Positions 1-50,318 of a stretch of 50,318 nt of DNA are shown one piece after another. The notes below the pieces were generated by a model. That model ran no database searches, was not told the origin of the DNA, and saw nothing but the letters and a program-made list of their open reading frames with translations. The stretch comes from a virus. Each line of letters begins with the position of its first letter. Position 1 is the stretch's first letter. The position numbers were made by a program, and so were the translations under genes. The stretch is from IMG/VR virus record IMGVR_UViG_3300046820_000571, positions 1 to 50,318 of that record, one strand, 5' to 3'.

Positions 1-325
1 CTTTGAAGAAGAGCCAGCAGCAGAAGAACCGGCAGCAGATACTGATGCAGGGTTTGGAGCAGATCAAGCAGAACAAGAATCTGCCGAACCAACAGAATCT
101 AAAAAATTAAATGTACAAGAGTTAGCAGAATTTCTACATAGTTTCTATGATAGAGAATCAGGCACATTCCCTAAAGGCCCAGAAGGCGTTTGCACAATGG
201 TAGGCAAGAAGTTTGGTGAACAGGCAGAAATGGTTGCTCGCAAAATGGTAGAAAGAATGGCGCCACAACAACAAGATCCGCAGATTGCAGAATTGGCTCG
301 TATTAGAGAACTAGCAGGCTATTAA
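1..325 (+). CDS. C-terminal part of an unidentified phage protein
   Basis: The reading frame is open from the window edge (first full codon at base 2) to TAA at 323-325, giving about 107 residues. The first 30 or so are Glu/Ala/Pro-rich and acidic, like a linker. The rest is a compact, probably helical domain with short motifs such as LAEFLHSFYDRESG and GPEGVCTMVGKKFGEQAE. It lies upstream of gp32 on the same strand and is followed by its own terminator. I do not recognise the family. Confidence 0.75.
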   Translation, partial: FEEEPAAEEPAADTDAGFGADQAEQESAEPTESKKLNVQELAEFLHSFYDRESGTFPKGPEGVCTMVGKKFGEQAEMVARKMVERMAPQQQDPQIAELARIRELAGY

Positions 326-370
326 GATTGTTCGTAAGCAGTTAGAGTTGATTAAGAACTCTATTAGATT

Positions 371-394
371 GGGCACTTAGGTGCCCTTTCTTTT
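371..394 (+). terminator. Rho-independent terminator after the first gene
   Basis: Stem GGGCAC, loop TTAG, stem GTGCCC, then TTTCTTTT. It separates the partial upstream gene from the gp32 transcription unit. Confidence 0.8.
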
Positions 395-427
395 GGTAAA
401 ACAAATTCATTTTTATGTAGAAAATAT

Positions 428-456
428 TTGACTTTGCTAAATAAAAAGCGCATAAT
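428..456 (+). promoter_or_regulatory. Sigma-70-type promoter for gp32
   Basis: TTGACT at 428-433, 17-base spacer, CATAAT at 451-456. It is the only near-consensus promoter between the terminator and gp32. The leader that follows is A/T-rich and carries GGCATA three times (472-477, 490-495, 504-509), the last overlapping the AGGAGG ribosome site at 500-505. Confidence 0.65.
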
Positions 457-513
457 AAAACATGTGCATAAGGCATATAAGCATTTTAAGGCATAACATA
501 GGAGGCATATAAA

Positions 514-1515
514 ATGGCTACATTAGCAGAAATTCGTGCAAAACTTCAAGAAGCACAATCAAAGTCCACCGGACAAACCACTTCAGGTGGTGACAACGCA
601 ATTTACCCACATTGGAACATGCAAGAAGGCAAGGAAGCGGTTATCCGTTTGCTGCCAGACGGCAACTCAGCCAATACATTTTTCTGGGTAGAACGTGCAA
701 TGATCAAATTGCCGTTCGCAGGTATTAAAGGTGAAGCAGATAGTCGTCCAGTTCAAGTGCAAGTTCCTTGCGTTGAAATGTACAACGACGGTTCAGTTTG
801 CCCAATCCTATCTGAAGTGCGTGGCTGGTTCAAGGACAAAGCACTAGAAGAAATGGGTCGTAAGTATTGGAAGAAGCGTTCATACATCTTCCAAGGCTTC
901 GTTGTCGAAGACCCAATTAAAGAAGATAAGATTCCTGAGAATCCAATTCGTAGATTTATCATTGGTCCTCAAATCTATCAAATTATCCGTTCAGCGTTGA
1001 TGGATCCAGAATTGGAAGAATTGCCAACAGACTTCCTGCGTGGTGTTGACTTCCGTATTGCTAAAACCAGCAAAGGCGGTTTTGCTGACTACTCTACTTC
1101 AAAGTGGAGCCGTCGTGAACGTGCCCTAAGCGAAGTTGAACAAGCAGCCTTGCAAACACATCAACTATACAACTTGAGTGACTTCCTTCCTAAGAAGCCA
1201 ACTGACGTTGAGTTGAAGGTTATGAAAGAAATGTTTGAAGCATCAGTTGATGGCGAACCATATGATATGGATCGTTGGGGTCAATACTTCAAACCAGCTG
1301 GCATGGGTCAAGCTACTGGCGATCCTAACAAAGCATCTACACCGCGTGTCAGTGCTCCGGTTCAGACTCCTGTTGCAGAAACAGCAGAAGAGGAAGCTCC
1401 TTGGGAAGCTCCGGCAGCAGTAGCTCCGGCAGCACCTGCTCCTTCGAGTTCCGGCACTTCCAGCAAAGCTCAAGATATTCTTGCAGCTATTAGAGCAAGA
1501 CAAAACGCATCTTAA
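514..1515 (+). CDS. 32: Single-stranded DNA-binding protein (T4 gp32 family)
   Basis: Coats single-stranded DNA during replication and recombination, and in T4 interacts with UvsX/UvsY and the polymerase. At 333 residues it is slightly longer than T4 gp32 (301). The N-terminal basic segment, an OB-fold core with aromatic/basic stretches (KYWKKRSYIFQGFV, KWSRRERALSEVEQ) and Cys86/Cys96 in the region of the T4 zinc site fit the family. The C-terminal tail (about 270-333) is Ala/Pro/Ser-rich with an acidic EEE patch, then a short conserved-looking end. The start has a strong AGGAGG site. In T4 this gene is translationally autoregulated; the repeated GGCATA leader would be the place to look for that here. 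Confidence 0.93.
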   Translation: MATLAEIRAKLQEAQSKSTGQTTSGGDNAIYPHWNMQEGKEAVIRLLPDGNSANTFFWVERAMIKLPFAGIKGEADSRPVQVQVPCVEMYNDGSVCPILSEVRGWFKDKALEEMGRKYWKKRSYIFQGFVVEDPIKEDKIPENPIRRFIIGPQIYQIIRSALMDPELEELPTDFLRGVDFRIAKTSKGGFADYSTSKWSRRERALSEVEQAALQTHQLYNLSDFLPKKPTDVELKVMKEMFEASVDGEPYDMDRWGQYFKPAGMGQATGDPNKASTPRVSAPVQTPVAETAEEEAPWEAPAAVAPAAPAPSSSGTSSKAQDILAAIRARQNAS

Positions 1516-1527
1516 TGTATGCTAGAC

Positions 1528-1551
1528 GAGTATGGGTTAACTCCCATACTC
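1528..1551 (+). promoter_or_regulatory. Hairpin between gp32 and uvsX
   Basis: Perfect 9-bp inverted repeat GAGTATGGG / CCCATACTC with loop TTAACT. No clear U-tract follows, so it is more likely a transcript-stabilising or attenuating hairpin than a full terminator. It sits 22 bases before the uvsX start. Confidence 0.5.
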
Positions 1552-1573
1552 TCTTACCACTATAGGAAATAAT

Positions 1574-2653
1574 ATGGCGAAAGCATTTGATATAAGCAAA
1601 TTTAGAAAGTCAATCACTAAATCTATCGATGGTTTAAGTATTGGCTTTAATGACCCAGTTGATTGGGTTAGTACAAACAACTATGCATTAAACTATTTGA
1701 TTAGCGGAGACTTTAAAAGAGGTATTCCTCTAGGCAAAGTAACGGTATTTGCAGGCGAATCCGGTGCAGGCAAAAGTTTTATCTGTTCAGGTAATCTAGT
1801 TGCAAATGCACAGAAGCAAGGCATTTTTCCTATCTTAGTCGATACAGAAAATGCGTTAGATGAAGCATGGCTACATGCTCTCGATGTTGACACTAGTCCA
1901 GACAAGTTGTTAAAACTTAATATGGCTATGATTGATGATGTAGCGAAGACTATTACAGAGTTTGTTACAGAATATAAAACAATGCCCGAAGATGAACGTC
2001 CCAAGGTACTGTTTGTTATTGACAGCTTAGGTATGTTGTTGACTCCAACAGATGTTAATCAGTTTCAAGCAGGTGATCTAAAGGGCGATATGGGTCGAAA
2101 GCCTAAGGCACTAACAGCGTTGGTTCGTAACTGTGTTAATATGTTTGGCAGCTTAAACATTGGATTAGTCGCAACTAATCATACATATGCTTCACAAGAT
2201 ATGTTTGATCCGGATGACAAGATCAGCGGCGGACAGGGCTTTATCTACGCAAGTTCTATTGTCGTAGCTATGCGCAAGTTGAAGTTGAAAGAAGACGAAG
2301 ACGGTAACAAGGTTTCAGAAGTTAACGGCATTCGTGCCGCTTGTAAGATTATGAAAACTCGTTACGCAAAGCCGTTTGAAAGTGTACAGGTTAAGATTCC
2401 TTATGAAACAGGTATGAATCCATATAGTGGACTAGTCGACTTGTTTGAAGCTAAAGGGTTGCTTAAGAAAGAAGGAAACAGTCTTGTGTACACAACTGCT
2501 GATGGAGAAATCATCAAACAGTTTCGTAAGGCCTGGGAAAGAAATGAGAACAACGGCTTAGATAAAGCAATGGAAGACATTTCTAAAAACGGTGAAAAAA
2601 CTGAATCAGTGATAACTAATAGTGTTGAACCTGAAACGGAGATTACAGAATGA
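1574..2653 (+). CDS. uvsX: UvsX recombinase (RecA/RAD51 superfamily)
   Basis: ATP-dependent strand-exchange protein for recombination-dependent replication and repair. Its 359 residues are close to T4 UvsX. Walker A GESGAGKS is at residues 61-68 and Walker B LFVIDS at 146-151, followed by the DNA-binding loop region with the GLVATNHTYASQ segment (RecA motif 4 area). An acidic C-terminal tail is present. It starts after AGGAAATAAT and overlaps the next gene by ATGA. Placed with gp32 and uvsY it forms the presynaptic filament set. Confidence 0.95.
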   Translation: MAKAFDISKFRKSITKSIDGLSIGFNDPVDWVSTNNYALNYLISGDFKRGIPLGKVTVFAGESGAGKSFICSGNLVANAQKQGIFPILVDTENALDEAWLHALDVDTSPDKLLKLNMAMIDDVAKTITEFVTEYKTMPEDERPKVLFVIDSLGMLLTPTDVNQFQAGDLKGDMGRKPKALTALVRNCVNMFGSLNIGLVATNHTYASQDMFDPDDKISGGQGFIYASSIVVAMRKLKLKEDEDGNKVSEVNGIRAACKIMKTRYAKPFESVQVKIPYETGMNPYSGLVDLFEAKGLLKKEGNSLVYTTADGEIIKQFRKAWERNENNGLDKAMEDISKNGEKTESVITNSVEPETEITE

Positions 2654-2889
2654 AAGATGATTTAATTGCAGATCTTTGGACCTTAGTAGTAGAGCACATT
2701 GCTGAAAAGCATCGTAAAGATGTGGCTGCTGATTTTATTAATACACTTTTAGACTATGGTGTTAAAGAAAGTGTTTTAGAGAACCTGCAAGGGGTTGACC
2801 CTTACCTCGATGATGCAATACAATATGCAACTGACGGAGAAGAGATTGATTCCGACGATGATTATGATTACAACGAAGGTGAGGATTAA
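2650..2889 (+). CDS. Small acidic protein between uvsX and uvsY
   Basis: 79 residues. The N-terminal half looks helical (WTLVVEHIAEKHRKDVAADF), followed by a very acidic tail rich in Asp and Glu (DSDDDYDYNEGED). It is coupled to uvsX by an ATGA overlap and ends immediately before the uvsY start. Function is unknown. The acidic tail and position suggest a recombination accessory factor, which is inference only. Confidence 0.8.
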   Translation: MKDDLIADLWTLVVEHIAEKHRKDVAADFINTLLDYGVKESVLENLQGVDPYLDDAIQYATDGEEIDSDDDYDYNEGED

Positions 2890-3345
2890 ATGAATTGGTA
2901 CGATCGGGTTTCTAAAGATATATCAAGTATTCCCGATGCTGTAGCTTATTATGAAGCTGAGCTATTGGCAGCAAAACAAGATGTCCGTGTATCGGGAAAT
3001 ATCGAAAGGGCTGCTGCTAATATGCCTGGCATTGTTGAAAACCGATTTAATCAACTTCAAGAGATCGAAGGTATCTTAGAATATCTAAATATTGAACTAA
3101 GACGACTTCGATCTCAATACTTTCGTAAATATCTTGAAAACTATCAACGTTCTTTAAGTTCTAGAGACTGTGAAAAGTTTGTAGAAGGTGAAGCAGACGT
3201 TGTAGATTTTGAGAAAATCATTAATGATTTTGCCTTGCTACGTAACAAGTGGCTCGGCATTATCAAAGCTCTTGATATCAAACAGTGGCAAGTTTCAAAT
3301 ATTGTTAAACTTAGAACTGCTGGATTAGAAGATGCTACTCTTTAA
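2890..3345 (+). CDS. uvsY: UvsY-like recombination mediator
   Basis: In T4, UvsY loads UvsX onto gp32-coated single-stranded DNA. This protein has 151 residues (T4 UvsY: 137) and is mainly helical and charged. A pattern typical of T4-like UvsY proteins is visible in the middle: a long coiled helix with LEYLNIELRRLRSQYFRKYLE, then the acidic/aromatic stretch and a C-terminal helix with KWLGIIKALDIKQWQ. Position directly downstream of uvsX supports the call. The end overlaps a convergent methyltransferase gene by 11 bases. Confidence 0.85.
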   Translation: MNWYDRVSKDISSIPDAVAYYEAELLAAKQDVRVSGNIERAAANMPGIVENRFNQLQEIEGILEYLNIELRRLRSQYFRKYLENYQRSLSSRDCEKFVEGEADVVDFEKIINDFALLRNKWLGIIKALDIKQWQVSNIVKLRTAGLEDATL

Positions 3346-3964
3346 TGATGTGATAAGTGTAGTAACTCCATCTGGGATGAGGCTGATATTTTTTAAAGGC
3401 CTCTTCTAGAGATCTCTTTGCATGATTTTCTATTTTACCATCATTTTTAGAAAATCCTATTTTTAAATTACTTTTTATTAACAGTTGACCGCCCAGGTTT
3501 AACTGATCAAGTGATTCGTCTATTAGTTCTTTCCAATCAACAGAACACCATTCAACATTCATATCGAATGTAGTTCTTATTAGAACAATTACATCCCAGG
3601 GACCTTTAGGAATCTCTTTCTTATAAGATGGAAACAGTGCGCATTCTACCGTTTCTAAGTTTAAATCTTTATGAAAGTTCAATAAGTCTTTGCTAGATCT
3701 ACCAAAGTAAGTTCCGAGATAAGAATGTCCGTAATGTTTACATAAAGATCCAAAATGTCCAATGCCTGCACCTATGTCTAATACTTTTTGATTTTTTAGT
3801 TTATCTAGATTTAAAATATCTAAGCAGTTGAGTTTTTCATCGATATATGTATCTTTTTCTAGGTATTTGATCCAATCATTATCAACCGCACCATATAAAT
3901 GTCCGGCAAATTTTATTTGTTCTTCAATTCTACAAATCTTTTTAGCATCTTCGATACTTAGCAT
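3335..3964 (-). CDS. Class I SAM-dependent methyltransferase
   Basis: 209 residues from the ATG at 3964, chosen because GGAG lies six bases upstream of it; a TTG start at 3976 would overlap that site. SAM motif I is VLDIGAGIGH at about residues 61-70. The remainder looks like a Rossmann-fold methyltransferase, with an acidic strand end and an IVLIRTTFDM segment. The substrate is unknown. Its place at the head of a sugar-gene cassette suggests modification of a glycan or sugar precursor rather than DNA. It is convergent with uvsY and divergent from the next cassette. Confidence 0.75.
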   Translation of the reverse strand: MLSIEDAKKICRIEEQIKFAGHLYGAVDNDWIKYLEKDTYIDEKLNCLDILNLDKLKNQKVLDIGAGIGHFGSLCKHYGHSYLGTYFGRSSKDLLNFHKDLNLETVECALFPSYKKEIPKGPWDVIVLIRTTFDMNVEWCSVDWKELIDESLDQLNLGGQLLIKSNLKIGFSKNDGKIENHAKRSLEEAFKKYQPHPRWSYYTYHIIKE

Positions 3965-3981
3965 AACTTTCTCCAATACGA

Positions 3982-3990
3982 TATTTATTA
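3982..3990 (-). promoter_or_regulatory. Late-type promoter box (TAATAAATA) for the methyltransferase
   Basis: On the minus strand the sequence reads TAATAAATA, close to the T4 late box TATAAATA, about 17 bases before the methyltransferase start. A second box, GATAAATA, on the plus strand at 4003-4010 makes this a divergent pair. Confidence 0.45.
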
Positions 3991-4002
3991 ATAAAATACC
4001 CA

Positions 4003-4010
4003 GATAAATA
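4003..4010 (+). promoter_or_regulatory. Late-type promoter box (GATAAATA)
   Basis: GATAAATA ends five bases before the ATG at 4016 and no Shine-Dalgarno sequence is visible. If used, the transcript would start at or next to the start codon. Confidence 0.4.
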
Positions 4011-4015
4011 TCTGC

Positions 4016-4783
4016 ATGAAACGCATTGTACTAATCACAGGGGGTTTCGACCCCCTTCATTCTGGGCATATTGCCTATATCAAAGCAGCAAAGGCTCTAG
4101 GCGATACACTAATAGTCGGAGTTAACTCAGACGAATGGTTACGTAGAAAAAAAGGGCAAGAGTTTATGCCCTGGGAAGAACGTGCAACCATCATTTCAGC
4201 TCTTTACGATGTTGATAGAGTTATTAACTTTAATGATAGTGACAACAGCGCCAAAGATGCTATTAGAAAAGTTAGGGCAATACATCCACATGCCCATATT
4301 ATCTTTGCAAATGGCGGAGATCGAACTAAAGAAAATATCCCAGAAATGAATCTTCTAACAGAAATGTTACATTTAGAATTTACATTTGGTGTCGGCGGCA
4401 TAGACAAAAAGAATTCTAGCAGTTGGATTTTACAAGAGTGGAAGGCTCCTAAGACTGAGCGTCCCTGGGGCTACTATCGTGTATTGCACGAAGTCCCTGG
4501 AATGAAAGTTAAAGAACTTACAGTTAATCCTGGATGTAGCTTGTCAATGCAACGTCATAAACTCCGTGCAGAATATTGGATTGTTAGCGAAGGCCGCGCC
4601 AATGTTAATAGTTTAATGGCTGGTGGATACTCGTTACCGACAACAGAACTAGCACTTCACGAAGAATACAAAGTTCCAGTCAATGAATGGCATCAGCTAA
4701 CAAATCCATATGATACTCCGGTTAGAGTTGTTGAAATACAATATGGGGCTGAATGTGTTGAAGAGGACATTGAAAGAAAATGA
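4016..4783 (+). CDS. Nucleotidyltransferase (cytidylyltransferase fold) fused to a sugar-isomerase-type cupin
   Basis: 255 residues in two domains. Residues 1-135 are a cytidylyltransferase-like domain with ITGGFDPLHSGHIAYI (HxGH at 15-18) and the C-terminal RTKENIPE signature of this fold. It would join a nucleotide to a phosphorylated sugar or polyol. Residues 140-255 are a cupin of the kind found at the C-terminus of mannose-1-phosphate guanylyltransferase/mannose-6-phosphate isomerase proteins (PWGYYRVLHE, LSMQRHKLRAEYWIV, VNEWHQLTNP). It overlaps the glycosyltransferase downstream by ATGA, so it plausibly supplies its activated sugar. The exact substrate cannot be told. Confidence 0.8.
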   Translation: MKRIVLITGGFDPLHSGHIAYIKAAKALGDTLIVGVNSDEWLRRKKGQEFMPWEERATIISALYDVDRVINFNDSDNSAKDAIRKVRAIHPHAHIIFANGGDRTKENIPEMNLLTEMLHLEFTFGVGGIDKKNSSSWILQEWKAPKTERPWGYYRVLHEVPGMKVKELTVNPGCSLSMQRHKLRAEYWIVSEGRANVNSLMAGGYSLPTTELALHEEYKVPVNEWHQLTNPYDTPVRVVEIQYGAECVEEDIERK

Positions 4784-5460
4784 TTCCAATCTTTATCGGA
4801 TACGATCCTCGAGAAGCAATAGCGTATCACACCTGTTCTAACAGCATTATTCGACAAACTAGCCAACCTGTTGCCATAGTGCCAATGGCCCTAAATCTTC
4901 TTAAAGGTTATAAAGAAGAACATACAGATGGTAGTAATCATTTCATTTATTCTAGATTTTTGGTCCCACACCTAACTGAATACAAAGGATGGGCAATCTT
5001 TATAGATGGTGATATGATTCTTCGTGATGATATTAACAAGCTGTGGAAATTAAAAGATGACAGCAAGGCAGTAATGGTAGTTAAGCACGACTATGAAACT
5101 AAGATGACTGAAAAGTATCTCGGTGCAAAAAATGAAAACTATCCTAGAAAGAATTGGTCCAGTGTCATTCTTTGGAACTGTGGTCATCCTGCTAATGCTG
5201 TTGTTACCCCTGAGTTCATACAACATTCAACTGGCGCACAGGTACATAGATTTACTTGGCTGACTGATGATTTAATAGGTGAGTTACCTAAAGAATGGAA
5301 CTGGTTAGATGTTGAGTATGACTGGAACTCGTCTGCCAAACTTGTACACTATACTCTTGGTACTCCGTGTTTTAGCGAGTTTGCCGATCAAGGTAGTTTT
5401 AGTAACGAGTGGCATCGAGAAAGAATCCTTACAGAATACTGCCAACAACGTACCTTATGA
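4780..5460 (+). CDS. Glycosyltransferase, GT-A fold (family 8-like)
   Basis: 226 residues. It starts with the short IPIFIGYDPRE strand seen in small GT8-like proteins and carries the metal/nucleotide-sugar DxD motif as IDGD (D76-D78). LTDDL and the C-terminal VHYTLGTP segment also match the family pattern. It probably transfers a sugar from a nucleotide donor to phage or host surface glycan. It overlaps both neighbours by ATGA, indicating translational coupling. Confidence 0.8.
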   Translation: MIPIFIGYDPREAIAYHTCSNSIIRQTSQPVAIVPMALNLLKGYKEEHTDGSNHFIYSRFLVPHLTEYKGWAIFIDGDMILRDDINKLWKLKDDSKAVMVVKHDYETKMTEKYLGAKNENYPRKNWSSVILWNCGHPANAVVTPEFIQHSTGAQVHRFTWLTDDLIGELPKEWNWLDVEYDWNSSAKLVHYTLGTPCFSEFADQGSFSNEWHRERILTEYCQQRTL

Positions 5461-6248
5461 TTTTTTTAAGTAAAGACGGTAATGACGAATATGTAAACAT
5501 GTTTGCTGCCGGGTGCAAAACTATACCTGTCTCTACAGACGACTTCGACTATGATGCTAGCAATGATCCTATTGTACTTCGAGGGATCATGAAGCACAAA
5601 GTAATGAAACGTTGTTGGGAAGACAAGCGAGATTTTTATTATATAGATACCGGTTACTTCGGCAATGAACGGAATCTCAATAACCCCAACGGCTGGAAGT
5701 ATTGGCACCGTATTGTTAAAAATGATCTACAACACGGATCTATAATACCCAGATCTGATGACAGATTTAAAAAGTTTAATAAAAAGTTTGAATCTTGGAA
5801 GAAGGATGGAAGAGCTATATTAGTAGCTGCTCCGGATGAAAAACCCTGCAAGTTCTACGGTACTACACAAGAGCAATGGGTAAACGAAACTGTTAATAAA
5901 ATCAAACAATACACCGATCGTCCTGTGATTGTTAGACAACGTGCTCCTAAGCGCATTGATAGAATAGCTACAGACACTCTACAACAGGCGCTAGACAAGG
6001 ATGTGTTCGCTTTAGTTACCTTTAACTCTGTAGCTGCTATAGAAGCTATTTTTCACGGTATACCAGCATTTACTCTTGCACCAGCAAACGCAGCAAGTCC
6101 TGTTGCTTTACAAGACCTAAGCCTAATAGACTCGCCATACTATGCAGACCGCGATAAATTATATGCATGGGGATGCCACCTAGCCTACGGGCAATATCAT
6201 GTCAGTGAACTTAGGTCTGGCAAAGCAATGGAAATGTTAAATGAATGA
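5457..6248 (+). CDS. Capsule-transferase-like protein, paralogue 1
   Basis: 263 residues from the ATGA-overlapping start at 5457. Shares with the following genes the signature YYIDTGYFGNE ... YWHRIVKNDLQH in the first half and, near the end, an FNSVAAIEAIFHGIPAFTLA segment followed by LAYGQ. The second motif resembles the donor-site region of GT-B capsule-polysaccharide transferases (KpsC/KpsS-like: NSxxxxEAxxxGxP). Function is inferred as glycan transfer; no exact family is recognised. Confidence 0.75.
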   Translation: MIFLSKDGNDEYVNMFAAGCKTIPVSTDDFDYDASNDPIVLRGIMKHKVMKRCWEDKRDFYYIDTGYFGNERNLNNPNGWKYWHRIVKNDLQHGSIIPRSDDRFKKFNKKFESWKKDGRAILVAAPDEKPCKFYGTTQEQWVNETVNKIKQYTDRPVIVRQRAPKRIDRIATDTLQQALDKDVFALVTFNSVAAIEAIFHGIPAFTLAPANAASPVALQDLSLIDSPYYADRDKLYAWGCHLAYGQYHVSELRSGKAMEMLNE

Positions 6249-7005
6249 AATATCGTTAGAAGAGTCGTTAGTAAGAGGCTCTGGTGGAGCATGTACTACA
6301 AATATTTTAGACGATAAACCGTTAGTTGTTCGTGGAGTGACTAGCAAAAGTGAAATAGAACAATGTGTTGCTGCCGGAAAAGATTATTACTACATCGATA
6401 CCGGATACCTAGGAAACTTTCCTAGTGTTGGCAATCCGTCGGGCAAAAAGATCTGGCACAGAGTTGTTAAGAATGGATTACAACATCCAACTATCAAAGA
6501 CGTACCGTCAGATAGATGGAAACGACTAGTAAAGCAAGATCCTAGACTAGAGTGGGCAGGATGGAAGTCATTTAATAAAAAGATTCTTTTAGTGTTGCCA
6601 AATCCCAAAGCCTGTAGATTTTATAATATTGACTGTGATAAATGGATCGCCGAAACGATTGAAGCAATCTCTAAACATATCGATATACCCATAGAAATAC
6701 GAGTTAAGGGTTCCAGAAGTTTTAGAAATAAAGAATATACTATCTATGATGCTTTTGATAGTGGCGTTTATGCCACAGTATCATTTAACAGTATTGCTTC
6801 TTTAGAATCAGTATTATACGGAATCCCGGCGTTTGCATCTGTACCTTGTGCTGCAAGCCCATTGGTTGATTGCGACCTCAAGAACATAATAAATCTATAT
6901 AGACCAGATGAGCAGACTATATTAAATCAATGTAAGAATCTTGCATATGGTCAGTTTACACAAGAAGAAATACTCAACGGCACTGCATGGAGTTTATTAA
7001 AATGA
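6241..7005 (+). CDS. Capsule-transferase-like protein, paralogue 2
   Basis: 254 residues, overlapping paralogue 1 by eight bases and paralogue 3 by ATGA. It carries YYYIDTGYLGN, KIWHRVVKNGLQH, the donor-site-like FNSIASLESVLYGIPAFAS and the LAYGQFTQEEI end motif, so it is the closest relative of its upstream neighbour. The N-terminus is shorter and contains KPLVVRGVTSKSEIEQC. The two copies look like an old tandem duplication. Confidence 0.75.
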   Translation: MNEISLEESLVRGSGGACTTNILDDKPLVVRGVTSKSEIEQCVAAGKDYYYIDTGYLGNFPSVGNPSGKKIWHRVVKNGLQHPTIKDVPSDRWKRLVKQDPRLEWAGWKSFNKKILLVLPNPKACRFYNIDCDKWIAETIEAISKHIDIPIEIRVKGSRSFRNKEYTIYDAFDSGVYATVSFNSIASLESVLYGIPAFASVPCAASPLVDCDLKNIINLYRPDEQTILNQCKNLAYGQFTQEEILNGTAWSLLK

Positions 7006-8093
7006 AGTTACTGTTAAATGATAAAGAACTTACGTATTTCTTAATAAGTCAACTTGACCTTGTGGAAACATGCAAAGAAGTGTGGTACAGTGAAGAAAGT
7101 GTTGGACAGGTTCGTACCTATATCATGTACGAAAAAATGAAAAGAAAGTTTGACATTAAAAAGATGAGAGATAAGTTTAAATCTAAAATCAAAAGCGCCG
7201 TTGAAAGAGATTTAAAAGACTATCGTAAAAGAATCAATGCACACTTAGATCAAAAAAGAGATTTTTATTTTAATAAGATTCATAAAAATCTTGATTATTT
7301 CTTAATGAAACTAGGGGAAGAAAAAGTATTAGAGCAGTATAGGAATAGTCAAAAACAAAACTTTGTTAAAAGTGTAGGATTCAATTTATCTCCTACTGCT
7401 AAGATGATCAGAAGGAAAGATTTCACAAACTACTCTGAAGATTGTCTTATTAGAAATACTGTAGGAAACGAAGAACTGCTAGTATCAAAGATAGATAAAG
7501 GATATCCTTTTTGGTTTATTGACAGCGGATACACAAACTTTTTAGAGCCTAATAAAAAGTGGCATAGACTAGTTCACAATCACCTACACCACGGTAACAT
7601 TATCGATGCGCCAGTTGATAGATTAGGAAACTTTGCATCTTTTCCACACCAGTGGAGACACTCTGGAGAAAAGATATTGGTCATTGAACCTGGACCATTT
7701 GCTGCCAGCATATTTCATGTAGACATAAAAACATGGAGGTATAGTATTGAAGCTGAGATTAGACAGTACAGTGATAAGCCCATTGTCTTTAGAGAAAAAG
7801 TTAATAAAAAGACTAGAGAAAATCTATATAAACACCTGACAGACGAGGATTACTACTGCGTTGTTAACATTAATTCAAATGCTGCAACAGAATCTATTTG
7901 GGCAGGCGTGCCAGTGATTACATTAGATAGACATATCACAAATCCAGTGTCACGTAGTAAGATTTCAGACATAAACAATCTTTATAGACCGAATCTTGCC
8001 AACTGGTTGTGTATGTTAAGCTACAGTCAGTTTACTTTTGAAGAGTTAATAGACGGAACTGCTGGAAGATTGGTGAGGAAGTATCATGGATAA
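7002..8093 (+). CDS. Capsule-transferase-like protein, paralogue 3, with N-terminal extension
   Basis: 363 residues from the ATGA-overlapping start at 7002. Residues 1-150 are an extra Lys/Arg-rich, probably coiled-coil region (KMRDKFKSKIKSAVERDL and similar) not found in its sisters. The rest carries the shared signatures: FWFIDSGYTNF, KWHRLVHNHLHH, then INSNAATESIWAGVPVITL and LSYSQFTFEELIDGTAG. The extension may tether or oligomerise the enzyme, which is inference. Confidence 0.75.
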   Translation: MKLLLNDKELTYFLISQLDLVETCKEVWYSEESVGQVRTYIMYEKMKRKFDIKKMRDKFKSKIKSAVERDLKDYRKRINAHLDQKRDFYFNKIHKNLDYFLMKLGEEKVLEQYRNSQKQNFVKSVGFNLSPTAKMIRRKDFTNYSEDCLIRNTVGNEELLVSKIDKGYPFWFIDSGYTNFLEPNKKWHRLVHNHLHHGNIIDAPVDRLGNFASFPHQWRHSGEKILVIEPGPFAASIFHVDIKTWRYSIEAEIRQYSDKPIVFREKVNKKTRENLYKHLTDEDYYCVVNINSNAATESIWAGVPVITLDRHITNPVSRSKISDINNLYRPNLANWLCMLSYSQFTFEELIDGTAGRLVRKYHG

Positions 8094-9012
8094 GTTTACT
8101 GCTGTTGCATACTTCGGTGGGATTCCCCCAAATAACAATAATCCGGAAAAACCATTGATTTTATCTAACTTTTGTCAAGGTGTAACGGCATCAGGCGACA
8201 CTGCGATTGCACACAAGGGAATGAATGTTGTAGATTGTGATGTTGCACTGATACAGGGCTTTGTACATGACCACGGAAAAACATTGCCTCACTTGATGTT
8301 GAGGAAAAATGCAGTTGACCGCCAAAAAGCTAGAGGCAAACGTAGCCTTATTGTAGATAGCAATCTGTTTTTATATGCAGACAGTGGAAATACAAAAACA
8401 TATCTTCGTTACAGTTACGACGGTGTCTTTCCCACCACTGGTTTTTACTTCGACACAGACGTTGACCCAACTCGATGGCAAAAAATCAGTAACAACTTAG
8501 GAATATCTCTAAAACCCTGGAGGAATGAAGGCAATCATATTTTAATCTGCCTTCAGCGACACGGTGGTTGGAGTATGGGTGGTCTAAGTACACTAGAGTG
8601 GCTTGAAAGAACCATTGCACAGATAAGACAGCACTGTAAAAAGAGACCCATTGTTGTTAGAACACACCCCGGCGACAAAAAAATCAAACAGGTGTTAAGA
8701 ATCAATCATAAAAATGTCACAGTAAGTAAAAATGAAAAGTTAACTGACGATTTAGCAGGTGCTTGGGCAACTGTTGTCTATAACAGCAGTCCTAGTGTTG
8801 CTAGTATCATCGAAGGTGTGCCTGCATTTTTAACAGATCCGCAGCCTCAACACAGTCAGAGCTTTGGAGTTGCAAATACTGACTTATCTAAAATAGAAAA
8901 TCCAGATTTGCCGGATAGACAAGCCTGGATTGAACGTGTAGCTATGTGCCACTGGAGTTTTAACGAACTGAAGTCAGGTGAAGCGTGGCAGTTTTTTAGA
9001 AAATATATTTAA
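8086..9012 (+). CDS. Capsule-transferase-like protein, paralogue 4
   Basis: 308 residues. The N-terminal half is diverged. The second half is the clearest for function: RPIVVRTHPGDKK resembles the RPHP region of capsule/teichoic-type GT-B transferases, followed by YNSSPSVASIIEGVPAFLT and a CHWSFNELKSGEAW end motif. It overlaps paralogue 3 by eight bases and meets the convergent gene downstream tail to tail over four bases. Confidence 0.75.
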   Translation: MDKFTAVAYFGGIPPNNNNPEKPLILSNFCQGVTASGDTAIAHKGMNVVDCDVALIQGFVHDHGKTLPHLMLRKNAVDRQKARGKRSLIVDSNLFLYADSGNTKTYLRYSYDGVFPTTGFYFDTDVDPTRWQKISNNLGISLKPWRNEGNHILICLQRHGGWSMGGLSTLEWLERTIAQIRQHCKKRPIVVRTHPGDKKIKQVLRINHKNVTVSKNEKLTDDLAGAWATVVYNSSPSVASIIEGVPAFLTDPQPQHSQSFGVANTDLSKIENPDLPDRQAWIERVAMCHWSFNELKSGEAWQFFRKYI

Positions 9013-9821
9013 GAAAACTGTTTCCAGTAGGATTCTGTTCTCTTTACTAACAGATCTGTTCTCTTACTCTTTCCTAGGTCTTTACGACCACCTTTTAAGT
9101 GATCTAACCATGCTCCCCATTCGCTATTAATCAACGGATGGCCTTCACCTGTTACTAATCCGTCACTCCAGTTCCACTCATTTAGTGTCATAGTCTGTCG
9201 GACTGCATCAAATACAAAACTATCATGCCATTCGGCAAGTGTAAAAATACCTTGCTCTGCATTATCGTAATAATCTTGAAACTTTTTCAAGAATTTCTGA
9301 GTGCCTTCATTTTTTAAGCTCATAGAGTAAAGCCCACATTCTGTGAACTTACCTTTTCTTCCAAGGAAACACAAATCTTTTGTGGTAGGACAAAGTCTTT
9401 CGAGGTCTTTTCTGGAAATGGGACTATGACAAACAGTATCGGCGTCCATCCAGAGCAAAATATCACTGTCACACTCCTGAGCGCAGGCAAAAATACTGTA
9501 TACCTTGTGACTAAATCTTACAGCATGCCACTTGAATCCTTTACCAGAGTCTTTTCTTTTTGACCTAACAGGATCATCACTAACATCGCCGTTGGCCTTT
9601 GGCACTCCTTTCCATTTATTTTTGAAATCTACCAATGCTAAACTTTCTTTATGCAAATCTTTGACTATCAGATTCGGTGCTTTTTCCAAAACTTCACAAT
9701 CTTCGGCATAGACATACAAGGTAACATCAGTTGGCCAACTTTGTAAAAATGTTTGGATCATACGTTGACCATATTTTTCATACCCTTCTTTGTGAAAGGT
9801 TGTAACTACTGAGATTTTCAT
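9009..9821 (-). CDS. Probable glycosyltransferase, GT-A type
   Basis: 270 residues from the ATG at 9821, which overlaps the upstream gene by ATGA. It begins ISVVTTFHKEGYEKYG, typical of a nucleotide-sugar-binding strand, and has a DxD-type motif in LLWMDADTV (D126-D128). GEGHPLINSEWGAWLDHLKG near the end fits acceptor-side residues of such enzymes. Acceptor and donor are unknown. It belongs to the same surface-glycan cassette although encoded on the opposite strand. Confidence 0.7.
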   Translation of the reverse strand: MKISVVTTFHKEGYEKYGQRMIQTFLQSWPTDVTLYVYAEDCEVLEKAPNLIVKDLHKESLALVDFKNKWKGVPKANGDVSDDPVRSKRKDSGKGFKWHAVRFSHKVYSIFACAQECDSDILLWMDADTVCHSPISRKDLERLCPTTKDLCFLGRKGKFTECGLYSMSLKNEGTQKFLKKFQDYYDNAEQGIFTLAEWHDSFVFDAVRQTMTLNEWNWSDGLVTGEGHPLINSEWGAWLDHLKGGRKDLGKSKRTDLLVKRTESYWKQFS

Positions 9822-10225
9822 TTTTTTAACTTCCAAATTTGGTAATCTTTGTACAGCTCAACAATTTCGTAATGATTTCCGTTGAGCATTTTTGAGTATG
9901 ATCGATCAATAAACTCTCCCGAGCCTATAAAAATAGTTGGCCAGTATCTTGTCCATGCAGATTTTAGTTTTCCTATCTTATCTATTTTATCAGCGTCGAT
10001 AAAAATCACACTGATGTTAGGCAATATAGAAATATCGTCAAAATCTTCACGGTATACTACATTTTTTCGTTTGAAAGATCTGTCGCCGTCTGACAACACA
10101 AATACAGTATTAAAAATATCGCATAGACTTTCTAGGTTACCAAAGGCTGAACCTACAACAATACAGTTTTCTAATGCCCTAGAATTTTTTTCTAATCTTT
10201 TTGTAAATTTGCTCATCAAAATCAT
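9818..10225 (-). CDS. Unidentified protein of the sugar cassette
   Basis: 135 residues (132 if the internal Met at residue 4 is used). Alternating beta strands (CIVVGSAFGN, TVFVLSDG, SVIFIDADK, TIFIGSGEFIDR) suggest a small Rossmann-like fold, possibly nucleotide-sugar or SAM binding. It is coupled to the downstream glycosyltransferase by ATGA. I do not recognise a family. A late-type box lies 12 bases upstream. Confidence 0.7.
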   Translation of the reverse strand: MILMSKFTKRLEKNSRALENCIVVGSAFGNLESLCDIFNTVFVLSDGDRSFKRKNVVYREDFDDISILPNISVIFIDADKIDKIGKLKSAWTRYWPTIFIGSGEFIDRSYSKMLNGNHYEIVELYKDYQIWKLKK

Positions 10226-10237
10226 TAAATACTCTGA

Positions 10238-10245
10238 TATTTATA
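10238..10245 (-). promoter_or_regulatory. Late promoter box TATAAATA
   Basis: Minus-strand TATAAATA, identical to the T4 late promoter consensus, 12 bases before the 10225 start. It would drive the two minus-strand cassette genes late in infection. Confidence 0.6.
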
Positions 10246-10251
10246 AAACTT

Positions 10252-11103
10252 ATGCGCTTCAGATTATATAGAGAGTTTGGTGCTCTCAACAGTCCTCCTA
10301 TTTTTGATGCCTTCGAACAGGGAATCAAATCACTTGGTCACGAGTCAACTCACGATCCGGATGCCATACCAGTAATTTGGTCAGTTTTATGGCAAGGACG
10401 CATGAAATCCAATCAGACAATCTATGAAAAATGTAGATTGGCAGGTAAGCCTATAGTTATCATTGAGGTTGGAAACTTTCATCGAGGTCAAACTTGGAGG
10501 ATTGGAGTTAATCACATTAACAGTCTTGGATTATTTGGAAACGATGAAAACCTAGATTTAAATAGACCGGATTTTTTAGGGGTAAAACTAGAAAATTTCG
10601 TGAAAAATCGAAGACCGGAAATACTTGTGGCTGCACAGCATCAACACAGTTTGCAATGGGAAGGCCAGCCTACAATGGCTCAATGGACTACAAACATTGT
10701 CAATAACATTAGGGCACACACCGATAGAAACATCATTGTTAGACCACATCCAAGATCTCCATTTTCTGTGAATTTACCGGGGATAAAAGTCGAACGACCT
10801 CAACGTGTACAAAACACCTATGACGACTTCAATATCAACTACAACTTTCATTGCATCATAAATCACAACAGTGGTCCTGGCGTTCAAGCTGCTATAAATG
10901 GCGTTCCTGTGATCTGTGACAGGTCTAGTTTAGCCCATGAAATTACAGGAAAAATTCAAAATATTGAAGACATAACATTGCCCGATAGAGACGATTGGTT
11001 TTTAAAACTATGCCATACAGAATGGACAGTTAACGAGATACGTTCCGGAATTCCTCTCAAGAGATTAGAGAAATATCTTAGTCTATCATTGACTTCACAG
11101 TAA
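10252..11103 (+). CDS. Capsule-transferase-like protein, paralogue 5
   Basis: 283 residues. It keeps IIVRPHPRSP, matching the RxHP motif of GT-B capsule transferases, then IINHNSGPGVQAAINGVPVIC and the end motif CHTEWTVNEIRSGIPL shared with paralogue 4. It lacks the YIDTGY/WHR signature of paralogues 1-3 and has a different N-terminus. No Shine-Dalgarno sequence is visible before the ATG. Confidence 0.75.
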   Translation: MRFRLYREFGALNSPPIFDAFEQGIKSLGHESTHDPDAIPVIWSVLWQGRMKSNQTIYEKCRLAGKPIVIIEVGNFHRGQTWRIGVNHINSLGLFGNDENLDLNRPDFLGVKLENFVKNRRPEILVAAQHQHSLQWEGQPTMAQWTTNIVNNIRAHTDRNIIVRPHPRSPFSVNLPGIKVERPQRVQNTYDDFNINYNFHCIINHNSGPGVQAAINGVPVICDRSSLAHEITGKIQNIEDITLPDRDDWFLKLCHTEWTVNEIRSGIPLKRLEKYLSLSLTSQ

Positions 11104-11117
11104 GTCTATACTATAAT
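11089..11117 (+). promoter_or_regulatory. Consensus sigma-70 promoter positioned at the start codon
   Basis: TTGACT (11089-11094), 17 bases, TATAAT (11112-11117). The ATG of the next gene is at 11124, where transcription would begin, and there is no ribosome-binding site, so the message may be leaderless. Confidence 0.65.
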
Positions 11118-11123
11118 ATTACT

Positions 11124-12305
11124 ATGTATTATGAAGACATTTTCACCAAATTTTACGAAGGTATCTGTTCTCAGCCTTCAGTGTGGTCACATACTGATGG
11201 TAGTGGTGCTGCTTCTTTCTACTCGCTGATTATTTCAGGCAAGGCACTGACTTATAAACAAGGTCAGTACCTAATACGCATTTTAGAAAAATATAAACAG
11301 ATTAGCAAAGTAGCTGGGTTTGACTATACTGATAATCTAAAAACTGCCACATGGAAAGCGGTCTTTAGAGAAATCGATCTAACAAAGAAACTATCATGTC
11401 TAAAGGACGAAGAAGGAATTCTTTGGATTTGTTTCAAGTTTCCGTTCCAAACAAAAGAAATATTTGAAAAAGAGTTTGATAAAGATCTACGTAAACCAAA
11501 CGTTAGTAAATGGGACAATGACAAGAAGGTAAGACTGCTTTCTTTCAACGATTTCAACCTTATTAGAATACACGCATTTGCCATGGAACATCAAATAGAA
11601 ATCGACGAATCATTTATGTTTGCGATGAGTGAAGTTGAACAGGTTTGGCAATCGCAAAGCGACATTAGTCCTTACTGTAAAATCGAAGATGGAAAAGTAA
11701 TGCTGGTAAATGCCAATAGTTCAGCACAAGAATATTGGGATTTGGAGTTCAGTGACAACGTTGTTAACGATCTCCTTACAGCCAAGCATATGGGATTTAA
11801 ACTTGATCTAGGTCGAAATCCTGAATCAGTTATTGAACAACTAGCTGTAACCACAGACTCAAATTTTTACATTGTTGACCACACAGACGTGTTCAAAATC
11901 TATAAAGAAATCAAAGGAAAAGTTGCGGTTCTGCTGGATAGAAATAACGAAAGCATCGACTGGATTAAATCCTTTATTAAGAATGCCAACGATAACGGCA
12001 TCCCTAACTCTGAAATAAGAGTCTGCTTTAGGTCCAATAATAACGATTCTCCTAATATTAATCAATGGATCAAAGACGAAGGTCTCGGCGGTCCTGTCGA
12101 AGGAGGAAAAATGCTAGTGTTCCAACACCAACCACCTAAGTGGTTGTTTTCCTCTAACGAACATGTTAAACTTATTATTACGAATTTCGTTCATCCAGCG
12201 CCTAGTTCTAGAACGCAAGACTGGATGACAAGCCACCCTTGTGTACTATATATGGACAAGGTAAAGGCTTCGACACTTAGGAATCAACATATTGTCAACC
12301 TGTAA
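11124..12305 (+). CDS. Conserved-looking protein next to uvsW, unknown function
   Basis: 393 residues. The N-terminal region has ALTYKQGQYLIRILEKYK, and the C-terminal half looks like repeated alpha/beta strands (KVAVLLDRNNESIDWIKSF, KMLVFQHQPPKWLF, VKLIITNFVHP) reminiscent of a helicase-type fold. No Walker A or B motif is present. It overlaps the uvsW start by 14 bases, so it may be a partner of UvsW or a degenerate relative of a helicase; both are guesses. Confidence 0.75.
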   Translation: MYYEDIFTKFYEGICSQPSVWSHTDGSGAASFYSLIISGKALTYKQGQYLIRILEKYKQISKVAGFDYTDNLKTATWKAVFREIDLTKKLSCLKDEEGILWICFKFPFQTKEIFEKEFDKDLRKPNVSKWDNDKKVRLLSFNDFNLIRIHAFAMEHQIEIDESFMFAMSEVEQVWQSQSDISPYCKIEDGKVMLVNANSSAQEYWDLEFSDNVVNDLLTAKHMGFKLDLGRNPESVIEQLAVTTDSNFYIVDHTDVFKIYKEIKGKVAVLLDRNNESIDWIKSFIKNANDNGIPNSEIRVCFRSNNNDSPNINQWIKDEGLGGPVEGGKMLVFQHQPPKWLFSSNEHVKLIITNFVHPAPSSRTQDWMTSHPCVLYMDKVKASTLRNQHIVNL

Positions 12306-13779
12306 ACTTATTATTAAAGATGAAGTAAACATAAAACTAGACGGATTAGCAGTCGAATCAAGGCGCAAGATAGCCAACAAGCTCAAGTATGACTTGCCTT
12401 ATGCTCGTCATATGCCTGCTTACAAGTTAGGTAGATGGGATGGCACTAAGAGCTACTTTGGTATCGGAGGCAACGGATATCTTGCGCATCTAGATATCAT
12501 ATTACCCATTGTTGAAAGTGAAGGTTATGAGATTGAGGTAGAAGACCATCGATTTGCTCATAACTTTAAGTTTGTGCCTGTAACAGAAAGCTATTGGGCA
12601 GACAAGGGCAAGACATGGCCCAAGGGACATCCAGAAGCAGGTAAGCCTATTGTTCTACGTGACTATCAATATGATGTTGTTAACAAGTTTCTAGAAAATC
12701 CTCAAGCACTGCAAGAGGTTGCCACAGGGGCAGGCAAGACTATCACCACTGCCACTTTAAGTCATTTATGCGAGCCTTACGGGCGCACAATGGTTATTGT
12801 TCCTAACAAGAGTCTTGTAGTTCAAACCGAAGAAGACTATCGAAATCTAGGTTTAGATGTTGGGGTATACTTTGGTGACAGAAAAGAATTGAATAAGACT
12901 CACACTATCTGCACTTGGCAAAGTCTTAATGTGCTTGATAAAAACAGTTACAACGAAGATGCATTGTCATTGGCAGAGTTTACCGAAGGCGTTGCTGCTA
13001 TTATTGTTGATGAAGTACATCAAGCAAAAGCGGAAGTCTTAACAAAGTTACTTACACAGAACTTTAAGAACTGTGCTATTCGTTGGGGTCTTACTGGAAC
13101 TGTGCCTAAAGAAGCATGGGAGTTTCAGGGAATCTTGGCCAGTATCGGTCCTGTTATTAATCAAGTATCTGCAAATGATCTACAGGAAAAAGGTGTGTTG
13201 TCAAACCTACACATTAACATTTTACAGACTACAGATGTACAGGTGTTTAGAAGCTACGCAGAAGAAAATAGTTTCCTTGTAACTGATCCTCACCGAATGG
13301 CATGGATGTCATCCAAGATTAAAGAATTGTCCCTAACAGGTAATACATTAGTGTTAGTAAACAGGATCGAGACTGGTAACATTATTGTAAAAGAACTCTC
13401 GACATTATTTGGCACTATTAAAGACGGTAAACCGGATGTTGCATTTATTAACGGTAGTGTAAAACTTGACGACAGAAAAGAAGAATATGATGAAATACGT
13501 ACAGCCAATAACAAGATTATTGTGGCGACTTATGGTGTGGCCGCTGTGGGGATTAATATTCCTAGGATTTTTAATCTGGTTCTTGTGGAGCCCGGTAAGA
13601 GCTTTGTCCGAGTTATACAATCTATTGGGCGTGGTATTAGAAAAGCAGAAGACAAAGACCATGTCGAAATCTGGGACATAACATCAATGTGCAAATATGC
13701 CAAACGACATTTGACAGAGCGAAAGAAATATTATAAGGATGCAAAATATCCTTTCTCAATAACCAAGGTAAACATATGA
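12292..13779 (+). CDS. uvsW: UvsW-type superfamily 2 DNA helicase
   Basis: Remodels branched DNA and R-loops; in T4 it switches off origin-dependent initiation and helps fork regression. 495 residues. Walker A is ATGAGKT at 144-150, the DEAH-type box is DEVH at 240-243, motif III is LTGTVPK, and motif VI appears as QSIGRGIRK. The N-terminal region (YKLGRWDGTKSYF) matches the UvsW DNA-binding domain. No ATG is usable near the front; the start appears to be TTG at 12292 with AGGA about ten bases upstream. Confidence 0.93.
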   Translation: MSTCKLIIKDEVNIKLDGLAVESRRKIANKLKYDLPYARHMPAYKLGRWDGTKSYFGIGGNGYLAHLDIILPIVESEGYEIEVEDHRFAHNFKFVPVTESYWADKGKTWPKGHPEAGKPIVLRDYQYDVVNKFLENPQALQEVATGAGKTITTATLSHLCEPYGRTMVIVPNKSLVVQTEEDYRNLGLDVGVYFGDRKELNKTHTICTWQSLNVLDKNSYNEDALSLAEFTEGVAAIIVDEVHQAKAEVLTKLLTQNFKNCAIRWGLTGTVPKEAWEFQGILASIGPVINQVSANDLQEKGVLSNLHINILQTTDVQVFRSYAEENSFLVTDPHRMAWMSSKIKELSLTGNTLVLVNRIETGNIIVKELSTLFGTIKDGKPDVAFINGSVKLDDRKEEYDEIRTANNKIIVATYGVAAVGINIPRIFNLVLVEPGKSFVRVIQSIGRGIRKAEDKDHVEIWDITSMCKYAKRHLTERKKYYKDAKYPFSITKVNI

Positions 13780-14282
13780 GAATTTTAACATTAAACAACA
13801 GGTCATTTGATTTGAATGATCTACCAGATGAAGTGGATGAAGATACTAGATTTTCGGTATTAGATAATAGTAATCCTAATGATCCTGATTTTTATTTCAT
13901 GCCATTAATATTTCTCGAATCATTTAACAGTCCTGCAATACTGTTAAATATAGGCGGGTATGAAGTACAGATGCCTTTAGATTGGTGCATGGTTGTTGGA
14001 GATAAAGACTGCGGATTAGATCCGGAAGTATTGCCATTAACTAGTATTAACGAACGAGGATTTGATGCATTTATTTTTAATCCAGTGAAAGGATTTAAGT
14101 GCGAATACATGCCGATTGAGATTGTAAATATCTTTCAAGATGTTAAATGGTATTTTCCAAAAATGAAAAACGGTCAACTGTTAACAGTACCATTACACGA
14201 TGGACCTAATCCACCTTGTGCATATTTTGTCAAAGAGGTTAGTAGACAAAGTGAGATTTTACAACTACATCGTGTCATTTAA
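13776..14282 (+). CDS. Conserved phage protein downstream of uvsW
   Basis: 168 residues, overlapping uvsW by ATGA. A central VQMPLDWCMVVGD ... EVLPLTSINERGFDAF segment and a C-terminal YFPKMKNGQLLTVPL ... CAYFVKEVSRQSEI recall proteins found beside uvsW in T4-like aquatic phages, judged from memory. No enzymatic motif is visible. The coupling suggests a role with UvsW. Confidence 0.8.
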   Translation: MRILTLNNRSFDLNDLPDEVDEDTRFSVLDNSNPNDPDFYFMPLIFLESFNSPAILLNIGGYEVQMPLDWCMVVGDKDCGLDPEVLPLTSINERGFDAFIFNPVKGFKCEYMPIEIVNIFQDVKWYFPKMKNGQLLTVPLHDGPNPPCAYFVKEVSRQSEILQLHRVI

Positions 14283-14301
14283 GATTTTATAAAGGATTGT
14301 T

Positions 14302-14646
14302 ATGAAAGCAGGTAAAGTTTGGGGTCAAACAGAATTATTAGAAGCCAACGGTGTTCTTGAGTTTCATCGTATTGAAGCCAAGGCTGGCGGAGTTTGTTCG
14401 AAACATACTCACAAATACAAATGGAATGGTTTCTTTGTAGAGAAGGGCGAAATGATTATCCGTGTCTGGAAGAATAACTACGACTTAGTCGATGAAACGT
14501 TGCTCAAAGCAGGACAATATACAAAGGTTGCACCCGGTGAGTATCATCAGTTCGAGGCGGTAACAGATTGTATTGCTTTTGAACTATATTGGGCAGAGTT
14601 TGATCACGACGATATTGAACGTGAAACTGTAGGTCATGCAAAGTAA
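14302..14646 (+). CDS. Small single-domain cupin protein
   Basis: 114 residues with a classic cupin core: CSKHTHKYKWNGFFVEKGE (metal-ligand His pair plus Glu) and later APGEYHQFE (second His). It could be a sugar-nucleotide epimerase/isomerase-like enzyme or a binding protein. It opens the second sugar cassette with a good AAGGA site and abuts the glycosyltransferase. Confidence 0.8.
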   Translation: MKAGKVWGQTELLEANGVLEFHRIEAKAGGVCSKHTHKYKWNGFFVEKGEMIIRVWKNNYDLVDETLLKAGQYTKVAPGEYHQFEAVTDCIAFELYWAEFDHDDIERETVGHAK

Positions 14647-15311
14647 TGTCGTTGATAGATAAGAAAGGATTTTATTGTCCTAGTGACACTGTCTATTTTA
14701 ACGAATGGACAAAACTTTTTATAAAAAGTGCTAAGATCCATGCACCGTGGGCGCACATTCACGTTCATATATTTGATGCAACAGACGAAGATGTTGCCTG
14801 GTGCATAAAGAACGAAGTTTCGATAACTACTGAAGTTACACCCGAGCAGTATTGTCTTAATGATGATACAAAGAAAGGCTATTGGGTTACTACTCGATTT
14901 ATTCGACTTCCGGAAATATATAACGACAGTACTTCTGTTATTGCTATTGATTCTGATAGTCTATTTAAAAATGATCTATCAGAATCTACATTTGATGCAG
15001 ATTTAGAAAACAGCTGGGTAACTGTTAGAGGCGAAGATAATGCTAGTCTAGGCAGTGCATTAGGATTTGGAAAAGATAATGTTCGACACCTATATCGAGA
15101 AAAACTATTAGAACATAAAGATTCATTAAGATGGTTCTTGGATCAAGAAATACTCGATATCATGTTGAAGAATAAAGAAATCAATATGATGGATCTAAGG
15201 TATAGTGATTTTACATCACAACCGTCGTCCTTTGTATGGACAGGAAAAGGTAGTAGGAAATTTAAAAAGAAGTTTGCTGCATTAGCCGAAGAATATAGAA
15301 AAAAGGATTAA
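14646..15311 (+). CDS. Glycosyltransferase, GT-A type
   Basis: 221 residues. The DxD motif is in VIAIDSDSLF (D102-D104), preceded by a YWVTTRFIRLPEIY segment typical of GT8-like enzymes, where a Tyr/Arg-containing helix precedes the DxD strand. A Lys-rich C-terminus may face membrane or acceptor. It sits one base from the cupin stop and two bases before the methyltransferase, so it is part of one transcription unit. Confidence 0.75.
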   Translation: MSLIDKKGFYCPSDTVYFNEWTKLFIKSAKIHAPWAHIHVHIFDATDEDVAWCIKNEVSITTEVTPEQYCLNDDTKKGYWVTTRFIRLPEIYNDSTSVIAIDSDSLFKNDLSESTFDADLENSWVTVRGEDNASLGSALGFGKDNVRHLYREKLLEHKDSLRWFLDQEILDIMLKNKEINMMDLRYSDFTSQPSSFVWTGKGSRKFKKKFAALAEEYRKKD

Positions 15312-15312
15312 T

Positions 15313-15879
15313 ATGGGAAAGTATGTTGTAGATGAATCTAAGCCACATCTAGGTGGTAACTTTGCAGGAGGAGATCCTGCTACGTGGTGCCCATCGGCTT
15401 GGGATTATGTTGTAAAAAAATACAATGTTAAGTCTGTTATGGATGTAGGGTCTGGCAGAGGATATGCAGCACAATGGTTCAGCAATCAGGGACTAGCAGT
15501 CACAGCTATCGAGGGGCTAAAAGAAAACGTCGACAATGCTATTGTTCCTACGTCATTGCACGACTTAACTGAAGGTGCATTTGTTAACCCAGTTGACTTT
15601 GTAAATTGTATCGAAGTGGTAGAGCACATTGAAGAAAAGTTTTTAGATAATTTATTAACAACTCTATGTCAGGGAAAATATCTGTTAATGACACATGCTG
15701 TACCTGGGCAACGTGGATGGCATCATGTTAACTGTCAGCCTAGCGAATACTGGATTAAACATTTAGACGCTAGAGGATTTTCGTTATCTGTTGAAGATAC
15801 TGCTGAAATTCAAAAGTTGGCGGCACAGGATGGCGGAAAGCACATTGCAAGAAACGGAATGATTTTTATCAAACGATAA
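15313..15879 (+). CDS. Class I SAM-dependent methyltransferase
   Basis: 188 residues. SAM motif I is VMDVGSGRGYAA (from residue 42), and the acidic end of strand 2 is AIEGL. The later part has VNCIEVVEHIEE and LLMTHAVPGQRGWHHVN, typical of UbiG-like methyltransferases of sugar or small-molecule substrates. It is flanked by glycosyltransferase and epimerase genes, so methylation of a sugar is the simplest reading. Confidence 0.85.
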   Translation: MGKYVVDESKPHLGGNFAGGDPATWCPSAWDYVVKKYNVKSVMDVGSGRGYAAQWFSNQGLAVTAIEGLKENVDNAIVPTSLHDLTEGAFVNPVDFVNCIEVVEHIEEKFLDNLLTTLCQGKYLLMTHAVPGQRGWHHVNCQPSEYWIKHLDARGFSLSVEDTAEIQKLAAQDGGKHIARNGMIFIKR

Positions 15880-16700
15880 TGAAAAAGATTCTAATAACAG
15901 GCTCCTCTGGTTATATCGGTCAGCATTTAGTTCAGTTATTGTCATCTGAATACCAAATAACTGGTTTAGATATTTCTAAAAAATCAATGAATAAGTTTTA
16001 TCATTTAGATATTACTCATCCGTTTTCGATTGCACAAGAGTTTGATACTGTTATACATCTAGCAGCATTGGTCAATGTTGGAGATTCTGTTAATGATCCT
16101 ATAAACTATTATTATACAAATATTGTAGGAACATTATCAGTCTTAGAAAACATATCATTTGATAACTTTATATTTGCATCGACTGGTACTGCATCACAGC
16201 CTACATGTCCATATGCACTTTCTAAAAGATGTGCTGAAGATATCGTTGAAAAATATTGTATAGAAAACAACAAAACATTTACAACTTTTAGATTCTACAA
16301 TGTAATCGGATCCGATGGATTTCAGCCAACTAATCCAGATGGCCTGTTCTTTAATCTAATAAAGGCGATTGAAACCGGTACGTTTAATCTCTACGGCGAC
16401 GATTATTCAACGCCAGACGGGACATGTATAAGAGACTATGTTCATGTTATGGAGATTTGCGAATCTATAAAAATGGCAGTTGAAAAGCCATCTAATAAGT
16501 TAGAAAACTTAGGGCATGGCGTTGGTCTAACAGTAAAAGAAATCATATCGTTGTTTAAAGAAACTAATAATGTAGATTTTAATGTCAATGTATTAGATAG
16601 AAGACCTGGCGATTTAGAAAAAACCGTGTTAGATAATGTTTCTCCGTACATGCAAAAAATCTATTCTATGAAGGACTTGTTAAAATATGGGACAACTTAA
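15879..16700 (+). CDS. NAD-dependent sugar epimerase/dehydratase (extended SDR)
   Basis: 273 residues. The NAD-binding motif is GSSGYIG at residues 8-14, the catalytic YxxxK is Tyr112-Lys116, and a FRFYNVIGSDG segment sits where GalE-type enzymes bind the sugar nucleotide. At 273 residues it is a little shorter than typical GalE (about 330). It would convert one nucleotide sugar to another for the adjacent glycosyltransferase. It overlaps the methyltransferase by one base. Confidence 0.88.
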   Translation: MKKILITGSSGYIGQHLVQLLSSEYQITGLDISKKSMNKFYHLDITHPFSIAQEFDTVIHLAALVNVGDSVNDPINYYYTNIVGTLSVLENISFDNFIFASTGTASQPTCPYALSKRCAEDIVEKYCIENNKTFTTFRFYNVIGSDGFQPTNPDGLFFNLIKAIETGTFNLYGDDYSTPDGTCIRDYVHVMEICESIKMAVEKPSNKLENLGHGVGLTVKEIISLFKETNNVDFNVNVLDRRPGDLEKTVLDNVSPYMQKIYSMKDLLKYGTT

Positions 16701-16968
16701 ACCAGGTGTAAAATACATATATGAGCGTCATGACGGAACAGTATATGCTAGAGAGTTTGGTGCAGATTCAAATACAAGAGTAGCCGTTGGGTGGGATTGG
16801 GAACCTGAAGATAATCCTTCAAGAGTTAGAGGAGCCTCAAGAGAATCTATGTTAGAAAATCAGTTATGGTATCAAATTAGAACAAAAGCAAAAGACAATC
16901 CTGCTTTACAAGCTGCATTAGATCGTGCTAAAATGTTATATTACTTGAGTAAAGAAGATGGCCAATAA
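16687..16968 (+). CDS. Conserved phage protein, unknown function
   Basis: 93 residues, overlapping the epimerase by 14 bases and the next gene by 11. An N-terminal beta segment (KPGVKYIYERHDGTVYAREFG) with GWDWEPED is followed by a helical C-terminus (LENQLWYQIRTKAK). It resembles small proteins of T4-like aquatic phages; no function is assigned. Confidence 0.75.
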   Translation: MGQLKPGVKYIYERHDGTVYAREFGADSNTRVAVGWDWEPEDNPSRVRGASRESMLENQLWYQIRTKAKDNPALQAALDRAKMLYYLSKEDGQ

Positions 16969-17434
16969 GCACGTAGACCTTTTTAAAGATATTATACCTT
17001 CTGTAGATATGGGTATAATGGGATTATGGGATGCAGTCGATGAGGATGCACAGAAAGAAATAAAAAATGATCTGTGGAATCTCACTAGATATATCAGTAA
17101 TGTAAAGACCAACAATAGAGAATTACAAGAACATTTTCTGTTAACAGTAAACGAGTTTTATAATAAAAACTGGGCATCTATACAAAAGCATCCTAAACTG
17201 CAATGGATGACTTTGTGTCTATGTGCGCATGAAAGTAAGAAAACATACTTTCACGAATACATACCATTAAAGACAAAGAAAGATAAAAAAACAGAGTTCT
17301 TGGCAAACCTATTTCCATTAATGAAAAGAGCAGATCTTGAAACACTTGCAGCAATCACTACAACTGAAGAAATCAAACAACATTGTCGAGACCTTGGCTG
17401 GGATAAAAAAGAAATCAATGGAATTAAGTTATAA
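16958..17434 (+). CDS. Helical phage protein in the replication-associated cluster
   Basis: 158 residues, mainly helical. Notable segments are NLTRYISNVKTNNRELQEHF, a Trp-containing KHPKLQWMTLCLCAHE and a C-terminal KQHCRDLGWDKKEINGIKL. Size and the Lys-rich middle loosely recall the small clamp-loader subunit gp62, but I cannot line it up with T4 gp62 and do not assign it. It overlaps both neighbours, so it is likely co-translated. Confidence 0.75.
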   Translation: MANKHVDLFKDIIPSVDMGIMGLWDAVDEDAQKEIKNDLWNLTRYISNVKTNNRELQEHFLLTVNEFYNKNWASIQKHPKLQWMTLCLCAHESKKTYFHEYIPLKTKKDKKTEFLANLFPLMKRADLETLAAITTTEEIKQHCRDLGWDKKEINGIKL

Positions 17435-18101
17435 ATGTGAACACTGCGGGAAACTGTTTGCCAAAGAAAAAACTTTGGTAGTTCATATTTGTGAGCAAAA
17501 ACGTAGGCATCTAAGCAAAGGTGAGAAGCATGTACAGATGGGACTAATGACCTATCAGCGTTTTTACGAGTTAACACAAAAATCTACAAAGCCTAAAACC
17601 TTTGAGGAGTTTGCATCTAGTCCTTATTACACAGCATTTGTAAAGTTTGGTAGTTTTATGGCTAATACCTCTCCTATCTATCCAGAGAGGTTTATTGATT
17701 TTGTGATCAAGAGTGGTGTTAAACTAGATCACTGGTGTCGAGATGAGCTATATGATCAATACATAAGCGAACTGATTAAGATAGAACCAGCCGACGGTGC
17801 AATACAGAGAACCATACAGACGATGATAGATTGGGGTGAAAAGAATAATGCTCAGTGGGAGCATTATTTTGCCTATGTTAATCTCAATAGAGTAACACAC
17901 GATATCAAAGAAGGTCTGATCAGTCCTTGGATACTGTTAAATACCAAGTCTGGAAAGGAGATGCTCAAGAATATGAATGATGAGCAACTGGCTATTGTTG
18001 GCCCGGTTATTGATCCTCAGTTTTGGTTAAGACGTTTCAAAGCACTGCCTGCAGACCTTGCGTTAGTAAAAGATGTCGTCAAGGAGGCGAAGATACTGTA
18101 A
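17418..18101 (+). CDS. Zinc-finger-containing phage protein
   Basis: 227 residues from the ATG at 17418. The N-terminus holds a C2H2-like finger, CEHCGKLFAKEKTLVVH followed by further Cys and His, a plausible nucleic-acid-binding element. The remainder is helical with many aromatic residues and no catalytic motif. It overlaps the upstream gene by 17 bases. A DNA- or RNA-binding role within the replication cluster is inferred. Confidence 0.8.
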   Translation: MELSYKCEHCGKLFAKEKTLVVHICEQKRRHLSKGEKHVQMGLMTYQRFYELTQKSTKPKTFEEFASSPYYTAFVKFGSFMANTSPIYPERFIDFVIKSGVKLDHWCRDELYDQYISELIKIEPADGAIQRTIQTMIDWGEKNNAQWEHYFAYVNLNRVTHDIKEGLISPWILLNTKSGKEMLKNMNDEQLAIVGPVIDPQFWLRRFKALPADLALVKDVVKEAKIL

Positions 18102-18322
18102 TGTCAAAAAAAACAAACGATCACATAGAAGAAGAGTTGGCTGAAAACGAAGAGTTTATTTCGAGAGATGATGTCGACATACAGGTAGTTGTCAGCGACG
18201 ATGCTCCGGAAGTCTATGTGAAGTTTAGTGGATTTGATAATATGGAAGATGCCGAAGAGTATGCAGAGTTTTTAGCAAATACATTACCGTTGTTGCTGTT
18301 CGAGAGCACAAAAATACAATGA
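18101..18322 (+). CDS. Small acidic protein
   Basis: 73 residues from the ATG at 18101, which overlaps the previous stop (TAATG). Very acidic N-terminal half (HIEEELAENEEFISRDDVD) and a short alpha/beta C-terminal half ending LLLFESTKIQ. AAGGAGG lies 13 bases upstream. Unknown function. Confidence 0.75.
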   Translation: MSKKTNDHIEEELAENEEFISRDDVDIQVVVSDDAPEVYVKFSGFDNMEDAEEYAEFLANTLPLLLFESTKIQ

Positions 18323-18501
18323 AGGAAAATCGAACACTATTAGATGGAACGGAAGTTCCTAATCTGGAAAAAGCAGTTACCTTAAAGGTCTATACTAAAT
18401 GTCCTGAAAAGTATATGCTAACAGATATGCAAACTGGTGAAAAATATATAGGACATGAGGATCCAGAAAAAGGTCCTAGTCATTGGAAAAAGATTAACTA
18501 A
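18319..18501 (+). CDS. Small protein, unknown
   Basis: 60 residues with an ATGA overlap upstream and a TAATG overlap with the PolIII-like gene downstream. A central beta-rich stretch (VTLKVYTKCPEKYMLTDMQT) and a Tyr-Ile-Gly-His-Glu end are visible. Co-translation with the gene downstream is likely; function unknown. Confidence 0.7.
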   Translation: MKENRTLLDGTEVPNLEKAVTLKVYTKCPEKYMLTDMQTGEKYIGHEDPEKGPSHWKKIN

Positions 18502-19067
18502 TGCCCGATATAGATATTGACTTTACTGACAGAGACCAAGCTCTGAAGATGTTTAACCATGTTGTCGCCAGCCGACTAGAAGATCAAAAGTTAGTAAAGC
18601 ATAACACTGGTGTTTATCTACATGAAGCACCGGTTGATGCTAGAACCGGCGTGTGCTCTATCACATACGATCAAGCCGAGGAGCTTGGTTATTTTAAAAT
18701 TGATTTTTTAAATGTTGGAATATACAAAGGTGTTGCTGACGAAGAACATTTAGTTAGACTAATGAACAAAGAACCTTTGTGGGAACTTTTATCTAACGAT
18801 GAGTTTAACAGTTTACTATTTCATGTAAACGGCCATGGATCTATTTTGAGAAAAATGCAACCAAAATCTATTGAGCAGTTGGCGGCGGTATTAGCAATGA
18901 TTCGCCCTGCAAAAAAATATTTGATTGGAAAAGATTGGACAACTGTCCTTGATGAGGTTTGGATTAAACCCAGTGACGGTGAGTACTATTTTAAGAAGAG
19001 TCACGCAATCGCTTATGCTACTGCGGTGGTTGTGCAGATGAACTTAATCTGCGAACAACTAGATTAA
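18501..19067 (+). CDS. Miniature DNA polymerase III alpha (C-family)-like protein
   Basis: 188 residues. Several hallmark motifs of bacterial DnaE/PolC appear in the right order: PDIDIDF at residues 2-8 (the catalytic Asp pair is D401/D403 in E. coli DnaE), KHNTGVYLHEAP at 33-44 (KHAGGVVIAP in DnaE), GYFKIDFLNVGI at 63-74 with D68 at the third catalytic Asp (D555), LFHVNGHGSILRKMQP ... LAAVLAMIRP at 106-136 (LFQLES.GM ... ALFRPGP), and FKKSHAIAYATA at 164-175 (NKSHSAAYAL). The PHP, thumb, beta-binding, helix-hairpin-helix, OB and tau-binding parts are absent, and the spacing between the first two motifs shrinks from over 100 residues to about 25. Activity is not established. It lies beside the primase/helicase region. 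Confidence 0.8.
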   Translation: MPDIDIDFTDRDQALKMFNHVVASRLEDQKLVKHNTGVYLHEAPVDARTGVCSITYDQAEELGYFKIDFLNVGIYKGVADEEHLVRLMNKEPLWELLSNDEFNSLLFHVNGHGSILRKMQPKSIEQLAAVLAMIRPAKKYLIGKDWTTVLDEVWIKPSDGEYYFKKSHAIAYATAVVVQMNLICEQLD

Positions 19068-19435
19068 CTAGGTTTGCGTAACAGCGTAATAGACTTACGT
19101 TTGATTCTTTTAACAATAATATCATTTAAACTAGTACACGGTCCAAAGACAAGTTTTACATCTTTTGTACTAAAGTTTTTGATAGCATATCTAAATTCTA
19201 GAATCTCTTTAGAAAGAAAAATATTAATAGGTATTTGCCTATTGGATTCCCACCACCAGGCTTCGCCTAGTTCTAAAAATCTCTGTTTTTCAACGTCTGT
19301 TTTTATAGCTGCATAGTCGTAAAGGCTAGTGATCTGTTGATCCTGATTTATAATAATTCCAACATATTCCTGATCAACGTGATTTATCACACTTATGAAT
19401 GGAAAGTTTTGTTGTAGATTTTCTGTTATTCTCAT
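19064..19435 (-). CDS. Conserved phage protein, unknown function
   Basis: 123 residues, convergent with the PolIII-like gene (stops overlap by four bases). Beta-rich: FISVINHVDQEYVGIIINQD, ELGEAWWWESNRQIPINIF, KDVKLVFGPC. It sits head to head with the likely virion gene at 19463, with which it may share control. No motif is recognised. Confidence 0.75.
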   Translation of the reverse strand: MRITENLQQNFPFISVINHVDQEYVGIIINQDQQITSLYDYAAIKTDVEKQRFLELGEAWWWESNRQIPINIFLSKEILEFRYAIKNFSTKDVKLVFGPCTSLNDIIVKRIKRKSITLLRKPS

Positions 19436-19436
19436 A

Positions 19437-19444
19437 GATAAATA
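19437..19444 (+). promoter_or_regulatory. Late-type promoter box (GATAAATA)
   Basis: GATAAATA 18 bases before the ATG of the putative virion protein at 19463, one mismatch from the T4 late consensus. Confidence 0.5.
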
Positions 19445-19462
19445 TTAAACAAGGCACATATT

Positions 19463-20302
19463 ATGCAACTTAGTCCAGTTTATTTATATTCGAACAAGAT
19501 AGACGTGTTTACAAATGCGCTGGATTCCTGGACAGGAGGATATCGCAAAGTGTATCAAAGAAACTTAAAAATCTTTAGAGGTGTAGATAATCGCATCGAT
19601 CTACAGCTTCGTAACGGTGATCAAAAAGCAATAGAGATATTTTCTGATCAATATGTAATATTCAATCTCATTAGCAGAGATACACAAGAACTTATTCTAG
19701 AAAAACAAGGTCTGAGCACTGATGACAGTAGTTCTAGCAGAGGCAGAGTTTATTTCACTCTTACAGAATCTGATCTATTAGATCTCGAACCCGGATTTTA
19801 TCAATATTCCATCTATGTGGAAACGCGAGTAGCAATCAACGCAGAAGAGTATACAGTTTCATCCAAAACTCCTCTCTATGTTGATAGTCAGTTTGGCGTG
19901 GTAGGAACTATTGAAATCAGCGGAGATATAAGTGGTAGACTACAAGATAGTACTGTAGTTGATGCATTTTCTAGACATGTGGATGTAACTATCTCTAGTC
20001 CTAATGAACAGTATTTCAGCAGTATTATAGATGCAAATCCAACTACTTCTACATCATCGAGTCTACATACATTTCAGTTTTATTCTACAGCCTATGCCGG
20101 CACTGTAGTTATACAGGGAAATATTCAACCGGGATCTAATCCAGATACATGGGTCGATATCCCAGATGGTGCGTTTGAAAATGGTGCAAACAACTTTAAT
20201 CCAACTACCGAACCATATAAAAATATTATAGGTAAATGGAACTGGTTTAGAATTAAACATATCCCAACCGCAGGAACTATTGACAAAGTATTATACAGGT
20301 AA
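19463..20302 (+). CDS. Probable virion structural protein
   Basis: 279 residues, mostly beta strand and low in Lys/Cys, with a long C-terminal domain containing GTVVIQGNIQPGSNPDTWVD and KWNWFRIKHIP, features common in phage fibre or neck-associated proteins. The upstream late-type box fits a structural role. Function is inferred from composition and expression signal, not from a recognised family. Confidence 0.7.
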   Translation: MQLSPVYLYSNKIDVFTNALDSWTGGYRKVYQRNLKIFRGVDNRIDLQLRNGDQKAIEIFSDQYVIFNLISRDTQELILEKQGLSTDDSSSSRGRVYFTLTESDLLDLEPGFYQYSIYVETRVAINAEEYTVSSKTPLYVDSQFGVVGTIEISGDISGRLQDSTVVDAFSRHVDVTISSPNEQYFSSIIDANPTTSTSSSLHTFQFYSTAYAGTVVIQGNIQPGSNPDTWVDIPDGAFENGANNFNPTTEPYKNIIGKWNWFRIKHIPTAGTIDKVLYR

Positions 20303-20308
20303 TATACT
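20280..20308 (+). promoter_or_regulatory. Sigma-70 promoter placed at the primase start codon
   Basis: TTGACA (20280-20285), 17 bases, TATACT (20303-20308). The primase ATG is at 20315, six bases after the -10 box, and there is no Shine-Dalgarno. The -35 lies inside the end of the virion gene. Confidence 0.65.
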
Positions 20309-20314
20309 ATATGT

Positions 20315-21334
20315 ATGACCTTGGTTATAGACGTTTTCAATTCATTAATACCTCCACGGACTAAAAAAACACCTAGCGGTTGGCTCAGTTTTAATGCACC
20401 TTGCTGTCACAATCGCGGACATTCAATAGATGATAGACAGCGAGGCGGTGTAGTATACAAAGATGGTTTAGTCTATCACTGTTTTAACTGTGGGTTTTCA
20501 ACAGGATGGAAACCAGGTAATCCAATAAGTCAAAAGTTAAGGTCATTGGTTAGGTGGATGGGCGGATCAGAAGACGATGTAAATCGTATGATCTTCGAAG
20601 CCTTAAAAACAGAATCTTCCGAACATAAAATAACTGAGTTTATTCCTAGTCTATTGTTTACTGAAAAAGATTTACCAGATGGTGCAATGCCAATCAGTGA
20701 GTGGATCAATAGTTCAGAGTTAGATGGTTATGCAGATAAACTTGCCCCAGTTATTGCCTATCTATACGATCGAGGCTTTGATGCGTTAGACAATAACTTT
20801 TACTGGACTCCAACCAGCGGCATGTCTGATAGAGTTATTATTCCATTTAGATTCAATGGAAAGATTGTAGGCAACACTGCTAGAAAGACTAGAGCAGGTA
20901 AACCTAAATATGTTTCCGATCAACCTCCTAACTATGTGTTTAACTTTGACAGTCAAACCTATTCTCAAAAATATGTGTTTGTAACTGAAGGTCCTTTCGA
21001 TGCACTAAGCATTGGTGCTGTAGGATTACTGCATAACGAAATATCAGAACAACAGGCAAGGATTATCAACAGTTTAGGAATCAAACCTATTGTCATTCCC
21101 GATCAGGATTTAGCTGGATTAGCAGTGATTGACAAGGCCGTTGAGCTAGGATGGGCAGTGGCATTTCCTACATGGGAAGATGACGTAAAAGATCCTGCCG
21201 ATGCCGTGAGCCGTTACGGTAAACTTTTTGTTGTTGTAGACGCGATTAAAACAGCGCAAGAAGGTATAATAAAGATTACAGTTGCTAGAAATCAACTAGA
21301 AGCAAAACTAAAAAGACTAGAGAAAGATGATTAA
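20315..21334 (+). CDS. 61: DNA primase (T4 gp61 family)
   Basis: Synthesises RNA primers for lagging-strand replication with gp41. 339 residues, as in T4 (342). The N-terminal zinc-binding domain has CCHNRGH (30-36) and CFNCG (56-60). The Toprim catalytic core has VTEGPFDALS with Glu225 and Asp229, and the metal-binding DxD is PDQD (263-265). It overlaps the helicase gene by eight bases. A sigma-70 promoter points straight at the start codon. Confidence 0.93.
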   Translation: MTLVIDVFNSLIPPRTKKTPSGWLSFNAPCCHNRGHSIDDRQRGGVVYKDGLVYHCFNCGFSTGWKPGNPISQKLRSLVRWMGGSEDDVNRMIFEALKTESSEHKITEFIPSLLFTEKDLPDGAMPISEWINSSELDGYADKLAPVIAYLYDRGFDALDNNFYWTPTSGMSDRVIIPFRFNGKIVGNTARKTRAGKPKYVSDQPPNYVFNFDSQTYSQKYVFVTEGPFDALSIGAVGLLHNEISEQQARIINSLGIKPIVIPDQDLAGLAVIDKAVELGWAVAFPTWEDDVKDPADAVSRYGKLFVVVDAIKTAQEGIIKITVARNQLEAKLKRLEKDD

Positions 21335-22772
21335 AGATTACGGATACGAAGTACAGAAACTATATTTAGAACTGATGATGGCAGACGCAGAAGTGTTTGT
21401 CCGCTGTCAAGGCATTTTCGATCATACATTATTCGATCGCAAACTACAGGATGCCGCTGAGTTCATTAATGAATACGCCAAGGGCTACAATGTATTGCCA
21501 GACTTTGAAATGGTTAATGCAAGCTGTAGAACTGACCTTAAGAAGCCAGAAGATGTCAAAGAAGGACACATGGATTGGCTTTTAGATGAGTTTGAAAACT
21601 TTACTCGTCACAAGGCACTAGAACGTGCAATCATTAAATCCAGTGATCTATTAGAACAGAAGAACTACGGTGAAGTAGAAGCATTAATCAAAGAAGCTGT
21701 TCAGATTGGTCTTGCTCGTGATATGGGTACAGACTACTTTGCTGATCCCAGAGGTCGATTATTGGGACTCAAAGACAAGAACGGTCAAGTGTCCACTGGT
21801 TGGACTACAATGGATAAGAAGTTATTCGGCGGATTCAACAGAGGTGAACTGAATATCTTTGCGGGTGGCTCGGGTGCAGGTAAGTCGTTATTCTTAGCTA
21901 ACTTAGGTGTTAACTTTGCACTTGCAGGATTGAATGTTGTTTATCTGACACTGGAACTTTCGGAAGCACTAGTGTCTATGCGCATTGACTCTATGACTAC
22001 CGGAGTTTCAACAAGAGAGATTTTTAAAGATCTTGACGATGTTGAAATGAAAGTTAAGATGATCGGTAAGAAAGCCGGCATGTTACAGATCAAGTACATG
22101 CCGTCGGGCAAGACAACCAACGATATTCGTGCATATCTAAAAGAGTATGAAATCAAATGCGGTAAGAAAGTAGACGTACTATTGGTTGACTATCTAGACT
22201 TGTTGATGCCCATTGGTAAGAAGATTTCAGCAGAGAACTTGTTTATCAAGGACAAGTATGTGTCAGAAGAACTTCGTAATCTAGCAATGGAAAAGAAATG
22301 TGTGTTTGTCACAGCGGCACAGTTGAACCGTGGTGCCGTTGAAGAAGTCGAGTTCGACCACAGTCATATTTCGGGTGGACTATCTAAGATTCAAACAGCA
22401 GATAATGTGTTTGGTATCTTTACCAGTCGTGCTATGCGTGAGCATGGCAAGTATCAACTACAGCTTATGAAGACTCGTAGTTCAAGCGGTGTTGGACAAA
22501 AGATTGATCTAGAGTTCAACATTGAAACATTGAAGATCACAGACTTGCCAGAAGATCAGCAAGAAGGTAACGGTGCTATCAATCGTGGTACCAGCAGTGT
22601 TATTGAAAAGCTAAAGAGAAAGACCAGTATGCAAACAGACAGCGATACTGGTGAAATACTAGAAAATCCTACAGAAGGTAAATCAGTAGGTAAAGTTAGA
22701 GGTCATGTAGAATCTACTAAACTACGTGAGTTGATTAACAATCTTGGCAATAATGAAGACGACACGTATTAA
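21327..22772 (+). CDS. 41: Replicative DNA helicase (T4 gp41, DnaB-like)
   Basis: Hexameric 5' to 3' helicase that partners gp61. 481 residues. The RecA-like domain has Walker A GGSGAGKS at 180-187, the DnaB-type VDVLLVDYLDLL (Walker B) at about 282-293, and the helicase motif SAENLFIKDKYVSEELRNLA. The ISGGLSKIQTADNV segment corresponds to DnaB motif 4. The N-terminal 140 residues are the helical collar. Confidence 0.94.
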   Translation: MIKDYGYEVQKLYLELMMADAEVFVRCQGIFDHTLFDRKLQDAAEFINEYAKGYNVLPDFEMVNASCRTDLKKPEDVKEGHMDWLLDEFENFTRHKALERAIIKSSDLLEQKNYGEVEALIKEAVQIGLARDMGTDYFADPRGRLLGLKDKNGQVSTGWTTMDKKLFGGFNRGELNIFAGGSGAGKSLFLANLGVNFALAGLNVVYLTLELSEALVSMRIDSMTTGVSTREIFKDLDDVEMKVKMIGKKAGMLQIKYMPSGKTTNDIRAYLKEYEIKCGKKVDVLLVDYLDLLMPIGKKISAENLFIKDKYVSEELRNLAMEKKCVFVTAAQLNRGAVEEVEFDHSHISGGLSKIQTADNVFGIFTSRAMREHGKYQLQLMKTRSSSGVGQKIDLEFNIETLKITDLPEDQQEGNGAINRGTSSVIEKLKRKTSMQTDSDTGEILENPTEGKSVGKVRGHVESTKLRELINNLGNNEDDTY

Positions 22773-22989
22773 GTTAACAGAATGGTTTCCGGCAGAAGGT
22801 GAATATATAGACATTGACTGGCCCAAGGTACAAAAAACTATAGGAAAAGATCAGTTAGAATGGTTATTAAAACAGCCCAAAGATATGTGTCAGCTGGTCC
22901 TAGATAAAAGTGAATCTAAAGTAAAGTTAGTAGTTGAATTCTATAACGAGCACCTATTATTAAGCTATCACCTAATGTGGGCTAAATAA
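22753..22989 (+). CDS. Small protein overlapping the end of gp41
   Basis: 78 residues from the ATG at 22753, overlapping the helicase by 20 bases. It contains WFPAEGEYIDIDWPKVQ and a Leu-rich C-terminus. I do not recognise it. Its tight linkage makes translation with gp41 likely. Confidence 0.7.
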   Translation: MKTTRIKLTEWFPAEGEYIDIDWPKVQKTIGKDQLEWLLKQPKDMCQLVLDKSESKVKLVVEFYNEHLLLSYHLMWAK

Positions 22990-22992
22990 TGA

Positions 22993-23703
22993 ATGCGCCT
23001 AAGAGAATTATACGAACGTTCACCTCTAATAACTGTTAATCGCCGTCTTAACCCTAAGATCTGGAGCGAGGGTACACTTGACCCCCAGGTCTCGAAAAAA
23101 CTCATGCAAATAGCAGAAGCATTTGTAGAGTTTGTGGGTATTGACCTAGATATTGTTGATTTGACCATTACAGGATCAAATGCCAACTATACTTGGACTG
23201 CACACAGTGATCTAGATCTACACGTTATTGTTGCCGGCATTCCGTCGGACAACGATAGAGAATTATTCAATGCCAAAAAGACACTCTGGGGCGATCAGCA
23301 CGACATAACGGTAAAGGGCATGCCGGTAGAATGCTATGTACAGGGTCAGGATGAAAAACACCACAGCACGGGTGTTTATAGCCTGTTAAACAGCAAGTGG
23401 ATTATTGAACCTAAAAAGATCAAGCCCCGTGTAGACGACAGTGCTGTAGAAGCTAAAAAAGACAGTGTACTGCATGATATTGAACTGGCACTGTTAAGTA
23501 AGGATCTAGATAAGATTCGCACAGTCAAAGATAAAATCACTAAAATGCGCAAAGCAGGACTTGAACGAGCCGGAGAGTGGTCAACAGAAAACCTAGTTTT
23601 CAAAATAATTCGAAACCTAGGTCTTATTGATCAGATTGCGGAAAAAATCCGCGAGCTAGAAGATCAAGAGCTGAGCCTAGAACAGGCCCAGCAACAGAGT
23701 TAA
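22993..23703 (+). CDS. Nucleotidyltransferase (Pol beta superfamily fold)
   Basis: 236 residues. The catalytic signature is GSNANYTWTAHSDLDLHVIV (GS at 61-62, DxD at 73-75), as in minimal nucleotidyltransferases. The C-terminal third is charged and helical. Related proteins occur in aquatic T4-like phages (recalled, not checked). The target, tRNA, protein or small molecule, is unknown. The N-terminus MRLRELYE resembles a short leader also seen at 45066. It ends tail to tail with the membrane protein downstream, sharing TTAA. Confidence 0.8.
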   Translation: MRLRELYERSPLITVNRRLNPKIWSEGTLDPQVSKKLMQIAEAFVEFVGIDLDIVDLTITGSNANYTWTAHSDLDLHVIVAGIPSDNDRELFNAKKTLWGDQHDITVKGMPVECYVQGQDEKHHSTGVYSLLNSKWIIEPKKIKPRVDDSAVEAKKDSVLHDIELALLSKDLDKIRTVKDKITKMRKAGLERAGEWSTENLVFKIIRNLGLIDQIAEKIRELEDQELSLEQAQQQS

Positions 23704-24404
23704 TCGTCGCTGCCCTTAACAACTCCAAACAGTTGTAGCAGGTTAACAAACAGATTAATAAAGTCCAGATAGAGCGTAATAGCACCCATGATTTCTAAAC
23801 TTGGGCTAGAATCTGTCGATACCATTTCACGAATCTGTTGTGTATCGTAAGCAGTTAATGCTAGGAATACAACAATAGCAATAGCACTGATAATCATCTG
23901 TAGCATACTGCTGCCCAGAAAGATGTTGATAATGCTGACAATAATGATGGCAATCAGTGCAATGAACGCATACTTACCGATACTGTCCAAACTGCGTTTA
24001 GTAAAGTAGCCATAAAAGCTCATTACACCAAACAAGACAGCAGCACCCATAAACGCACTTACAATACTGCCCATTGTGTAGACTGCAAATACAGTGGCAA
24101 GACTCAGACCCATTAGAGCAGCGAATCCATGCAGTGTTAGATGCGCCACCGCAGGAGGCGGATCACTGTTTAGAATCACGGGCACAATAAAGATAAAGAC
24201 CAACGGTGCAAAAATCACAATCCATTTAGTAATGCCCGTAAAAAAGATCTGCATAAGTTCGGGACTTGAACCTACCCAATAGCTGATGATCATGCTGGTC
24301 AGCACAGCCAAACCCATGTTAGCGTAGACACGAGCCATGGCCTGGTTGATCTGTTCTGCTGAACGATAGACCGCCGAGGACATAAAGTTACCCAAAGTCG
24401 ACAT
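23700..24404 (-). CDS. Bax inhibitor-1 / YccA-family membrane protein
   Basis: 234 residues with about seven hydrophobic helices and the C-terminal signature of the family (ALTAYDTQQIRE, then LYLDFINLFVNLLQLFGV). Bacterial members are inner-membrane proteins linked to FtsH protease modulation and ion leak. In a phage it might alter membrane protease activity or lysis; that is inference. It has AAGGAG upstream and a strong sigma-70 promoter at 24440-24468. Confidence 0.88.
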   Translation of the reverse strand: MSTLGNFMSSAVYRSAEQINQAMARVYANMGLAVLTSMIISYWVGSSPELMQIFFTGITKWIVIFAPLVFIFIVPVILNSDPPPAVAHLTLHGFAALMGLSLATVFAVYTMGSIVSAFMGAAVLFGVMSFYGYFTKRSLDSIGKYAFIALIAIIIVSIINIFLGSSMLQMIISAIAIVVFLALTAYDTQQIREMVSTDSSPSLEIMGAITLYLDFINLFVNLLQLFGVVKGSDD

Positions 24405-24425
24405 AAGAAAACTCCTTAAAAATAG

Positions 24426-24454
24426 TTGACAGTGTTGCTATTATATAGTAGAAT
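24426..24454 (+). promoter_or_regulatory. Sigma-70 promoter, plus strand, overlapping an opposing promoter
   Basis: TTGACA (24426-24431), 17 bases, TAGAAT (24449-24454), reading toward the gene at 24513. It overlaps base for base with the minus-strand promoter at 24440-24468. Confidence 0.5.
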
Positions 24455-24468
24455 AGATCAAAAGTCAA
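24440..24468 (-). promoter_or_regulatory. Sigma-70 promoter for the Bax-inhibitor-like gene
   Basis: Minus strand TTGACT, 17 bases, TATAAT. Faces the plus-strand promoter, so the two RNA polymerases would collide or exclude each other. Confidence 0.7.
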
Positions 24469-24484
24469 GTTTTTTCACAAGTTC

Positions 24485-24492
24485 AATAAATA
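24485..24492 (+). promoter_or_regulatory. Late-type promoter box (AATAAATA)
   Basis: AATAAATA 20 bases before the ATG at 24513, matching the core of the T4-like late box. Confidence 0.45.
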
Positions 24493-24512
24493 CGCATATT
24501 AAGGGGCACGAC

Positions 24513-24950
24513 ATGTTACACATCATCAACACACTAGAAGACAAACTACTGGCTTTGATCAAGGACGATCCTGTTCGTCCGGAGATTCCTGCGGAACAGC
24601 GAGTTAACTCTAACTCTAAAATCTTTGTACTAAAAGATGCAGAAGATCGCCCACTAGCGGTAACCTGCGTGAAGTTTCTTGCAGATATTCCAGAAAGTGT
24701 TGAAGATCTAGTGGACGGTGTAGTAACTGCCAATACTGCTGTGTTCTATACCATTTGGAGCTATGCTGCGGGTGCGGGCCGTGATTTGATTGCACGAGCA
24801 CAGGCTGATATTGCTGCTGAACATCCGGAAGTTACCACCTATGTAACTCTGAGTCCAAAAACAGCAATGGCCGAACGATTCCATCTAAAGAACGGTGCGG
24901 CCAAGTTTCGTGAAAATCGCGATACTGTTAACTATCTCTACGAACGCTAG
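24513..24950 (+). CDS. Possible GNAT-like acyltransferase
   Basis: 145 residues from the ATG at 24513 with AAGGGG upstream. A mixed alpha/beta protein; the final VTTYVTLSPKTAMAERFHLKNGAAKFREN looks like the C-terminal substrate/cofactor edge of a GNAT fold (similar to malonyl-CoA decarboxylase-type ends). The usual acetyl-CoA P-loop (QxxGxG/A) is not obvious, so this is tentative. The last 23 bases overlap the convergent gene at 24928. Confidence 0.75.
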   Translation: MLHIINTLEDKLLALIKDDPVRPEIPAEQRVNSNSKIFVLKDAEDRPLAVTCVKFLADIPESVEDLVDGVVTANTAVFYTIWSYAAGAGRDLIARAQADIAAEHPEVTTYVTLSPKTAMAERFHLKNGAAKFRENRDTVNYLYER

Positions 24951-25140
24951 GGGTATAGCGCTCCACTAGAGGCACCCAGGGTTCTCTAGTGCGGCTGCTG
25001 AGATCTGCTGCTAACCGTTCAGCCAATTCATCTGCTAGGGCCTGCTGTGTGATTTCCAGTCTAGTGCCCGTTAGATCCTGCTGTTTCTGTGTCTGCCCTG
25101 TAAGTAGGTTGCGGGCTTTGACCATTAGATATTCTGCCAT
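24928..25140 (-). CDS. Small helical protein, unknown
   Basis: 70 residues with an Ala/Leu/Glu-rich helix (QALADELAERLAADLSSRTR) likely to form a coiled coil. A GGAGC ribosome site lies upstream. It is the last gene of a minus-strand operon that begins near 25944. Confidence 0.65.
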   Translation of the reverse strand: MAEYLMVKARNLLTGQTQKQQDLTGTRLEITQQALADELAERLAADLSSRTREPWVPLVERYTPSVRRDS

Positions 25141-25156
25141 ATTCTGCTCCTCTGCA

Positions 25157-25510
25157 TTATTTAACCAAATGCTGTGCTAAAACCATGCAGCTTAACCAAG
25201 TCCACATGGTGTTGAATCCTACCAGTGTGGGCAGAAGCTTCTTGTTTGACGCCCAGATCAAGGTCAAGCTGGTCAGAAGTGTAAAGAAATAAAGCCACCA
25301 AACACTGATGCCAAAGATCAAACCCGGAATGATGATCACAGCTTTGGCCGTCCACGAAGCAAACTCCACAATATTGTAGTTGGTCCAATATTCACGTGTG
25401 AGCCACATGCCGTAGCACTGACGAATCTTACTCCAACCCGTGTGTGTATAGACCGCGGCCAATAATACAAGGCTAACTGATGTAGCCCATACAATCTGTT
25501 CCAATGTCAT
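25157..25510 (-). CDS. Small polytopic membrane protein
   Basis: 117 residues from the ATG at 25510, which overlaps the upstream stop as ATGA with GGGAG in place. Three or four hydrophobic segments (VWATSVSLVLLAAVYTH, AVIIIPGLIFGISVWWLYFF, LVGFNTMWTWLSCMVLAQ). Function unknown; it pairs with the DUF2061-like gene. Confidence 0.75.
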   Translation of the reverse strand: MTLEQIVWATSVSLVLLAAVYTHTGWSKIRQCYGMWLTREYWTNYNIVEFASWTAKAVIIIPGLIFGISVWWLYFFTLLTSLTLIWASNKKLLPTLVGFNTMWTWLSCMVLAQHLVK

Positions 25511-25710
25511 GGCGTTCTCCCCCATTTGATTTTCAACCAAATTCTTTCGTGTATGTAGTAGTCAACACTTAATAAAATATGCAGTGCTGTGGCAAATCCT
25601 GTAGCACTGCCAATGTCGCCTGTGAACAGATAGGTCCACAGTATAGTGAATAACCAAGCGGTTATCCTGTAACTGATCATTCTTGCCACTGTTCTTTTGT
25701 GAGTTTCCAT
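25507..25710 (-). CDS. DUF2061-like membrane protein
   Basis: 67 residues: THKRTVARMISYRITAWLFT, then FTGDIGSATGFATALHILLS and YYIHERIWLKIKWG. This arrangement of Arg-rich start, two membrane helices and the HERxW end matches DUF2061 proteins, whose function is not known. Confidence 0.8.
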   Translation of the reverse strand: METHKRTVARMISYRITAWLFTILWTYLFTGDIGSATGFATALHILLSVDYYIHERIWLKIKWGRTP

Positions 25711-25944
25711 TCAATCTACCTTTATCCATAGTTCGTAATAGGGATCATAGCGCCAGCCCTCCGGGGGCATCATGGGATCGTACAGTTCGGGATTTGTAGC
25801 GGGTGTAACAGCAGGCCTGTAGCGAGCCGTGTATTCCTGCCGTATGCGCAGCCTAATCTCGGGATCTGTATATTGATCTGCATACAGACCTTCCTGTATG
25901 GGATCAGCGTTTTTGGCGTAAATGAACTCTAATACTCTAATCAT
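25711..25944 (-). CDS. Hypothetical protein
   Basis: 77 residues, Tyr/Pro-rich second half (ELYDPMMPPEGWRYDPYYELW). The stop is immediately followed by the start of the DUF2061-like gene. No family recognised. Confidence 0.65.
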   Translation of the reverse strand: MIRVLEFIYAKNADPIQEGLYADQYTDPEIRLRIRQEYTARYRPAVTPATNPELYDPMMPPEGWRYDPYYELWIKVD

Positions 25945-25987
25945 ACTAGTAGTTAGCAGTCTGGATCGATCTTGGCCCTATTCCTGA

Positions 25988-26010
25988 GCCGCGAAGCGGC
26001 GCAAAGCGCA
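25988..26010. repeat. GC-rich hairpin pair in intergenic DNA
   Basis: Two adjacent inverted repeats, GCCGC-GAA-GCGGC and GCGC-AAA-GCGC, followed on the plus strand by AAAAAGCGG. They lie between the genes at 25944 and 26048 and stand out as GC-rich against the surroundings. They could stabilise the 3' end of the upstream transcript. Confidence 0.5.
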
Positions 26011-26047
26011 AAAAGCGGTAGATAGGTCTATTAACAGCGCAGTTTAT

Positions 26048-26287
26048 TCAAAACACTGAAGGATAGGGTTCTTCTACTAGATAGCAGTGATTGATCCACT
26101 GTAGATAGAACTGTGTGCGCAACTGTTCAGATGGTAGTCTAAAACGTACTCGTGCAGCGTGTATTTGATATGGAATAGAGTTGTCCTGTATCCAAGCTAG
26201 AACACGTGATAGATTGGGATCCTGTATACTGATAGCCCATTGACGATGCTGTGTATCAACAACGTCATAGCGTATGCCCACTGTCAT
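26048..26287 (-). CDS. Hypothetical protein
   Basis: 79 residues, ATGA overlap with the gene upstream. Contains RVLAWIQDNSIPYQIHAARVRF, an alpha/beta pattern. Not recognised. Confidence 0.65.
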   Translation of the reverse strand: MTVGIRYDVVDTQHRQWAISIQDPNLSRVLAWIQDNSIPYQIHAARVRFRLPSEQLRTQFYLQWINHCYLVEEPYPSVF

Positions 26288-26712
26288 AGCTTAAACAGCT
26301 CTAGACGCTGATCCGGTGTTATAGCTGAGTTCAGAAACTTCTGTAGTGAGTAGAACCATTGCGCCATCTGTAGATAACAGTGTTCCTGTGCTAGATCAGC
26401 GGCCGAATAGTAGGCACTTATGCCCAGCGTAGAATAGTAGTCTATGCTGAGTCCACGGCGTCGACCGTATTCGGGAAGGAGACTGGTAAAGAATAGACAA
26501 GAATCAGCATAGTCTAACAGTGCAGGAGTAGTGGGACGCTGTTGCAGCAGTAGCCAGCGTTCTGCAAATGACGGATCTGGAATGAGATCCACACGATGCA
26601 AGCGTGAACTTAACAGTAGGACAAGATAGTCTAACAGCAGTGCCGGGGGCGTGAAACCTGTGCGATCACAGTGTGATTCAAGGTGTGAACGAAATTGTTG
26701 CTCTATGGTCAT
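26284..26712 (-). CDS. Hypothetical helical protein
   Basis: 142 residues, Leu- and Tyr-rich, nearly all helix (LLLDYLVLLLSSRLHRVDL, SAYYSAADLAQEHCYLQMAQ). No Shine-Dalgarno; a GTAAATAT late-like box lies about eight bases upstream. Unknown function. Confidence 0.65.
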   Translation of the reverse strand: MTIEQQFRSHLESHCDRTGFTPPALLLDYLVLLLSSRLHRVDLIPDPSFAERWLLLQQRPTTPALLDYADSCLFFTSLLPEYGRRRGLSIDYYSTLGISAYYSAADLAQEHCYLQMAQWFYSLQKFLNSAITPDQRLELFKL

Positions 26713-26900
26713 AGTACAATATTTACTATGAAAAAGGTTATCGAGGGGTAAAAATTCTGCTGCGTAAAAATTTAGGGTGAAGTACTTATAGATTCAGGGT
26801 GGTGATTTGCTACCACTGTAGTCAAAATACAACACTGTGTATGTATACACCCCCCACCATGGCCAACCGGTGGCCCCACCGGTGGCCCCACCATGGTCGA
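26713..26900. other. Intergenic stretch with a GC-rich repeat block
   Basis: No gene is seen. It holds a hairpin GTGGT/ACCAC at about 26799-26816 and the repeat block at 26855-26896. The left edge carries the late-like box for the gene at 26712. Confidence 0.5.
26855..26896. repeat. Tandem 12-base GC-rich palindromic repeat
   Basis: Units of the form CCACCGGTGGCC repeat in tandem, flanked by CCATGG variants at each end. Each unit is close to palindromic. It lies directly after the stop of the gene at 26901 (minus strand), so it may act as a 3'-end structure. Confidence 0.6.
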
Positions 26901-27095
26901 TTAGATCATTTCACCGTCGGCCTGTGTGATCTGATCAAGATCATAGTTGGCTTCCAGGATCTCTACCTCTAGCGTGTTCAGCTCGTAGGCCACTGAGGTA
27001 TCGTAGACTGCATCCGGGAACTCTGCACCCGCTGCGATCAAACCCTTAAGGTGTGCAAGTGCTTCTGTAAAGCGTGTACGCCGTTGTTTAGCCAT
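26901..27095 (-). CDS. Small conserved phage protein
   Basis: 64 residues with FTEALAHLKGLIAAGAEFPDAVYDTS, a motif I associate with short proteins of many T4-like and other phages. AAGGAG site upstream. Possibly a DNA-binding helix-turn-helix-like fold (DAVYDTSVAYELNTLEVEILEANYD); not proven. Confidence 0.75.
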   Translation of the reverse strand: MAKQRRTRFTEALAHLKGLIAAGAEFPDAVYDTSVAYELNTLEVEILEANYDLDQITQADGEMI

Positions 27096-27120
27096 TGTCT
27101 GCTCCTTGTTGCTGTGTAGA

Positions 27121-27216
27121 TTATACTGTCTTTAGTGTGCGCTTGCTTAGATAAAAGCTAAAGCCCACACGGCCTATACGGATAAAGTGCAGTCCGCCTA
27201 CTTTCTTATAGCTCAT
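27121..27216 (-). CDS. 31-residue basic protein
   Basis: A short gene with AGGAGC six bases before ATG and its own promoter (27249-27277). Sequence pattern KKVGGLHFIRIGRVGFSFYL followed by Ser-Lys-Arg is basic and beta-rich. Similar very short proteins occur in related phages as far as I recall. Its stop codon lies inside a TATAAT sequence. Confidence 0.7.
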   Translation of the reverse strand: MSYKKVGGLHFIRIGRVGFSFYLSKRTLKTV

Positions 27217-27248
27217 AGTTCGCTCCTATTGCTGTTGTTGATGTGAGT

Positions 27249-27277
27249 ATTATAAGGCCGGTTGCTCAAAAGGTCAA
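27249..27277 (-). promoter_or_regulatory. Early sigma-70 promoter
   Basis: TTGACC, 17 bases, TATAAT; drives the 31-residue gene. The -35 contains the TGA stop of the 32-residue gene upstream. Confidence 0.8.
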
Positions 27278-27372
27278 CCAAAATATGCCATGGCCAAGAT
27301 CAGAGCTGTTTGGATAATGCCCACGGACCAAAGCCCGAGGGTCACCAGCGCAAGGACTAGGGCTTTGATCAT
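27274..27372 (-). CDS. 32-residue single-span membrane protein
   Basis: One long hydrophobic helix (ALVLALVTLGLWSVGIIQTA and on) ending in Tyr-Phe-Gly. It begins one base after the stop of the gene at 27374, with GGAG about 11 bases upstream, so it is probably translated by coupling. Confidence 0.65.
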   Translation of the reverse strand: MIKALVLALVTLGLWSVGIIQTALILAMAYFG

Positions 27373-27373
27373 G

Positions 27374-27841
27374 TTATTTTACACTCCGGATCGCTGACAG
27401 TTTGACGTTGAACACATCGTTGTCGTCACCCTCGCGGAACTCTGATGCTAGGCAGGCCACTTCAGCTTCTTCGCGTGTGATCTCAACGCCGTTGCGGACG
27501 AATGTAGGGGCCTTGCGGAAGTTGTTGCGCACCACAGTGCAACGCACATAGTATTCACCCTTGTGTGCGATCACGTAGGGGAAATCAACCCACTCGCCCC
27601 AGGGCAGGCCCGCATTCTCTTGGGGCAGTGTGCCTTCGGCTCGCTTGTCTTTGACTGCTTGGATGTTGTCGTAGTTGACGCCTACACGAGCTTGAAACTC
27701 CGAGGTTTTTTGGATGGCTTCCTGTCCCTTGCGAACCTTCATTGCTCGGGTGGTAACCAGTGTAACGATCTGACCCTTGCGGCTCATCAGTGTCGCCAGG
27801 TAACCTTGAACCTGTGGATCTGTGCTGGTGATGTTTGGCAT
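27374..27841 (-). CDS. Conserved phage protein
   Basis: 155 residues from the ATG at 27841, chosen for its GGAGCG site. Contains RKGQIVTLVTTRAMKVRKGQ, NYDNIQAVKDKRAEG, and YYVRCTVVRNNFRKAPTFVRNG, a mostly beta protein I associate with a widespread phage family of unknown function. Own promoter at 27873-27901. Confidence 0.78.
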   Translation of the reverse strand: MPNITSTDPQVQGYLATLMSRKGQIVTLVTTRAMKVRKGQEAIQKTSEFQARVGVNYDNIQAVKDKRAEGTLPQENAGLPWGEWVDFPYVIAHKGEYYVRCTVVRNNFRKAPTFVRNGVEITREEAEVACLASEFREGDDNDVFNVKLSAIRSVK

Positions 27842-27872
27842 GTTTCGCTCCTGTGTGTGTCTGTATGTATAG

Positions 27873-27901
27873 ATTATAAGGCCGTTTGGGTTTGCGGTCA
27901 A
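27873..27901 (-). promoter_or_regulatory. Early sigma-70 promoter
   Basis: TTGACC, 17 bases, TATAAT. The -35 overlaps the TGA stop of the gene at 27898. Confidence 0.8.
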
Positions 27902-28290
27902 CCAAAATAATAATAACCCTGCAGGTTGTCATGTTTCTCCACTGGATCGTAGGTATCATTGATCACCCCGTCAATTACGGCCACGACATGCTCTTCCATG
28001 ACCACAAAGATCTTACCTTGTTGAGGTAAATCGCTCCACCGGCGGACTCTCTTCATGGGACCGGCCTTCTGCTGTTTGAGGATTCGACGATAGGTCTTAG
28101 GATAGATGCCGGTCTCGGGGTCACCACTGTCTTTGACGCAGAGTTCTTTGAGGATTCTGTGTGTGACCGCATAGTCCTGTCCCATGATGATGCTCAAGGC
28201 CCTGCAGACACAATCGCCCATCTGTACAGTACGGAATCCTGCGGCACGACGACCGCCATCGTTGTAGGTGATTCGCTTGATCCAGTTCAT
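27898..28290 (-). CDS. Putative papain-like cysteine protease or related fold
   Basis: 130 residues. Arrangement MGDCVCRALSIIMGQDY (Cys27), then KIFVVMEEHVVAVIDGVIND (His101, Asp112) looks like the Cys-His-Asp order of papain-fold proteins, and similar phage proteins share the TYNDGGR start and the GDCVxRA helix. Catalytic activity is inferred from residue order only. Promoter at 28297-28325. Confidence 0.7.
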   Translation of the reverse strand: MNWIKRITYNDGGRRAAGFRTVQMGDCVCRALSIIMGQDYAVTHRILKELCVKDSGDPETGIYPKTYRRILKQQKAGPMKRVRRWSDLPQQGKIFVVMEEHVVAVIDGVINDTYDPVEKHDNLQGYYYFG

Positions 28291-28296
28291 AGCTGT

Positions 28297-28325
28297 ATTA
28301 TACGATCAAATGGATCTTTTGTCAA
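28297..28325 (-). promoter_or_regulatory. Early sigma-70 promoter
   Basis: TTGACA, 17 bases, TATAAT. The -35 follows a weak hairpin (ACCCT/AGGGT) at the end of the gene at 28332. Confidence 0.82.
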
Positions 28326-28331
28326 GACCCT

Positions 28332-28544
28332 TTAGCATCTAGGGTTTCTTGGCGGCCTGCACTGGTTGTAGTCTTTTAGATGTTGACAGCAGAGTCGATC
28401 GGCTGCATTATCCCACGCAGGCATCTGTTCGAACAGCAGCCGGCCCTCGGGCGGATCCCACGGACGACTAATTGATCCGCAGGCCGATAATTCAAGTGAG
28501 ACCAGCGCGATCAATAGCAGCTTGAGCGTGAGTCTTGTAGGCAT
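28332..28544 (-). CDS. Small lipoprotein
   Basis: 70 residues with a typical lipoprotein signal: basic start, hydrophobic core LLLIALVSL and lipobox LSAC (Cys22). The mature part is short, Pro- and Cys-rich (SRPWDPPEGRL, CRPPRNPRC). Strong AAGGAGG site. Candidate outer spanin (Rz1-like) or exclusion lipoprotein; no partner inner spanin is seen next to it. It overlaps the gene upstream by 53 bases. Confidence 0.72.
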   Translation of the reverse strand: MPTRLTLKLLLIALVSLELSACGSISRPWDPPEGRLLFEQMPAWDNAADRLCCQHLKDYNQCRPPRNPRC

Positions 28545-28725
28545 CGAGGCCTCCTTGTTCTTCTAGGTTATCTACCATGACCATCTGAATTAGGCTGTGG
28601 CAATCGACCGCATCCCGTCTGGGGAGACTCATGATGAACTCGGTCAGCCGATCCATATCATCAATGGTCCACATGATGTCTAAGAGAGCTCGTTGCTTGC
28701 GGTTTAGGCCTTCAATGCGTATCAT
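28492..28725 (-). CDS. Conserved phage protein
   Basis: 77 residues beginning RIEGLNRKQRALLDIMWTID with PRRDAVDCHSLIQMVMVD, a helical pattern I recognise from short proteins of many phages. Function unknown. Confidence 0.75.
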   Translation of the reverse strand: MIRIEGLNRKQRALLDIMWTIDDMDRLTEFIMSLPRRDAVDCHSLIQMVMVDNLEEQGGLDAYKTHAQAAIDRAGLT

Positions 28726-28903
28726 AATATCTGCTGACCTTAGTGGCCTGTGTCCCGACCCACATCGTCATCAATCCTACGATTGAGACCACTGTAGAGG
28801 AAATCATGTCTGAGTCAGTTAGACTATTCTCGACACCTCCCACGCCGAACATCGTGAGAATTAGTCCGAAGATGATCATGAAGGTTGCGGTGGATGTTTT
28901 CAT
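28712..28903 (-). CDS. Small two-helix membrane protein
   Basis: 63 residues with two hydrophobic spans (FMIIFGLILTMFGVGGV and STVVSIVGLMTMWVG). GGAGC site; promoter at 28928-28956. Confidence 0.72.
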   Translation of the reverse strand: MKTSTATFMIIFGLILTMFGVGGVENSLTDSDMISSTVVSIVGLMTMWVGTQATKVSRYYDTH

Positions 28904-28927
28904 GGTGTGCTCCTGTGTTGATCAGTT

Positions 28928-28956
28928 ATTATAAGATCGGTCAGCCAAAAGGTCAA
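28928..28956 (-). promoter_or_regulatory. Early sigma-70 promoter
   Basis: TTGACC, 17 bases, TATAAT, preceded by TTTTGG. Confidence 0.8.
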
Positions 28957-28965
28957 CCAAAATCT

Positions 28966-29385
28966 TCAGGAATCTGTCTTCTTGACCTCTTTGGTCACAC
29001 AATCGAATCGATACTGTCCCCCGATCAGGCCGGCCCCATCGTCCTCATCAATTATCAGGGTGACATTCTGCATCTTCTCTCCCAGGCGCTCAATTAGGGA
29101 TTCTTTGCTGTCTCCCTGACCTAGGAACTGATCGTTATCCTTACGGAAAGCATAGAGGACTGGACCGTGTTGTTCGATCTTGATGGCTACCTTGGGATAA
29201 TCCCCTTCTTCGGTCACCGATGATTCTTCTGAATTAAAGGAGGGGCCCCGGGCCATCAGCTTTTCTAATTGATCGTGAGTTACTCCCAGATCCTGGAGAA
29301 CCTGCCTGAACAGAGTTACCATCCATGCGCAGCCAGCCTTCCAACCTACCGCAAATGCCACTAGAGCTAGGAGTAGATAATCCAT
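28966..29385 (-). CDS. Membrane-anchored phage protein
   Basis: 139 residues: an N-terminal membrane helix (YLLLALVAFAVGWKAGCAW) and a soluble part with VAIKIEQHGPVLYAFRKDND ... NVTLIIDEDDG. I associate this build with small proteins of T4-like aquatic phages. One-base overlap with the gene upstream. Confidence 0.75.
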   Translation of the reverse strand: MDYLLLALVAFAVGWKAGCAWMVTLFRQVLQDLGVTHDQLEKLMARGPSFNSEESSVTEEGDYPKVAIKIEQHGPVLYAFRKDNDQFLGQGDSKESLIERLGEKMQNVTLIIDEDDGAGLIGGQYRFDCVTKEVKKTDS

Positions 29386-29657
29386 TAGGCAGCACTTAGC
29401 ATGGCCAACGGAACACGATAGCGGCCCATTGTGGTTGTGACCGTGGCGTTCTTGATCTTGATGGCATCAAGCGTTCCTGTTACAATTCGGCCATGACGAT
29501 TGTCTGTGAATTTAACCTGTGATCCGATACGCAGTGTACGGGCCATGTCGCGGCCAACTTGTGTGCGCTTGAACTTCAGTGCCTCAGCAAGGATCGTGAT
29601 TTCCTCGTTGGTGAGATCAGCGTTGAGAATGGCTACTTGTATTTCGTTAAGTGTCAT
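29385..29657 (-). CDS. Conserved phage protein, SH3-like C-terminus
   Basis: 90 residues from the ATG at 29657, just inside its own promoter. A helical start (LNEIQVAILNADLTNEEI) and a small beta domain (GSQVKFTDNRHGRIVTGTLD, TMGRYRVPLAML). Unknown role. Confidence 0.75.
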   Translation of the reverse strand: MTLNEIQVAILNADLTNEEITILAEALKFKRTQVGRDMARTLRIGSQVKFTDNRHGRIVTGTLDAIKIKNATVTTTMGRYRVPLAMLSAA

Positions 29658-29682
29658 GATCGCTCCTGTTGTTGATATAGAT

Positions 29683-29711
29683 ATTATACAACCAAAATAG
29701 AAGAATGTCAA
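29683..29711 (-). promoter_or_regulatory. Early sigma-70 promoter
   Basis: TTGACA, 17 bases, TATAAT; an 11-base dispersed repeat lies eight bases upstream of the -35. Confidence 0.85.
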
Positions 29712-29719
29712 CCTATCTA

Positions 29720-29730
29720 GCAGCGGGGCC
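29720..29730 (+). repeat. Dispersed 11-mer GCAGCGGGGCC, copy 1
   Basis: Perfect copy between a terminator and an early promoter. Confidence 0.85.
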
Positions 29731-29735
29731 TACAA

Positions 29736-29772
29736 TAAAAAGGGCCCTCCGTGCATCAAAACAGGGAGGGCC
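29736..29772 (-). terminator. Rho-independent terminator
   Basis: Minus strand GGCCCTCC...GGAGGGCC stem followed by TTTTTATT; ends the transcript of the gene at 29804. Confidence 0.85.
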
Positions 29773-29786
29773 AAAGGTCACTGTCG

Positions 29787-29801
29787 CCGGGAGCGAATCG
29801 G
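29787..29801 (+). repeat. 15-base repeat, copy A
   Basis: CCGGGAGCGAATCGG, identical to 38657-38671, in both cases just past the stop of a minus-strand gene. Confidence 0.75.
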
Positions 29802-29803
29802 AC

Positions 29804-30106
29804 TTACGCAGCGACGGGTTCTGCTTGAGCAGCAGCTGGGAGAGCAGCAGGAGTGCTCGGATTCTTCTTCGCGATGTAGGCCACCGCGGCTTCGACGGCT
29901 GGATTGCCTGCACCGTAGCCCGTTGTCTTGAGATACTGTGCGATCTCAGCTTTGGTCATCTCACTGGGCAATGGAATCAAATCCACATCAGTGTGGCCGT
30001 TCTTGGCCAGGATCTTGATTCGCATCTGATCGTTCGCGAAACGGATCTTGGTCTTGCCGTCTAGGGTTGATACGCCTGCTACGCTAAATTTCTTATCTGT
30101 TGCCAT
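29804..30106 (-). CDS. Conserved phage protein with Ala/Pro-rich tail
   Basis: 100 residues: a core with KFSVAGVSTLDGKTKIRFAN and EMTKAEIAQYLKTTGYG, then an Ala/Pro tail. Followed by a repeat and a terminator. Function unknown. Confidence 0.78.
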   Translation of the reverse strand: MATDKKFSVAGVSTLDGKTKIRFANDQMRIKILAKNGHTDVDLIPLPSEMTKAEIAQYLKTTGYGAGNPAVEAAVAYIAKKNPSTPAALPAAAQAEPVAA

Positions 30107-30154
30107 ATTAAAATACCTCTGTCTGTAAATGTCTGCCGGATTGGCATTAAAACT

Positions 30155-30183
30155 AAATTAACATCGTTTCCATAATAAGTCAA
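30155..30183 (-). promoter_or_regulatory. Early promoter, weaker -10
   Basis: TTGACT, 17 bases, TAATTT; precedes the gene at 30106 with a leader of about 40 bases. Confidence 0.55.
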
Positions 30184-30187
30184 CCTT

Positions 30188-30370
30188 TTATTTGTCCAAA
30201 ATAGGCTGAACCTGTATAGTCACGCTCTCCTTCTCATCAAGTGCTGCGATGAAGTTATCATCGTAGACAAGATCTTGCATACTGAGGTCGATCAAGCGTT
30301 CGACCTCAGCTGTATTAGGTTTGCCTTCACCGGCGCATTCCACGGTAAAGACGTAACGATATGTTCTCAT
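30188..30370 (-). CDS. Small beta-rich protein
   Basis: 60 residues with two beta strands (YRYVFTVECAGEG, ESVTIQVQPI) around a helix. ATGA overlap with the gene upstream. Not recognised. Confidence 0.68.
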   Translation of the reverse strand: MRTYRYVFTVECAGEGKPNTAEVERLIDLSMQDLVYDDNFIAALDEKESVTIQVQPILDK

Positions 30371-30654
30371 TGAAAGGACTCCACTTTGAGTAAGAACTGT
30401 GTTAGTGCTTCGTCACGAAGATAGATCACAGTTGCATTATCATCATTTATCCAAGCATAGATCGGAGTATCGTTGAAATAGGGCGTTCGTGCAACCGCAA
30501 GCTCTGCACTAGGTCCAAAGGTAGACCATAACCAAGTACGAGCCTTGACGAAGCCTCCGGCCACCACGTGAATGTCTCTTCCTTTGAAGATTGCACGGTG
30601 CGAGAATCTATCGCATCCGTTCATTCGTTTGTCAAGTTTCTGTATTTGTATCAT
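30367..30654 (-). CDS. Hypothetical protein
   Basis: 95 residues, contains FKGRDIHVVAGGFVKARTW and YLRDEALTQFLLKVESF. The start lies seven bases after dispersed repeat copy 2 and has no clear ribosome site. Confidence 0.68.
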   Translation of the reverse strand: MIQIQKLDKRMNGCDRFSHRAIFKGRDIHVVAGGFVKARTWLWSTFGPSAELAVARTPYFNDTPIYAWINDDNATVIYLRDEALTQFLLKVESFQ

Positions 30655-30660
30655 GGTCTT

Positions 30661-30671
30661 GCAGCGGGGCC
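30661..30671 (+). repeat. Dispersed 11-mer, copy 2
   Basis: Perfect GCAGCGGGGCC abutting the stop codon of the gene at 30672. Confidence 0.85.
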
Positions 30672-31304
30672 TTACACCTCGTCAGCTTCTGCGGACTGCT
30701 TCTTCTTCTCCTCGATGCCGTCCTTGATCCACAGGGTGAGCTCTTCTTCGTTCTCACGTTCGTATTCTTCCAGAGTCTCGATGATGTTGAATGCATCGTC
30801 AAGCTCTTTGGGAACAGTTGTGCGAGCCGCTACACTACCGTTGGAGATGTTGTAGCTTTGGTCGTCACTATTGTCGTAGATACCTGCATACTCGCAGCCT
30901 TCTCCCAAATACATAGCGTGGACTTCGTAGCCCTGTTCTACCAGCGTGTCAAAGGCCACAGTAGGTGGGCTCCATGCAGTTTGACAGCTCAGAACAATGG
31001 TGTTATCATCTGGCCGTGTGTAGCTGACTTCGCAGAGATCCCACTTGGTGCCCCAATGCGTAATGTTCCAATCATACCAGCTCTTGTAGCCGTATTTGGC
31101 GATCATATCCGCTTGCTTCTTTTCGCGAGCAGCCTGCTCAGGCCCGTGACTCCAAGTTGTAAGATCGTTGTCATTGAGTTCTTCGGGACAAGGAACCAAG
31201 TGCTGTAACACGCCTTTCTCCGAAGTCTCAGTTGCTGCGATAGCATCGATCAATGACTTGTCGCTGTGCTTGATCTTGATGATGTTTGAGGTCCAGTTAG
31301 GCAT
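30672..31304 (-). CDS. Api92-like ferredoxin-fold protein
   Basis: 210 residues. The PNWTSNIIKI start, HLVPCPEEL, YGYKSWYDWNITHWGTKWD, TAWSPP and the Gly/Tyr-rich LGEGCEYAGIY segment follow the pattern of the Api92-like/DUF1281 family found on plasmids and phages. The role is unknown. The C-terminus is acidic/charged. Confidence 0.85.
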   Translation of the reverse strand: MPNWTSNIIKIKHSDKSLIDAIAATETSEKGVLQHLVPCPEELNDNDLTTWSHGPEQAAREKKQADMIAKYGYKSWYDWNITHWGTKWDLCEVSYTRPDDNTIVLSCQTAWSPPTVAFDTLVEQGYEVHAMYLGEGCEYAGIYDNSDDQSYNISNGSVAARTTVPKELDDAFNIIETLEEYERENEEELTLWIKDGIEEKKKQSAEADEV

Positions 31305-31305
31305 G

Positions 31306-31515
31306 TTAGGCTTTCTGCAAGAGGTTCATGAGGTTGTTGTTAAGAGTGTCCATCTCGGCTTGGTCGACATAGAAGTCTGTGCGTGGATCGTAATAGGAGC
31401 CTTCTTTGACGTCGTAGTAAAGAACTCGACCAAGGAAGTTGAAGGGACCTTCGAGACCTTGTCGGGGACCATACTTCTCACGCATATTATCAAACTCGAA
31501 CACCTTGTGACCCAT
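31306..31515 (-). CDS. Hypothetical protein
   Basis: 69 residues, ends one base before the Api92-like gene. Contains GPFNFLGRVLYYDVKEGSYY. SD GGAGCGA; promoter at 31548-31577. Confidence 0.7.
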   Translation of the reverse strand: MGHKVFEFDNMREKYGPRQGLEGPFNFLGRVLYYDVKEGSYYDPRTDFYVDQAEMDTLNNNLMNLLQKA

Positions 31516-31547
31516 CTCTCGCTCCTGTTGTGTTAAACTATGCGTCT

Positions 31548-31577
31548 AGTATAACACCAAAACGCATAGTCTGTCAA
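31548..31577 (-). promoter_or_regulatory. Early sigma-70 promoter (18-base spacer)
   Basis: TTGACA, 18 bases, TATACT, preceded by TTTTGG. Confidence 0.75.
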
Positions 31578-31583
31578 CCAAAA

Positions 31584-31937
31584 TCACACAATCTTTTTCT
31601 GTCTGTCAGGCCGATAATCGCTATAGACTTTCGACCAATGATTCTTACGAATCCACTCAACCAAGCTCTGTGGATCGGCAATCATCCAATCCTCCACGTG
31701 CTTGAAGTCGATATCATCCTCTGTGGTGAATACATAGATCTCCGGAGTCCTATGCATATTGAACCGAGCCCGCAGCTTCATAGCTCCGATCTGTTCTGCG
31801 ATAGGATTCTTCTGGGGTTTGTTACCTCGCAGCGCATCCATCAGCTGGCCCTTCTCGAATGAGTCCGGATGGAAGGATGTGATGTCTTGCAGACATTCAA
31901 ACCCTTCACTGTCCCATGATGCTAGGATGTACCGCAT
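31584..31937 (-). CDS. Conserved phage protein
   Basis: 117 residues starting RYILASWDSEGFECLQDIT with ELQ-type helix and EIYVFTTEDDIDFKHVEDWM. Familiar from other T4-like phages; function unknown. Ends a few bases before the next early promoter. Confidence 0.75.
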   Translation of the reverse strand: MRYILASWDSEGFECLQDITSFHPDSFEKGQLMDALRGNKPQKNPIAEQIGAMKLRARFNMHRTPEIYVFTTEDDIDFKHVEDWMIADPQSLVEWIRKNHWSKVYSDYRPDRQKKIV

Positions 31938-31939
31938 TC

Positions 31940-32356
31940 TTAGACATTAGTCAATGCGTAGGGCTTGTTCCAGTTGCCTACATTCACGTCAATGTAGTAG
32001 GCTGTGTCGAAGTAGTCTGTCATCGCATCGCTGCGATCATACCACTCAGTTCCCTTGGCTGCTGCGAAGAGTTCCGTTAAGAATGCCTTGCAGTCGCCGG
32101 TGAAGTGTTCTTGGAACCAGTAAGGATTAACGTCGATGGAATCCTTGGCTAAGTGCAAGCGACGATCACCTACAGGGTCACGAGCCAGCGTTTCAGCATT
32201 GTAGTTGCCAATGAAGTCCAGCTTGCCCTGCTTGATTGTGATGACTAGGCTGCTGTGATGACGGACAGCCAGGCTAGCCTTGACGCCGTACTTTGTGCAG
32301 ACTGCTTTGATTGCGGGTGCAAGTTTAGCCTTGCGTTCTTGATTCATCCATGCCAT
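31940..32356 (-). CDS. Conserved phage/bacterial protein of unknown function
   Basis: 138 residues: MNQERKAKLAPAIKAV, SLAVRHHSSLVITIKQG, then VNPYWFQEHFTGD and a YFDTAYYIDVNVGNWNKPY end. This order matches a widespread phage family known to me only as hypothetical. AGGAGCG site. Confidence 0.82.
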   Translation of the reverse strand: MAWMNQERKAKLAPAIKAVCTKYGVKASLAVRHHSSLVITIKQGKLDFIGNYNAETLARDPVGDRRLHLAKDSIDVNPYWFQEHFTGDCKAFLTELFAAAKGTEWYDRSDAMTDYFDTAYYIDVNVGNWNKPYALTNV

Positions 32357-32388
32357 AGTTCGCTCCTATTGCTGTTGTTGATGTATCT

Positions 32389-32417
32389 ATTATACCTTCA
32401 AACTGCCAAAGTGTCAA
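32389..32417 (-). promoter_or_regulatory. Early sigma-70 promoter
   Basis: TTGACA, 17 bases, TATAAT, preceded by TTTTGG. Confidence 0.85.
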
Positions 32418-32430
32418 CCAAAATGTTCTT

Positions 32431-32661
32431 TCATTCGTTGTCTCCGAAATGTAGTTCAATCTTGGCACTATTTTTTTCAAATTCTTCTAATGCCAAATCA
32501 CTATACACACATTCGTCGGTCCACAAAGCCGTGACACATTCTTTAACAATCAACTCGGCGAACTTTTTAGTATATGCTTCGTGGAACTCACCGCCTTGAT
32601 CCACAATGCCGTCAGCATAATCTTCGGCTTGACCGGCTAAGATTTGAATTCGTTCGTTCAT
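32431..32661 (-). CDS. MNER-family short protein
   Basis: 76 residues: MNERIQILAGQAEDYAD, central KKFAELIVKECVTAL and C-terminal ELHFGDNE. One of several diverged copies in this window (see 48612-50225). Function unknown. Confidence 0.75.
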   Translation of the reverse strand: MNERIQILAGQAEDYADGIVDQGGEFHEAYTKKFAELIVKECVTALWTDECVYSDLALEEFEKNSAKIELHFGDNE

Positions 32662-32662
32662 A

Positions 32663-32749
32663 CTACACTCCTGTTATCATAAAGAACACAAGGTTAACAC
32701 CAATGAACACACCTAGCACAAAACAATGAACGTGATGAATGTATTTCAT
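32663..32749 (-). CDS. 28-residue membrane protein
   Basis: Starts at 32749 after TAGGAGTG. One hydrophobic helix (CFVLGVFIGVNLVFFMIT). Its last codons provide the GGAG site for the gene at 32661. Confidence 0.65.
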   Translation of the reverse strand: MKYIHHVHCFVLGVFIGVNLVFFMITGV

Positions 32750-32751
32750 CG

Positions 32752-33054
32752 TTACACTCCTAGTTCATCAACCAAAATGCCTGCATCGTGCAGATATTTT
32801 AGAACGGTATCGCTATGGGGTTTCCAGAACAGATCGTTGGCATTACTGGCCGCAATCACACGATCGGTAATCTCTCGGGGATATGCATCGTGAATCTTAC
32901 TGAAACGAGCGTAGAGCACCTTCTTCTGTACGTCTGTGAGTCCATACTCATCTCGCGTTGCACGGACGATCACAGCCAGATGATTGATCAAATGATCGAT
33001 ATCACCTGTGGGCTCAGTTGCTGGGGATTTGATTGCATCTACGATATCAGTCAT
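32752..33054 (-). CDS. Hypothetical helical protein
   Basis: 100 residues from ATG at 33054 (GGAGCG upstream). Helical with DHLINHLAVIVRATRDEYG and FSKIHDAYPREITDRVI. Not recognised. Promoter at 33086-33114. Confidence 0.7.
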   Translation of the reverse strand: MTDIVDAIKSPATEPTGDIDHLINHLAVIVRATRDEYGLTDVQKKVLYARFSKIHDAYPREITDRVIAASNANDLFWKPHSDTVLKYLHDAGILVDELGV

Positions 33055-33085
33055 TGCTCGCTCCAATGTGTGTTGCTATGCCTAG

Positions 33086-33114
33086 AGTATACTAGAGTCT
33101 GTCCAAAATGTCAA
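33086..33114 (-). promoter_or_regulatory. Early sigma-70 promoter
   Basis: TTGACA, 17 bases, TATACT. The -35 overlaps the stop of the gene at 33111. Its first 17 bases are identical to those of the small-RNA promoter at 34034. Confidence 0.82.
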
Positions 33115-33350
33115 GCGATTTCTTTGTAGACTTTGTAACCTTTTCGGCTCAGAATTTGGATAGCTTGCTTGACATCCTGCACCTGCTTCTCCTCCCAATC
33201 TAGCATCTCTTTGGCGCCTTTGATAGTATCTTCCTCGTAGCTCTTACCTTCGAAGAAGTGAGTGTAGATATAACACTTCTCTCCCTCGTCGTTCCTAGCC
33301 ATAGTGATGGTGCCAATGCCCTTGTAGATTTGTGTTTCGTTGAGTTTCAT
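33111..33350 (-). CDS. Hypothetical protein
   Basis: 79 residues, beta start (IGTITMARNDEGEKCYIYTH) and a Lys-rich helical end. One base after the gene at 33352. Confidence 0.7.
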   Translation of the reverse strand: MKLNETQIYKGIGTITMARNDEGEKCYIYTHFFEGKSYEEDTIKGAKEMLDWEEKQVQDVKQAIQILSRKGYKVYKEIA

Positions 33351-33351
33351 G

Positions 33352-33537
33352 TTATGCTCCTACGGGTGCGAACATCTTACGTCCCTCACGCATGAACGTG
33401 CGGACAGCGGCTGCTTCACGATTGTCCAGCTCATCGTTGTCCAGCTGTTCCTTCATGACAATGACCATGTCCAGCAGGCTCATGCCGTAGACTGCTCGCT
33501 TGTCTTCGATAATCTTGATTGCCTGCTTGATGTCCAT
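33352..33537 (-). CDS. Hypothetical helical protein
   Basis: 61 residues, helix-rich (IKQAIKIIEDKRAVYGMSLL). Promoter at 33565-33593 with GGAGCG site. Confidence 0.7.
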   Translation of the reverse strand: MDIKQAIKIIEDKRAVYGMSLLDMVIVMKEQLDNDELDNREAAAVRTFMREGRKMFAPVGA

Positions 33538-33564
33538 ATCACGCTCCTTTGTGTGTATGCCTAG

Positions 33565-33593
33565 ATTATATGCTCAAAAGAAAGCCCTGTCAA
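33565..33593 (-). promoter_or_regulatory. Early promoter embedded in a terminator
   Basis: TTGACA, 17 bases, TATAAT. The -35 lies in the loop and right arm of the terminator hairpin at 33578-33610. Confidence 0.82.
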
Positions 33594-33610
33594 TCTGCAG
33601 GGCTTTTCTA
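33578..33610 (-). terminator. Terminator of the gene at 33617
   Basis: Minus strand AAGCCCTG ... CAGGGCTT then TCTTTT. Doubles as part of the promoter of the next gene. Confidence 0.75.
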
Positions 33611-33616
33611 GTTCTG

Positions 33617-33946
33617 TTACTGTTTAGGGATTCGATAGATCGTTCCCTGAGGGGTAATGCGCTTGACTACTCCCTGGCTGGTCCAATCATCTTCAATTGA
33701 TCGAAGTGCTTTACGATCTCCCAGGACCGCTCCCTGTTGAACTTTGATGCTAATTCCCTTGATGCCGTAGCTGGGAGAGTAGACTGTGCCACGGTAAACT
33801 TCCTGCAAGAATGTCTGCATCCTCACAGCCCTCAATTGCTCCTTCTCGGTGAAGTTGCTTTTGTTTACGGCATTCTTCACAGCACGATCACGAGCTGCCC
33901 ACCATTTGCTGCTTGCTTCCTCAGTGTTGAGTGTAGTTGACTTCAT
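33617..33946 (-). CDS. Hypothetical protein
   Basis: 109 residues: KWWAARDRAVKNAVNKSNF, then beta segments (GIKGISIKVQQGAVLGDR, VVKRITPQGTIYRIP). GGAGAAG upstream. Function unknown; no consensus promoter is seen upstream. Confidence 0.72.
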   Translation of the reverse strand: MKSTTLNTEEASSKWWAARDRAVKNAVNKSNFTEKEQLRAVRMQTFLQEVYRGTVYSPSYGIKGISIKVQQGAVLGDRKALRSIEDDWTSQGVVKRITPQGTIYRIPKQ

Positions 33947-34033
33947 TGTCTTCTCCGTAGCCCTGCCTATCGCAGTGATTAGAGTTTAACACCATTTTGC
34001 AAAACTTTACCGAAAAATAAAAAAATATTTTGG

Positions 34034-34062
34034 TTGACATTTTGGACAGATGGCCTTACAAT
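34034..34062 (+). promoter_or_regulatory. Plus-strand sigma-70 promoter against the direction of local genes
   Basis: TTTTGG-TTGACA (34034-34039), 17 bases, TACAAT (34057-34062). It is the only strong plus-strand promoter in the 25-43 kb block. Confidence 0.8.
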
Positions 34063-34068
34063 GTGGTC

Positions 34069-34165
34069 ATAGGTTCGAAGGCTATCCCCGGGGTGGACGT
34101 CGAGAACCACCGTGTGTGCCTCACGATGCTGAAGACAAAAAAAGAGCCCCAGTGGGCTCTTTTTA
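34069..34165 (+). ncRNA. Putative small RNA with own promoter and terminator
   Basis: From the promoter at 34034-34062 a transcript of about 97 bases would begin near 34069 and end at the hairpin-plus-U terminator at 34143-34165. Three short hairpins can be drawn: ATAG/CTAT, GGTGG/CCACC around ACGTCGAGAA, and CGTG/CACG. No ATG with a ribosome site precedes a convincing open frame. It is transcribed opposite to all its neighbours. Confidence 0.65.
34143..34165. terminator. Bidirectional terminator
   Basis: AGAGCCC-CAGT-GGGCTCT with T-rich flank on both strands; ends the small RNA on the plus strand and the gene at 34163 on the minus strand. Confidence 0.88.
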
Positions 34166-34375
34166 TTTGATTGCGAACTCTTTGCGAGTGTAGTAGGCTA
34201 TCAGCTTACGCTGGATCATCGTTATAATGTCACCTATGTCATCATCAACAATGAATCGAACTGGGCAGCGTCCCCATGATCCGCTCTTGACAAACTCGGC
34301 ATAGAACTGTCGATGCTGCTTGTTGTTTGGATCAAAGACTGCCCAAGGGCGACCAGAATATGCAAGCCTACTCAT
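34163..34375 (-). CDS. Conserved phage protein
   Basis: 70 residues with RPWAVFDPNNKQHRQFYAEF and WGRCPVRFIVDDDIGDIITM, a compact motif set that I recognise from many phage and prophage hypotheticals. Last gene of a four-gene coupled run from 34759. Confidence 0.8.
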   Translation of the reverse strand: MSRLAYSGRPWAVFDPNNKQHRQFYAEFVKSGSWGRCPVRFIVDDDIGDIITMIQRKLIAYYTRKEFAIK

Positions 34376-34494
34376 GCGCCATTGTAGGGACTGTACACTT
34401 CTTCGTCCTCTACATCTCCGTCAGTGGGTTGTTCATTGTAAGGATCCTCGTTGTAGTATTCGGGGTCCTCAAAGATCTGTCCTGGGTAACTCAT
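34372..34494 (-). CDS. 40-residue acidic protein
   Basis: Rich in Tyr, Glu, Asp and Pro (EDPEYYNEDPYNEQPTDGD). ATGA overlaps at both ends indicate translation with its neighbours. Confidence 0.7.
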   Translation of the reverse strand: MSYPGQIFEDPEYYNEDPYNEQPTDGDVEDEEVYSPYNGA

Positions 34495-34619
34495 TTGGCT
34501 AACTCCTGTGATTGGGTTTTAACTGTATCAACACCCTTGTCCAACATGCGGGCAATACCACTGAAGCCCACAGTTGCTAGGATGAGACCGAAGACTGTAC
34601 CTGCGATGAATGCTCTCAT
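34491..34619 (-). CDS. 42-residue membrane protein
   Basis: N-terminal hydrophobic helix (FIAGTVFGLILATVGFSGIA) with a short charged tail; ATGA overlaps both sides. Confidence 0.7.
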   Translation of the reverse strand: MRAFIAGTVFGLILATVGFSGIARMLDKGVDTVKTQSQELAK

Positions 34620-34759
34620 TCTGCTTCTCCTTCGTGTACGGGTTTAGGATCATTGCGATGCTTCCAGCGATAGTACATGGCCTGCGGGATGCCCATTTTA
34701 AAGGCCCACATACCGTCCATGACAATCATACCTGCTGCGAAAATCAAGATGTATTCCAT
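34616..34759 (-). CDS. 47-residue membrane protein
   Basis: From ATG at 34759 with AAAGGAGC upstream: YILIFAAGMIVMDGMWAFKM helix then a charged tail. Promoter at 34788-34816. Confidence 0.72.
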   Translation of the reverse strand: MEYILIFAAGMIVMDGMWAFKMGIPQAMYYRWKHRNDPKPVHEGEAE

Positions 34760-34787
34760 ATCAGCTCCTTTGTGTGTGTATGTGCGT

Positions 34788-34816
34788 ATTATATGCTCAT
34801 TATGTGTGCGTGTCAA
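34788..34816 (-). promoter_or_regulatory. Early sigma-70 promoter
   Basis: TTGACA, 17 bases, TATAAT; drives the four-gene run to 34163. Dispersed repeat copy 3 lies seven bases upstream. Confidence 0.85.
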
Positions 34817-34823
34817 GCATATA

Positions 34824-34834
34824 GCAGCGGGGCC
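34824..34834 (+). repeat. Dispersed 11-mer, copy 3
   Basis: Perfect GCAGCGGGGCC, one base from the stop of the gene at 34836. Confidence 0.85.
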
Positions 34835-34835
34835 T

Positions 34836-35399
34836 TTACTTTTCTCCTATAATCATATAACGATTAAAGGCCCAATCGTCATATTGAAATCTTCGGATGC
34901 CACTGAACAGTGTAGAACTTAGTGGCCAGGCTTGCTCAAACTCTTCTAAGGACTTATACTCCGCGACATGATCTTCATGCGGCATGTCATTGCCCTGTAG
35001 AACTATCAGTGTGCCTTTGGGTATGCGATCATACCACGCACGGCTGTCTATATGCTCCACACTGCTGTTGATAACGATGTCTGGACAGTCTGTATAGTCT
35101 AGCTCGTTTGCGTCTGCTGTGTGTGCTTTAAACTCCCAATGCCGCCATACCCAAAGATTATTAATCTTATCAGCGAGGGGTTCGCACTCGGGATCAAGGT
35201 CAAAGGAGCGAACTTTGGAGATGGGAATATGACCCCGAGTGCGAAGAATAAAGTTAGTGACACCATACCAGCCAGCAAGGATCCAAATGTTCCATCCTCC
35301 TGGCCGTGTTAGATTGTTGAAGAGGATAACTTCTTCGAGCTTAGATACTAGCCAAGTCTTTGATTCAACTTGGCTAGAACTAAATGCATCAAAGTTCAA
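34836..35399 (-). CDS. Class I methyltransferase-like protein
   Basis: 187 residues. WNIWILAGWYGVTNFILRTR occupies the place of the SAM-binding loop, with FDLDPECEPLADKIN as the acidic strand 2, and DIVINSSVEHID as the motif IV region. The glycine pattern is unusual (AGWYG), so the assignment is good for fold, less for activity. Overlaps the VWA gene by ATGA. Confidence 0.7.
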   Translation of the reverse strand: MNFDAFSSSQVESKTWLVSKLEEVILFNNLTRPGGWNIWILAGWYGVTNFILRTRGHIPISKVRSFDLDPECEPLADKINNLWVWRHWEFKAHTADANELDYTDCPDIVINSSVEHIDSRAWYDRIPKGTLIVLQGNDMPHEDHVAEYKSLEEFEQAWPLSSTLFSGIRRFQYDDWAFNRYMIIGEK

Positions 35400-36607
35400 C
35401 CCGCTTCCTTTTCGTAGATCACAGTCTGCCCAAAGGGTGCTTCTGCGTTAGTGTTGCCTTTGACAATGAAGATAGTATCACAAAAGTCCTCGGGTCCCCA
35501 ACTGCCGCATGGATAGCCGTCTGTGAACATGATGAACTTCTTAGGACGGATGTCGTTCTCTTCCATGAAAGTGAAGTTGACATCGAAGTCAGTACCACCA
35601 CCACCTTGTGGCTCATACTCCATCAGGTCGTGCCCGTTGTCGTGTGTAATCTCTTGGTGATTGTAGATCTGTGTGTCAAAGCACCACAAGTTGATCTTGA
35701 AGTCCTCATACTGGTCCATGATGCCCTTGATCTCGCCAAGGAATGTGCTGGCATCTTCTGTACCAATACTGCCCGACATATCAACTGCAATGGCCACGTC
35801 AATGGTAGTTGCTTCTTTCATACCTGGAAGGATTGCACCACTGTGCATACTCTTGCGGTTAGGACGAGTGAAGCTGTAATCGTTGCGGACAATGCTTTGG
35901 ATTTCCTGACGAATCAGCTGGCGCCAGTCCATCTTAGGTTCTGTCATGTTCTTGATCAAACGCAGAACGCCTGCTGGAGTCTTACCAGCGCCAGCCGCCG
36001 CGGCCGCTTGGATCATAGCCTGCTTGATCTCGTCCTTGATAGCCTGTGCTTCTTCCTTGGTCATACCAGGACGACCTTTGCCATCTTTCTCTTCGTCGCC
36101 TTCACCGCCTTGACCATCGCCTTCTTTGATGTGCTCATCGAGCAGGTCGCCCAGTTGCTGAAGCAGTTGTGGCATAGAGATCTTCTCAGCCTTTTCGTAA
36201 AGCTCATCGTAGATCTCTTCCCAAGCCATGCCGCGATACTTGCTGTCGTAGCAGATCTTGACTTCAGTAATCTTGTCACCGATGCGGTCATCAACAAGGA
36301 TTTGGTTCACTGCAAAGTCTTGCGCGATGTTAGCCAGTTGTCGATCGCGGCTACCAACACGGCCAAAGTGATCAAACACGCAGTGGAGGATCTCATGTGC
36401 GAACAAGAACTCCAGCTTCTTGACCGAAAGCTTCTTGACAAAGTCTACATTGTAGTAGAAGTTCTTGCCGTTAGTAGCGGCAGTCTGACACCAGTCGCTG
36501 GCGTCGATAATCTGCATACGAGTTGCCATGTTGCCGAAGAACGGAGCCTTGAGCAACAGACCTACGCGGGCAGTTGTGAGTTTTTCAATGATTGCTGGAT
36601 CTGACAT
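35396..36607 (-). CDS. VWA-domain protein with HExxH metallopeptidase-like region
   Basis: 403 residues from the ATG at 36607. N-terminal zincin-like motif HEILHCVFDH (71-80) in a DUF2201-type domain, a Gly/Asp/Glu/Lys-rich linker at about 160-185, then a von Willebrand A domain whose MIDAS motif is DMSGS (276-280). This build partners MoxR ATPases (compare ViaA/RavA). The gene has its own promoter after the terminator of the MoxR gene. Confidence 0.88.
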   Translation of the reverse strand: MSDPAIIEKLTTARVGLLLKAPFFGNMATRMQIIDASDWCQTAATNGKNFYYNVDFVKKLSVKKLEFLFAHEILHCVFDHFGRVGSRDRQLANIAQDFAVNQILVDDRIGDKITEVKICYDSKYRGMAWEEIYDELYEKAEKISMPQLLQQLGDLLDEHIKEGDGQGGEGDEEKDGKGRPGMTKEEAQAIKDEIKQAMIQAAAAAGAGKTPAGVLRLIKNMTEPKMDWRQLIRQEIQSIVRNDYSFTRPNRKSMHSGAILPGMKEATTIDVAIAVDMSGSIGTEDASTFLGEIKGIMDQYEDFKINLWCFDTQIYNHQEITHDNGHDLMEYEPQGGGGTDFDVNFTFMEENDIRPKKFIMFTDGYPCGSWGPEDFCDTIFIVKGNTNAEAPFGQTVIYEKEAG

Positions 36608-36634
36608 AGTTCGCTTCCTTGTTAAGATGATCTT

Positions 36635-36663
36635 ATTATACAATCATCTTCTCCGTTCGTCAA
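36635..36663 (-). promoter_or_regulatory. Early sigma-70 promoter
   Basis: TTGACG, 17 bases, TATAAT, placed directly after a terminator. Confidence 0.82.
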
Positions 36664-36670
36664 CCGAAAT

Positions 36671-36707
36671 AAAAAGTGGGTGAGACCGCTGAGACAGCCC
36701 CACCCAC
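36671..36707 (-). terminator. Rho-independent terminator of the MoxR gene
   Basis: Stem GTGGGTG / CACCCAC, then TTTTTATTT on the minus strand. Confidence 0.85.
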
Positions 36708-36724
36708 GCACCACGGACTGGAGG

Positions 36725-37810
36725 TTAATTCTCCATGGCGCTCAAAACATACTTACCGAAACGCTTGTGGAACTCGTCAAAGCTCTTCATCTTAGTAGCG
36801 TCCAGTGGCAAGTCATAGTTCGTGAGCGCAGTCTTTGCACCCATCACAACCAACTCAGTTGGAAAGTTGTCCATCATGTAGCGGAAGAAGCGATCTGCCA
36901 TTTCGTCCCAGTTCTTGGACTTCTTCTCTGCACGATCTTTCAACTCATAGCACAATGACACAGTCAAGGAATACATCGCACTCACTTCCTTGATCTGCAA
37001 GTCTTTAACCTTGCCTTCCAAGATGTCTTCTGCCTTAGGCAGTTTACCGGCAATCTTACGGTGTGCCATAAACTTATTGCCCAGGCCGTCACCCACAGCA
37101 CCTGCGATCAAGTTCTGCAGAGTTTCGTTGTCAACATCGTTGTCGGACAACAGGTCGCTCACGAAGCTCCACGAACGAGGAGTTGCAAAAGCCTTGCTCA
37201 CTGACTTAGGATCAAAGTCATACAAGTCCTGCTTGGCAAAGCCCACATAACCAACGACCTCTGGATGGATCTTGTTCAGTGTAGCCCAGTCTTGCCAGTC
37301 GTCAAAGTCCACCTTCATTTCCAAGTGAATGAAGCGGTTAGCCAACGGAGCAGGCATACGATATGTCACGCCACGATCGCCTTCACGGTTACCAGCGGCA
37401 ACCACGTCAACACCCTTAGGCAGTTCGTAGGTACCAACACGGCGGTTCAGCACCAACTGATAGGCCGCGGCTTGCACGGCTGGAGGAGCAGAGTTCAACT
37501 CGTCCAAGAAGATGATTGCAGTTGACGCAGGGTCAGTAGGCAGTTCTGCAGGAGGTGCCCACACCATGGTCTTGCTCTCAGTGTTAAAGTAAGGGATACC
37601 TTTGATGTCAGTAGGTTCCCACAATGCCAAGCGCACGTCAATCACTTGACGACCGGCTTCTTCGCCGATCTGCTTAACGAGGTCTGACTTGCCAATGCCG
37701 GGAGGGCCCCACAAGAATGCAGGACGACGAGTGGCGATTGCCTTGCGGATAGATTTCTTAGCGCCTTTGGGGCCTACTTGGCGAACGCTAATATCTGTGG
37801 ACTTGCTCAT
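36725..37810 (-). CDS. MoxR-family AAA+ ATPase
   Basis: 361 residues. Walker A GPPGIGKS (35-42), Walker B IIFLDELNSA (99-108), sensor-1 region VVAAGNREGDRG, and an Arg-rich PAPLANRFIHLEM. MoxR ATPases remodel proteins together with VWA partners, and such a partner lies just downstream (35396-36607). Phage versions are sometimes labelled CobS-like. Role in infection unknown. Confidence 0.92.
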   Translation of the reverse strand: MSKSTDISVRQVGPKGAKKSIRKAIATRRPAFLWGPPGIGKSDLVKQIGEEAGRQVIDVRLALWEPTDIKGIPYFNTESKTMVWAPPAELPTDPASTAIIFLDELNSAPPAVQAAAYQLVLNRRVGTYELPKGVDVVAAGNREGDRGVTYRMPAPLANRFIHLEMKVDFDDWQDWATLNKIHPEVVGYVGFAKQDLYDFDPKSVSKAFATPRSWSFVSDLLSDNDVDNETLQNLIAGAVGDGLGNKFMAHRKIAGKLPKAEDILEGKVKDLQIKEVSAMYSLTVSLCYELKDRAEKKSKNWDEMADRFFRYMMDNFPTELVVMGAKTALTNYDLPLDATKMKSFDEFHKRFGKYVLSAMEN

Positions 37811-37854
37811 ATATACTCCAGTTGGTTAAAAAAGTTACTGTTCTCAGTGTCATT

Positions 37855-37883
37855 AGTATAAGACATTTCGGGGCTGTTGTCAA
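37855..37883 (-). promoter_or_regulatory. Early sigma-70 promoter for the MoxR gene
   Basis: TTGACA, 17 bases, TATACT. Confidence 0.8.
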
Positions 37884-37915
37884 TCGTTTGATTAATAACC
37901 CTGAGCCTTATATGG

Positions 37916-38557
37916 TTATTTCAACTTCTTAACGAAGTGAAGTTGAGTAGTTTTATTAGGGCGCTGTTGCTTGATCTTCGCGCTAATCATAAACTCCTCG
38001 CCTGCAACGACAGAGAACTGAGCCCAGAAGTCAACGAAGCTGTCTTCGATCACTGCTGTAACTCTGTTCTTGTTGTAGGCCTTAGAATAGTTGCTGCTGA
38101 TCACACGAACCATTCCTCGTACGCTGTCGCCTTCGTTCCCGGACAATTGATTTGATGCATAGATGTCCTTCTTGAGAGCACTACGATCCTGATCACGTTC
38201 CGCAACCCCGGGCAAGCAGGCAACAATTGCAAAATCTAACATGTCACGACCAGTAAAGGTTTCCTTAGTAGCGATTCTCAAGGCCATCAGCTGAAAGTCG
38301 TTCAATTGACCAGTGATGGCCAGCAGAGTGTAGGTCTTGAAGTGATTGCGGTAAGACTGTCCGGCTGTGATGTCGTCCTGTGTAACTTCCACAAAGTTCT
38401 GTTCACGCAACCACTTCTTGACCAGCTGCTTGTTGGCTGTCTTGAACAGATAGGGCGGGGTTGCGTTGTGCATCCACACATCTTCCTTAAGGTATCCCTC
38501 GTTGATCCTGTGAGCTGCTGCTGCACAACCCCAAACTTGATCTGCTGTAAACTCCAT
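37916..38557 (-). CDS. Conserved phage protein
   Basis: 213 residues from ATG at 38557 (AAGGAGC upstream). Contains KQLVKKWLREQNFVEVTQDD, LMALRIATKETFTGRDMLDF and AEEFMISAKI-like beta end. Unknown function. Confidence 0.72.
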   Translation of the reverse strand: MEFTADQVWGCAAAAHRINEGYLKEDVWMHNATPPYLFKTANKQLVKKWLREQNFVEVTQDDITAGQSYRNHFKTYTLLAITGQLNDFQLMALRIATKETFTGRDMLDFAIVACLPGVAERDQDRSALKKDIYASNQLSGNEGDSVRGMVRVISSNYSKAYNKNRVTAVIEDSFVDFWAQFSVVAGEEFMISAKIKQQRPNKTTQLHFVKKLK

Positions 38558-38583
38558 CAACGCTCCTTATTGTCTATAGCTCT

Positions 38584-38611
38584 ATTGTATGATCTCTACA
38601 GTAAAAGTCAA
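38584..38611 (-). promoter_or_regulatory. Early promoter (16-base spacer)
   Basis: TTGACT, 16 bases, TACAAT, preceded by TTTTGG and by the terminator at 38614-38642. Confidence 0.7.
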
Positions 38612-38613
38612 CC

Positions 38614-38642
38614 AAAAAGAAAGGGTCTCTAAGGACCCTTTC
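38614..38642 (-). terminator. Rho-independent terminator
   Basis: AAAGGGTC-CTTAGA-GACCCTTT then CTTTTT on the minus strand; ends the gene at 38692. Confidence 0.85.
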
Positions 38643-38656
38643 TCAAACATGCCGCC

Positions 38657-38671
38657 CCGGGAGCGAATCGG
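38657..38671 (+). repeat. 15-base repeat, copy B
   Basis: CCGGGAGCGAATCGG, same as 29787-29801. Confidence 0.75.
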
Positions 38672-38691
38672 TATAGCTGTTTGAAACTCTA

Positions 38692-38973
38692 TTACAGAGC
38701 CTGGCTGTGCATACCCAATGCGCGAGCCTTGTAGCCAAGAGCCACGATCTCACGGCTTGGTTTGCCAATCTCATACTCGGTAACACGAACACCATTGCCT
38801 GCGACACGGCTGTTAGCATAGACAGCATAACCGTTCTGACGAATGCGAGTAGCTTCTGCACGAAGATTCTGCACACCGAAGCGATGCTTGGCTTCTGCGG
38901 CTGTTAGCTTCTCGCCGTTGTACAATGCGTCGAAGACTTTGTAGGTTTTGGTATTTTTAGAGATGAATTTCAT
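38692..38973 (-). CDS. Winged-helix-like DNA-binding protein
   Basis: 93 residues. YKVFDALYNGEKLTAAEAKH, FGVQNLRAEATRIRQNGYAV resembles a helix-turn-helix with recognition helix and wing, as in small phage HTH proteins. It may regulate phage or host genes. Own promoter and terminator: a monocistronic unit. Confidence 0.75.
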   Translation of the reverse strand: MKFISKNTKTYKVFDALYNGEKLTAAEAKHRFGVQNLRAEATRIRQNGYAVYANSRVAGNGVRVTEYEIGKPSREIVALGYKARALGMHSQAL

Positions 38974-39022
38974 TTTGGTTTTCCTTATTAACGGCTGATA
39001 ATATTTTTTTCAGCGTGTTAAA

Positions 39023-39051
39023 AGTATAGCAAGGTGATCCCACAGAATCAA
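39023..39051 (-). promoter_or_regulatory. Early sigma-70 promoter
   Basis: TTGATT, 17 bases, TATACT, upstream of the HTH gene. Confidence 0.7.
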
Positions 39052-39070
39052 CCTTGCGTTTCACCAAATA

Positions 39071-39262
39071 TTACTTCTTCAAGCTGACCTTACTGCGGAA
39101 GAACGCACCGATGATCACTACCGAGAACCAAGTCTCCAAGTTGTAGGGGATAGCCACTGCAGGGAACAGAGTGTTCACTGCCCAAATGGTCAATAGTGGC
39201 CCAATGGCAATGATGAACACGATGAACGCGATTGCCAGGATTAGTTTGATTACATCATTCAT
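39071..39262 (-). CDS. Small membrane protein
   Basis: 63 residues, two hydrophobic spans (ILAIAFIVFIIAIGPLLTIW and a second near the end). Overlaps the gene upstream by eight bases. Confidence 0.72.
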   Translation of the reverse strand: MNDVIKLILAIAFIVFIIAIGPLLTIWAVNTLFPAVAIPYNLETWFSVVIIGAFFRSKVSLKK

Positions 39263-39494
39263 TTTCGATCTCCAGTTCGGCGTCTTGCTGTTGTTTCAGT
39301 TCCTCAATCTCCTGCTCAATGGCTCGCTCTTTACGCTTACCATTAACAGAAGTTCCTTTAGCGTAGACCACCCAGTAGTGGTCTCCGCAGTATGCCTTCC
39401 CTGCGAGCGGTTTGCAACCGCACATCTTAATAGGGTGGTCCCGCAAAGGGTCTTGTTCGGGCCCAATGTATTGACAAGAATCGTAGAATGCCAT
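39255..39494 (-). CDS. Small Cys/His protein, GcrA-like zinc-site pattern
   Basis: 79 residues. MCGCKPLAGKAYCGDHYWVVYAKGT has Cys/His spacing like the C-terminus of GcrA-type regulators (CG.P...YC..H...AY), followed by a charged coiled-coil tail (ERAIEQEIEELKQQQDAELE). A structural zinc site is likely; a regulatory role is only suggested. Confidence 0.68.
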   Translation of the reverse strand: MAFYDSCQYIGPEQDPLRDHPIKMCGCKPLAGKAYCGDHYWVVYAKGTSVNGKRKERAIEQEIEELKQQQDAELEIENE

Positions 39495-39495
39495 A

Positions 39496-40569
39496 TTAAC
39501 CTCGTTTCATTACTGTGACTTCGCTCATGCTTTTCCACTGCATAGGAAAGCTCTTGCGCAGATCTGCTACCTTCAACACTGTGCGCAAGCTGAGCTCACG
39601 CATCTTGTCCTTGTTCTCCATCACAAACTCAATGATCTCGTCTTTAACAACGGGCTCAAACTCGTAGTGATCCAGCATACCGTCCTGCGTGATCTGCTTG
39701 ATACGCAAGACCTTCTCACGCTGTGTATCCATCTGCAGGTCAATATAGTGACAGCGTGATTCCAATGCCGCCAAATGGTCCTGCAGTTTCTTAGAACGAA
39801 CATGCTCGAACTTGATGTTCGTGATAAAGATTGCACCCGCCTTGAACTCAAACTTGTCCGGCACGCCTTCTGCACGCAGTACGCGGCTATCTGTGTTCCA
39901 AGAAATAGTACGCTTCTTAGAACTGTCCAGCGCACCTTTCAAGATGTTGAGCGACAGGTCGTCTAACAACACACTATCACAGTCGTCGAAGACAATAATA
40001 TTGTTCTTCTCGCTGTACTGATAGAGCTTCTTGTACAAGCCTACCGCTGACATAGCGCCCTTGACGATCTCGTACTTGGGTTTTCGTTGACCCATTACAT
40101 CAAACAGATCGTCCTTGCTCAGCACTTCTTCGATGCCAAAGCTCTTGCCCACACCTGGAGGGCCTGTGACAATCATTGCTCTAACGTTGCCTTCTTTGAC
40201 TGCTTTGGTCATTTCCTTCAGCACTTCAAAACGGCTACGCAGGCGCTCGATGATCTGCTCGTCTGTTTCGCTGGCAACTGCTTCGTCTGGCACGGGGTCC
40301 TGTGTGAAGTTAGTTACACCTTCGGGCTCGTGTACATATGTGCGACCAACGAAGCCCTCCACTACAGTATACGATGCCGCACTCGCGCAACGAATGCGAA
40401 TCTTGCGTGGGGGAAAGCCATCTACCGCACTGCCGTCCACTGTGACGTAACCTTGACCGTCTGTGCCTTTGCGGAATGCATCCACAAGTGGAAAACGATG
40501 TCCGGCTACACTAGTGTCCTGTCCGCGGATCTTGTATACGCCTTCTAAAATCTCAATAACTGCTGTCAT
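39496..40569 (-). CDS. AAA-family ATPase
   Basis: 357 residues. Residues 1-80 are a separate beta domain; Walker A GPPGVGKS at 136-143, Walker B IIVFDD at 191-196, and FITNI in the sensor region (GAIFITNIKFE). Common in T4-like phages as a predicted ATPase of unknown task. First gene of the run to 39071. Confidence 0.88.
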   Translation of the reverse strand: MTAVIEILEGVYKIRGQDTSVAGHRFPLVDAFRKGTDGQGYVTVDGSAVDGFPPRKIRIRCASAASYTVVEGFVGRTYVHEPEGVTNFTQDPVPDEAVASETDEQIIERLRSRFEVLKEMTKAVKEGNVRAMIVTGPPGVGKSFGIEEVLSKDDLFDVMGQRKPKYEIVKGAMSAVGLYKKLYQYSEKNNIIVFDDCDSVLLDDLSLNILKGALDSSKKRTISWNTDSRVLRAEGVPDKFEFKAGAIFITNIKFEHVRSKKLQDHLAALESRCHYIDLQMDTQREKVLRIKQITQDGMLDHYEFEPVVKDEIIEFVMENKDKMRELSLRTVLKVADLRKSFPMQWKSMSEVTVMKRG

Positions 40570-40601
40570 CCTAGTCGCTCCTTTTGTTTAACAATGACTA
40601 G

Positions 40602-40630
40602 ATTATAACTCCAAAAGCGGCTGTTGTCAA
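40602..40630 (-). promoter_or_regulatory. Early sigma-70 promoter, perfect consensus
   Basis: TTGACA, 17 bases, TATAAT. Confidence 0.88.
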
Positions 40631-40647
40631 CCGCTTTCAGACTTATT

Positions 40648-41094
40648 TTATGCGTCTTCGTGTTCCTTGTCCAGTTCTGCAATAGCGTCCGCGAGCAAGA
40701 CATAGTCGCCGCTGTACTTGCTCACGTACCAGTTGCCGTCCTTGCGATAGATGTATTCGAACTCTTCGTACTGATGATTCTGCACATAGTCGTCAAAGTC
40801 CTTGAACACCCGTGCCTCGGTTTCGCTTTCGCCGCGATCGCGACCATAAGCCACTGTCCACTGCTTACGAGGATCGCTGTTGTCGTAACGAGCATCAAAG
40901 TCGTGTGCTTGTCCGATCTCTTGACGCAGCGAGCTGATCGAACCCAGGAGCATCAGAGCCAAGATCTTGGCATTGTCTGTGTAGTGGGCTTGCAAGAGCT
41001 TGCCGTTGTGATCGATATATCCATCCCAATGTGAATAGATCTGCATAACTTTGCCGCAGGGCTGTTCCATTGCGATTGTGCTGCGAGTTGCCAT
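40648..41094 (-). CDS. Conserved phage protein
   Basis: 148 residues: ATRSTIAMEQPCGKVMQIYS, HWDGYIDHNGKLLQAHY and the C-terminal EFEYIYRKDGNWYVSKY match a protein family I know from numerous phages as hypothetical. Confidence 0.85.
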   Translation of the reverse strand: MATRSTIAMEQPCGKVMQIYSHWDGYIDHNGKLLQAHYTDNAKILALMLLGSISSLRQEIGQAHDFDARYDNSDPRKQWTVAYGRDRGESETEARVFKDFDDYVQNHQYEEFEYIYRKDGNWYVSKYSGDYVLLADAIAELDKEHEDA

Positions 41095-41125
41095 CTTAGG
41101 CTCCTTGTGTGCTGAACATGACTAG

Positions 41126-41154
41126 ATTATAACAGGGCCCGTGAGCCCTGTCAA
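41126..41154 (-). promoter_or_regulatory. Early promoter with palindromic spacer
   Basis: TTGACA, 17 bases, TATAAT. The spacer with its edges forms ACAGGGC-TCACGG-GCCCTGT, a possible operator. Confidence 0.85.
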
Positions 41155-41160
41155 CCATTT

Positions 41161-41517
41161 TTACAGTGCGGGAGTCAGCGCCTTAACACGCTGATTCCAG
41201 CTCTTGAGAAACTTCTTGCCCACGTCCAAACTGACGTAGTTTTTGCCCTGCATGCCTTGCTCGCTGTATTCAACGTCCTTGCCCTCGAGTCCTGCTGCTG
41301 TGAGTTCTCGACGCAGATCTTTAATGAACTGGGGATCAGTGTAGATCAAGCCGTCCGTCTTCACGACCCAAGAGTTGTCAAAGTGAACACGCAGCTCGCC
41401 GAAGTCGCCTTCGTCGTTCTCGTAGTCAACTGTGATCCGTGTAGTGGTAACGGGCGCTTCAACATTGCTCCACAGGCCCTTACCGTTTGTGAAAAGTGTG
41501 CGTTCAAAATTAAACAT
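41161..41517 (-). CDS. Conserved phage protein
   Basis: 118 residues with FNFERTLFTNGKGLWSNVEA, EGDFGELRVHFDNSW and KFLKSWNQRVKALTP. Known to me only as a phage hypothetical. Promoter at 41545-41573. Confidence 0.8.
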   Translation of the reverse strand: MFNFERTLFTNGKGLWSNVEAPVTTTRITVDYENDEGDFGELRVHFDNSWVVKTDGLIYTDPQFIKDLRRELTAAGLEGKDVEYSEQGMQGKNYVSLDVGKKFLKSWNQRVKALTPAL

Positions 41518-41544
41518 CGTTTTCTCCTTTGTTGCAATGACTAG

Positions 41545-41573
41545 ATTATATGCTCAATTTACCAATGCGTCAA
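41545..41573 (-). promoter_or_regulatory. Early sigma-70 promoter
   Basis: TTGACG, 17 bases, TATAAT; overlaps the 3' end of the gene at 41554. Confidence 0.82.
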
Positions 41574-41925
41574 CCGCATCTGGGTCAACTGCTGCAAATT
41601 GTTCTTTGAGCTCGATCAAGGGCTGTTTAGCTTCTAGCAGAGTACTGTAGATCTGATCCTCTGCTGTACCGTCTGTAAGTACTTCGCGAGCGTCTTCGTA
41701 GCAACATCCCCCAAGATAGTTAGCTGCTAGCTCTACTTCCTGGAAGAACACTCGTGTGCGCAGCATGAACCAATCGTAGGTATCATCGTTGATCTTACGG
41801 CAGATCTCTTCGATATCCGATTCTTCGAACTGACCACGGGGATCGAGATCTTCCCAGGTCTTGTCCACAACTACAGTAAACGGGCCGCGCTGCTCGCGCA
41901 AGAGTTCTTCATAGTGTCGCATCAT
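41554..41925 (-). CDS. Hypothetical acidic protein
   Basis: 123 residues from the first of two adjacent ATGs (41925 or 41922; AAGGAGC spacing slightly favours 41922). Contains TWEDLDPRGQFEESDIEEIC and LLEAKQPLIELKEQFAAVD. Not recognised. Confidence 0.72.
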   Translation of the reverse strand: MMRHYEELLREQRGPFTVVVDKTWEDLDPRGQFEESDIEEICRKINDDTYDWFMLRTRVFFQEVELAANYLGGCCYEDAREVLTDGTAEDQIYSTLLEAKQPLIELKEQFAAVDPDAVDALVN

Positions 41926-41948
41926 CAGCTCCTTTAAACAATGCCTAG

Positions 41949-41977
41949 AGTGTATTACCAAAAAGGGCTTTTGTCAA
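41949..41977 (-). promoter_or_regulatory. Early promoter embedded in a terminator
   Basis: TTGACA, 17 bases, TACACT. The -35 lies in the loop of the hairpin at 41960-41987. Confidence 0.75.
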
Positions 41978-41987
41978 GCCCCTTTTT
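41960..41987 (-). terminator. Terminator of the gene at 41989
   Basis: Minus strand GGGCTT-GACA-AAGCCC (with flanking A/T run TTTTT). Confidence 0.78.
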
Positions 41988-41988
41988 A

Positions 41989-42246
41989 TTAATATTCCTC
42001 GAGTTGAACGTTGAACTTCTTTTGAAGCTCCCGTAGTGCGCCCGTATACTGTGTGCGTCGACGCTGTACTGTAGCACGATCTAACTCTCCATCGCAGGAA
42101 AGATTCTCGGGGCTAAGATCTGAACAAAGACGATCCGCCAGTGCCTGCGCCGCCACATGATCTAGATTATTGACGTTAAGCAGGGGCTCCTTGAAGATTC
42201 GTGCCCATGCATTGCGTTGCTCGATGTAGTCTGCTAAGTGGCTCAT
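41989..42246 (-). CDS. Hypothetical helical protein
   Basis: 85 residues from ATG at 42246 (AGGAGC upstream): LADYIEQRNAWARIFKEPLL ... VQRRRTQYTGALRELQKKF. Not recognised. Confidence 0.72.
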   Translation of the reverse strand: MSHLADYIEQRNAWARIFKEPLLNVNNLDHVAAQALADRLCSDLSPENLSCDGELDRATVQRRRTQYTGALRELQKKFNVQLEEY

Positions 42247-42276
42247 TTCAGCTCCTAGTGTGTTGAACATGACTAG

Positions 42277-42305
42277 ATTATATGTGATCTGCCGGACCTT
42301 GTCAA
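42277..42305 (-). promoter_or_regulatory. Early sigma-70 promoter
   Basis: TTGACA, 17 bases, TATAAT, just after the tRNA-operon terminator. Confidence 0.87.
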
Positions 42306-42313
42306 GCCAAAAT

Positions 42314-42348
42314 AGAAAAACCCTATAGCCTAGTTGACTATAGGGTTT
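42314..42348 (-). terminator. Terminator of the tRNA operon
   Basis: 11-bp stem AAACCCTATAG / CTATAGGGTTT then TTCT/TTTTCTATTTT on the minus strand. Confidence 0.88.
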
Positions 42349-42390
42349 CTTCGTTCATCGCCGCCGCAATTGATCGCTGCTGCTGCAAGA

Positions 42391-42467
<77 letters not shown>

Positions 42468-42473
42468 TGTATC

Positions 42474-42550
<77 letters not shown>

Positions 42551-42556
42551 AAATTC

Positions 42557-42643
42557 TGGTGCCCGGAGCCGGAATCGAACCGGCACGCCCTTTCGAGCGA
42601 GAGATTTTAAGTCTCTTGTGTCTACCTATTTCACCATCCGGGC
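42557..42643 (-). tRNA. tRNA-Leu (TAA)
   Basis: 87 bases with a long variable arm and encoded CCA, acceptor GCCCGGA/TCCGGGC, anticodon loop CTTAAAA, T loop GTTCGATTC. Confidence 0.94.
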
Positions 42644-42706
42644 ATGTGCTGCTGCTGCGATCCCACTCTCAAGACATCGCATCACACTACAGCAGCAGCA
42701 GCAACT
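42644..42706. repeat. CTG/CAG repeat flanks of the tRNA operon
   Basis: GCTGCTGCTGC and GCAGCAGCAGCAGC lie in the leader here; another GCTGCTGCTGC is at 42376-42386 beyond the last tRNA. On the transcript the leader CUG run can pair with the CAG run on either side of the tRNAs. Confidence 0.6.
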
Positions 42707-42735
42707 AGTATATGATCAATCCTGCTCTCTGTCAA
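42707..42735 (-). promoter_or_regulatory. Sigma-70 promoter of the tRNA operon
   Basis: TTGACA, 17 bases, TATACT. Overlaps the end of the gene at 42716. Confidence 0.82.
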
Positions 42736-42994
42736 CTGACTCCATTGATCTAGCGAATCCGCTCAGACCCTGCAGAATAAATCGTTCCGTCGCCTCGAGA
42801 TCGCGATCAATTACTGACGGCACACAGGCTGCTAGCTGATCAAGATGCGATCGTGCAGGATAGTGTCGCAGGCAAGCTGCTGCACGTTCACGAATCCTCC
42901 GAGGAACTCTGGGCGTTGCAGTGCTGTCACAGAGTTCCATCAAGAACCGCTCTGTAGCAGCCAGTGCGCGATATCTTTCGTCCGGCAGTGTCAT
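42716..42994 (-). CDS. BPSL0761-like protein
   Basis: 92 residues: LPDERYRALAATERFLMELC, RVPRRIRERAAACLRHYP follow the pattern of a small family found in proteobacteria and their phages, of unknown function. Promoter at 43022-43050. Confidence 0.78.
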   Translation of the reverse strand: MTLPDERYRALAATERFLMELCDSTATPRVPRRIRERAAACLRHYPARSHLDQLAACVPSVIDRDLEATERFILQGLSGFARSMESVDREQD

Positions 42995-43021
42995 AGTTCA
43001 TCCTCTATACGTATATGAACT

Positions 43022-43050
43022 AGTATACGATCAAATCGTCCCCAGATCAA
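43022..43050 (-). promoter_or_regulatory. Early sigma-70 promoter
   Basis: TTGATC, 17 bases, TATACT. The -35 overlaps the TGA of the gene at 43047 and abuts dispersed repeat copy 4. Confidence 0.75.
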
Positions 43051-43262
43051 GCAGCGGGGCCTCTACCTCGTTTACGTGCAGCATCAACACGATCCTTGAA
43101 TCTAGATCCCACATGTGAATCTCTATATACGCTGCTGGCCAACTGTGCTACTACGAATCCCAACTGATAGATCAGCTGTAGTCGTTCATCTTTCGGATAC
43201 TTTATAGCTGCGAGATTCGTGATCTCACGCTGTATATAGTTTCTGATTTCTTCTTCCGTCAC
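43047..43262 (-). CDS. Small helical protein starting at GTG
   Basis: 71 residues from GTG at 43262, supported by CGGGAG seven bases upstream. TEEEIRNYIQREITNLAAIK and a basic end RKRGRGPAA; the last codons are formed by the dispersed 11-mer. Not recognised. Confidence 0.62.
   Translation of the reverse strand: MTEEEIRNYIQREITNLAAIKYPKDERLQLIYQLGFVVAQLASSVYRDSHVGSRFKDRVDAARKRGRGPAA
43051..43061 (+). repeat. Dispersed 11-mer, copy 4
   Basis: Perfect GCAGCGGGGCC; on the minus strand it encodes the last residues of the gene at 43047. Confidence 0.85.
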
Positions 43263-43297
43263 GATTCGCTCCCGTGACAAGTATTTACACACGAACA

Positions 43298-43308
43298 GCA
43301 GCGGGGCC
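43298..43308 (+). repeat. Dispersed 11-mer, copy 5
   Basis: Perfect GCAGCGGGGCC. Confidence 0.85.
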
Positions 43309-43325
43309 GTAGTGTGATCTTGATC

Positions 43326-43347
43326 TATACGTATATAGAGATCTATA
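43326..43347 (+). repeat. 22-base direct repeat, copy A
   Basis: Identical to 43470-43491; contains TATACGTATA and AGATCT palindromes. Copies are 144 bases apart and bracket a run of GTATAC/TACGTA palindromes. Confidence 0.8.
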
Positions 43348-43469
43348 TGTATACGTATACACAGATCACACAGTCTATACACTATACGTATACCTGTACA
43401 TATACGTATACGTATAGAACACACTATACAGACTGTATACACTATGTACACTTGACACATACATGTACA

Positions 43470-43491
43470 TATACGTATATAGAGATCTATA
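43470..43491 (+). repeat. 22-base direct repeat, copy B
   Basis: Second copy of 43326-43347. A TTGACA at 43452-43457 lies just upstream on the plus strand. Confidence 0.8.
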
Positions 43492-43504
43492 CGTATATGA
43501 TCCA

Positions 43505-43515
43505 GCAGCGGGGCC
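43505..43515 (+). repeat. Dispersed 11-mer, copy 6
   Basis: Perfect GCAGCGGGGCC. Confidence 0.85.
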
Positions 43516-43699
43516 GTAGCGTCAGAGTCAGAGAACTCTAAAACACGGTGGATTCTAGGTGGATAAATACTGATAAGTGCTGTTTTACGGTCTCTAAACT
43601 AGGCCATCTGAGTCAGAAACGGTGTTTTAATGTAGAAAAACATAGGCTACAGTGATTCTACGGTCAGAGGATTGAGAGACTATAGTAAAATACTTTCGC

Positions 43700-43732
43700 C
43701 ATTCTCCCACCATTCTCCCACCATTCTCCCAC
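43700..43732 (+). repeat. Tandem array A, 11-base unit x3
   Basis: Three perfect copies of CATTCTCCCAC. Confidence 0.92.
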
Positions 43733-43772
43733 AGTTTTCTACAGTTTTCCACAGTTTTCTACAGTTTTCTAC
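43733..43772 (+). repeat. Tandem array B, 10-base unit x4
   Basis: AGTTTTCTAC four times, one copy with a single T to C change; starts on the base after array A. Confidence 0.92.
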
Positions 43773-43780
43773 AGCCCTAC

Positions 43781-43818
43781 TATAATTCACTATAATGCAC
43801 TATAATTCACTATAGTGC
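43781..43818 (+). repeat. Tandem array C, 10-base unit x4
   Basis: TATAATTCAC, TATAATGCAC, TATAATTCAC, then TATAGTGC. Three units contain the -10 hexamer TATAAT in phase with one helical turn. Confidence 0.92.
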
Positions 43819-43829
43819 GCAGCGGGGCC
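43819..43829 (+). repeat. Dispersed 11-mer, copy 7
   Basis: Perfect GCAGCGGGGCC directly after array C. Confidence 0.85.
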
Positions 43830-44004
43830 TCAACAGCAGCCTGACTGTGTTCTACGCTAGACATACTCTATACATGTGTATATACGTATACACTCACTAC
43901 TATACGTGTTACTGACTGTTTCTATACATATACGTATACGTATACATCTATCTAACTTATCCTTTGTTTTTTGCTCTATACATATATACATATAGCTACG
44001 ATCT

Positions 44005-44015
44005 GCAGCGGGGCC
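44005..44015 (+). repeat. Dispersed 11-mer, copy 8
   Basis: Perfect GCAGCGGGGCC, 31 bases before the rightward operon. Confidence 0.85.
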
Positions 44016-44045
44016 ACTATATGTATTCTATGTTTTATTGTCTAT

Positions 44046-44192
44046 ATGCGTGATTTCTTTAGTCTTTGGTATAGACCGCACGTATACATGTCTCGAGAGG
44101 ATTGGATCTATATAGGTCTACTACTGTTAGCTTCTGTATGGGCTTTTGGGCTAGGACTCTTATTGGGCTACATGTGGGTGTTGATGTTATGA
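44046..44192 (+). CDS. Small membrane protein, start uncertain
   Basis: 48 residues from ATG at 44046 (34 if 44088 is used; neither has a clear ribosome site). A single strong membrane helix, IGLLLLASVWAFGLGLLLGY. Overlaps the next gene by ATGA. Confidence 0.55.
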   Translation: MRDFFSLWYRPHVYMSREDWIYIGLLLLASVWAFGLGLLLGYMWVLML

Positions 44193-44404
44193 ATGCCGAT
44201 CCCGACATAGTCTGCTATAGACTCAGTTACTATATGACACATGATCCCGAAGCTGTGTGGGAGTTGGTGCAGCGACATGGGGGCTATATCAGTGTACAGC
44301 ACGGGGGACACTATGAGTTTTATCTGGCCAGAGATCTACGCTGGCTATTGATACTGGCTTTTCCGCAACTGGTACATCAGCCCGAAAAGGATCTATATAC
44401 ATGA
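44189..44404 (+). CDS. Hypothetical protein
   Basis: 71 residues: RLSYYMTHDPEAVWELVQRH, GGYISVQHGGHYEFYLAR and a hydrophobic end. ATGA overlaps on both sides. Unknown. Confidence 0.68.
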   Translation: MNADPDIVCYRLSYYMTHDPEAVWELVQRHGGYISVQHGGHYEFYLARDLRWLLILAFPQLVHQPEKDLYT

Positions 44405-44820
44405 TCAGCGGTAAATACACTATGATCAAGAGAATTCTATCCATATTATCTGTGACAGTGCTGGTGGGCTGTGCCAGCTACAATCCGCTTTATTATATAC
44501 CCAGTTTCAGTGATCCTCTGCAGAGTCAAAAGATCATTGACGTGCGCATGGGTGTAGAGCGCCTGGACTGTGGTGCTGGACATCTACCGCAGGTTGTGCG
44601 TATACGTGATGATCTACGTTGGTTTGAGCTCTACTCACAGGGTCGGGGTATTCGTCACAGAGATGTACTAGAGTTGATCAAGCCCATACAGGCCACAGTG
44701 GAAGACTTCTACATTCGCAGCCAGCGTGGAGAGGGATCTAAAGCCTACTGCGAAATCAAGCGTAGACTGCTGGCTCAACAGGTTAATCGTGCTGCGGAAG
44801 CAGTCTTGGGGAGATATTGA
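44401..44820 (+). CDS. Lipoprotein
   Basis: 139 residues with a lipoprotein signal ending in LVGC (Cys24), or 132 residues if the Met at residue 8 is used. The mature part is soluble, alpha/beta, with two later Cys residues. Probably exported to the cell envelope; possible roles in exclusion or lysis are inference. ATGA overlap upstream. Confidence 0.78.
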   Translation: MISGKYTMIKRILSILSVTVLVGCASYNPLYYIPSFSDPLQSQKIIDVRMGVERLDCGAGHLPQVVRIRDDLRWFELYSQGRGIRHRDVLELIKPIQATVEDFYIRSQRGEGSKAYCEIKRRLLAQQVNRAAEAVLGRY

Positions 44821-45053
44821 TGAGAGAACAACTGGAGTTTTTGGCTGACAGCCCACATGAGTGGGCACGAGAGCGTGCCCTGGCCGCCCTGGCCATTGCA
44901 GACGCACATGCTACCGGTGAGGTCAATGATGAAGAGTTCATGGAACTCATGCAGGATCTAGTGCGCACAGATCAACTGGATCTAGCGGCTACAGATCTGG
45001 AAACCAAGGCTCTATTGATCACAGCAGTGCTGACTGTGGCCCGAGTAATTTAA
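44820..45053 (+). CDS. Small helical acidic protein
   Basis: 77 residues from ATG at 44820 (TGATG overlap). REQLEFLADSPHEWARERAL followed by LAALAIADAHATGEVNDEEF and DLETKALLITAVLTVARVI. All helix; seen in T4-like aquatic phages as far as I recall, role unknown. Confidence 0.75.
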   Translation: MREQLEFLADSPHEWARERALAALAIADAHATGEVNDEEFMELMQDLVRTDQLDLAATDLETKALLITAVLTVARVI

Positions 45054-45059
45054 TAAATA
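45052..45059 (+). promoter_or_regulatory. Late-type promoter box (AATAAATA)
   Basis: Six bases before the ATG at 45066 with no ribosome site between, so a leaderless late transcript is possible. Confidence 0.45.
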
Positions 45060-45065
45060 TACACT

Positions 45066-45605
45066 ATGAAGATCCACGAAATACTACACGAAAACATATT
45101 CACCACAGACTACCACAAGGTCATGGACGCTGTGGCCAAGCTCTACTCAGACCACTATGATGTCAACATATGGGAAAACGCCGAAGCACACGATGCCGCT
45201 GCCAAGGTCTTGATGAAGGAGCACCCAAATCCAAAAGAGCTGGACTATATCGTGCGTACAGGGCAGTTGCCCGAACGTTTTATGGATCTGGACTTTCCAC
45301 TTAACGATGAAATCATGTACGGGGGCAAGACTTCCGGCGCAGATGATCACGCCGTGAGTGAAAGATCACCCAATGGGCTAGACGAGGACTCGGACCTAGA
45401 TGAAGCGCCCGCAAGCCGTGAGCTCTGCACCAGTGGCAAGCCCGATAGTGCTTTGGGCGCTAGCCAGTTGGCCTCATGCAAGAGCCAGGGCTATCGCAGC
45501 CGTGAGGGTGGTAAGAGTCACAAGGTGGGCTCGGAACGTATACGTGTACGTGGGCAAAAGATCAAGGGCAAGAAGTACGGCGGCCCTCTACCTGATTGGA
45601 GTTAA
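45066..45605 (+). CDS. Phage protein with basic C-terminal tail
   Basis: 179 residues. The start MKIHEILHEN resembles the N-terminal leader of the nucleotidyltransferase at 22993. Middle part acidic (GLDEDSDLDE), end basic and Gly/Lys-rich (VRGQKIKGKKYGGPLPDW). A nucleic-acid- or capsid-associated role is possible but unproven. Confidence 0.72.
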   Translation: MKIHEILHENIFTTDYHKVMDAVAKLYSDHYDVNIWENAEAHDAAAKVLMKEHPNPKELDYIVRTGQLPERFMDLDFPLNDEIMYGGKTSGADDHAVSERSPNGLDEDSDLDEAPASRELCTSGKPDSALGASQLASCKSQGYRSREGGKSHKVGSERIRVRGQKIKGKKYGGPLPDWS

Positions 45606-45611
45606 TGGCCT

Positions 45612-46172
45612 ATGTCAGTTGCCTTTGGTCTAGGCAGTCTACTGATAGCTCCACCCTCTGTTACGGATCCTAGGTTCCGTGACACGGTACTGTTAATAAC
45701 ACATCATGATCGCAAGGGCACCATGGCCCTGTGTCTAAACAAGGCCACTGACTATACTGTTACAGATATAGCCCAACAGGTCGAACCCACCCTTTATCTA
45801 AATCAACCCCTGTTCTGGGGCGGCCCCGTACACCCCACTACTGTATGGATGCTGCACGAAGCCGAGTGGTCTTGTAGAAACACCATGCAGATCAATCACC
45901 ACTGGAGCATGACCAGTAACACAGCCATGTTCCATGAGCTGGCCCTGGGCAACTACCCCCAACGCTTTAAGATGATGTTTGGCTACGTGGGCTGGGCCCC
46001 GGGACAGTTGGCCCGTGAAGTAGAGGGTATAGCCCCATGGAGTCATGAAGCCAGCTGGTTGGTAGCTCAGGACCCTGACCCTGACTGGCTCTACAATACC
46101 CCCGAAGAAGATCTATGGGCAGCAGCAGCGGCCCTATCGGGTAACCAGGCTGTGGCCCAATGGATACCCTAA
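45612..46172 (+). CDS. YqgE/AlgH-family protein (UPF0301)
   Basis: 186 residues. FGLGSLLIAPPSVTDPRFRD (the family N-terminus) is followed by TVLLITHHDRKGTMALCLNK, LFWGGPVHPTTVWMLH, FKMMFGYVGWAPGQLAREVE and WLVAQDPDPDWLYN. Bacterial members are small proteins of unclear function, linked to transcription of alginate genes in Pseudomonas. Unusual as a phage gene; coupled to the radical-SAM gene. Confidence 0.92.
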   Translation: MSVAFGLGSLLIAPPSVTDPRFRDTVLLITHHDRKGTMALCLNKATDYTVTDIAQQVEPTLYLNQPLFWGGPVHPTTVWMLHEAEWSCRNTMQINHHWSMTSNTAMFHELALGNYPQRFKMMFGYVGWAPGQLAREVEGIAPWSHEASWLVAQDPDPDWLYNTPEEDLWAAAAALSGNQAVAQWIP

Positions 46173-47056
46173 CAGCCACCCGAGCTCGGGGATTCTACTA
46201 TGTCAACTGGTGGTTAATGAACCACTGCAACTATAACTGTGGCTACTGTCACGAGATCATCAAATCGGGCAGCATAGATCAAGTGGGTCTGGCCTCTGCT
46301 CAGGACTTTGTAAATCAACTAGGGGGCTACTGTAGAACACGGGGCCTAAGACCACGTGTGGATATTACAGGGGGTGAAATAACCCTATGGCCCGGACTGA
46401 ACCTACTACTGGCCACTATACACGAGTGGCAGGGATTTACACACATACAGACCAACTGTAGTCAGACCATCGCTGACTTCGAATCCACGCTGATAAACGT
46501 GGACAGTGTGGAACTAGCCTACCACCCAGAGTATGCCACTGCCAGCCACTTTTGGCAGTGTGTAAACAAGGCACAAGAACTGGGCGTCGAAACTAGAATA
46601 GTATTCAACATGATGCCCGAACGATGGAGCGAAACAAATGACCTATACGAAAAGCTACATGCACGTTGGCCGCAGATCCATATGCATAGAAGAATGTTAT
46701 TTCAAGACCCGGCTGTTAATCATAAACCCCAACAGTATACCCAAGAACAAACTGTTAAACTGGTAAGGCAAACTGGAGATCTCGTATGGACAGGCCCTGC
46801 GGGTTCGGAGTACACTGACTATCAAACCCTAGTGCTAGAAGATCGCAATCACTTCAAGGGCTGGCAGTGTAACATCGGCCTAGAGCAGATCATTGTAGAT
46901 GCTTGGGGCCGTGTAACTAGGGGTCATTGCCGCCAGGGCGGCACTATTGGTCAGTTGGGCTCTACTATAGACTTTGATGTCAAAGGAGTGATCTGCACTA
47001 GAGATAGCTGTGCCAATGCTTTTGATATACTGGCCACTAAGCAGCGACTTTCTTGA
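46160..47056 (+). CDS. Radical-SAM enzyme
   Basis: 298 residues. The 4Fe-4S motif CNYNCGYC is at 23-30 (CxxxCxxC), and the GGE SAM-binding motif (DITGGEITLWPG) at about 68-79. Four more Cys near the end (237, 257, 279, 284) may hold a second cluster as in SPASM-type enzymes. Substrate unknown; peptide or sugar modification are both plausible. Overlaps the YqgE gene by 13 bases. Confidence 0.9.
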   Translation: MDTLTATRARGFYYVNWWLMNHCNYNCGYCHEIIKSGSIDQVGLASAQDFVNQLGGYCRTRGLRPRVDITGGEITLWPGLNLLLATIHEWQGFTHIQTNCSQTIADFESTLINVDSVELAYHPEYATASHFWQCVNKAQELGVETRIVFNMMPERWSETNDLYEKLHARWPQIHMHRRMLFQDPAVNHKPQQYTQEQTVKLVRQTGDLVWTGPAGSEYTDYQTLVLEDRNHFKGWQCNIGLEQIIVDAWGRVTRGHCRQGGTIGQLGSTIDFDVKGVICTRDSCANAFDILATKQRLS

Positions 47057-47315
47057 TATATCTAAAGAGATCTCGTTTGTTTTTTGGTTGCCACAGCTTG
47101 CCCGCAACTCCGCAGGGTTGACTGTCAAGACGTGTCATTCCGCAGGTCTCATACTTGGCTTCTGTAATCTTTGGACCCATTACTAGATCGAGATCTTCTT
47201 CGCTGGCTTTATAGTTTAGTCTGCACCGCATGGTGTATCGTTCGCTATTTCCCATAAGGATATCGGGCCATCTACGAAAACTGTGCTTGCAGTCTTTACA
47301 TAGCAATGCGGTCAT
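47037..47315 (-). CDS. Zinc-ribbon-like small protein
   Basis: 92 residues with CKDCKH near the start and later Cys residues (MRCRLNYK, YETCGM, PCG), consistent with a structural zinc site. Convergent overlap of 20 bases with the radical-SAM gene. Confidence 0.7.
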   Translation of the reverse strand: MTALLCKDCKHSFRRWPDILMGNSERYTMRCRLNYKASEEDLDLVMGPKITEAKYETCGMTRLDSQPCGVAGKLWQPKNKRDLFRYIKKVAA

Positions 47316-48037
47316 GCTAGCTCCTGTTTCTGTTGTCTACGCTGTTTTCTTTCCAGAGCTTTGGCCTGCTTGCGTTCAACTTCAGCTTTGCGTTCCTGCT
47401 CATTGACCAGACGTGTTCTAGTAAAGATGTAAGGCACTCTAGAATAGCCGGGAGTGGTTGAACTCTGTCTCCACATCTCGGGCCAACGATCAGTGAGGGG
47501 ATAGTCGTAGCGTGAAGTCATGATTTTTTCTCGACGCTTCAATCCTTTGTTGTCAGTCCACTCGAGCCACACACGCATCGATGACCAGCTGATCTTAACA
47601 ATACGGCATTCATAGTCAAAGATTCCTCCATGACCTACATCGCCTGTAAAACTCCAATAGATCTGTGCGGCCTTGGGACCCTGCTTAATCTTGAAATTGT
47701 GTTCGGCGTAGAGAGTGTTTAGCGTTGCGTTATTGGCTTCGTCCTCAAGCAGTCTTGCCTGTTCAGCTGCCAACGCAAGATCCTGCAGATATTCTGAGTA
47801 TTGGCTCAGTAGAGCTGTAGTTACGCCCATTTGCTGTGCCCGTTGTGCTGCCAACATAGCAACATCCTTAGCCGCAATGAGACTTTGATGTTCCTCTAGC
47901 TGTGCCATAAAATCAAGAGCTTGATAGGTTTCACCGTCGCTATCCCATAGCTCTTTAACATCTGTAAGACCCATGAGGCTTACAGTCAGCATCCATTTTT
48001 CAACGAGATCTTTCTGTGTATCTGTAACTGAGGTCAT
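47312..48037 (-). CDS. Charged coiled-coil phage protein
   Basis: 241 residues from ATG at 48037 (ATGA overlap). N-terminal half helical (LLSQYSEYLQDLALAAEQAR), a central beta part (YECRIVKISWSSMRVWLEW) and a Lys/Arg/Gln-rich tail (AKALERKQRRQQKQE). No motif recognised. Confidence 0.72.
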   Translation of the reverse strand: MTSVTDTQKDLVEKWMLTVSLMGLTDVKELWDSDGETYQALDFMAQLEEHQSLIAAKDVAMLAAQRAQQMGVTTALLSQYSEYLQDLALAAEQARLLEDEANNATLNTLYAEHNFKIKQGPKAAQIYWSFTGDVGHGGIFDYECRIVKISWSSMRVWLEWTDNKGLKRREKIMTSRYDYPLTDRWPEMWRQSSTTPGYSRVPYIFTRTRLVNEQERKAEVERKQAKALERKQRRQQKQELA

Positions 48038-48207
48038 TCTTCTGGAATCCATTCGATGGTTACACGGAATATACCTTTGTGGAATCCGTATCCGTCTGTT
48101 GGGATTTCCAACGCAGGAGGATTAAAGTCGCCATTAAAGCTCTCTTCAACATCACGCCCTAAGTCCTGTAGACTTTCTCCATTGTAGTCTTTTTGATGCA
48201 GAATCAT
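48034..48207 (-). CDS. 57-residue hypothetical protein
   Basis: Start at 48207 overlaps the gene upstream as ATGA. HQKDYNGESLQDLGRDVEES and a beta end (KGIFRVTIEWIPEE). Unknown. Confidence 0.72.
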   Translation of the reverse strand: MILHQKDYNGESLQDLGRDVEESFNGDFNPPALEIPTDGYGFHKGIFRVTIEWIPEE

Positions 48208-48314
48208 TTATCGTCCTTTATAGTACAATACTTGTGGAAGAACCACAACACATAACCAAAACCCGCGGCTACAATAGCCGCACAGAAGTAGTTCAAATAT
48301 GGATCATCAGTCAT
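48204..48314 (-). CDS. 36-residue membrane protein
   Basis: One hydrophobic helix (YFCAAIVAAGFGYVLWFFHK). ATGA overlaps at both ends. Confidence 0.72.
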   Translation of the reverse strand: MTDDPYLNYFCAAIVAAGFGYVLWFFHKYCTIKDDK

Positions 48315-48442
48315 TCTTTAGCTTCCTTAACACAGTTAACTTTATCTGGAGTATAGATCAGAACAAAGTTGCCAACACCAAATGCTCCTAACAATCCTAG
48401 AGCTAGAGTAAAGGCTCCCACAACAGCAAACATCGTTTTCAT
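48311..48442 (-). CDS. 43-residue membrane or secreted protein
   Basis: MFAVVGAFTLALGLLGAFGV is a membrane helix or signal; a short tail with one Cys follows. ATGA overlaps. Confidence 0.72.
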   Translation of the reverse strand: MKTMFAVVGAFTLALGLLGAFGVGNFVLIYTPDKVNCVKEAKE

Positions 48443-48615
48443 AGTTCGGCTTCGTTTTCTTCAATTTTGCGAATTGCTACGCACTCATAAACAGTTTTGC
48501 CTACAAAGAACTTGCCCAGGCGTTCGCACTCTTTGGCCACAGTGATGTGGGCAGTTCTCCAACCAATGGTGTGTCCGATCCAGGCACAAATTAGTGCAAC
48601 CACAATGTGACTCAT
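48439..48615 (-). CDS. 58-residue protein with hydrophobic N-terminus
   Basis: IVVALICAWIGHTIGWRTAH near the start, then a charged helix with two Cys (KECERL, YECVAI). ATGA overlaps on both sides. Confidence 0.72.
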   Translation of the reverse strand: MSHIVVALICAWIGHTIGWRTAHITVAKECERLGKFFVGKTVYECVAIRKIEENEAEL

Positions 48616-48830
48616 AGTTCAACTCCGAAATGTTCTGCAATGATTTCATCGGCAAACAAATCATGTATGCCTTTACCTGTAGAACATTGTTTAGTAAGTT
48701 CCATACATTCCCTCACAATCAACTCGGCGAACTTTTCCGAATACTCCGCTAATCCTTGTTCGTAGGGTAAATCTTTATCACGATAAAGAGCCCTTGCCTT
48801 ATTCATAAGTTCTTGGATTTGTTTGTTCAT
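48612..48830 (-). CDS. MNER-family short protein
   Basis: 72 residues: MNKQIQELMNKARALYRDKD, EKFAELIVRECMEL, and IIAEHFGVEL. Same three-part build as the proteins at 32431, 49726 and others: N-terminal MNE(R/K)IQEL helix, KFAELIV(R/K)EC helix, HFGVE end. Confidence 0.8.
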   Translation of the reverse strand: MNKQIQELMNKARALYRDKDLPYEQGLAEYSEKFAELIVRECMELTKQCSTGKGIHDLFADEIIAEHFGVEL

Positions 48831-49105
48831 AATGTTTTACAATAGTTCTCGACTGATTTAGCAATAACAGAATCAATGTTTTCAAACACTTCTTTTACAT
48901 CATCCGGTAGTTGATTTTCATAACCATACTCCCACAGCAAGTATCCATACTCACGCCAGAACTGAACTGTTTTATACAATCCCTTCTTTGGAATATTACC
49001 AAACTCCCCGTATCCAGTATAATAGCCATCATCTTCAAACCCCAAAAACTGTGGGCATTGACACACAGCATCGTGGCAAGCATCGTGTAGGTATTGTGCG
49101 TTCAT
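48827..49105 (-). CDS. Hypothetical Tyr-rich protein
   Basis: 92 residues; FEDDGYYTGYGEFGNIPKKG and WREYGYLLWEYGYENQLPDD give it an unusual Tyr/Gly composition. ATGA overlaps both sides. Unknown. Confidence 0.72.
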   Translation of the reverse strand: MNAQYLHDACHDAVCQCPQFLGFEDDGYYTGYGEFGNIPKKGLYKTVQFWREYGYLLWEYGYENQLPDDVKEVFENIDSVIAKSVENYCKTL

Positions 49106-49356
49106 TCTTCAACTCCGAAATAGTCTTCGTCTTTAAACGGGATACCAAACTCTCTACACAACATCTTTGCGTAGTCTGTGTAACCTGTAGTTCGTTGATA
49201 GTCGTTGACTAGATAAGCACACCGTTTAACCAGCAGCTCTGCAAACTTATCAACATCAGAACCCAGCAAAGCATTGGCTGATTTAAACTCATCTTGTGAT
49301 GCTAGTGCTTCTTTCGGACGACTGGCTCTATATATTTTAGATATGTGTTCGTTCAC
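49102..49356 (-). CDS. MNER-family short protein, diverged
   Basis: 84 residues: MNEHISKIYRASRPKEALAS, DKFAELLVKRCAYL, and FGVEE at the end. Middle variable. ATGA overlaps. Confidence 0.78.
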   Translation of the reverse strand: MNEHISKIYRASRPKEALASQDEFKSANALLGSDVDKFAELLVKRCAYLVNDYQRTTGYTDYAKMLCREFGIPFKDEDYFGVEE

Positions 49357-49541
49357 ATTACTTCCTTAAACAATGGCATACCGTCAGTTAGATTTCGAAC
49401 GTATTCTAGATTAGTAGGAAACGTATCTAATGAACCCCTATGCCGCTGAATGCTAATAGTAAAAGGTTCTGATCGCTCCAGGCCATAGAAAAACATTTCT
49501 GTGGCACCTTGTTCGATTTGATTTTTAAAATGTTCGTTCAT
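49353..49541 (-). CDS. Hypothetical protein
   Basis: 62 residues beginning MNEH, then EMFFYGLERSEPFTISIQRH. May share its front end with the MNER family but lacks the KFAEL motif. Confidence 0.7.
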   Translation of the reverse strand: MNEHFKNQIEQGATEMFFYGLERSEPFTISIQRHRGSLDTFPTNLEYVRNLTDGMPLFKEVM

Positions 49542-49729
49542 TCTTTACCTCCGAACCGGTTCATTGCTTGTTCACGGGCTTCTTGCTCGTTGCGGGCAAT
49601 AACCCACAGTAGGTCCTGTACCCACTCTTTGTGTCTAATGGCACGGTATTCGATCTTGTATGCTCGTTTAGGGCCAGCACCGCCCGGTGACAACTCTACG
49701 GACAGGATCTCAAACTTGCGTAGGTTCAT
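49538..49729 (-). CDS. Hypothetical protein
   Basis: 63 residues: FEILSVELSPGG then AYKIEYRAIRHKEWVQDLLW and a helix ending MNRFGGKE. Alpha/beta; ATGA overlaps. Confidence 0.7.
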   Translation of the reverse strand: MNLRKFEILSVELSPGGAGPKRAYKIEYRAIRHKEWVQDLLWVIARNEQEAREQAMNRFGGKE

Positions 49730-49971
49730 TCTTCAACTCCGAAATGTTGTTTGATACGCTGATTGATAGCGTGAGCAGTGTGTATTGGTTCAACACTATT
49801 AGTATTCACCTTGCCAACCCAAGTAGAACACTCCATACATTCCCGAACAATCAACTCGGCGAACTTTTCATACCTTGCGTTCTCGGCACGATATTCCCAG
49901 TCCGACTCAGTATCATCGGGCACAGGAAAGAATCCAGCCTGTTCAGCAAGTTCTCGAATTCGTTCGTTCAT
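49726..49971 (-). CDS. MNER-family short protein
   Basis: 81 residues from ATG at 49971 (ATGA overlap): MNERIRELAEQAGFFPVPDD, EKFAELIVRECMEC, INQRIKQHFGVEE. The most typical member in this window. Confidence 0.82.
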   Translation of the reverse strand: MNERIRELAEQAGFFPVPDDTESDWEYRAENARYEKFAELIVRECMECSTWVGKVNTNSVEPIHTAHAINQRIKQHFGVEE

Positions 49972-50225
49972 TTGAAAATACCTTTCTGTGCATCTGCTAA
50001 AGAACCGTACCCAAATTCTAACTGAATCCAGGGACGATCTACTTCGTCGCTCCAATCTCTATCGCCCGCGTAGTAGGTTCGTTCTTCGACTTCATCCAAT
50101 ACTGCTTCTACAATCAACTCGGCGAACTTTTCTAACACATCCTGCGGAACATCTTCCAACACCGATTCAGGACGGATTGACTCTTTGCAGGCTTGTCTCA
50201 TAAGTTCTTTAATGCGTTCGTTCAT
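49968..50225 (-). CDS. MNER-family short protein
   Basis: 85 residues from ATG at 50225: MNERIKELMRQACKESIRPE, LEKFAELIVEAVLDEVEERT; the HFGVE end is replaced by a longer tail. ATGA overlap with the gene upstream. Confidence 0.78.
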   Translation of the reverse strand: MNERIKELMRQACKESIRPESVLEDVPQDVLEKFAELIVEAVLDEVEERTYYAGDRDWSDEVDRPWIQLEFGYGSLADAQKGIFK

Positions 50226-50318
50226 TTTGATAGTTCCAACATTTTGTATAAAATACCAGCGTTCCAAGGATTGCCATTACACTTGGACCAAACTTCTTCA
50301 AACTTTTGTTGTGACAAC
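50222..50318 (-). CDS. C-terminal end of a further gene (partial)
   Basis: Open from the window edge; residues include FEEVWSKCNGNPWNAGILYK and MLELSK before TGA, overlapping the next start as ATGA. The run of coupled genes therefore continues beyond the window. Confidence 0.65.
   Translation of the reverse strand, partial: LSQQKFEEVWSKCNGNPWNAGILYKMLELSK

Follow-up and report, generated by a model that had tools for sequence, protein, structure and literature searches.

The 188-aa protein encoded on the plus strand at positions 18501–19067 of the window (the whole 50,318-nucleotide stretch of viral DNA analysed, IMG/VR record IMGVR_UViG_3300046820_000571) is probably the C-terminal half of a split minimal C-family (DnaE-type) polymerase core, the two halves of which would pair as one enzyme. 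In sequence, predicted fold and invariant residues it corresponds to the DnaE palm from E. coli residue 399 onward, followed by shortened fingers. The palm back (D3/D5/D7, K66 and D68) and the reduced fingers (R135-P136, H168) are both represented, as supported by profile matches, conservation, a structural model and Foldseek. The family is not new, because it was described by Iyer et al. in 2021 and is present as a PHROG family; the window protein is a further member of it. These authors recognised both pieces as a previously overlooked split minimal PolIII alpha, encoded by group 2.2 jumbo phages alongside a B-family polymerase, and suggested cooperation with the latter enzyme or participation in repair (PMC7824862). 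The authors of the 2017 phage CBB paper had described a truncated PolIII alpha of 172 aa (PMC5259590), and those of the Atu_ph07 paper a PolIII alpha subunit, gp316 (PMC6102473); both proteins (gp316 in record NC_042013) are the N half of the pair. A literature search found no paper testing the activity of the split PolIII alpha. The present analysis contributes the position of the break in DnaE coordinates, the set of invariant residues (steric gate among them), the almost complete pairing of the halves, selection estimates, two fold models and two conserved gene neighbourhoods.

All five signature blocks of DnaE listed in the earlier note are found in the 188-aa ORF in the same order, and each was mapped onto E. 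coli DnaE, the reference for residue numbers. Motif anchors were used for the mapping, since both ends were misplaced when the C half was aligned globally to DnaE with hhalign. MPDIDIDF (18501..18524, +), the first metal-binding strand, corresponds to E. coli 399–406 (D401, D403, D405), and the initial Met of the protein is equivalent to E. coli M399. KHNTGV (18597..18614, +) corresponds to KHAGGV 510–515. GYFKIDFL (18687..18710, +) corresponds to GLVKFDFL 550–557 and includes K66 (K553) and the third metal-binding Asp, D68 (D555). The LFHVNGHG..MQP..RP block is equivalent to about 608–640 of E. coli DnaE. FKKSHAIAYA (18990..19019, +), the fingers helix, corresponds to FNKSHSAAYA 756–765, where H168 occupies the position of H760, the steric gate of E. 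coli DnaE (PMC8485763). The three catalytic Asp counterparts proposed in the earlier note (D3, D5 and D68 for D401, D403 and D555) agree with this mapping and are invariant in 79 sequences. D7 is equivalent to D405, an Asp absolutely conserved in the DnaE groups, unlike PolC (PMC3919608).

The protein lacks most of a replicase. The PHP, thumb, helix-hairpin-helix (HhH) and clamp-binding parts are all absent from the 188 residues, and the OB part, also listed as missing by the earlier note, has no place there either, as both the length and the alignment to DnaE indicate. The spacing between the DxD strand and KHNTGV, estimated previously as shrunk from more than 100 residues to about 25, is 24 residues, compared with 103 in E. 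coli DnaE. This interval is the insertion site of the thumb in the E. coli DnaE structure, and the thumb region between MPDIDIDF and KHNTGV is missing according to the mapping onto E. coli. The fingers are cut down as well, since the RP motif and FKKSH are separated by about 27 residues instead of about 114. The GRGS motif of a complete single-chain DnaE palm is not found in the window protein.

Profile searches place the protein in the C family. The strongest match is phrog_11778 ("DNA polymerase", 197 aa; E 8.2e-66), in which residues 3–186 align to profile positions 8–194. Matches were also obtained to phrog_405, a 1190-aa phage DNA polymerase profile (E 1.3e-10), and to TIGR00594 polc (E 1.6e-4). 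The Pfam match to PF07733 that had been proposed as a check stayed below the cut-off (E 0.57, profile 101–114 only), because the window protein holds only the back of that domain; PF17657 was also below the cut-off (E 0.012). The predicted resemblance to DnaE is borne out by the AlphaFold model of the C half, built from 51 window and metagenome sequences, with a mean pLDDT of 91.6. A Foldseek search of the PDB with this model gave DnaE or PolC entries at each of the first 15 ranks and no other credible match. Predicted strands 4–8 and 67–71 contain or adjoin D3/D5 and D68, and from this strand assignment together with the structural match to DnaE the three Asp residues would be clustered. A chance motif match is ruled out by the phrog_11778 score and the exclusively C-family Foldseek matches.

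Conservation extends far beyond the window. Eleven residues (D3, D5, D7, H34, G37, K66, D68, R135, P136, H168 and Y172) are invariant among 79 distinct C-half sequences with identity down to about 40%. The C half is present in 65 phage records, including RaK2, 121Q, PBECO4, CBB, GAP32, PA5oct, Paride, Atu_ph07, Phosso, SCTP-2 and XacN1, and more than 560 relatives occur in viral contigs among the matches listed. No plasmid-borne copies were found. Identity of the window protein to the C halves of isolates is 38–54%, and to metagenomic ones, among the matches listed, up to 78%. The median dN/dS for closer pairs is about 0.12 for the C half and 0.11 for the N half. On sequence evidence, the C-half gene is functional and under constraint.

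The N half is encoded in the genomes of relatives as a separate protein of about 170 aa (phrog_11127) with the GRGS nucleotide-binding motif, which in DnaE lies a short distance ahead of the DxD strand. In phage CBB it is gp328, a 172-aa protein that carries GLGRGSSVSS and ends in ..NEFLKW. The two halves are gp373 and gp411 in phage RaK2, and 0087 and 0017 in Paride. The N half matches PF07733 above the cut-off (E 2e-8, 34.5 bits) at profile positions 20–95, and the C half starts at profile position 100/101. A profile of 42 N halves aligns to E. coli DnaE 320–393. As the N half ends at about 393 and the C half starts at 399 in E. coli coordinates, the halves abut without overlap. Judging from these alignments, the cut divides a single domain after the nucleotide-binding motif and before the first metal-binding strand, and the break point is the same in all C- and N-half sequences compared. 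In a set of 283 sequences, no N+C fusion ORF turned up, nor any locus in which the two halves lie close to each other. The AlphaFold model of the N half has a pLDDT of 90.9, and its first eight Foldseek matches are all DnaE chains.

The halves travel together. Every one of the nine isolate genomes checked encodes both, at distances of 15 to about 220 kb. Comparison of the record lists for the two halves places the N half in at least 58 of 60 phage records listed for the C half; the remaining two records are 109 and 141 kb long. A search with the N-half profile detected it in 8 of 11 metagenomic contigs of 195–365 kb; it was not found in three unclosed contigs (199, 280 and 262 kb), all of which carry the C half. 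B-family polymerase (PolB) is encoded in the same 9/9 isolate genomes, and the C-family pair would therefore be an extra polymerase, not the replicase. Within the window, neither the N half nor gp43/PolB was found, as expected for a 50-kb fragment. An obligate DnaQ-like exonuclease partner was ruled out by a search in which PF00929 was matched in only 8 of 19 genomes.

The C-half gene stands in a conserved replication neighbourhood. Neighbours were counted in loci long enough to tell. The DNA primase (gp61-like; 20315..21334, +) and the DnaB-type replicative helicase (gp41-like; 21327..22772, +) downstream recur in 130/131 and 118/122 loci, respectively, and the earlier description of a T4-type phage with these two genes beside the polymerase fragment holds. 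The translational coupling proposed on the upstream side is also found, since the stop codon of a 60-aa ORF (18319..18501, +; it matches the end of phrog_4098 and has a homologue in 31/166 loci) overlaps the C-half start in TAATG at 18499–18503. Farther upstream are a conserved gene for a protein with a weak C2H2-like zinc finger (phrog_11058; 17337..18101, +; 157/160 loci), the real start of which is likely at about 17418, and a conserved 158-aa neighbour (phrog_11758; 16958..17434, +; 150/157 loci). A 279-aa neighbour annotated as a virion structural protein (phrog_14467; 19463..20302, +; 134/144 loci) precedes the primase. The same strand of the window also encodes a UvsW-type helicase (12292..13779), a UvsX/RecA-like recombinase (1574..2653, PF00154) and a gp32-like single-strand-binding protein (514..1515, PF08804).

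Directly behind the C half lies a convergent 123-aa gene (phrog_11637; 19064..19435, −), present in 152/153 loci and always on the opposite strand; the two stop codons overlap by 4 bp. Across very distant phages it is kept as a lone opposite-strand gene, tail-to-tail with the C half, with strict conservation of its orientation.

In most isolates checked, the C-half gene adjoins the primase and helicase and the N-half gene adjoins the clamp loader; XacN1 is an exception, with no primase or helicase annotated next to the C half. The N half is located upstream of a gp44-type clamp loader, with 2–7 genes between them, in CBB, Atu_ph07, Paride, RaK2 and Phosso (in Phosso the gene at the clamp-loader position is annotated as AAA-ATPase). 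PhoH is next in the N-half neighbourhood of Atu_ph07, Paride and Phosso. Behind the N half, within a few genes, comes a gene annotated as head morphogenesis or GroES co-chaperonin in four of five distant phages, and then the clamp loader in all five.

The likeliest mechanism would be that of a two-subunit, low-processivity polymerase assisting gp43. Binding of the N and C proteins could rebuild one nucleotidyltransferase-fold palm, in which GRGS of the N half would hold the dNTP triphosphate. The C half would supply the three metal-binding Asp residues, template contacts and the fingers, with the steric-gate His for sugar discrimination. Such a dimer is expected to be distributive and to add only short stretches of DNA, because the thumb, PHP, helix-hairpin-helix, OB and clamp-binding parts are missing. 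Less firmly, the pair might help gp43 at the phage fork by primer extension before gp43 takes over, or by gap filling. A role at the fork is favoured because one gene lies beside those for primase and helicase, the other near that for the clamp loader. In Bacillus, DnaE extends primers for PolC and hands off to it. By analogy, the split-active-site C-family polymerase could be dedicated to primer extension or handoff within a B-family (T4-type) replisome, a tentative proposal; if true, a bacterial-type and a eukaryote-type polymerase would share one fork.

Several other readings were weighed against the polymerase. The minimal nucleotidyltransferase considered in the earlier note stands in so far as the protein is a fragment of the PolIII alpha catalytic core; a complete, stand-alone nucleotidyltransferase is ruled out, since the front of the palm with GRGS is missing and is encoded as a separate, co-occurring protein. 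The two halves together could still form a nucleotidyltransferase other than a template-directed DNA polymerase, modifying for example a protein, RNA or a nucleotide. Such an enzyme would likewise keep the metal ligands and GRGS, nucleotidyltransferase folds serve many reactions (PMC11646218), the thumb and clamp-binding parts are absent, and the phages already possess a B-family polymerase. However, neither the RP motif of the fingers nor the steric-gate His varies, features that an enzyme working without a template would need less, and the genes sit in replication clusters; this reading is considered unlikely.

A catalytically silent accessory, with a structural or regulatory role in the phage replisome or serving as a decoy for the host clamp, tau or epsilon, would agree with the extreme truncation and with the co-localisation of the genes with primase, helicase and clamp loader, but it is improbable, as even very distant phages show no variation in the metal ligands, K66, GRGS and H168. 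DnaE binds the clamp, tau and epsilon through its C-terminal region and PHP. These are the very parts that are missing, which makes a host decoy or mimic unlikely, and the poison subunit or host-polymerase mimic suggested in the earlier note does not explain a conserved two-gene split with complete conservation of the active site, steric gate included. Decay of a captured host dnaE would account for the short length, and the phage CBB paper described its N half as truncated (PMC5259590). Yet this reading deserves hardly any credence and is refuted by the selection and conservation data: the dN/dS ratio, the number of viral relatives, the conserved gene order and the uniform break point all stand against a remnant.

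Compared with the described split minimal PolIII alpha (phrog_11778 and phrog_11127), the window protein belongs to the same family, which in isolate relatives shows the same division into an NTP-binding N half and a metal- and template-binding C half and the same B-family polymerase background; nothing differs in kind, and the window phage is uncultured. With E. coli DnaE (1160 aa) it has in common the palm motifs, the three metal-binding Asp residues, the D405 equivalent, the steric-gate His and the RP motif of the fingers, whereas the 188-aa chain is devoid of PHP, the GRGS part, thumb, most of the fingers, HhH, clamp motif and OB, and its function should need a second protein. The full-length DnaE proteins of group 3.2 jumbo phages (e.g., phage G; phrog_405) are likewise phage-encoded members of the C family but, unlike the window protein, are single long chains with PHP and serve as the main replicase (PMC7824862). 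An analogue in design, without sequence kinship, is African swine fever virus Pol X: a viral nucleotidyltransferase-fold polymerase consisting of palm and fingers (PMC11646218), which differs in being a single-chain repair polymerase of the X family.

If active, the pair would be the smallest C-family polymerase known to us, with an active site split between two subunits, and a manageable system in which to study the core chemistry of bacterial replicases; a phage replication system would then combine two unrelated polymerase families. Given the break point, the co-occurrence of the halves and the kept steric gate, two small proteins of about 170–190 aa would suffice for a direct test of the 2021 proposal.

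Other features of the window were observed. The gene right after the helicase (22993–23703, +) has a weak match to NTP_transf_2 (PF01909, E 0.0011, below the cut-off), and its product shows GSNANYTWTAHSDLDLHV, a typical nucleotidyltransferase GS..DxD motif; it may be another nucleotidyltransferase-like protein, unrelated to the C half, next to the replication genes. From the translations only, a block between uvsX and uvsW (4016–11103) resembles sugar-nucleotide/cytidylyltransferase and glycosyltransferase-type proteins, several of which (about 5409–11103) are apparent paralogues of one another. The translations likewise place most genes at about 24–44 kb on the minus strand, starting from about 23.7 kb; in this region an AAA ATPase (36725–37810) adjoins a VWA/metallopeptidase-like protein (35396–36643). 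Three adjacent tRNA genes, Met(cat), Arg(tct) and Leu(taa), are located at 42391–42643 (−).
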